Assembly: GCF_964199755.1 (NCBI RefSeq)
Contig: NC_133900.1
Span: forward strand, 23,413,701-23,477,700
Source: Larus michahellis
Taxonomy: Eukaryota > Chordata > Aves > Charadriiformes > Laridae
DNA: 64,000 nt
Direction of reading: 5' to 3'
A program made the position numbers and the translations under genes. The notes beneath the pieces were generated by a model. That model saw nothing but the letters and a program-made list of their open reading frames with translations, was not told the origin of the DNA and ran no database searches. Positions 1 through 64,000 of the stretch are shown one piece after another (the stretch's first letter is position 1; every line of letters starts with the position of its first letter).

Positions 1-540
1 TTGCTGATATTTTAACAGGTTTCTGAATACATATTGAGAATTCTTTGCACTAAATTTGCAAGAAGAAATTAAAATAACAGATACAGCGTAGTACTCTGTT
101 CCTTGCAGTGGCTGGGTAGGAGTAGGATTTTTCACAATACAATAAATGAAGTAGAGGTTGGTGGAGGATTACTTGAAATCTTTGTTCTTTATTAGCAATG
201 CTAGTGATGCGTCTTAATCTTAAACTGAGAACTCATGGTATGGTTACAAGGAATTAATGAAAATCAGGTAAGTGTGAGTGTACTTGTAGTAGCACTATTT
301 AACACCTATGTATATACACGTACCTACAACTCCTCTTTCTTAATTCTGCGTATTATACCTTTTTTTAAAAAAAAAAAACATCTGTGACCTTGGTCCAGAG
401 CTACTCTTTATGTGGTAGAAATGTGGGGGTTTTTTAACACTCAGCCTCCCTGCAGGGCTGGTATTTTGTTACACCATTCTAAATGACGCCTCTGATGCTT
501 CGTTGTTAATAAAATAAAATTAAATATTCTAACTGTACCC
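1..540. other. AT-rich flank upstream of BBS7, no gene recognised
   Basis: This AT-rich stretch holds no exon that I recognise. It has an AATAAA on the + strand at 141-146 and A/T-rich runs around 361-380 and 509-525. In human, TRPC3 lies upstream of BBS7 in the same orientation, so this could be a 3' UTR or intergenic tail of that neighbour. Nothing in the sequence proves this. Confidence 0.4.
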
Positions 541-677
541 GCCCTCCCTCTAGTCCCGCTGTTTAGGCACCAGGCTCCACCTTCCCCGCCTCTGGCCAAT
601 GGCGGCGCGTCCCTCGCTGCGGGCCCGCCCCCTCGCCTCAGCCTTAGCCAATGGGAAGCCGGCTGGCGGCCATGTCG

Positions 678-691
678 GTTGCCACGGTAAC
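678..691 (+). promoter_or_regulatory. BBS7: RFX X-box in the BBS7 promoter
   Basis: The 14-mer GTTGCCACGGTAAC is an imperfect inverted repeat (GTTGCC, two bases, GGTAAC) that matches the RFX-family X-box. It lies 42 bp upstream of the BBS7 ATG. X-boxes close to the start of BBS and other ciliary genes are a known way by which RFX proteins (DAF-19 in worms) drive them. The match is seen directly; binding is inferred. Confidence 0.75.
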
Positions 692-732
692 GGGAGCGGC
701 GGGGCCCGGGCGGGATCCGCTGCCCCGGCGCC

Positions 733-20866
<20,134 letters not shown>

Positions 20867-21390
20867 GAAGGGAAAAGCAGAGTAATTTTTTTTTTTTTTT
20901 TAAGAAAAACACTTTTATTCTTTTGTTGTACTGTCGTCTCTTAGTTTTTACTCATATTTATTATCATACTGAATACATTAATCAGCTTTATTTCAGATAA
21001 ACTGTTGTGTTTGTTAAATGTGCGCAGTGTTTCTATGTCAACAGTGTTCTTCATCGATAAGAAAACTTAATTGGATGTAAATACCAAACACCCTTTTTGC
21101 AAAAATGTTTTCAGTGCTGTTAAAGACCACATGTGGTGGTCTGTTCTCCCCTTGTAAGAATGTACGAAGAAACTGGTACAGAGAAACCAGATTTAGAAGA
21201 AATTTGTGTGCTAAAGGGTTGTGGATTTTAGGCTAAGGACAGCTGCTTTTAAAGCTACGCGTTCATTCTTGGTTGGGGAGTAGATTCCATTAAACCTGCT
21301 CCGTGCTCCTCCTGTGTCAGCGTGCTTCATTTCCAAATTCCACCTGAAATTCGGAAACCCGGAAATTCGCGAATTCTTCCCTCCGCCGAC
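20867..21390 (+). other. BBS7 3' UTR and short spacer to the CCNA2 promoter
   Basis: After the BBS7 stop there is a T15 run (about 20887-20901), then AT-rich sequence up to the CCNA2 CpG island. I find no canonical AATAAA on the + strand. Weak variants are GATAAA near 20996 and ATTAAA at 21289-21294. The BBS7 poly(A) site must fall here, or its transcripts would run into the CCNA2 promoter. Confidence 0.5.
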
Positions 21391-22140
21391 TCCCTCCCGC
21401 TCGCCCGCCAGGCCCCGCCCCCTCCCCGCCAGGCCCCGCCCCTTTTGGCCCCTGCCGCCGCCCGTAGGCCGCGTGACGCAACGCGCCCTCCCATTGGCCG
21501 ATTCAATAGTCGCGGGCTGCTTGAACGGCGAGAGCGGCGCGAGACTCGGCGGCGGCCGCCGGCGCGACTCCCGCCCGTCCCCTCGCGTCCCCTCCGCCGC
21601 CACCACCGCCACCATGTTGGCGGAGCAGGAGAACCAGGAGAACGTTCCCCCGGGCGGCAAAGCAGCAGCGCCGCCCGCCGCCGTCACCCGCGTGGCGCTG
21701 GGGCTGCTGCGGGGCGGCCAGCAGCGGGCCGGGCTCCCGCCGCAGGTGAGGTGAGGGGAAAGGGGGGAGGCGCCGCCATCTTGGTTCGGCGGGAGCTGTC
21801 AGCGGCGGCTGTCAGCGGCGGGGCCGGGGCGGGCTGACCGGCCGCTCTTCCCGCTCCCCACAGGCGGCTGCGCGGGGCGGTGGTGAGGGCCATGGCGCGG
21901 CGGCGGCGCGGCGGCCGGTCGGCGGGCAGCAGGCCTTCACCATCCATGTGGACGAGCCGGACGGGGAGCAGCGGCGGCGGCGAGGCGGCCCGGCCACCCA
22001 GAAGGAGGAGGAGGAGGCGGCTGCGCTGGGGCTGCGGACGGCCGTCTGTGCCCTGGGGGAGCGGCGGCCCCTCGCCCCCCTGGGCAACGCCATGGAGCTG
22101 AGCTTCGGTAGGTGAGGCCCCGCCGGGGCTCCGGCGGGGG
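21390..22140 (+). promoter_or_regulatory. CCNA2: CpG-island promoter of CCNA2
   Basis: A very GC-rich block covers the promoter, exon 1 and exon 2 of CCNA2. It contains repeated Sp1-type boxes (GGCCCCGCCCC around 21410-21445) and a CRE-like TGACGCA at 21474-21480. There is an inverted CCAAT box (CCATTGG, 21491-21497) and the CDE/CHR element, listed separately. A perfect YY1-type site (GCCGCCATCTTGG, 21772-21784) lies just inside intron 1. No TATA box is seen, as in other cyclin A2 promoters. Confidence 0.8.
21508..21526 (+). promoter_or_regulatory. CCNA2: CDE/CHR cell-cycle element of CCNA2
   Basis: A CDE-type TCGCGGG (21510-21516) is followed after four bases by the CHR core TTGAA (21521-21525). 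The flank CAATAGTCGCGGG matches the human cyclin A2 promoter as I recall it. In mammals this pair binds the DREAM/MuvB complex, silences the gene in G0/G1 and lets it rise in S/G2. It lies about 90 bp upstream of the ATG, with the NF-Y box 13 bp before the CDE, as in the known arrangement. Confidence 0.88.
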
Positions 22141-25100
22141 CTGTAGCGAGGGAATGGTTTCCAGAGCGAAGTGGAGGAGAACTGGAGATCCTGAAACTCT
22201 TTGGGAAGTGGGCTGGTCTGGTTCGGCTCGGAAGATAGATATGTTTCTAGTTGATGAAACCCAATTTGTTTCCTTTGAGCCTCTACACTTTGATCCCCTA
22301 CTCTTTGTAGGTAGTATTATGCTTTTAACCTTAACAGGGACATGGGGTAATGGTTTTAAACTAAAAGATGGTAGAATTAGACTAGATATAAGGAAGGATT
22401 TTTTTACTCTGAGAGTGGTGAAACACTGGCACACGTTGCCCAGAGAAGTGGTGGATGCCCCCGTCCCTGGAAACATTCAAGATCAGGTTGGATGGGGCTC
22501 TGTGCAACATGATCTAGTTGAAGAAGTCCCTGCTCATTGCAGGGGGGTTGGACTAGGTGGCCTTTAAAGGTCCCTTCCAACCCAAACTATTCTATGATTA
22601 ACTGTTGGTACCTCACAAGAGAAACCAGATTATAGACAAGAAGAGCAGCCCTTAGACTTTCACCCTTCGCTGCACTGTAGAGTTAGAAGGGGACTTTACT
22701 TGGGCAGATACTGAGACTTAATGGACTTTTCTCCCAGGTAATACCCTGTACTGGTGCAAGTGTTTTGAGCTCTTCCCAGTATGTAAGAAATGGGAGCTGT
22801 TGGATCCATCTCCTGTAACACGCGCGTGAATATCTGAGGACTGATTTCACCATGGTCCGCTTCTGCATTCTCTAAAAAGCTGTGGTACTCCAGCCCAAAT
22901 AGCTAGGCTTACAGGATTCACATCTGTGTAACAAGGTAACACAGGATGCACTGAGCACTACATAATCGCAAGAGTTTTCCATCCCTTTATTCTTACGGGG
23001 AAGATGAGAAAGGGGAATGGTAAGCTTCCCTGTTGCAGTAGTGTTTTGGCTTCCCTAGAGCCTCCTCAATCCCAGTCTAGTTGAGTGATGGTCTGCCTTC
23101 TCTGCCTGCCCAGGAGGCAAGAGACCCACCAGCCCTGGGGAGCCACCATTGGTATACTAGAGAATAGGGTAGTGTCTGCTGCAAGGGAGTGGTCTGACTG
23201 TGCCCCTTCTAACATGGCTGTTATCTTCTGCTTAGATTCTCCAAGTATTATGGATATTTCAATAACCTCAGAAGCAGAAGAGAAAAAAACAAATGTTAAT
23301 AACGTGCCAGACTATATCGGCGATATCCATACATACCTTAGGGAAATGGAGGTGAGCTGCTGTCTCTTCTTCTTTGCATACAGCTTATGGGGGAGAAATT
23401 TGGGGTTGAGAAATGCACCCAAACATTAGTTACTACTACAGTGACTAAGTTAAATCTTGCTAGAAATAGAGAATTAAGATGCTGTGTCCACTGCTGTGAA
23501 CACAAGATTGGTTTCATGTGATAAAGTTGGTTGTGCCATGCACTGAACAGAAGCTGGAAAGCAAGCTTATGGAAATATAACTGATTGATCCTAGACTTAG
23601 CATTGTTTACTTCTGATCTGTTTAAACTGTGGTAAATGGAGCTTAAACAGTTGCTTCCCTGCTGGCGCTTAGTCCAAACTCAGTGTTATCTATTGTCTAA
23701 ACCTACAGGTGAAATGTAAGCCTAAAATGGGTTACATGAAGAAGCAACCTGATATCACAAACAACATGCGGGCTATTCTTGTGGACTGGCTGGTGGAAGT
23801 TGGAGAAGAATACAAATTACAGAATGAAACTCTGCACTTAGCTGTGAATTACATTGATAGGTTTCTTTCTTCAATGTCTGTTTTGAGAGGAAAACTGCAG
23901 CTTGTGGGTACTGCAGCTATGCTGCTCGCATCGTAAGTGAAATTGTTTAATTTAAAATTCTACCTGCTGGTCTCATACAAGTGGAAATCTTGTGGCTATC
24001 ATACTTCTGTTGCCTATAGCCAGGCTAACTTGGGAGGACTTCACACTAGAAGAAAAATCAGGAGTTATCCACCTATAAGCTTGGCAGTTTGTATGAAACT
24101 CTGCATGCAAGGTTCTAAGCTGTCTTTGTAGATTGCCCTAATGTGGGGATTCATTATTTCTAGCTGTGGCAGCAGAAGGCTTCTAAACAGTATTTGAGGG
24201 AATATGCACAAGGCATGTGAAAGCAAAGTTTTTCTTGCTCTAATTATTAGTTTAGTGGGTTCTTCTGGAATTTCAGTAACTCTGAGTCCCAAATTGTTTA
24301 GTGCTAAAATATCAGGGGGAGGGGCTGTTTGCAAGGGCATGTAGCGATAGGACGAGGGGCAATGGTTTTAAACTAGAGCAGCGTAGGTTTAGATTAGATA
24401 TTAGGATTCTTTACAATGAGGGTGGTGAGACACTGGCACAGGTTGCCCAGAGAGGTGGTGGAGGCCCCATCCCTGGAGCCATTCAAGGCCAGGCTTGACG
24501 AGGCTTTGAGCAACCTGATCTAGTTGAAGATGTCCCTGCTTACTGCAGGGGGGGTTGGACTAGGTGACCTTTAAAGGTCCCTTCCAACCCAACACGTTCT
24601 GTGATTCTATGATCAGACCATTGTAACTTTGTAATTTCAAATATTGCTGATCCATGAGCTATAGAACCAAGTGCAGCAAACTAGGTCAGTAACAGTGCCC
24701 AGCTACTTCACAAGTCAGAATTTAAATTAGCATGCTGCTTTCATTAAATGTTGCTGGTTATCTGGTTTTCTAGTACTCAATTATTTGCTCATATCTATTT
24801 CTCCTGGCAGAAAGTTTGAAGAAATCTACCCTCCTGAAGTAGCAGAGTTTGTCTACATCACAGATGACACCTATACCAAGAAGCAGGTTCTGAGGATGGA
24901 GCACTTAATTTTGAAGGTTTTGTCATTTGACTTGGCAGCTCCAACAATCAACCAGTTCCTCACTCAGTATTTCCTACATCAGCAGACAAGTGCTAAAGTG
25001 GAGAGCCTGTCAATGGTAAGTAAGAACTACTGGCTCGGTCTGTCTAAGTAGAGAGTTCTGTTACCATTAATGCACTTCACAAGCTCCGTTTCCAAGTCCC

Positions 25101-27029
25101 AGCAGAAAAGAAAAGAAATGCTGAAGGATTCTTCAGTCCAGGCTTCCCCACCTCCTCCTATTTTTAAATGCATAGTCTCCCTGGGAGAGTTCTGGAGAGT
25201 TGTGCCGTGTGCTCCTCCACAAGTCTGAGTTACTCCATTCCTGTCGCAGACGGGCACTTGGCCTGGCTCAAGCACGTGTACTTACTCAGAGCAGGCAGAG
25301 ATTGATGAACTTGAACTTGGGGTTTGTTTCACTGCTAGATAGTTCCCTCTTTCTTATCTAAAACTGCCACGCCTACCCACCCACTTTGGCTAAAAAGGAC
25401 TTTTGTTTTGGTTTTCCCTTCAACAAGCAGTGAGCTCTGCATCCAGAGGCTAATTTGTAAAGCAGCACGCAGATGAGGTTTCAGCTAAAGTTATATTGAA
25501 TCCTAACTGCATGGCAGGTTCCTACATGGAAGCCTTTCTCTCATTGTGCAAAGGTCAGACCTGACTACTTTCTTCCCTCTAGATCTTACATACCTCTAAA
25601 TATAAAATGTAGTGTTGAAAAAGCATGCTCTGGGGACGTTGTTTGACAGTAGCTAACAGTAGATGCTAAAAGAGAAAGTAGGTGGAAACTAGTAAAAGCT
25701 GTTGCTCCAACTGATGGCAGGATTGGAAGCTTAAATTAGGGTTCTAGTGCAACTGTCAAATGCTCTTCTACTTCCTTTGGAAGCAGATGATTCCCTTTCT
25801 CTCGTTGCAGTACCTCGGGGAGCTGAGTCTAATTGATGCTGATCCTTACCTGAAATACTTGCCATCAGTTATTGCTGCTGCAGCATTTCATCTAGCAGAC
25901 TATACGATCACTGGACAAACTTGGGTATGTACCACTAAACCTTGAGACCTCACGCACCTTTATGCATCTTTAGTGTTATTTGTACGCAGTTTTGAAAGCT
26001 GGGGACAGGGCTGCAGGAATTGCAGTTAACTGGGGATTGTTCCCTGTGGTATGCGAAAAGAGGTGGGGGGCGACACGCTTTTTCTTGGAAGGAAGAGGCA
26101 TCCACTGATGCATTCCGTTCTGGTCATCCTTCTCAAAGCTGTGAGCGGCTTCCTTGTGATGAGGAAGTGGGCGGTAAGAAAGGCTAAACACTGGAGGCAA
26201 GGAATTCTTGCTTAGAATATCATAGTTACCAGGATTGTTGTAAATCTACACGAACTGCTAAAATCTGAGCAGTGAGTATTAAACGACTTTGTGCTTGAGA
26301 AAATGACACTTGGCTAATCTCCTAGAAGAACGGAGTTTCAGCAGGAAGCTAAAAACTCTACCAGTGGTCATCAGCGCAAGCAAAGAGAAATGTTCAAATG
26401 TCCCTTTTCCTTTCCTTTTTCCCTCAGCCTGAATCCCTGTGCAAAGTAACAGGCTACACCCTTGAAGACATCAAGCCCTGCCTCGTGGACCTACACAAGA
26501 CCTACCTCAAAGCAGCTGAGCACATGCAACAGTCCATAAGGGAAAAGTACAAGAGTACAAAGTGAGTATCTGCAGAGACGTGCGACAAGCTGGTTGTCGT
26601 AGCACGTAACTGCTGAAGGGGGTGGGGGGGTGGGGTTGTGTGCATTTTGGGTCTGCAGTCAGACTCAACTAACCAAATCCACCACACAAGTGAAATGGTG
26701 ACAAGACTCCCCAGGTTTTTCGCACAATGTTTTGTTGAGCAATACTTTGTGTTCGTCACCAGGTGAGGAATTTTGATGTTCCTACAGTTAGTGGGCAGGA
26801 GATGGTAACTAACACTCCTAAAAAAAAAATCTGTCGGCGTGGCAGCCGGACAAGCCCCCAGATGTTTCCTGCCTTGTGAGAAATGTGCTTTGCTGCAGTA
26901 CATGTGCTGTTCTTTACGGCAGAGAGCACTTTGAGTGAGGTGTCATCCTGCGTCTTTTTTTTTTCCCCCCTCTCTAGGTACCATGGAGTATCGCTTATTG
27001 ACCCACCAGAGACACTAAACTTATTGTAA
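21614..27029 (+). CDS. CCNA2: CCNA2, cyclin A2, 8 coding exons
   Basis: Cyclin A2 activates CDK2 in S phase and CDK1 towards mitosis, mainly in the nucleus. Coding exons: 21614-21745, 21864-22107, 23236-23351, 23709-23932, 24811-25015, 25811-25924, 26428-26561, 26978-27029; all GT/AG and in phase, 406 aa. The ATG has a perfect Kozak context (GCCACCATG). A destruction box RVALGLL lies at residues 26-32. The first cyclin fold carries the MRAIL patch at residues 184-188 ([18 protein letters not shown]), which docks RxL substrates. The second fold contains [19 protein letters not shown]. The tail ends in PPETLNLL, one residue longer than human. Exons 1-2 are extremely GC-rich and rich in Ala, Gly, Arg and Glu runs, while exons 3-8 have ordinary composition. 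The ubiquitination and D-box region is thus kept while the linker has drifted. No break was seen. Confidence 0.97.
22336..22599 (+). mobile_element. CR1 LINE, 3' end fragment (CCNA2 intron 2)
   Basis: This is the 3' part of a CR1 retrotransposon in sense orientation. Diagnostic blocks are AATGGTTTTAAACT, GTTGCCCAGAGAAGTGGTGG, GTTGGACTAG and the end TTTAAAGGTCCCTTCCAACC followed by ATTCTATGATT. It is strongly 5'-truncated and carries no reverse transcriptase. Single-base drift from the family pattern suggests an old copy. Confidence 0.92.
24337..24613 (+). mobile_element. CR1 LINE, 3' end fragment (CCNA2 intron 4)
   Basis: A second 5'-truncated CR1 3' end in sense orientation, with GGGGCAATGGTTTTAAACT, GTTGCCCAGAGAGGTGGTGG, TTTAAAGGTCCCTTCCAACC and the terminal GTGATTCTATG. 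It is similar to but not the same as the copy in intron 2, so the two are separate insertions rather than a recent duplication. It holds no coding part. Confidence 0.92.
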
Positions 27030-28165
27030 TAATCAAGAGACTGATCTTTTTAAAAGATGTATATTACAGGAAAATGATGTACAGTTTTAAACATGGTTCA
27101 AAATTCTAGATGTGATCACTCAGAATATTAGTACAGGTTTTGATGAGCTTAATTATGAAGTTAGTTTTATGTGGTTTTACTGTAAATCTTTTGTACATGC
27201 GATCTTGTTCAGATATTTAGCTGGGGTTTTATAAAAATTTTCTTTTCAAGCACGGAATTAACCATGCAGACCAAGTGAAGTCTGAGACTGCTTATCTAAT
27301 TATAGACTAAACATTAATATTAGCAGTGCATTATTACAGTAGGGCTCTTTCTCCTTCCAAGTAAGAATGACTTGGACTCCACAGCAGTATTTGTAGCATT
27401 TTTATGCTGTCTAGTTTAAACTGAGAGTTAGTATAGATCCAAAATGTGGCTTAAGGGCTAGAGTACTGGAAGAAACTATGTAACAATGAGAATGCCTTGC
27501 TGGAATTGTCTCGTTAAGATGTGCCAGTTACTGGAAGCCTTGATTGCTATCTAACGTACTGCCAGATCTCCATCAAGGTAAAGGTTGGACTGCACGGCAA
27601 AAACCAGTATACCAGTTCATACTTCTCTCTTCCAGTACATAGAAAGCGGTCTTGCTATAGGTATTTTCTAGTCAACATGTGAAACTGACGCTAATTTAAA
27701 CCCGTGGAGTTCCCACTGATGTGTTAGCTGTCCCGAAAGCCCATCAATACAGACTAAAAAAAATTATAGTCATCAGTCTGCTCACCTCGTACCTCTCTAG
27801 GGGTGGTGGAGGGATTAAAACTGCAGGAGGGTGAACTCTGTACCCTCAAGAGAAGGGAATGCCTTCTGGCATGGATGGGCTACGTGCAGAGTTCTGTACG
27901 TCCCTCTTGCTTGGAAAGGGTTCCTCTCCAGCAAAAATGTAGACCAAGTGGTTTTATTTTTCCGTAGTTCTGGAACCGTTACACGAGCAAACTAGCACAT
28001 AAACATCCACTTGATCTAATGGCGATGACCTTCAACCTGTGTAAATGGAGTGGTGCTGCCCTGTACCTGCGGTTCTTTGCATGTAAAGCAGTGAGCGCAC
28101 GGAAGCGGGTTTAATTAAGCCATTTCCAGGTTGGCTAATAAACAATTTTTTACATCTGATGGTGG
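27030..28165 (+). other. CCNA2: Probable CCNA2 3' UTR
   Basis: The stretch after the CCNA2 stop is AT-rich and open. It ends at the first good + strand poly(A) signal, AATAAA at 28137-28142, followed by the T- and G-rich TTTTTTACATCTGATGGTGG. A length of about 1.1 kb is close to what is known for cyclin A2 mRNAs. A second AATAAA lies at 28379-28384. The end point is inferred. Confidence 0.6.
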
Positions 28166-30470
28166 TGGTCTTGCCAATACCTGAGGGGTACCCACTGAGG
28201 GGTAGTACTGCCCTCTTCAGCTGGCACTCATTTCTAAAGCTTTTTGGCAAGGGTGAACCCTGCGCCAACTCAACTTGAAGCCGATTCAGCGCTGTCCATC
28301 TGGTTATCTGGACAGCCAGCAGATACCAGTATCATTTCTTCACAGATGCCGAACAGCTGTTATGGTGTGGGTTATTTAAAATAAATTTAAAAAAAAATCA
28401 TCAGCCCTTTGTCGAGCTGACAAACACGCATTATAGTGAGACAACTCGCCTGTCTCGACTCAGTAATTAAAAACTTGCTGTTCTACCCCCACCCCTCTCT
28501 CCAGTCTGAGCCCTCCATGAACCAACTTAGTTACAAAACCCCTCAAGACTAAAGAATGCAGCAGGGGCTGCCTTTTTTGGCCAATCTGAGCTTTTTAGGA
28601 TGCACTTTGACTCTTACACATGTTCTAATGTTTAATGAAGAACTGTATGTCACTGGTCGACCATGTTCTCCACTAGCCTTTAGCTTAATTTCAGTAGGTT
28701 GCCACTGAAAAGCTACTGAACCTGCGCAGCGTATCATGTTTGGTGTGTAGCATTGGGAATGCTCCAACCTCGCAGGAGAGGGAGTTTGTTTATAATACAG
28801 GAACACCATTGCCACAGCTGCGACATCGGGTTGTGACCTTGGAAGGGCAACTCGAAACACTGGCTGGCAACTATTCTTTGAAGACAACAGAGCACAGCGC
28901 TCTTCCCGAGAAACTGGGTTCTGCCTTCCCCTTCTGTTTTGTGGTGCAAGCTGGAAACTTTCCAAGACCACTGAGAAATATGAACTTTGGAAGAGGAGTA
29001 ACTTAAAGGAGGCTCATGAATTATTTTCCCCAGAGAAGCGCAAGAAGTAGTATTTAAGTGAAAGGACTACAGTGATTTATAGTATTAATTTACTGCTTAA
29101 TGAAATGCCCCTTTGCTCTGTTTTCAATGGCAGTTGTTCTGTTACTTGTTCCCATAGCACAGAGAAATATTCTCCCTTGCTCCTCGAGATTTGCTTTCAA
29201 CATACCAATATGGCTTCCTCTGCAGCCTAAAAAATACCTCTGTCATGGGCTGGCATCTCTGCTCAGTATGATTATGTTCCACTTCCCTCAGCAACAGCTC
29301 TTGCTGCTGTGAGAAATACCATCTTTTTCCATCTTCTCATTTTCCAAAGTTAATATGGGACAACTCCAGCTCTTGCTACTAAGCTTTGAACAAAATATCC
29401 CAGGTTGTACTGTACTACTGTTTTGCCTATGCAGTTTAACTTCTAGTCCTTTCAAAATAAAGCCTCTAAGGAACATAGGGTGTGAAATATGTGTGAAGAG
29501 AGAAACAGCAGTGCAAAGAATACCATTCTTTTTCCTGAAGAAGTTTAAGGTCTTGTGATACTGCAGAAATAAGAAGAAACTGAATCTTCACCCATTCTTG
29601 TACTCCCGACAGTGACTTTGGGCTGCAAGAACCAGCACTAAGAAAACCCACTGATTTAGCTCCTGGGGGAATGGGGCTTTGTGTTCGTCCCTCTCTGAAA
29701 GAGCACCACTTGATAAAAGCTTTGCTTGGCTGGGAGCAGTTTACTAGTGTTTTTTATGTTAAATTCTAAATCTGATTTGGGGAATGTAAAACCTGTAACA
29801 GTAACTTCTCTCCTGTCACTATTTCATGAAATACTAAGGTCACATGTAAAATAGTCCTACTTTGCTCTTGTAAATATGTGCATGTTTCCAGTTTGACTTG
29901 GTTTTCAAACAAAGCAGCTAGGGCAGCTATTTTGGAAACTTCCTCGTCACTTCACTTTGCCCCATTCGAAATCCAGAGCATCATTCTTTGAATATACTTC
30001 AAGAAGCATTCCTGTCTGTTGCATGTAATATTTAATTAAACTTTTTAAGAAACTCCATTGCTGAAGTATGAGTTGCTTCTCTATGACAGTTTTGCAGAAG
30101 TTCTATGCTATTTTTTTTAAGTACATGTATTTCTGTTGATTTTTATACAGAGAGATTCAATGAAAGGTAAGATGCGGAGTGAGGCGGGCAAGGTTTCAAG
30201 TCACAGCACACCGTTTCCCCGTGAAGAGCATTCCAAGGCATGGCAATAGCTACCTTCATTGAGAGAAGCTTTTCCTGGCATTAAACTTCAGCCGTAATTC
30301 CTGTTACCACCTGAACGCTTAACTGTCTGCAGTTCAGTTCAGTAACGGCAGAGGCAGTTTCATTAAGAAAACTGCATCTTGCCTCTGCAATTCAAGTTGT
30401 AGAACTTGAGTCAGTTCAAGTTGAACTAGGGAGTTTTCTGCTGCAGCCAGATGCAAACCACAGAATTTCA
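28166..30470. other. Intergenic spacer between the convergent CCNA2 and EXOSC9
   Basis: About 2.3 kb lie between the two 3' ends. A 140-codon open frame on the minus strand (28549-28971) has no features of a known family and no conserved motif, so I do not call it a gene. No repeat family was recognised. Confidence 0.6.
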
Positions 30471-30487
30471 CTTACATGCAATTTTTT

Positions 30488-30493
30488 TTTATT
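30488..30493 (-). terminator. EXOSC9: EXOSC9 poly(A) signal
   Basis: TTTATT on the + strand reads AATAAA on the minus strand, about 137 bp after the EXOSC9 stop codon. The sequence after it in the transcript is moderately T/G-rich. It gives a short 3' UTR. The site is inferred from the signal only. Confidence 0.6.
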
Positions 30494-30629
30494 TAAAGCT
30501 GTGTACAATAGTTTTATAAAATATACATAAAATCAGGACCAGAGGAAATAAAATTATCTACAAAATAAGTTCAGTAATGATAGAACAAATTATGAATTGT
30601 ACAGCATTTCTGAAGGAGGGATGACGGCT

Positions 30630-33600
30630 TTAATGAGCAGCTCTCTTCTTTTTTCTCCTTTTGTTAAATGCTTTTTTACTTGTGTTTTCTTGCTTCGAGT
30701 TGGTCTGTGCTCTGTGAGCAAACAACATTTGTATTAAAGAAACGTACTGAACAGTTTTATTTCAAAAGAGCACAGGCGGATCATCCATAGCAGGGCAACC
30801 ATTGTGCAAAGTTCAAACTTCGTTTCTAGAAAGCATACTCTGCACAATAAGGGTGGCCGTGACTAGTTCAGGGATACAGCAATAAGTCTCACTTCTTGGA
30901 GAGAAAACGTAAGATTAGCTGTAGGGGAGCATGTAGAATCTCTGCAGCATCTCCAAGGAGGAGCTGATTCAAATCCAGTTTTATGCTCTTACTCCCTTTG
31001 GATGTTAGTCAAATATCTATACCCTTTTCAGACAGCTGCAGGTCACCAGGATGACCGGCTTCCTAGGACAGGAGTAAACTGCCCTAGATTTAAAATGCCT
31101 CGCCCTCAGTTACCTATGTATACAGTCCCTTTGATAAACTGAGACCTTTCCTGGCCTTGCCAAAATCCTGTGCTTCCTGAAAATACTCCTCACAAACATC
31201 TTTCCCCTCCTAATTTCACATGATGGTTACCTTGTTTTCTTTGGTAGTTCCTGTGGTTCCAGAATGACAACTTCTTCCTCCTCGCTGTCGGACAGTACAA
31301 TAGGTTCATCTAAAAAAACCCACACAAATCCACAAACCAATGAGCAGTTTTGTACAAACAACTTCTGCAACTAATAACCACCGCATTTTAAAAGAAGCAT
31401 TCAGGGTGTTTAACTTGGAGCCCTCCATATACTACAGAAATAAAATTTTCTTTTGAAGAAAAGAGAAGTGCCCAGGTGAAGTGAAAGTAGTAAACGAGCG
31501 TAACTCTCAAGTGGAAAGTGGCTACAATGGTTCTCTCTTGCTAAGGACCTCTTTCACATTTGAATTCTAAACTGTTGATAAAGTGATATAATAAGCATTT
31601 CTGCTATCAAGATAAATACTTACCCTTCTTAGTTTCCTTCATTGTACTTGTATCCTCAGTTTCCATTTTCTGACATTCTAAAGCAGTTGCTTCACTTTCA
31701 TCTTCCTCTTCCGCCGCTTCTTCCCTGTCAGATTCTTCAAGGTCTCCCCAGGAGTTCTCTATTCCTTCCCCAATTTGGGCTGTCCCAGGAGTGTGCAATA
31801 TCGGTTTGGCAAAACTAAAGTAGTTAAGAAAAATCTTGCTTTGCCAGTAAACTCTTTGTATTCTGAGAGCAAACCAGCTGGGTTTTAAGCTGTATCTTTT
31901 CTCCCCAGCGGAAAACAGCCTTAAAGGGGACCTGAGAGAGACTACTTCTCCAGTTACTATAACAATCTGTTACTTCAGACTGCAGTTTTGCACTTTGTGC
32001 CAGGAATTAAGTTATGTTGATGTTTCCTCTGAAGGCTGTAAGGCTACCTAAGCTGCAAGGAACCTTGGGTGTGCGTTTAGCTTCTAGTAGTGCTAATGCA
32101 GGGGGTGGGAAGCCTGGTTTTCCCCTGAATAATGCAACAGAAAAGATACACTTCCGAAGGAGGGTCGGCTTTCGTGATGATTTCTTCTGCTTGTTCTTCC
32201 ACATTGTTAGTATCAACAGCAGTGCTTTCCATTTTGAAGGCAGTGATCTTTTGATTCGGTATAGATTCCGCAAAGCCGAACTTCCCACCTTCTTTCCTAG
32301 TCATTCAGTGACAGACATTATGTCAGGATGTTTCACACTTAAAAATGCTTTCTCTTTTCCAGTTCAAATATACAAATACTTGTTATTTACTTACTATACA
32401 AACACAAGTGAAAACAATTTGCTGTTCAAACTACAGGTTGACATGACTTTTTAGTATGTTTCTTAAAAACACCCATTTCCCTTCCTTCCCGAAACACTCA
32501 CCTAACTTTCTGGTCGTTCTCCAAGGCTTTTTGAATTAGTTCTGTTATTTCTGCAACCTTAACAGCTGTTATTTTACTGCATCTCAGAACCTGTTTGTTA
32601 TACATACAACAACAGTTTACAATCATGAAAACAAGGTATTTTTAACTGTCAAACATCACAGGAGTCACAAGCACTTAAAATAAAATACGGAACCTTAGTA
32701 TGAGGCACTGGATACACTATGAGTTGATGCAACAGGTTCACACAACAGCCTCTAGCTATTCATGACAGCGCAGCCTGAAATTAATTTACAGACTCCATCA
32801 GCCAAATCACAGGGGAAAAAACCACGCATATCTGACCAAACAGTGTTCCTTTCCTACGTCTCTTCTTCAACATGATGCACAGTACTATGCTCTTCCACTA
32901 GGACTAAAAATACATCATCTTTTCCAATTATATCCAACAGGTAATTGATTTCTTAGCTTCCAAACATCAAGGACATTTCACTACGAAGATTACAGCAAAG
33001 GAACTAGTTTATATACAAGAGGGAGACTGGTCAAGGCAAAGATTTACCTGATCCTTTATTAGCATAATCCCTCCACTGGACTGCATGGTACAAATTTCAC
33101 GATGTTTATTCATGGCAATTACGAGGACACCATCCATTACACGTTCTTCGCGTTCACTTGGATCCACCAATAAATAGGTTCTAGAATCAAGTTTAAAGGC
33201 AACAGTAAAAATCTGAGGTGAGTTACTACCCTTAAAACAATTAAATAAAAGAATCAGTTTACATATTAGTAATTCCGGTTATATTCTCCTCCCAAAAGCT
33301 TTCTATGCTATCTGTGGAAAGCTGCTGGTTAGTTACACCGTGCAGAACACAAAAATATCTCCCCATGGCATCCCACTTCAGATAAAGTATCTTAAGAAAC
33401 TGGCTTGACAATATAAATATTTTTAGGGCTCTTCTATGTTTAAAATCAATTCTGCAGAACTGACAGTAAGCTGCTCCTGTCAGAAGACTTAAAAATCTTA
33501 CCCTTGCTGGAAGAAGGCAAAACTGACACAAATAGGCATGTGGTGGATACTCAAGGGGACGGGATCGCGTTCCTCAGGAGTGTACTGTGAAAAGAATTGG

Positions 33601-35852
33601 CCCAGAAGACAATTATTTACAAAACACATTTAATGTCAAAGTTATGTACTGTACAAAGATATTTAAAGAAATAGAAAACAAAGAAAAAAAAAGGCTAACA
33701 AATGTTTAGTCATCTAAATATTAAAAAATTTCTTTTTTAACTCATGTGCAGTTCTTACTGTTTACTACCTACATAGGCATATACAGCACATTCATCAGCC
33801 TTATGCTTGATTTGGTCAAAATACTGTAAAATACATATCTTCTACAATTCGTATTCCCGTAACTGAGGTTGATAAAATTCAGTATTCAGCAGGCTTCCTT
33901 ACTATCCTTTCACATTTTGAATAGTAACACATCTATCCTAAAATGTAAGTATCTTGGAGTTTATCTGCTTACACACTTAATTCTCCCTTTTAGACAGATA
34001 GAAACAGCTACCTGTGATGATGCCACAACGTTTCTCTGGTAGAACTTACCACAGTTACTTCCTCTCCTTGCACAGACACATCTGGTCTGCGAAAATGACA
34101 CAGAGCTACAATTCCTGCTATGCTGGCAGCATCAATAATGTTCCCATCATGATTTAAGAGGTGCAGGTCCAGACGAATTTGCCAAACCTGAGGAAACGCA
34201 TATGTGACTGCTCGGTAATTTGTGACACGATTCTACAGAAGTTATTGTCTTTCAAGATAACTTCATTGTTTTGAACCATAAAAAGAACCAGCATTCAGGG
34301 CTGTGCTTAGGAAGATGAAAGATCTCAGTACATCCGAGACACCCAGTGTGCTACATTTAATTATGACAAAATACGTAACACTTAAGTAAACTTTAAACTT
34401 TACTCTGCAAAGAAATATTTGAGTGTGCAGGGTCTCAGCTACTTCAGGAAGCCTGTGTAGATATTTAAGTTAAAAACACCTGTAAAATCAGATGTGTGGC
34501 TTATATTATCCTAAAATCAGAATTTCTAGTTCCCAAAACAAGACAGAGACCACCTTAAAAACAGACTATATGTATCTTTTAGTTTAAAACCACTTGAAAT
34601 TAGGTTTTCATACCTTTTCACCAGCAACAACGCAGAGAGATTCAGTATCTATACATTTGGAATTTCTCAGGCATCGTTCTATTAGTCTGTTCAGTTTCAC
34701 CAATAAATCTGTTTGCCTGTTAAAATAAAGTTAACCCCAACTGAATACGATTAACGCAATATACTTACATGTATCAAAACAGCGGCTCTTATGTCATCCT
34801 TACTTAGTCTTTTTAAGAAAGCTACATACCTGCCAGGCTCAAAACCAGGTGCAGCCATCGGTGAGAGCTCAAGATTAAAGAAAAGTATACCTTCGGTGGG
34901 ACGATTTGGCTTGGGGGGTACAAGTTCACATGAGACTTGTGCAAGAACCCTGCAAAGATATATAAACCACTTTTAGTCACGGAATTTAGCAGGAAAAAAC
35001 CTCCTACCACTAGAAACAAAATACATACTTTGAGAAAGCACAAGGTTAGGCTTTTAGTTTGTACTTGTCGCTCCTGACAGTTTCTCATTCAGTGCCTGTC
35101 ATACATACGTAAAGCCTTGTCAACAATTGAGTGTACCAAATGTAGACATTAGAACATGTCTAAAAATAGACTCAGGCACATGAGAATCTATAACTAAATG
35201 CTTATGTAAGTGCGTATACTCCACGTTTCCGCACACAAAAAAGGGCTGTTTGATTTGTGGAAGAGTACGAAATGTAATGCGAGATCAGTGAATAAAGCGA
35301 TTAAAAATTATAATAATTTTGTATTTTAGAAATTTGTTGTAATCGATAACCAACACAGAAACCCCATCCCTTCCCGTCCCACTTCTCCTCTATGGTCCCA
35401 TCCTTGAATTGCTACCACTTTTAGGCTTCGGTCCTTAAAATCTGTTTAACGTGACGGCAGCGGGCTTCCAGCCTGACAGCCTTTCCTGGGGCCGCGGAGC
35501 CGGCCCAGCCCCCCCGCACCCACCTGGTCTTCCCCAGCTCCACGATGCAGCAGCCGTAGTCGGCTCCGAAGGAGATCCGCACGTTCCGGTAGTCATAGCA
35601 CTGCCGCCCGTCCAGCCGCTACGGGCCCAGAGACAGACACACCGGATTAATGCGCCATAACCGGGGGGAGGGTCCGGCCTACCCCCGGGCGGCGGCAGGG
35701 GGCGACCCGCGCTAGCCGCCCCACCCTCCTCGGGGACGGGGAAGGGAATGGAAAAGGGGATGGAAAAGGGGAAGCCGGCGACGCACCTTCCTCTCCTCGA
35801 CGGCGCGCAGGATGAAGCGCCGCTCGCAGTTGGAGAGCGGCGTCGCCTTCAT
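30630..35852 (-). CDS. EXOSC9: EXOSC9 (Rrp45, PM/Scl-75), RNA exosome core subunit, 12 coding exons
   Basis: EXOSC9 is one of the six RNase PH-like subunits forming the barrel of the RNA exosome, which feeds RNA to DIS3 and EXOSC10 in nucleus and cytoplasm. Coding exons from 5' to 3': 35787-35852, 35524-35618, 34830-34949, 34614-34716, 34050-34187, 33502-33584, 33048-33180, 32502-32590, 32150-32296, 31624-31814, 31231-31309, 30630-30711. All are GT/AG and in phase, giving 441 aa (human 439). The start MKATPLSNCERRF matches the family. The RNase PH fold fills residues 1 to about 275 (RLDGRQCYDYRNVRISFG, ISFAD-type core LLNHDGNIIDAASIAGIVAL). An acidic tail follows, with IVLSDSEEEEVVILEP near residues 392-407, a SUMO-interacting-like motif, and then a basic end (KRRKKKRAAH) that looks like a nuclear signal. 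The donor of the 147-bp exon is an unusual GT|GTATCT, chosen because it alone keeps the frame. It looks intact. Confidence 0.96.
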
Positions 35853-36060
35853 GGCAGTCCCTGAGGCGCGGCGCGAGCTACAGCGGGAGCCCGGCGGCCG
35901 CGCGCGGTGAGCGCGTCATCGCCGCGAGCGCGTCATCACCGCGCGACGGCGGGTGCCAGTGCGCAGGCGCAGAGCTCCCCTCAGGGCGGGCTCCGCCCAC
36001 AGGCCGCTCCCCCCGTGCCGTGAGGCGCCGCTCTCCTCAGTAGATCCAGCCGCCGTTATT
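35470..36060 (-). promoter_or_regulatory. EXOSC9: CpG-island promoter of EXOSC9
   Basis: GC-rich, CpG-dense sequence covers exons 1-2 and the upstream region of EXOSC9. A 17-bp unit is repeated in tandem at 35909-35925 and 35926-35942. On the minus strand each copy gives GATGACGCGC, an ATF/CREB half-site (TGACG) joined to a GCGC core. The copies lie about 60-90 bp upstream of the ATG. No TATA box is seen. The transcription start probably lies between 35855 and 35950. Confidence 0.7.
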
Positions 36061-39000
36061 CGTCATCGTCCCTTACAGGCCGCTAAAAGACGGGCACAGG
36101 GGCCTACTTCACCTGGGACGGGGCTGGTGGAGTAACCGGCCCCATCGCGGCTCTCCCCGCCCGTCTTCAGCGGCCCTCTGGGCTTGTGCCAAAGCGCCGG
36201 TCGTCGGGGGAGCCATCTGGAGTTTAAAAAAGCGCGTCTCGGGCATTTCGAGTGGATAACGGTGTTGAAGTGCAGTCTTCAAGGGGCGCGTGCTCCCGCA
36301 GCCCCTGGAAAACAGCTGAGTTGGTAGCGTGAGCGAGGCAGGCAGTGCTCTAGGCCAAAATGCAGCAAAAGCTTCAAATATTTCAGAGGAACGTCCTTCC
36401 CTGTTGTTCTGAAGTGTTGCCCGTAAGTAAAAACTCAAGGTTTCAAGTAAAAACAAGTGTCTGTTACGCTTAGTTTGAGTTGAACTGAGAAAATGGGTTA
36501 CTGTGTCTTCCCACCAATGTTAAATCCCAGACTCTCTGACTTTTCTCACACAAAATTGTTTAAATATCTCAGCTATATTGTCTTTTTAAATCTTGTTAAC
36601 ACACTTAAGTTCTAGTGCAAACTAAAATTGAGTCACATTTCACTACTTCAAGTTTGTGCAAGTGAGGACAAGTGCTGTCTTGATTTTTCCGTGCTGGTTT
36701 TATGTTTTAAGATTAGGTTAAATGAATATAATCACAAATATTCAGTGTAAAAGAATATTGATGTGATCACAAAAAGGCCCCCTTGGTGTAAGGACAAAAA
36801 TAAGCAAATAGTTTTCCCAAAAGGCGCTATGTGTGAAGCAGCAATAACGAGCAAAATGACGTAACGCTTCCGACTTTAGCCACAAAAATGCTAACATTTA
36901 GTGTAAAGTTCTCTCTCATCACAGATACATGGTTGATGGGGTATTTTCCTTGGAGTTTAACTGTCAGTCTTTAGGTAGAAATTCTGTCTTGGATTTGCTT
37001 TTTCTATTGTTTTTTTGAGCTGAGTGCTCACAGTATTAGCCCAAAGTTTAGTGTGGCAATGAAAGTGGTTCCCGGCGTTACTATGAAGAAGCACCGCTTT
37101 TCCCTCCTGTCACTCTCCGTGTGGGAGCAATCTCCAGATGTTTGATGGTTTTGAGCCTGGCACTGGGCAGGGTGTTAGCACCAACATTAGAGGGGCAATA
37201 AAAGAGGTGCCCAGAGACAGTGAGAACAAGCACCACTTTTCCCTCCTGGCACTTCCCATGTAGGATCAATCTCCAGACGTTTCATATCTATTGAGCCCAG
37301 TTATGGGGAGAGTGTGAGCCCTACAGTTAGAGGGGCAATAACAACAGTTCCAAGACAGTGAGAACAAGCAACAGTTTTCCCTCCATGTAGGTCTTCATAA
37401 CTGTAATCAGGCAGAACCCATGTGGCACTGAGAGCCACCTTTGCGTCAGAGAAAGGTACTCAGGGACTGCGGGGGGCCTCTGCAGGAGACATATTGGAGG
37501 GTTTGGCTCTGTACTGTTAGACAAAGACGACCTTTTGTGGTTTCCCCCTGCTCTCCTGCTCCGTGGAAAAGGCAGATTGAGACCATGGCCAGCTTCAACT
37601 GTGTACAGTAAAAGTATTTCAATTTTAATTTTGTCTGTCTCCTTTCCACCTCCTTTTTGGGGTGCCTGCATGATTTCCAAAGAGGGGGATAACAATTTGG
37701 GACAAAATCTTTCCCTTCCAGCCTTTTGAGGACCTTGGTAATGCATTGAAATTGCAAGCAGTAGTTACTACCTGCAGTTAAGAGGACTACATTATGCTTT
37801 TGGAAATATTTGAAGGCAGTCTGCTCTCTACTCTAGCAATAGTAAAAAAGAGTTTGTGCCTCCCCACTTGTAAACTGCTTTGAGTGTCTGAAATGCTTGA
37901 TGTTATGGGTACTGCTGAGATGTGCAGGAGCACAAAGTTCATGGTGCAGAGAAGTAGAAGATAGGCTTGATCTTGGCATTTACTTACGTACATGTGATAA
38001 GAAACTTCATCAGCAAAAAGAGAAACCCTATGACAGAAGAAGTATTCACAGTCCCTGAGAATAGCGTGAACATGCACAGCTTGTGGTGCAAAGACAATGC
38101 TTTCTCCCCCTTGGGGAGCCAGTGCAGGCTAATAGTGTACTAGTTTCTTGCTGTACAAGAATCAGAATTCTTCCACCCACCCTGTTGCGTTAGTGTCCTA
38201 AGTAATCTTTTTGGCCGTGTCAGTGTGCTAGGTAACCACTGTTGAGGAGCATTCCCCTCACAGAACTTAGTTTCTGTTGTCTGTAGACAGCAGCCAGTGA
38301 CACTGACCTCCACTGCAAAGTGCCCTGAGATCAGTCAGAAAGCAGGGTAAAATGCTTAGGTAGTATGTTATCATTTTATCATCCATTCAGGTAATGATAG
38401 GGTTTAGCAGACTGAGCATGCGGGATGTTCAAATAGGATGTGGGAGGTTGGTTTGGTTTGGCAAGTGCAAACCAACCGTGTCTTTTTCAGTGTCTGCTGC
38501 TTGAACATGTGTCTGCCTTGGCTGATCTATTTCTTTTGTTTGCCTTTCCTAATGCTCATAGGACACTGAAGGACAATACTGAAGCTGTTCTGGACAGCAC
38601 AAGAGCCATGAAACAGAACTTGCCTGAGGGAGGAAGATGCCAGGATACCATAGTGATAGTTAACTTAGCGTAAGTCATTAAAGAGGTTTGAAGTAAAAGG
38701 CTCCTCTGACAGCTGCCCCAGCAAGGGGAATGCATCACTGAAGTCTTAGTTGAGGATTTTTTTCCTATGCAAGTATTCATCAATGCTGTATTTTGAAAAC
38801 ACTGCGAGAGTGTGTTTTGCTTAAGCCAAAGATCAGGATCATCCTTTTAACTGGTCTTAGTTTTGTTCTATTCCAAATCAGGAGGTGTTTGATTATAACT
38901 ATGTGTAAGATGAATTCAAGGAGAAAAATAACAGAAATACCTCCTCTCTTCACAATTTGAGTACAAGAAAACTTTCACTCTTGGTGATGTTTGTATGGTG

Positions 39001-39150
39001 ACAGGAGGAAATGCTGTTAGATCAATTTTTAGGAGCTTGTAAAATTCATGTAAAGAAACAGAGCTGGACGCTAACCCACCGAATGCCGAGAACAGCCTGA
39101 TAATTCAAGTCCTAGAAAGTGGCTAAAACCTGGTAATATGACAATTCTTT
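36060..39150. other. Spacer between EXOSC9 promoter and KLHL8 remnant; likely synteny junction
   Basis: About 3 kb without a recognisable exon. In an intact KLHL8 locus the BTB, BACK and first kelch exons would lie here on the + strand. I looked for kelch words (double glycine, ERYDP-like) in this interval and found none. The only structured part is the decayed tandem repeat near 37.0-37.4 kb. Confidence 0.55.
37017..37395. repeat. Decayed tandem repeat, period about 139 bp, about 2.5 copies
   Basis: Two full units (about 37091-37229 and 37230-37367) share blocks such as CTTTTCCCTCCTG, CAATCTCCAGA, TTAGAGGGGCAATAA and GACAGTGAGAACAAGCA. The same blocks recur in a partial copy to the left (from about 37017) and a partial one to the right (CAACAGTTTTCCCTCC, 37369 on). 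The spacing of the CTTTTCCCTCC block is 139 then 138 bp. The units are about three-quarters identical by eye, so the array is old. I do not recognise the family. Confidence 0.8.
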
Positions 39151-39154
39151 GCAG

Positions 39155-39811
39155 GTGGTTTTGATGACAACTCTCCACTGAACTCGGTGGAGCAGTTTGA
39201 CCCATGCAGTAAGAAAGGGAAATACGTAGCAGAGCTTACAACTCTGAAGCATTTGATCCCATAGTGAAGAGGTAATTTAAAACTTTTTATTTGGCTTTAT
39301 AAGACAATGAAATCTGCCTATATGAAAACACAACATAATAGAGTGTGCAGCAGGAGGTTTATCTGTTGTTTCCTGGTAATAATTGAATAACGTCCATGAC
39401 TAGTGATGCAAGAGTGCTGCTTATGCCACTAGATTCTTGTAAATATTAAAGCACTGTCTCCTCACTCTTTCCATCCTTTGTCCTGTTCCCTGCATTCAGT
39501 AAGAATTGACATTCTTCTGGTTGTTTCAGTCTGATTTACCAGACAAATAATGAGAATAAACTCAAGGGGTGTATTTTTGTGCAGAGTATACAACTAGGCT
39601 GTATAACAGAATTTCAGACACAGAAAATAAATACTTCCAAGTTGCTTGGAAAGGACAGGAACTTCCCCTCCCTGCCATCTTCTTTAAGTGGGAACGGGTG
39701 GGCTCTGTGTCACACTGCAGGGCAGAGACAGACATGGCTGTGTGCTCTTGTCTCAGCAGCCAGATCCGGGACGTGGGACAAGGATCCAGCAACGTTGTTA
39801 ACTGCATGTGA
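39155..39811 (+). pseudogene. KLHL8: KLHL8 remnant: last two coding exons only
   Basis: KLHL8 is a BTB-kelch adaptor for CUL3 ubiquitin ligase. The first piece (39155-39271) starts at a good acceptor (TTTGCAG) and reads GGFDDNSPLNSVEQFDP, then KYVAELTT. It then jumps to EAFDPIVKR before a GT donor. Compared with human KLHL8, recalled from memory, about 85 bp coding the part between LTT and EAFDP is deleted, which shifts the frame. The second piece (39689-39811) reads WERVGSVSHCR, then MAVCSC and SSQIRDVGQGSSNVVNCM, then TGA. About three-quarters of its residues match the human C-terminus. Its acceptor appears damaged: AA stands where AG is expected before the phase-keeping G. No BTB, BACK or earlier kelch exon is found between it and the EXOSC9 promoter. 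An AATAAA lies at 39903-39908. KLHL8 lies tail-to-tail with AFF1 in human, as here, so this is a remnant at its original place, not a processed copy (the intron is kept). Confidence 0.85.
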
Positions 39812-42800
39812 GCTCTGCTGCCTCCTCCAAATGCCCGAGGAATGAGAATACGGGAGGCACTGCACAGCTTTTAAACATCGTGTTTTGTACAGCAGGTTAA
39901 GAAATAAAAACAATACATTTTCTTTGTGAAAGTGTTACCTTCTGCCACCTGTAAAGGTTTTGGTGGCTGTCTATCAATAATGATATAGAAAAGCTTGTGA
40001 AAACACCAAGTAAGAAACTGTGAAACCAAGTAGCCTGGCAGTGCTGCTGCCAGCTGATACATTTCTCCTCTTGATGGGAGAGTGCCAGCACCCGTGGGTG
40101 CTGCCTGTGAGTAACTCACATGCATTGGTCCATCCTGACAGCATCCAGGCACCAAAGGGAGACGTGTGTGTTCGCAGGGAAATAAGGTTACAACAAACAC
40201 AGTGGTATTCCCCTTGGTGTGGGAACAGCTCTGCTGTCGACCCTGTAGCTGGAAGTCAAATGGTGCTAGGTTTGAGCACCATCGTTAAGATAGATGCTTC
40301 TGTTGTATTTCAGTTTGCACACCACCACCCGCAACGACATTTGTGCTCAGGCTTCTGGAGGCATATTGTTAAGGGCTGGCAGGAAAACTGCAAAAGTTTA
40401 CAAGGAACAAGTCTGTTGCCAGTATAGTGGTGTCCACATTCTTAATCTTAGACGGCACCAGAACTACAAAGATTTTGTGCAGAACTGTTTCTAGAAACAC
40501 TATTGCTGGAAATGTGATAATGATGTTGAAGTATATTAAAAAAAAAAAAAAGTATAGGACTACTGTGGCAACACGCAAATGACTTACCTGCATATAAAGC
40601 TATTGTGATTTAACACCAGCAAACTCGTTTTTCTTCTTCCAGTACTGGCAACAGGATAAGGGTGACAAAGATGGAGCCCCCCCAGGTTGAGAGAAAAGAG
40701 CAGCCTACCCTCATTCCCCATGGTGAGGCAGCCCTCCAGCAGCAGCAGCAGGCATTAACTCCCACTGCATCTTTTAATTTAAAACTAAACTCGGGATTTG
40801 CGATAGCAAAATCATTCAGGATCATGAATTCATTGCATCTAAACATGATGCACATCTGACCCCAAATGTGGAATTGTTACTGCTTCTATTAATGATGTTT
40901 TTCCTGCATCTAAAAGCCTTGAACTCACCCATAAAAATCAGGAACCCAAAGAGGTCTGTTAGTACATCCTTTAAACACAAAGAAAAAATAATTTTGTAAG
41001 AATCCAGTGCAGTCACTCACATCAGAGTTTCCAGCCTGCTGATTTGAACAGCCTGCTGATATGAACAGGCTTCCAGGAAGAGCAAGACCAGACTCTGGAC
41101 CACTCCTGACCAGCCCCCTTGGCTGTGTATCTCCAGTCACGACTATGCAGCCAGCGCTTATAAGTCACCCTGCTGCCACCCCAGCTTCTGGGAAATGCCA
41201 CCTCCCCGTCTCAGCTCTCTTGCTGCCCCCAAGTTAGATTTCTACCCGTTTAAGTGAGATTTCTGACCACTACATTAAAATAGGAATTTCTGTTTGGGTT
41301 TTTTACAGGACATGCCATAACACCATGATGATGCATGATTATTGTTTATTTCAATTTTGTAAAATACATCCTTTCAAAATAATCTTAAATTCACACCTTA
41401 TTGTTTACATTCAAAGAGGATTGTGAGAATTCAGTTGTATTTTCACAGCTTTAATTACTTTTAAATATTGCTCTTCCTCAAGGGCATCTCATTCCTAATA
41501 GAGCCATGCTTGCAGCAAAACTGTTTGGATTAAACATACTGCTAAAATATTCAGATGTGGACAGAAGACTTTAGAATGCGATGCAAGTGCTACTTGCATG
41601 TTTTAAAATGTAAACAAAATATATGCATGCATTCTTAGTCCCATCAGAAAGACTATTTCCTCCTGGCTTGATCACTGGCTGAGGGAAAATGATTTCACTG
41701 AAATGTCCTCCTGTAGAGGGGGACGCAGTCTGGCAAATAACCAAGCCTTCGCAGAGGGCTCTGCTGCATGGAAGCAAGAGGTAACACTGATCCCAGCCAG
41801 GTGCTGGAGGGATCCCGTATGTGTCTCCAGGATCTCTTTTCAGATGCAGTGGGATCTGGGGGCAGTTATTCCAGCGTCAGTGTTGTTAACCCTTGTAGCA
41901 TGCATGGATGTAGGGCAGACTGAACACGTCAGAAGCAATTTATTCATCAAAACCAAGGAACATCTCTTGCTCACGATCCGGTAAGACTCAGGGGAGCAGT
42001 GGAAGGTTAGTTAAATAAAAGGACAATTGCCACCAGCATGATTGATGGCAGACTCTGAAACCAACACTCCGGCTGAATAGCCTCTTTCTCTGTGCTCCAT
42101 CGGACTGCAGTCAAGTGCTAGCAATATAGATGCAGACAGACCAGCAGCAAGAAGACTGTCAAAGCCCCGTAAAATTATATGAGATTGCTTTGCTGCTCTG
42201 AACTTTTGTGCACACTTACTTAAAATCAGGCTGCCTTCCTGCGTCCCGACTGCACGGCCTCAGTTCTGTGTTTTACCTCCACTTGCAACAACATTTTGAC
42301 TCTGAAGTGATTCCATCTCATCTAGGAGTTGGAAAAGAGCTGCATGAGAAAATCCATGTCAACAGGCAAAAACATCTACAAACGGCAGACACTGAGGAAT
42401 GGGGGGCAGGCCTGGTCGACTCAGGGAAACTCCTGAGTAAATAAAGGTTTGTTAAAGTTAAAATTGAGTGCTCAGAATGCAACACTGATTGCGCAGCTTC
42501 CCAACAACTCCAGCCCAATGTAACTGCCCTGAACCACAATGAGAAACAGAAGCAGTTGCGTTTACCTCATTTGCTGCATGTCCTCCGCTCTGTCTGCGGA
42601 GACAGCTGCAGGATGCTCAGCCTGATCTTGTGTGATGGGAGCACGGCTCTGACACCAAATGACACTGAGATTGATTTTACAAAAAAGTTGTCATCGAGCA
42701 ATAAGAATTCAGCCAATTAACTTGTTCAAGCTTAATTAGAACAAATGCCTGGGAAGTCTGTAACTCCAGATTACTCCCACAGTTAAATGGGGCTTTCTAT

Positions 42801-45260
42801 CTTCATTTAGGCTGAAACTGCTTTTAAAACTATTTTCAACATAGCTGCAGTGCGCATTTTTGCAAACCCAGTACTTTATTCCAGATGCTCCACTTAAATT
42901 TTTTGCTGACTGCTTTTACCACATCTGTATTGGTTTTCTAAACCTTTTAATGTTCTCTCGACTGGAACTGGCAGCAAATAAAGTACTCCGAGCCAGGAGA
43001 TGAAACTTATATTTGTAATTCTTTCCTGGCTCTGTCAACAAGGCTGGTGTTGCTGCCACTTCACAGCATTTTAACGCAATTCCTTGGATTCCACACAGTT
43101 TCATTTTAAAACTGTTCCAGCACAAGGGAAAAAAAAAAGCCAACAGGCAGCTATGTAATTTCTGCCGCCTGACTTGTCTGCAGGGGTTATCGCGTTCCAC
43201 CACTGCACGCAAAAAGCCCGCGCAAATACACAGCTGCCATCAGTGTTCCACTGAAATGGTGACTCCATCTTTCAATGGGTGCACACCCATATGTTAGGTG
43301 ACACAGCAACCAGCGTCCTGACAGAGATAAGACGACACGTGCACTGGGCTGTGATGACGAGAACACAGGTGTGGTACGGCTGCCTGCCCGGCTTCTAGGG
43401 CACCCCTGCTACCTGGCAGCATCCCACAGGAAAATTTCTCTGAAGCTTATTAAATTAATGGTCCTGAAAATTAATACTCTAAGCAGGCAACTATGCAGCT
43501 AGAGCTGTTCCTGGGAGCAGCAGCAAGGCCTAGCTCTGGTTCAATTGCCAACGAGAAGCATTTTTGTGTCTTCATTTGCTTGATGGGTAAGACTTAACTC
43601 AGGCCAAGAATCATAAGCAAATTATCTTCCCCTACACACATTTTCTAAGAAGGTAAAGTAAAGAAAAAAGGACAGTGCAAGTCAGCACACCTAACTCAGC
43701 ACAGGCTGCTGGAAGAAAGTAATTGCAAATCCATGCACTGTTCTGACACAGTCTGAGTCAGATCTCCAACTGAACGGCCGCCAGATGAAACAAACAGCAC
43801 ATTACGCCACATGGCGATTTTCTCCTGCTTCTCACTTTTCTGTTGTACAAGCAGATGCCAGCTCCCCCGCCAAAATCTTGCTCAGTGCAGGATAGAAAGG
43901 ACAGGAATGGAAGAGCAGAGCCAAAGAGCCCTTCTTTCTTTCCCTCCTCAGTGGGCATCCTAGCCGCTCTTGCTGCTGCCATTTGGTTCCCAAGGTCTTC
44001 CTTTTACCTCCAAGAGACTGCCATGCCTTTCTTTCTCTTACCTCTTCTTTCCCAGCCCCTCGCACCTGGCCCTGCTTTGCCCCAGCTGGTTTTCGTGCTT
44101 TTTAATCACTCCCCACCCGACATGGGTTGCTGGAGCACCCTTAGCCAGCTAACCATACTCTGTCTTATCTAATTACCACCAAAGATCTACAACTTCATGC
44201 TCCCCCAAGGACCATCCCCTCTGCTCCACACACTCCCTTTTCCTACTTGCAATGTCTGCACACACACACTTCAGCTTTCAGACGAAGCCCCTGTCACTGT
44301 GGCACCAACACTGCTCCAAGGCATGCCAACACTTCCTCCACTGCAGCCTGTCAGAGGGGAAAAAAGGAAAGCTGAGGTGGGCATACACTCATCCTGCTCT
44401 ATAAAGCCCATGGCCACAGAAACACACAGCACAGCCCTGCTGGAGTCGTTAGCCAGGGCACTGCTGTCTCCAGCCCCTTAAGATTCATCCCTCTGCATGT
44501 GTCTGGTGCTGATTCACATTCACCAATGACTGGTTTTTAGCAGAAGGTTAGTTACTGCCCTTAATTAAAGTTATCCTCACTGAAGGAAGGGCAAAGCTGT
44601 CAGACAAAAGGGACCGGTAAAACAAAAGACTAATTCTGTCTTCTTTTTCATGTTAGAAACCAAAAGACAGAGGGCAGCATCAGACTAGTATGCATGCAGT
44701 CAGAGAGAGGAAAAAAGGAAAATACATACTTACCAGGCATCCAGAGCTTCCAAGGGCACCTGGCCCAGTAAAACATACCCCAGCCTCAGTCAAAATAAAT
44801 AGGATTTGGAAACATGCTGAATATTTTGCCAAAGTAGTACTTACAAATGAATCCCAGCATCACAGTCTTGTCAGGAGGGACACCTGAATGTCAAACTTCA
44901 AGGTTAAAAAACCTGAAACACAACATTTTGATATGTTCCCTCAAAAGGTGGGAATGAGGTGAAGACAGTGACAAGTTTGTGCTGTTGAGTATTTCAAGAA
45001 ATGCAGCTGCATTCCAAGGGAGATGCGCGGCACAATCACAAATTGCACAGCCACATCAACCCTCACCTCCAAGCAAAGCTGCACCCAGGGGCTGTGCTTG
45101 TGCGACTGTGTGCGAGCAGAGCACAGAGGAGGGTGAGACATCTCAGCAAAACAAGAAATTCCACCTGCCCAGGCAGCTTGGTTTTAATTTCATCTTTACA
45201 ATTTGACCAACATCTCTTTCATCTGAAGAACTTGAAGACAAGCAAGTTAAAACTCATGTT

Positions 45261-45307
<47 letters not shown>

Positions 45308-48300
45308 TATGCGCGCGCAGCAATTCACCCTCAATACAGAAGACAAACAAACAAAAGATCTTTGGAGAGATTATTTTTTTTAAATGTTGTATCACAGATG
45401 TGATTTTTGTCTTTTTCGAGGACTATAAAAGGCAGATACTTCTAATTCACAGAAGCCTCAGAGTGTGGATTCAGTGCTGAAGTCAAACACATCAGTCTTC
45501 TCCCCTCGCTTATTAGTGCATCTTTTCCCACTGGAGACTCCATTCTGCCAGAGGTTTGGCATCCTCATTCCTCCCTGGGGCTCTAAGACATTGTGCCTCT
45601 CCCACACCCAGGCCACTGCTGTGTGCCAGCACGTGAAGAGCTGCTGTGAGAGGGAGGACTGGCTCGTAACTCCTCACGGGACAAGGACCATTTAACAGAT
45701 TTAAGACCAACGTTCCATGTTCAGGAAACCTAACAGTTATTTTTTAAGGATGTTCTCACTGAGAATTGCAGTTTATTTACACTCTATGATGATGAGTAAA
45801 GCGGGGTGAAAAAAAGAAAAAACCCAACCCTGTATAATAACAGCTGAAATAGAAATCCCACAGAAATGACCCAGAGCTGCCAGCACAGGGTAGCTGGCAG
45901 CTGAACAGATGGGCAGCAGTTTGACCAGCACGCAACAATTTATGTGCTGCCCGGAGACCTGATGACAGGAGCCCTGCTGGCACCCATGGCACTACCGTAC
46001 GCATTCACGTCCCGAAGAAGACACCACGACATCTTCAGCTCCTGCCCTGCTTCGCAGATTGCATCTTGCTCAACCCTTTTCCCAGGGCCCTCCAGAAAAA
46101 TGAGATAAAGCAAAAGCCTGACCCCGAATCCTAACCAGCTCTTCTCTGAACAGTGAGGAGAGCTCATGAGCAAGTTCAGAGCCTGCTGCACCTCATGTGT
46201 AACAAGCAAGAAGTTGCACAGGTTGGAGCAACTTTCAGAAATACCTTTCGGCTGCCACAGACCGCACACGGGCTGATACATGGCTTCAAATATTGAAAGG
46301 GAACACAAAAAAACCCTCTCAGTTGGGATGCAGTTTTCCTGGCTCAACAAAAGTGGACAACATCGCCGTATTGCTATGATAGGAAATATTGGACCCAAAG
46401 AAAACCTGAACCTCGGCAACACTGAGCAGGAGAGGAGAAAAACCTAGCAGGAATTCCAGGAACCCCGTACCTTGACAAAACATCGCAAAACAGCAGTGAT
46501 CACACAAGTCCTCGTTTTAGGAACACAAAGTTTATGGAAACACATTCAGAAATGCTGATGATGGCCCAGGAACACTGTTGGTTTCAGGTAGTGACAGGGG
46601 TTACTAAAAGTGCAATTAATATATGGAAAGCACAGGCTGCCAATGGGCTATCTTAGTGTTTGGAGAGTAGCATAGGGCTGAGAAAATGCAATCAACTTTA
46701 ATGCAGCTGTTTTGCCAAAAATAATATCTGTTTTTGAAAAGCCAAGCCAAAGCAAGAAGGCAAGTTAATCTATAATCTATAAAAATCTCAAAATAAATTA
46801 AACACAGTTGCAAAATTAGGTTTGGCCAATAAAGGCTCAATAAATAAACAAACAAAACCAAGAAAATATTATTGGAAAACCCAAAAACATTTTTGGCCCT
46901 TTTAGCCAAGGCAGGCTGCTGCCCTAGGGCAGAAAGCTGAGTGGGGCCATCAAAGCCTGCTGCAGCCCCATGGCCTCCTGGCTCCCCCTTCCCCCTCCTT
47001 GCTTTTGCCTCAAGTGAGAAACATACCTTTTGGGGTGTGAGAGGGAAGGAAATGGTGGGACAGAGGACACGAGTGACCCAGGAAAACCATCACCCCCCAG
47101 GCCAGCAGACAGGCCAGCTCGTGTCCAACTACACCTTGCATCCCACCGAAACCAGAACAAGATTCACAGTTGCTTAATCCACATATGTATGGCCACAACC
47201 ACAAGCTACCTTCCCATGCTCTTACCCTCCACGCATCTTTCAACCAGCCTGGGGCTGACCTGGTTTCATGCCACTTGAAACACTCATAGCAGTGAACCGA
47301 GTCCCAGCCCCACCTTGCCTGAGCAAACGCACCACCAAGTTCCTTCTGTCTAGTCTGTAGCTAAAAATCCCACCAGATGCTCATCTGGGGACATTTCACA
47401 TTCGATTTTTTTTTGCCTAACTAGATATTTTTTCTTTTTATTCTTACTTCAATACTGATTTTGCCGTTGGGATTTTAAGCATGCAGTGAAAAAGTGCGCT
47501 GATCCCCTAAAAAGTGTACTTTTCTATACACAACATCTGTAACAGCAACAGAGCTAGTGGGTATTAAAACAGGTTTCAGCATCCTCTACAATTTACATAC
47601 TACATTAGAAAACCACAGCCATTATTAGCAAATATCTTAGGCACAGTGCCTGTTGCAGAAAGGACCTGAATGATACACATGAATTTCATCACAATAGTGC
47701 AGAGAGAGGTGCAAAAATCATTCTTCCAAGGAACAGTTACATTGCCTGACATAAAACAAAAAGCGGGAAAAGGCCCAAACAAGAAGAATAAAGCCATTGC
47801 AAAGAGATCACCTTGCAGGACCAACAAGAAGCAGAACTACCACGGGGCATGAAATCCTGAGGGATTCTCTGAGGGGAATCCTCCTTGCAGCACTTCAGAA
47901 ACGTATCCATGAACTAGACCTGAACAGACCCTCCTCCCAGCTCCCAGTCCTGCAACACCGTTGTGGCAAACGCAGAGCAGTACGCTTTAGCCACCCTTTC
48001 TGTGCCTTGTTTCCTTATTTAACTTGTTTGAGTGCATGAAACCAAACCCGGGATATTCCTGTCAGCGAGCGCTCAGAGCCAGGCTCTGGTGGCCATCAGC
48101 AGCTGACTCCAGCAGAGTCTTCCCTGAATCCATATCAGGTGGACAGAAGGCAGATGTCTTGAGTGGTGACCCTTCTGCCACTCTGAGCATCGAGATTTGC
48201 ACCCGTTCCTGCTCCTAAATGAAAGGGCAAGGGGTGATAAACAGGGGAGCAATTGAAACACAGACTTATTGTACAGAAATTCATACTTAAACCTTATTCA

Positions 48301-48380
48301 GAAAGGAAACACTAAGACCATTCAGAGAGGATAGGCAAATTACAATTTCTTTACAAGAAGGTGAGAACACGAGGACTCTT
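39812..48380. other. Intergenic region between KLHL8 remnant and AFF1 3' end
   Basis: About 8.5 kb hold only short open frames without family features, plus simple repeats: A13 near 40540, a CAG run near 40737, and the TA/CA/GC tract at 45268-45318. I see no transposon, tRNA or conserved exon. Regulatory sequence may be present but cannot be recognised from one genome. Confidence 0.55.
45268..45318. repeat. Compound microsatellite (TA)n(CA)n(GC)n
   Basis: About 12 TA repeats pass straight into about 9 AC repeats, then ATATG and a GCGCGCGC block. The whole 50 bp is strictly or nearly alternating pyrimidine and purine. Confidence 0.9.
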
Positions 48381-51300
48381 GCAACAACTCATAACACACA
48401 GGCTACTTCATTTATTGTTTATTTCCCCATATGAATGAATCAACCATCTCGGAAACTCCATCACACATAGGGCAGAAAAAGTGATTTACAAGAGGGACAT
48501 ACAGCCCCAAAATAAGTTTAAGATGTATAGATTTATAATAGGAACTAAGGGGGGGGGGGGAGAGGACAAAACCAAAATCAAGGACATTGCAGTCACACTT
48601 TGACTTTCAGTTACAGAAGAGATCTCTATCTCCACAGAAGTGGGGCTTTCAACTATTAAATAAATGGCATCTTAAAAATAAAACATTTGACAATTTCAAC
48701 ACATGTATTATTTCTTCTAAGTAAATATTGCATGGAAATGATGATGCTTTGCCACCATAGCTGCCTCCTCTCCTCCTGGGACTCAACCATCACCTCTCTT
48801 TTTCCTTGGATTCATCGTTTTCTCTCCTAATGGCAAATGCTATTTCCTCCACTGTTATGTTTTGGATTGGGTTTGTTTGGTTTTTTATTTGTTTTTTTTG
48901 GTTGTTTTTTTTAAAGGCCTAAACAGGCCCAAATGAGATCAACGAGCATCTTTCCTAACCCTTCGCAGGCCTCTGACCTAGCTCAAGGTTGAAATACGAT
49001 GGCTTTTTAAAAATTACTTATTAAACAGTCTTCTCCATGACCTGAAACAAAACATAGCTTCCTGCTATGATGCTTGGTACTGATGCTTTCACAGTTCGCC
49101 TTTGAAATGAGTGCTGCCAAATAGCCCCCCACGTGCCTGCGACACGAAGTGCCCGTGATTTTGTTTCCTCCAAAGCCATGGGGTGTTTGCCCTGGGAGTG
49201 GGAGCAGCCCTCGCAGGAGCAGCCCTTGCAGGACCGCCTCTGCACAGCAGCAGAGCACATGCTCCCTTTTCCCAACTGTAAACAAGCAAATGCCAGTAGT
49301 TCATCTGCCTTCACCGTGTGTCTTCTCACCGACTTTGCTCGCCCAATGCCCTTCCATGAACTTTCCTAGGAGCAGGGCAACAGATTATCACTATCTCGGA
49401 GCGAACTGCCCAAAAGCTGGATGCGGGACAGGGGCAGTGACATGCCCTGCCTTGCGCATTGCAGCAGGAGGTCCCCCTGGGGCGGGTGAGCTGTGAGCAA
49501 GTGGCTCTTTGATGGGAACGTGGCCTAGCAGCAGGGAGGGATATGGGTGTACGCAAATGAAAGTTCGGGGGGGACCCGTGTCCCTGCTTCACCTTACTTT
49601 CCCTCAACACTCTGCTATGGTTCTTGCAGACTCCCACAGCGATTTTCAAGTTCAATAAAGCTTCCTTCTTCCTTCCTTCTCCTCAGCTGGTGATCTTAAA
49701 AAGAGCTTTGTTTGAAGACAAAGTCAGAAGAAGGCATCCACTTGCTAGTCTGGAATTGAGCTCCAAAGTGCACATCAAGCCTTCAGGCCAGTTGGCTATC
49801 CCTGTGCTTCCTGAGAACAAAGCAGTTAATGCTGAGCCTCTCTCTGTCCCTATCTTACTCAGAGCAGTCGCTCCCCCAGGGAGGAGGGGGGCAAGTAATG
49901 TTTGATAGGTAAAACAGGGAGGTGGGGACATGGACCTTCCTTCCACTGGTTAGGACAGCTTATCCCTGAAACGCACTAAGGCTTTCAATAAAGTGAACAT
50001 AAAAGGTTCCTTGACGGTGTGGGAAGACCCAGCCAGGGTCCCAGTGGTCCTGCACTGCCAGGGGAGGGGCAGAGGAGAGCTCCCTTGTGCTTGGGACTAG
50101 GGTTCCTGCCAGCTCCTCCCAGAGGCAAAATGACTACAGGCTTCACCGTGGCAGGGGCCATTTCTACAGAAACTACTTTTGGAAACGCAGACCTTTTGCT
50201 GATATTTATTTACTGCCCATTTTCATGAGCCTCAAAACCACGAGCAGGTATTTTACAAAGCGGGTACCGCTGCACGTGTGCAGACCTGTTCCTCCATCCT
50301 GAAAGTATGTGGAAAAGGGAGGTACTTCTTTCCCGTAAGCACAATTATTTTGGGATACCATCCTTCTCTTCGCCACTCAATCAGGCCTGTCAGAGATAGG
50401 GTGAGGGATGCGAGAGGGGACCAGAGAGCTAAGGCACACTATTAGATACGAGGATGGCAGGATGCTGCTGTCACACAACAGGAAATCTTTGGGTAGAGAA
50501 GGGTGCCATCTTATTGACTACACAAATGCTGAGGATGCTGCATTCACTGTTACTGTCACCTGCAAAATCACAATTTCAGAAATGCAGCTCCCAACAAGGA
50601 AAAAGTGTTTGCAAACAGCTAATTATTCCCTTTCGTGTTCCCTTGACAGATTTCTAAGTCGCTGGGCCCATCCTGTAGTTTGGTTGAGAAGGGTCACATG
50701 AAGGATGCCCTACTTTGATACCGAATCCTGCTCTTAGATATTCACCAAGACCAGCTACAGTTGCAGGCAAATATCCAAATGCAAAATTTGTCTTATGTTC
50801 CACATTCAGACACTTAGTCTCTCCTTAAACAGAAGCGATTCCTCCCCATGTAAGCTCTCAGACTCAGAACAACGTCCAAGCAATCACAGTGACCCAGCAG
50901 AGCTGTCCACCCCAACCCATCGAAGTGACAAAAAGCAACCGGACAAGGAGTTCTCAGTGTGAGCGACGTCCCTCCACCACAAAAGAAGGGCAGAGCTGTT
51001 TCCAACCACACCTGGTCATTTTGCCGCCCCAGCTGTGTTTGGCTTACAAGGCTTAAACCAAGCAACACCGTAAGTAACAGTTCAGGTGCTAAGGGCATGT
51101 GTGCAAACAGGTGCATGGCAAAGAGCATCAAAGCAGCAATGACGTAAAAAGTGAACTTGCAGCACTGAAGGCAGCGGCTTCCCCCCTGATTCTCAGGACA
51201 AGCAGCTGGTGGAAAAATGCAAGAGGGTGAGGTTGGAAAGCAGGCAGGGCAGACCACTTTGCTGTTTTTACTCTAACATAATGCTGATTGGTGCTGATAA

Positions 51301-51786
51301 GGTTGCTACTTGCTGTCTGAGGAACAGAGACACTAAAGATTGCATCTGTGCTTGCAAAAACACTTTGACATGTCTTCTGGGCAAACAGCTGTTGCAGACT
51401 GTGGGATGTTGCATAATAACCTCTGGAGGCAGATTTCCTTCTTGTCGGCACTTCTTCATGTGTGATTATTGTCCTGCTGGTTATTCGTAATAGAAATGTT
51501 TATTGACCATCAATACATTGAGCCATTCAGACAATTCATTGCACTTCGTCGTTTTAAAGGAAGGTGCCATCAATGCTGAGGCTTTCCTCCATCTCTTCTT
51601 TTTCAAGGCAGCAAAGTGCTACCCTAAAAACACAGTTCAAAGTTTTTCCAGTGTAACCAGATCCCTTCCACCTTGATTTATTTTCCCTTGCAGATGCTTT
51701 GTATCCAACGATTCAACAGGTCAGACTGTTTCTGAGGCTTCAAAAGTGCAAAAAAGTTCAAGGTACTTAACCACCTTGAGCACCAC
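48381..51786 (-). other. AFF1: Probable long 3' UTR of AFF1
   Basis: After the AFF1 stop, AATAAA signals on the minus strand occur at 51677-51682 and 51499-51504. The best-looking site is a close pair at 48412-48423 (AATAAACAATAAA). It is followed 15-20 bases later in the transcript by a T/G-rich block, TGTGTGTTATGAGTTGTTG. That arrangement suggests a main distal 3' end near 48390 and a 3' UTR of about 3.4 kb, with shorter forms possible. The stretch includes G12 at 48549-48560 and only short open frames. Confidence 0.5.
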
Positions 51787-54700
51787 TTAAGGCGTATTTG
51801 TTTCCAGTCTCAGCCACTGTAAACCCTGTCTAGTGTAGTGTACCAGTTCGGTCATGCTACTGTTCAGTGCCAGAGCACACGTCGCTGTGCCGAGTTCAGC
51901 AAAAAACTCTGGAAAAAGGGCAGGGAGAGAAAAAACATTTGGTTGGTTTCACACAACAGGCACGTCTGACAGGTGAGGGGGCAGCAAGGAGCGACAACAG
52001 CAGCACACTGTCAGTCAACAAGTCCCATTAAACACATTGTTAATGCAGAGAGCTCAGCAACATGAGAAGGCTGGGAAGCATAACAAGCACATGAGGCAGG
52101 GCATGGGAGAGTAAAATGCACTCACACACGCATACACACACTTGAACTGCCGCCCCAACTGATGCCTTTAAAAGGACATCAAGACTCCATGATAGATAGG
52201 CAAAAGTTTGGGTGTTCACACACGTGCCACATGCTTCCCTCACATTTTAAACACACCAAATTGGAGCGCCTTTCAGAGCAATGCCTGGAATACACACAGC
52301 TGTTACTGGACTGCTCCTCTTCCTTCATCCACCTTCAAACTTTGGAGACATAATGATTTCTCAACTGAACAGGTTAGAAAATTTGTAGAGCTTGCCAGGC
52401 TATACAGCTCTGAATCAGATTGCTTATAGCTGGGCATATCAGGCAGATTTAACAGAGTCCTCCTATCCTGCCACCAACTTCAGGCACCACGCTCCTCTTC
52501 CCGCACAGGCAGGAGATGGCTTTTGCAGCACATCTGAATCTGCCAGAAGGTGCCAGCAGGCTACACACCCTGCTCTGTGCTGGCAGTCACCTGTGCAGGT
52601 GACAGTGAGTTATGGGAAATCATCACACCTTTCTTACCAGTCACCTTTCCAAGACAGCCCCCCATGACCTGCCTTCCCGTGACATGGGCTCATCCCAGTC
52701 CCTCCAGCCTCGATCGTGTTGCCAGGTACCTTTTCAGAAACTGGCCACTCTCAGCTCTCCTTTTTCACACACAAAGATTGAACCTGGAGGCTGAAAGTTT
52801 CTGTTTGGCTGTGCAAGGAACTCTTCAGAAGCACAGAGCACGACGCTTTCATTCTAATACTTCCCAATTCAGAAGCAGAGAACACATTTCCCCTGATTTT
52901 CCTGCTTTTGTTTACAAAAATCGGTGTTCAGTACAATGATGGGTATCCAGATACAACTGGGTACCCATGGTGAACAGAAGAGCTGTAAGCAGAGACCAGG
53001 AGTCCAAAACCCCTGCCTAAGCAAACAGAAGATAATCTGATCTGTGACTACAGCACCGTGTGAAAGAAGAGTGACTTTACATGCACACATCCAACCTCTG
53101 CTTGTCCTCGCTGTGGGAGATCACAGGCCAGAAGGAAGACAACGTGTTATAGCCTCATGATCCATGGTGCTGCTCTGTATTACAGCGAGAAGCTGGGTCC
53201 TGCACTGAAGGCACCTAGTTTTCGACTCGCCAGAAAGCATTTCAGCTCTGCACAAGTGACTTGGACATCAGTTACAACTAACTGCTTTCCAATAACTTAT
53301 GACTTCCCTGTTTAAGGGAACTTGATAGCTGGAGGCCACTGCTCGCTCTTCTTCTTCTTCTCCAACCCTATGAATTGCATAAAAGAATCAAGGATGTGGT
53401 CTTTTTATTAGTTTTATGTACTCACTCTCTGTACCTCTTAGCATCTGTACATTACACCAAATATCAACAAGTGTCAGAGCTGGAACTCCTCCACCTTCCT
53501 GAACAGTGACAACTGCCAAGCCTACGTGAGTATTTACTGTTCTCCTGCACAGATCCACTCTCTTGAGAGCATTTACTACCCCAGTCGTCATTCCCCTACA
53601 TTAAAACAGGAACACAGAGCAGGTTTTGAATTTACTCTTGACTGATGCAAGATTGTGCTCAGGCTGTCTCCCCACAGGTTTTCCTCCACGACTCATTCCT
53701 CTGGCTTACCAGCAGCATCCACCACTCCTTCTATGTGACAGTCTTTTATCAGCCTTTTGAGGATATAATCCAAAATACTACACACGAATTGCTGCTGTGA
53801 GCACAGATTTGCTCAGAGGACAGCCAACAACTGGGGTTCCTTCATTCAAAGGTGACTTGCAAAGCCTTTCTGAATTTCAGCAACTGCCTCATTAGCATGA
53901 GTCTTTTTACAGCCTTCCAACAATTCAGCCAGGCACATTGTGCTTATTTTCTTGTGCAAGTTTGCCAATAGATTGTGGCAATACATCCCTTCACCCACAG
54001 CAGCTCACAAAAAAAATTGTGTTTTATGAAAAATGACACTGCAAATGCCACATGGGATAGCACATTACAGACTGAACTGCACCCACTCTAGGGCTTTTGC
54101 TTACTCACCACTGCTTGTACCACGGGACAATACAACATTTTTAACAACAAAACTGTAAAATAAAGAGAGTAGCAGCAATTTTGGGAAATGCTACGGGCAA
54201 ATATACTGGTCATGTGCACAGCAAAGACTTCAAGTGCTGCTCGGATTCAGTTATGGAGAGAAGCCAGTTTCACTGGTTTCAAGACAAAAATACCTGGAAG
54301 TTTGACGAACTGAAACACAACGCTACAGGCCAAAAAGCTGTTTTTAAAGAAAGTGAACCAACACAGAATAGCTAAGCACCTCAAAGGAAAATTCAAACAG
54401 CTAAAACCCCCTTACGCTCCTTGTTGTTACCACGAAGAGAGCTGGCTGGTTTCCTGCACTTGATACCCTCAGCCCTTACCTCTTAGACATTTGAGGATGC
54501 CAAGATAATCTTTTAATTGGAACACTCATCAATGTATCACCATCAAGTATCTCTGCCAATAATCTGCCAATATGCCATAGCTGTCTATTTCAACATATTT
54601 AATGCTTTGATCTTTAGGTATGGTGTTTGCTACGCTGAGTGTCAGGATTTAAGCAAGTACACACACATAACCACAACACATAAGACAGAAAAGCCAGAGG

Positions 54701-57700
54701 ACCAAAACTTACCCTTATTCTTCCCAGCCAGTGCATCAGCCTGTTCCCAAATATCACACGCATAGAGGATATAGGAAGTGATATTGACGTAGGAAGAGGT
54801 GATGCTTGGGATATTATAGGGAACAGTGACTGAAGAGCCAACGTTGTTGCCGCTGCAGTTGCTAGCATTCGATCCCAGCTGAGAACTCACAGAACCAGCA
54901 GGAGAGGGCATTGGAGAAAGAGGAGAAGGCATGCCTGTGCTTCTGCAGGAGAAAGAAACACCATCATAACAAGACTTTTAACTTCAGAGTTAAAAGTCTT
55001 GCCGCAAGACCATCTTATGACAGTATCATCCTGTATTGTCCAGGCCTGCAGTACAGGGTGGAGCATTGAAAACTGAGATGTGTTCAGATTGGTTTTGTGC
55101 AAGGCCAAGGTTTTTGAAGTGATTTGACAAAATAAAATGTAGGACCAGACATCAGAAAGGGCCACCCATTCAGCTTCCAAAATCTACACCTACTTGTGGA
55201 AGCCTTCACCAGATTATTTAAGTGTTTTTTGCTAATGGAGGCTTGGAGCTTTCTGACAGCTAGTCAAAGCAGCCAGGTCAGCCTACACACACTTATTTAT
55301 AGACCTAGGGAAGCTAAACAGAGTCAGCTGCCCGCCTTCCAGACACAGGCTGGCTTCATCGCACCGCTTCAGCCAACCTGATTTTAGTCACTGGTGTAAG
55401 AGGGCTTCCACCACTGCTCTTGGGAGACCATTTACTTCCCAAAAAACTATACTGTGCAAGGCAGCAGAAAAATAACTGGAATTTCAGCATCACTGTTAAA
55501 GACCAAACAACCCTCTCTCAACTGCACAGTTTAAAAGGGACAGACGTGGAGCCAGGTAGCTATCTGCCAAATGCAATTACCACAGCACGCAGAAAAACTC
55601 TTACTCAGTGTCATAAAAACACAGGCCCAGTCTGCTGGGTACCGGGCCAAACGCTGTTATGCAACAGCTTGCCCTTTGCTTTTGCTGCCACACATGCAGC
55701 AACACTACTGCAGATAACTAGAAAGGACAAAATGCTCAATAACTCACAAATTAGAAAATGAGTTTCTTTTTCTGAATTGGTGACTGAGCTAAAGAGAAGA
55801 AGACTGAAGTATCACCTCAAAGTTATGCTACCCCAGGGTGAAGGCGTAAGCCTACTGGACAGGAGCCGAGGAGATGGGGCTGGTATCCCATTAAGTCTGA
55901 AGGGTTCTCTAACAGAACAAAGATGACAACAGGGACTCTGAAAACAGCATAGTGACGATATCTTCCTTGCTCCTCTGACCCGCTTCTCAGGTGGAGTACT
56001 ACTTTGCTTGATACATGATAACTCTGGACCTCGTAACAAACAAAAAAAAGCCCTTTCCAATGAGAAAAGACAGGAAAGAGAGCGCAGAAACATACTCATG
56101 CCCCCTAACAGTATGATTTCAGGTGGCAAGGAATAGTGAGTGGTGAGGCACTCTCAAATGCAGTTTGCAACTCAAAGACTCCGGCTTCTGTTTTCACTCA
56201 CACCCTTAGAGACACATTACAACGTATGTATTTCTAAATCTTACCTTGCAACACACGGAGAAGGTGCTTGTGTTACTCTGGAAGAACTCTGCAGCGAGGA
56301 ACAGAACTCTTGTTAGGTTTGGGGTATGCAGCCAACATCAGTAACTACCACAGCCATCCAGCTGGCAACTTAGTATTATCCGTGCCCTACCTTAAAGTGG
56401 TCATTCAGAATCCTGGAATACTTGACTGCAGTATCTTTTTTGTAACGAAACATTGCCATGTGCAGAATGCACTGGCAGCGCATGCTGTGAACAGAAACAC
56501 ACCCAAGCGTCAGCGTTCACACTCGCTGCTGCCTGCTCAGCAGTCGCCAGCCTTGGGGGACAGAGGCAGGCACACATCAGCTGTACTGCAAAGTCAAGAG
56601 AGCTCAGAACTTCTCCTCCTTCTGCTCATCTTAAAAAAGAACTCAGTGAAAAAGTCACAAGGTGAAAAGAACAACCAAGGAAGGGCCACGTCTGGTGTTT
56701 TATACAAACAGGCGCCCAGCCTGTCATAGGTGCCAAAGGCTGAGTAAGCCCCTGTCCAGAAGTGCCTCAGCTATGTTCAACCACAGCTTCAGTTACACGG
56801 CTCAAACACAGGCAGCCAAATTGCACCCTTTCACCTTAGGTGAAAACCCTTATGTGCTCTCAAGTTACCAGCAGATCAAATTTTAAAGCCTGTGCCTTCC
56901 ACGGGTAGTCCCTTGTGATAATCCAGCTCACTTTAGAGATGTTCCAGTTCATTCTGAGTTTTATATTGTGGGGTTTTTTATGTTGTAGAACTCTGATTCC
57001 CAGTTAACTCTTTCCTTCGCCCCTGAAAGTAATGGGTCTTCCACTCTATCAAGTCTAAAAACAGAATAGGAAGTCACAGAAAAACAGCTACACACCATAA
57101 CACGGCAAAGATTTTTTCACGTGAAGATGCTGATGAGTCCGTAAAGGATTTCAATGTCATGATGAATCTAAGGAAACAAAATAACCAGAGTCTTGTCAGC
57201 CATCAGTGCTCTCAAGTCCCACTGTTTATGAAAAAACAGTGCATGCTGTTATCTCAAACATCGGTCCAAAAGTCAGGAAACCTGCCCTGACTTTTTAGTC
57301 CTGGCACTGAGTGCTTTGCATGATCTTGAGCAGAGGACTGTCTCTCAAAATGCCTTGTTTTCCACGCAGCAGCAACAGATGTGGCCCCTTATGTGACTCA
57401 CTCTCCTCTTACACTGATTACACTCTAACCTACAGGCCTGGGGCCCAGAACAGGTGCCCTGGCTACTAAAGGTGAAATATTCATTCGAGTCTTTCCAGAC
57501 AAGACAGACATCTTAGTGGAAATGTTTCTTTTGGCTAAAAACAAACAAGCAAATCTTTTTGAAAACTAAGCGACAACAGCATCTTGGAAATACAGTCCAT
57601 CAAGACCACAAAGCAAACAATGTAATTTATAAAGTCTGCAGTCTACCACAAAAAATCCTGACAGCTGTTTCAGCTCTAAGGCAAGAAGTCAAATCAGCTC

Positions 57701-60700
57701 TCAGAAACACATAATCTGGGATTTCAATATGAAGAAACTGATACCCATCTCTCTTCTATCCGATGTTGTGCTGCCTGTATATGTCATACTATCTACATAC
57801 ATCTACTATGGCTGTGAAACTAAACGGGGAAGGTTGCTACAAGAAACTCCAATAAAGTGTACTGGTAGAAAGACACGTGGGATAAATCAGTAAAATCTGC
57901 CTTCAATCAAGCCACAAGACCTTTGGGGCACAAACTGTTCTTCCACGCGCTATACTGTTGCTTTGGTTTCCTTAACTGAAATACTACTGAGCTCACATGC
58001 AAAAGCAACATCAGACCTGGATAAAGTAAAAACTCCTTCATGTCCTTGATTGTCATAACCAGCATCCTCTAGTGTACCCCAGCTGCAAGGCTCAACTGCT
58101 GAGGAGGACACGATGCCTACTTCTTCTGAGAAGCAATGCTGAAATATTTCAAAGGATTTGTCTCTGGTGCCTCTGGACGGTCTGTCTGTCTTGTGCTTGG
58201 ACAGCAACCCGAACTTCGCTCCATGGCGGGAATACAGAGCTGCCACGGTTGCAAACAAGCAACACAATTAACCCTTCCCCTCCACACATACTGCTGAACC
58301 ATCACACTTTGAAAGCTGCTTACTTGATGAGATCTATGGTGTCGCTGAATATGCTGTAGGCTGGTTTTGGTGCTGGTACATCTGATTCCAAGGCAATCCC
58401 ATATTCAATGAAGGAAAGGGTGGCATCTAGGTACTGAAAGGCCTTTTCAGTCTTGTCGGTCTATTGGGAAGAAAGTTCTTGTTTTTAGACTAAGACAAAA
58501 ATGACTTCTCTCAAGTGTACCCGAATTCCTTTTTTCTCCCTAGTTAGGCAAGATTTGAAGAAAAAGATGCAACTCAGGCCCTCTGGGTGATAATTAAAGG
58601 ATGTTCAGCAGAGCCCTTAATGTGGTCCCAGTCATCAGCTTTGTGTGCTCTGGCTGTTTGTGTATCTTTCTCTTGCTCAGTGTTTTCCTCAGGTAATTTA
58701 TTCTCTTCACATTTTTTGGATATTTTTGTCTAGTCTTGGAGGCCTGCCTCATAAGAGGCAGATGAGGCTTTCCCACTGCAGTATTCCCACACTTAATTTT
58801 CACAAGTAAAAGGCAAGTAGCAAATGTACATTATCTGACTGAGCCATAATTAGAAAAAAAAATATGTTCATTTACGCACACTGTTAAACTGCACACAGTG
58901 GAGAAAGCCAGTTACGTTCTGCAAAGGGCACTTCCAAGTCTTGTTCACCAGCAACACAATTACCATCAGGATCCTGACGTTCCAGAGCAAACTGTCTTAA
59001 AACTAACTGTCCCATATATCTTCCAAAGACTTTGTGACAACTCTGTAAAGCAAACAGGCCTGCTAACCTCAGACAACGTCAGTTCTGAATCCTGTTCTCT
59101 AGGCATATTCTCTAGATGCCTTTATAACAAAGGGAAATGTCTGAATATTTGTCAAATAAAGACAGCCTCCCCACATATGACTTGAACGTACTCCAAGTCT
59201 GGAATGTTATGTATGTAATGTTAGCCAGCAAATCTTACTCACATGCACGCAGGTATCAGGTCCGAGTGCAAGACCTGGTTAACATTTCTGGCACAGAGCC
59301 AAGACTCACCATCGCATCAGCTTTGTGCTTCAGCCTCTTGGCTTCTTCTATATAGTATTCCATTGGATGGTGTCTGAATTGGGGACAGACAGAGGAAAAA
59401 CAGAAAACAGAAAAAGGGCAGGATAATTACCTTCATATTTAGAGGATGCTATGAGTTCAACCATCCTGTTTTGGTAAGCCTATTACAGCCTTATCCAACA
59501 CACATTACAATTATGACAGTCACTAAATTGATGTTGTCTGCCTGTTCAGAAATACACAGTAGCTGAATGCACAGATGAAATGATTTCTTAAAAAAAAAAA
59601 TGTATGTCACAGTAACATGGAAAACTTACATTTCAAAATAAAAAAAACACTGCAAGTTAGGCTACTATGCGGCAAAGTTTACTTCTTTGCTCCCCTGGGA
59701 AGACAGCAATCATGTGATCTCCTACCATTCCTCAAGTACGATACCACAAATACATTTTGATTGAAACATCCAATAAACTTTGCAGTACCACACCCTCATC
59801 TCAGACCAAAAGGGCTTGCATTCAAGTTATTTGCTTACAAGAGATATGGTCACCAAGACTTTTACAGGTCTTGGTCTCAATCAAGACACACGTTTCTGTG
59901 CACTGGGATAATCTAGTCACTGTGCAAATGGCAACAGCCACCTGTGCGCTAACAAAACGGGCAAGTAAAGAGTCATGCCCCCTCATGTCAGTTGCCTGCC
60001 CAGCACCTTGTCACAGAGGAGTCTGCCACTTGTCAAGAATTAGACAAATCAAAACCCGCCACTTGTAGGCAGGCACGAGACACCTTCTCTGAGAGTTAAA
60101 AAGTACTTAATTTCCAGAGTAGCTCCCCCTCAAACCAAGAACTGTTGTAATGAGACCTTTACTTTGTGGTGGGTGGGCTAAGTCCCAGGTACAAGAAGGC
60201 AGTACGAGGCAGGTCTCAGACATCTCTTCCTCTCCCTTTCCACCCAAAAGAAGGGCTCATGAAGAAGCAGAAGCCAGGCTGGCTGCAGGGCCAGCCTTGC
60301 CTGGTGTCTTCAGAAAGTACAGACAAGGGCTGTAAAACAAAAACTTACTTTTCAAAGTTGAGCTGAGGTCTACTTGACTTGGAGGTACCATTTGGCAAAG
60401 AAGGCACTGGGAAAGGATTTGTGACATCCCCTACAGATCCCTGAAAAAACACACAGAGCAGAGATAAAGCTGGTTAGAGAGATACCTCTGAACCAATTCC
60501 AAAGCCTGGGTTTCCTCAATTTCAAGAGGAAACCTTTCTTCGTCCCAGGCATAGTTTATTCTCCAGGCTCTCCCCCTCTTCTTACCTCTTTCTCCAGCAC
60601 CCCCTCCAATAATGGAAATGGAAACTTGGCTTCTTACCTGGCTGCTGGGAAGGCTTAATACCATTCAAACTTTTCCCAAGCATGGCGAAATTCAGTAGCA

Positions 60701-63700
60701 GGTTTCCTTGCTCAATGGCTAAGACAGCAGTAAGGCTGCAAGCAGCACATTTTTCATGGCCACTGGCCAAGACAGGAATGGGTAATATCCATTCACACTT
60801 ATTTCCAGCTTAACCACACAGCAATTGCTGACTCTCCATTACTAACTACGCTATCAGGAAAAAGCAAGTGGTCAGAAGCCACCTAATACAGCAGGCAGAG
60901 TCTGGCTTAACACACACGACAACATCCTAGACCACACACACCCAGCCACCAGTAAACGGCAATAGAACTGAATTTTATAACTCCAAAATGCAAAGATCCA
61001 GCTGCAAGGACCATTAACAATTTTGTAAGCAAGCTAGAAAACCTTATACCCAGGTTGCAGTTAAAACCACAGGTTGCTTGTTTCCTATTTTTAAGCAATC
61101 CACTCTTTCTTTTTGTAAACACGCTTATTTTTACACCAATATATATATAGTTGCAGTTGCCTACAGTCAGAAACGGTTACTATCATAAACATGATTCTCT
61201 TGTCTTTGGTTTTTACATGGTTACGTCTTCTCACTCTGTTTCACTGGTGAAATGAAAACAGATGATGGGAAGTCAGCAGAGAAGTTACAACGCAGGCTTC
61301 GGGCTAGCAACATATGGTCAGAGACAGCCATGAAAGGGGCAAAAATGCTTCGAAGAGCTTTCTCTGGTGGCTGGTTTAGCTTCCTCTTTAATATCCTCCA
61401 AGGATGTTTCTAAAGAGAATCACACTGCACCCACGGGTTGCAGGAAGCATCCTGCCAGTGATAATGGATACCTACTTTGATGCCCTTCGACAGTTCAGCG
61501 TGATTTCTCTCCCCCTTCTTGTGCTTGGGGAACAAAGGATCCTTGTGGTTGCTCCTGTTCCTGGCATTGTTATCCATGGTAGGCAGCTCACCGGCCTCAC
61601 TTCTAGGTCTCTTTTGGGCCACCCTGGTTGACTTTGGTGCAGGATGTGCAGAAGACACAGGTGTCAGAGGCAGGGGGAGCAGGAGATCTTTCTTCTGAAT
61701 TTCAGACGAAGTTTTTGATGCTCTGGAGATGGGAAGCAAATTCAGCAATTAGTAGGAATATGGTGTACAAATAATGTAGGGATTTTCTAAAAACTTAGTT
61801 ACTTCATGTACCAATTCTGTTTAAATTTCTCTGGAAGTGTAGAGGGCACTTGTTAACATAAAGAATCTAACAAAAACAAAATGAAACTTCAGGGACTTCA
61901 TGCATTAGATACCACATCTTCAGCTGCCAACAACATACAAGAAAGTTGCTTTTCAAGTAGGAAAAAGCCTCAGGACTTGTCCTTGGAATAAAGACTTGCA
62001 ATCAGAATATCAGAATGTTGCAAAAAAAGCATCCCTTCAACACAGCCCCTTTTCACTGAAAGGGGAGAGAGGTAACTACAGGGACTAAAATCCTGGGGAC
62101 AAACCACCCAACACGGCAAATGAACTGCAGCACTGCCTCTCTCCCCCCAGTATGGTAGAAGATACCTTCTATGGTCAAAGATACTCACGCTGACACTTGA
62201 TCCTGTATGTGCTTTGACAGAATTAAACCGAGTTGTTCCTTTAAGATTTACCAGTGCAACTAGATAACACTTAGAAAGTTGAGAGGATTCAAATGAGAGA
62301 GACCTAAAATGCTGTGCTTTGTAATAGCAGAGATTGTCCCATTTAATGATACGGTGGCATAGCAGATTTCTGATCATCTGGAGTTAGGATTACAAGGGAA
62401 CTCCAGCAGCTCTAAGCAGCACCAAATAGCTCTATCCCTTGTTTCACTACCACTCGTTTACATTGTTTTTATTCAGCTTCTCAAATTTTCCCGGAAAACA
62501 CTGAACAGTGAATCCCAACTCATGGACTGCAACATCAGAAGAGGAGGAAATTAAGTGAAACCCACTGAGAAGACTGAAGCGTGACATTGCACATCTTGCT
62601 TCATTCTGCTGTGCGTGGGACAGGCCTCTCCCCTCTTCCACAACCCACTTTTCCCACGGTACAGTCCCTCCTCACTGTACACATGCTCCCCAGCTTCGCT
62701 ACCTTGGTATTGCTTCAGAGAGGACCACTTTACAAAGCACAGCAGCATCCCCTGACCTGATCCGGAGCCCTCTCTCTCCAAAAATGCATCCTATCCTTCC
62801 CACTCCAAAAGCCAGAACATGGCTAAAAGGGGTGCTCATTTTCACTGAGAAAAAGAGAGAAATGTACCCCACAATTAAAGCCCTTCCATTATGACCACAG
62901 CTGAAAAAAATCGCTTCACACAACTAAATGTTAGCCCCAACATCTCAGTGCTTTTAGAGTACGACAGTGTTTTCTCTGCAGAAAAGCAGTTTACTCATAT
63001 TGTCAGAACACAAACCTCAATGCTACATACCAATCCAAGTCAATACCTCAAATTCAAGCCACAGCGAAGCGGGAAATGAATGCAGCAGCCCATGACTGAT
63101 GCACAAGCCTCCCCTCTCAGGAACACTGCCCATCTGAAGCCATGCTCTTGGAAGTCTTTGCTCTAGCAAAGACCTAGTCAAAACGCTGGCAGTAGGCTGG
63201 TATACAAATTATGGGTTAAGTTTCAGCAGATCTACCAGAAGTGCTGCAAATGCTATGCTGGAATAAATGAGAAATTCCTGGCCATAAAGGTCACCTGAAA
63301 TTCCAGACAGAGTCATGATTCAAAAGGCACGCTGGTTGTGTGTCTGACAGGTCACATACAAAAAAAGACAAAGACAACAGGATGATTTTAGTGGAAAAGG
63401 GAAGTGTTCCCTACCCACCTATACATACAGATCTGTTTTCTGGGCTGGGCTTTGCATGTTTCACCCCTATACAAATTTGGGCCAGTCACAGCAAAAAGCC
63501 TACTGGCACTGCAGCATCTTGGTTTGGTTAGAGAAAGGGAGAGGTGCATATACATGTGCTTCCGGAGCATCTAAGTTTAGCAGCCTTGCACGGCAGCAAG
63601 GTGACAAAAGAGAGCTCTGCAATATCTATCACGTTCACCTCTGTTCTCAGCTGGGAGAAGACAGGTCCCACCTGCACAGACACCATGTGCACCAGCAGCC

Positions 63701-64000
63701 AGCAAGTGCTATTCAGAGCCTGTAAGCAGTGACAGCAAAAGCAGCTGAGGGAGCAGACAGTATCAGCATTAACACCTGACTTTTTTCTTTCATCAGGACC
63801 TGTCCAATTAAGAAAACAGCCATGATCGCCAAGTCAAAATTTAGGGACATTCAGTTACACTTAGTACAATACCCTTTCCCAAGAGGCTGCCGGAACTCTC
63901 TCTGCTGTGGACATGATTGCTCAGTCATGGGAACGAGAGTCACAACTTCCAGGCCTCGCTTTCAGTTATTTTACCTATTTGCAGTGGGAGTCTGAGCAGC
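51787..64000 (-). CDS. AFF1: AFF1 (AF4), 3' ten coding exons; 5' part outside the window
   Basis: AFF1 is a scaffold of the super elongation complex that brings P-TEFb and ELL to paused RNA polymerase II. Coding exons from 5' to 3': 63975-64000 (partial), 61476-61722, 60349-60440, 59310-59373, 58324-58460, 57096-57167, 56391-56484, 56245-56288, 54713-54942, 51787-51908; all GT/AG and in phase, 375 aa to the stop. The first part is Ser/Pro/Lys-rich and disordered. The C-terminal homology domain (dimerisation) starts at HHPMEYYIEEAKRLKHKADAM and includes FIMTLKSFTDSSASSREK and KIFAVLCMRCQ. A Ser/Pro linker (SPLSPMPSPAGS) follows, then SSYVNITSYILYACDIWEQA and the end ELVHYTRQGLQWLRLETNTP. FIM.LKSF.D, SSS.V.QAPSPC and the final TP fit AFF1 rather than AFF2, AFF3 or AFF4 as I recall them. 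The first, 26-base exon fits by phase and donor but is short. The rest is secure. Confidence 0.93.
54970..55001 (-). repeat. Perfect 14-bp stem, 4-base loop hairpin in an AFF1 intron
   Basis: CAAGACTTTTAACT, loop TCAG, then its exact reverse complement. In the AFF1 transcript it lies 27 bases upstream of the 3' splice site of the exon at 54713-54942. The arm contains TTTTAAC, a good branch-point match, about 47 bases before the AG. A third block, GCAAGAC (55004-55010), can pair with the same arm instead. Confidence 0.85.

What the first reader, a model, noticed from the sequence alone, without database searches (positions are those of the whole stretch)
39155..39811. KLHL8 survives only as its last two exons, with a deletion and a damaged splice site
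The two pieces match the last kelch blades and C-terminus of KLHL8 in order and on the strand expected from its tail-to-tail position with AFF1. The intron is kept, so it is not a processed copy. About 85 bp of the penultimate exon are missing, the last acceptor reads AA in place of AG, and no upstream exons fit in the 3 kb before EXOSC9. Either KLHL8 is lost in this lineage (a unitary pseudogene) or an intact copy sits elsewhere and this is a stump left by a rearrangement. The last exon's reading frame is still open, which suggests a fairly recent event or some retained use.
Basis: partly seen in the sequence, partly recalled or inferred. Interest (0 to 1): 0.78.

Follow-up and report, generated by a model that had tools for sequence, protein, structure and literature searches.

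The report
Leftover KLHL8 tail at rearrangement scar
The broken KLHL8 piece is an old, decaying duplicate left at a chromosome rearrangement point, while a complete KLHL8 gene survives 12 million bases away on the same chromosome, so the gene is not lost.

Summary
In detail: window 39155-39811 carries the last two KLHL8 coding exons with their intron, an 85-bp frameshifting deletion, and AA where the last acceptor should read AG. But the gene is not lost. A complete KLHL8 (9 coding exons, 8 of 8 introns GT-AG, 619 codons open) lies at C9:11225049-11238512, 12.2 Mb away on the same chromosome beside HSD17B11-like genes. Window 38557-45974 is, in blocks, an inverted copy of that locus (KLHL8 intron-1 fragment, intron 7, exons 8-9, 3'UTR, spacer towards AFF1; K2P 0.122). 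AFF1 stays beside the stump (C9:23465490-23526204). KLHL8 and AFF1, tail-to-tail neighbours in human (recalled), are thus separated here, and the shared spacer is at both sites. The junction is a mosaic: EXOSC9, a 139-bp tandem repeat, inverted AFF1-intron pieces, 72 bp of KLHL8 intron 1, a 7-bp microhomology, then the KLHL8 tail. A textbook two-break inversion from the human order is not enough: no annexin was found at the other junction, which instead carries a second, shorter ADAMTS3 copy. Verdict: an ancient duplicated pseudogene at a complex rearrangement junction. The kind is known; the anatomy is worth recording.

The parts
31230..35852 (-). EXOSC9, the gene on the left side of the junction (its 5' end faces the stump)
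37012..37384 (.). 139-bp tandem repeat; related copies at many places in the genome
37384..38557 (+). inverted copy, in two blocks (37384-37578, 37895-38557), of an AFF1 intron and the first few bases of the next exon (source 73865-74730 in window coordinates, just right of the window); 38368-38526 is 100% identical to the source
38557..38628 (+). 72-bp fragment of KLHL8 intron 1 (copy of C9:11237592-11237521)
38622..38628 (+). 7-bp microhomology GCCTGAG where the intron-1 fragment meets intron 7; 11.1 kb of KLHL8 (with exons 2-7) missing between
38622..39154 (+). KLHL8 intron 7 (3' part)
   Evidence: this block, with the start of exon 8, is 82% identical to C9:11226388-11225720
39155..39271 (+). 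KLHL8 exon 8 remnant, 117 of 202 bp; 85-bp frameshifting deletion at 39245-39247; splice sites kept
39272..39687 (+). KLHL8 intron 8, kept; acceptor AA at 39686-39687 instead of AG
39688..39811 (+). KLHL8 exon 9 (124 bp, as in the intact gene), frame open to the stop, 6 private amino-acid changes
39812..45974 (+). copied KLHL8 3'UTR (poly(A)-signal-like AATAAA at 39903-39908) and the spacer towards AFF1; matches C9:11225048-11218177 in blocks
42764..44361 (.). 1.6 kb present here but absent from the other copy (insertion here or deletion there)
51790..64000 (-). AFF1, last coding exon 51790-51909; exons continue to C9:23526204 beyond the window

Best explanation
This is a duplicated (unprocessed) pseudogene fragment at an old rearrangement junction. 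KLHL8 and AFF1 were tail-to-tail neighbours. A rearrangement on this chromosome separated them by 12.2 Mb, and the DNA between and around their 3' ends ended up, in opposite orientations, at both new sites. One copy stayed with intact KLHL8, the other with AFF1. The KLHL8 part of the AFF1-side copy has no first exon, lost exons 2-7 in a microhomology-flanked deletion or template switch, and has decayed neutrally. The inverted AFF1-intron pieces and the ADAMTS3 copy at the other junction point to more than two breaks, probably including copying repair (template switching). Shown: the copies, their orientation, the whole KLHL8 parent, the decay. Inferred: the ancestral order, the direction and the mechanism of the rearrangement.
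For: Complete KLHL8, 619 codons and 8 of 8 introns GT-AG, beside HSD17B11-like genes. The KLHL8-tail DNA 38550-40010 matches only the window and the intact locus on C9, inverted to each other. Colinear spacer copies up to 45974 / 11218177. AFF1 exons in order from C9:23526204 to 23465490 on the window side, and no convincing AFF1 exon at the other locus. Mosaic junction with AFF1-intron pieces, a KLHL8 intron-1 fragment and microhomology. Neutral-looking changes in the stump's exons.
Against: A single clean inversion from the human order would put EXOSC9's former neighbour at the other junction. ANXA5, a human neighbour (recalled), is not there: the annexin matches on C9 lie at 6.35 and 44.67-44.68 Mb, no ANXA5 match lies in the 100 kb searched, and the flank is a second ADAMTS3 copy. 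No related vertebrate genome could be searched, so the ancestral order rests on recall of the human map.
Confidence: 0.78

Rival explanations
1. KLHL8 is lost in this lineage; the piece is a unitary pseudogene.
For: The window copy is clearly broken.
Against: A complete, open KLHL8 reading frame lies on the same chromosome.
Confidence: 0.01
2. An inverted duplication of the KLHL8 tail and spacer near EXOSC9 existed first, and recombination between the inverted copies later flipped the segment between them.
For: Same end state; the authors of the herring study favour this route for inverted duplications at inversion breakpoints (PMC11499932, passages read). Two inverted arms here share a 159-bp identical tract, so such arms can interact.
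Against: Needs a prior duplication event; the other flank does not restore an EXOSC9 neighbourhood by the human order.
Confidence: 0.15
3. KLHL8, its spacer and neighbours were copied to the 11.2 Mb site and the original here then decayed by deletion.
For: The stump lies at what looks like the original AFF1-adjacent position.
Against: HSD17B11-like genes are beside intact KLHL8, and no HSD17B11 match was found in the 114 kb around and including the window; EXOSC9 follows within 3 kb.
Confidence: 0.08
4. Assembly error or duplicated haplotype.
For: None found.
Against: No N in the stretches used, about 12% divergence, several indels.
Confidence: 0.02

Closest known systems
Inverted duplications at inversion breakpoints (Drosophila subobscura O7, PMC7584159, and Atlantic herring, PMC11499932; passages read in both)
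   Same: duplicated DNA, in opposite orientation, at two sites on one chromosome; in the herring study 8-60 kb long and 85-99% identical
   Different: here the reciprocal flank does not match a two-break inversion from the human order, extra AFF1-intron and ADAMTS3 copies are involved, and a coding gene has a stump at the junction
Duplicated (unprocessed) pseudogenes (recalled)
   Same: partial copy with intron, intact parent elsewhere, disabling changes
   Different: lies at a junction that also separates two neighbouring genes
Template-switch rearrangements (FoSTeS/MMBIR; recalled)
   Same: short pieces from nearby loci in mixed orientation, microhomology
   Different: so old that later deletions cannot be told from original switches

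Membership tests
Unitary pseudogene of KLHL8 | no intact copy in the genome | tested here: not met
   complete KLHL8 at C9:11225049-11238512
Processed pseudogene | introns absent | tested here: not met
   intron 8 and part of intron 7 kept
Duplicated (unprocessed) pseudogene | intact parent elsewhere | tested here: met
Duplicated (unprocessed) pseudogene | introns kept | tested here: met
Duplicated (unprocessed) pseudogene | disabling changes and neutral evolution | tested here: met
Duplicated (unprocessed) pseudogene | no functional transcript | not testable with these tools
   no RNA data held
Two-break inversion with duplicated breakpoint | copies inverted on one chromosome, each joined to a different intact gene | tested here: met
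   AFF1 judged by its exons in order, not by a spliced frame
Two-break inversion with duplicated breakpoint | the other flanks of the two junctions were once neighbours | tested here: not met
   against the recalled human order only: no annexin at the second junction; an ADAMTS3 copy is there. The order in nearer outgroups could not be tested.
Two-break inversion with duplicated breakpoint | uninverted order in an outgroup | not testable with these tools
   no vertebrate relatives held

The most novel reading that the evidence does not exclude
One copying-type catastrophe joined EXOSC9, an AFF1 intron, two KLHL8 fragments and the AFF1 spacer. The sites stayed fragile: ADAMTS3 was later copied to the other junction, where a CR1-like element lies in the gap between the two imported blocks, and inverted arms 35 kb apart still exchange sequence by gene conversion.
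Probability: 0.25. Interest if true: 0.5.

Novelty: new member of a known kind. Interest (0 to 1): 0.3.

Why it matters
It corrects a likely false call of gene loss and gives base-level anatomy of an old rearrangement junction. The stump and its partner are markers that let one date and map the rearrangement on a species tree, and they show how a tail-to-tail pair can be pulled apart while both genes keep their exons. In automated annotation such stumps can be mistaken for lost or duplicated genes.

Tried and rejected
Predicted ANXA5 beside the second junction: not found there. Looked for SLC10A6 near AFF1 with the SBF family: no match near the window (on C9 only at 74.3 Mb). Considered an assembly error and a recent duplicate: rejected. 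Took the 37.4-38.6 kb spacer at first for EXOSC9's own upstream DNA: most of it is an AFF1 intron copy. A Pfam scan and a PDB scan of the ADAMTS-like frame gave nothing; its identity came from tblastn with an ADAMTS3 fragment. I had taken the deletion as 83 bp from the blast blocks; the exon lengths give 85 bp. Papers: KLHL8 with AFF1 and EXOSC9 gave one paper, on tumours by its title; KLHL8 with chicken and synteny gave two fish papers by their titles; inversion-breakpoint searches gave 1, 5 and 15 papers, of which I read passages of two and saw only listings of the rest. I therefore do not claim that this junction is unreported. Whole-length AFF1 searches failed; the AF-4 family search answered the question.

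Full report
What was checked. The window is C9:23413701-23477700 of a 1.4-Gb genome in 616 contigs; size and gene content look bird-like, but I did not identify the species.

The gene is not lost. The same query against the whole genome finds KLHL8 exon by exon on C9:11225052-11238512, minus strand, 65-94% identical to human in the nine main stretches. Joined at the splice sites these give 9 coding exons, 8 of 8 introns GT-AG, and 619 codons with a single terminal stop. HSD17B11-like exons follow, in two tandem sets, at 11253707-11269962. In human, HSD17B13 and HSD17B11 flank KLHL8 on the side away from AFF1 (recalled).

The stump is part of a larger inverted duplication. blastn aligns window 38622-45974 with C9:11226388-11218177 on the opposite strand in blocks of 74-88% identity (blocks redrawn). 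They cover KLHL8 intron 7, exon 8, intron 8, exon 9, the 3'UTR and about 6 kb of the spacer towards AFF1. A further 72 bp (38557-38628) is a copy of KLHL8 intron 1 (C9:11237592-11237521). The two pieces share the 7 bases GCCTGAG where they meet, so 11.1 kb with exons 2-7 was either deleted through microhomology or skipped by a template switch. A genome-wide DNA search with 38550-40010 finds only the window itself and the intact KLHL8 locus. Over 4975 aligned bases in six blocks K2P is 0.122, or 0.093 leaving out CpG sites; the poorly aligned blocks 41588-41987 and 42003-42076 were left out. With a recalled bird neutral rate of 1-2 per 10^9 sites per year this is some 30-60 million years; the rate is not measured here, and gene conversion would make it look younger.

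AFF1 stays at the window. Its last coding exon is 51790-51909 on minus, and exons continue in order to C9:23526204. I did not splice it to a full frame. AF-4 family matches fall at four places in the genome (C9, C13, C15, C1). The AFF1 matches listed at the 11.2 Mb locus are low-identity, low-complexity stretches, not convincing exons. So the two neighbours are now 12.2 Mb apart, each with a copy of the spacer.

The junction is a mosaic. Left of the stump lies EXOSC9 (31230-35852, minus) and beyond it CCNA2 (21927-27023, plus). Between EXOSC9 and the KLHL8 pieces there is a 139-bp tandem repeat with relatives in many places, and then 37384-38557. Two blocks of the latter (37384-37578 and 37895-38557) are an inverted copy of AFF1 DNA at 73865-74730, an intron and the first few bases of the next exon. 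In the longer block, 159 bases (38368-38526) are identical to the source although the rest is 85% identical; the chance of such a run is about 4e-9. The longest identical runs in the five KLHL8/spacer blocks are 39-74 bases. I read this as gene conversion between inverted arms 35 kb apart.

The other junction is also built from copies. On the low side of the copied spacer, below 11218177, lies a CR1-like element interrupted by an endogenous retrovirus (names recalled, the endonuclease domain by Pfam). Its upper end was not determined; the last CR1-like frame seen ends at 11217569. At its lower end, 11208573-11208575, a 93%-identical direct copy of C9:935001-940380 begins (K2P 0.061 over 5324 bp). 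This belongs to an ADAMTS3 copy: the genome has a longer ADAMTS3 at C9:912172-936763, and in 12 of 12 stretches listed for both, the 11.2 Mb copy is less like the human query (by 1 to 30 points; one pair differs in length). Residues 608-651 were listed only for the former, and a short exon could not be found at 11.2 Mb (not tested in the longer copy). The 11.2 Mb copy is therefore probably a second, decaying duplicate, and younger than the KLHL8 one if rates are equal.

What this says about mechanism. Two inverted copies, each joined to a different gene, is the mark left by inversions with duplicated breakpoints, explained by staggered breaks or by repair (PMC7584159, passages read) or by recombination between earlier inverted repeats (PMC11499932, passages read). 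A single two-break inversion starting from the human order predicts ANXA5 or another EXOSC9 neighbour at the other junction; annexin matches on C9 are at 6.35 and 44.67-44.68 Mb only. That membership test is not met, and I file this as a duplicated pseudogene at a complex junction, not as a proven simple inversion.

No sign of retained use. Exon 9 differs from the intact copy at 7 nonsynonymous and 3 synonymous positions over 40 codons (dN about 0.076, dS about 0.109). Six of the seven amino-acid differences are private to the stump when human is the outgroup. The exon 8 remnant has 5 private changes against 0, with 2 unresolved. The numbers are small. The open frame of exon 9 is short enough that its survival needs no selection.

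Noticed in passing
C9:11187205-11208575 (L030-L032) against C9:912172-940380 (L046 in part): A second, shorter and less conserved ADAMTS3 copy lies beside intact KLHL8, in direct orientation to the longer ADAMTS3 10 Mb away (K2P 0.061 over 5.3 kb compared).
   Followed up: partly
window 38368-38526 and its source just right of the window: A 159-bp fully identical tract inside inverted copies that otherwise differ by 15%: probable gene conversion.
   Followed up: partly
C9:11208573 to about 11217.6 kb (L032-L033): A CR1-like element interrupted by an endogenous retrovirus with long open frames lies in the gap between the ADAMTS3 copy and the KLHL8 spacer. Observed only.
   Followed up: no
C9:11253707-11269962 (L037-L038): Two tandem sets of HSD17B11-like exons, about 13 kb apart.
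   Followed up: no
window 42764-44361: 1.6 kb present only in the window copy of the spacer, with clean edges.
   Followed up: no
window 37012-37384: 139-bp tandem repeat with related matches on many contigs, many of them clustered on C41 and C38.
   Followed up: no
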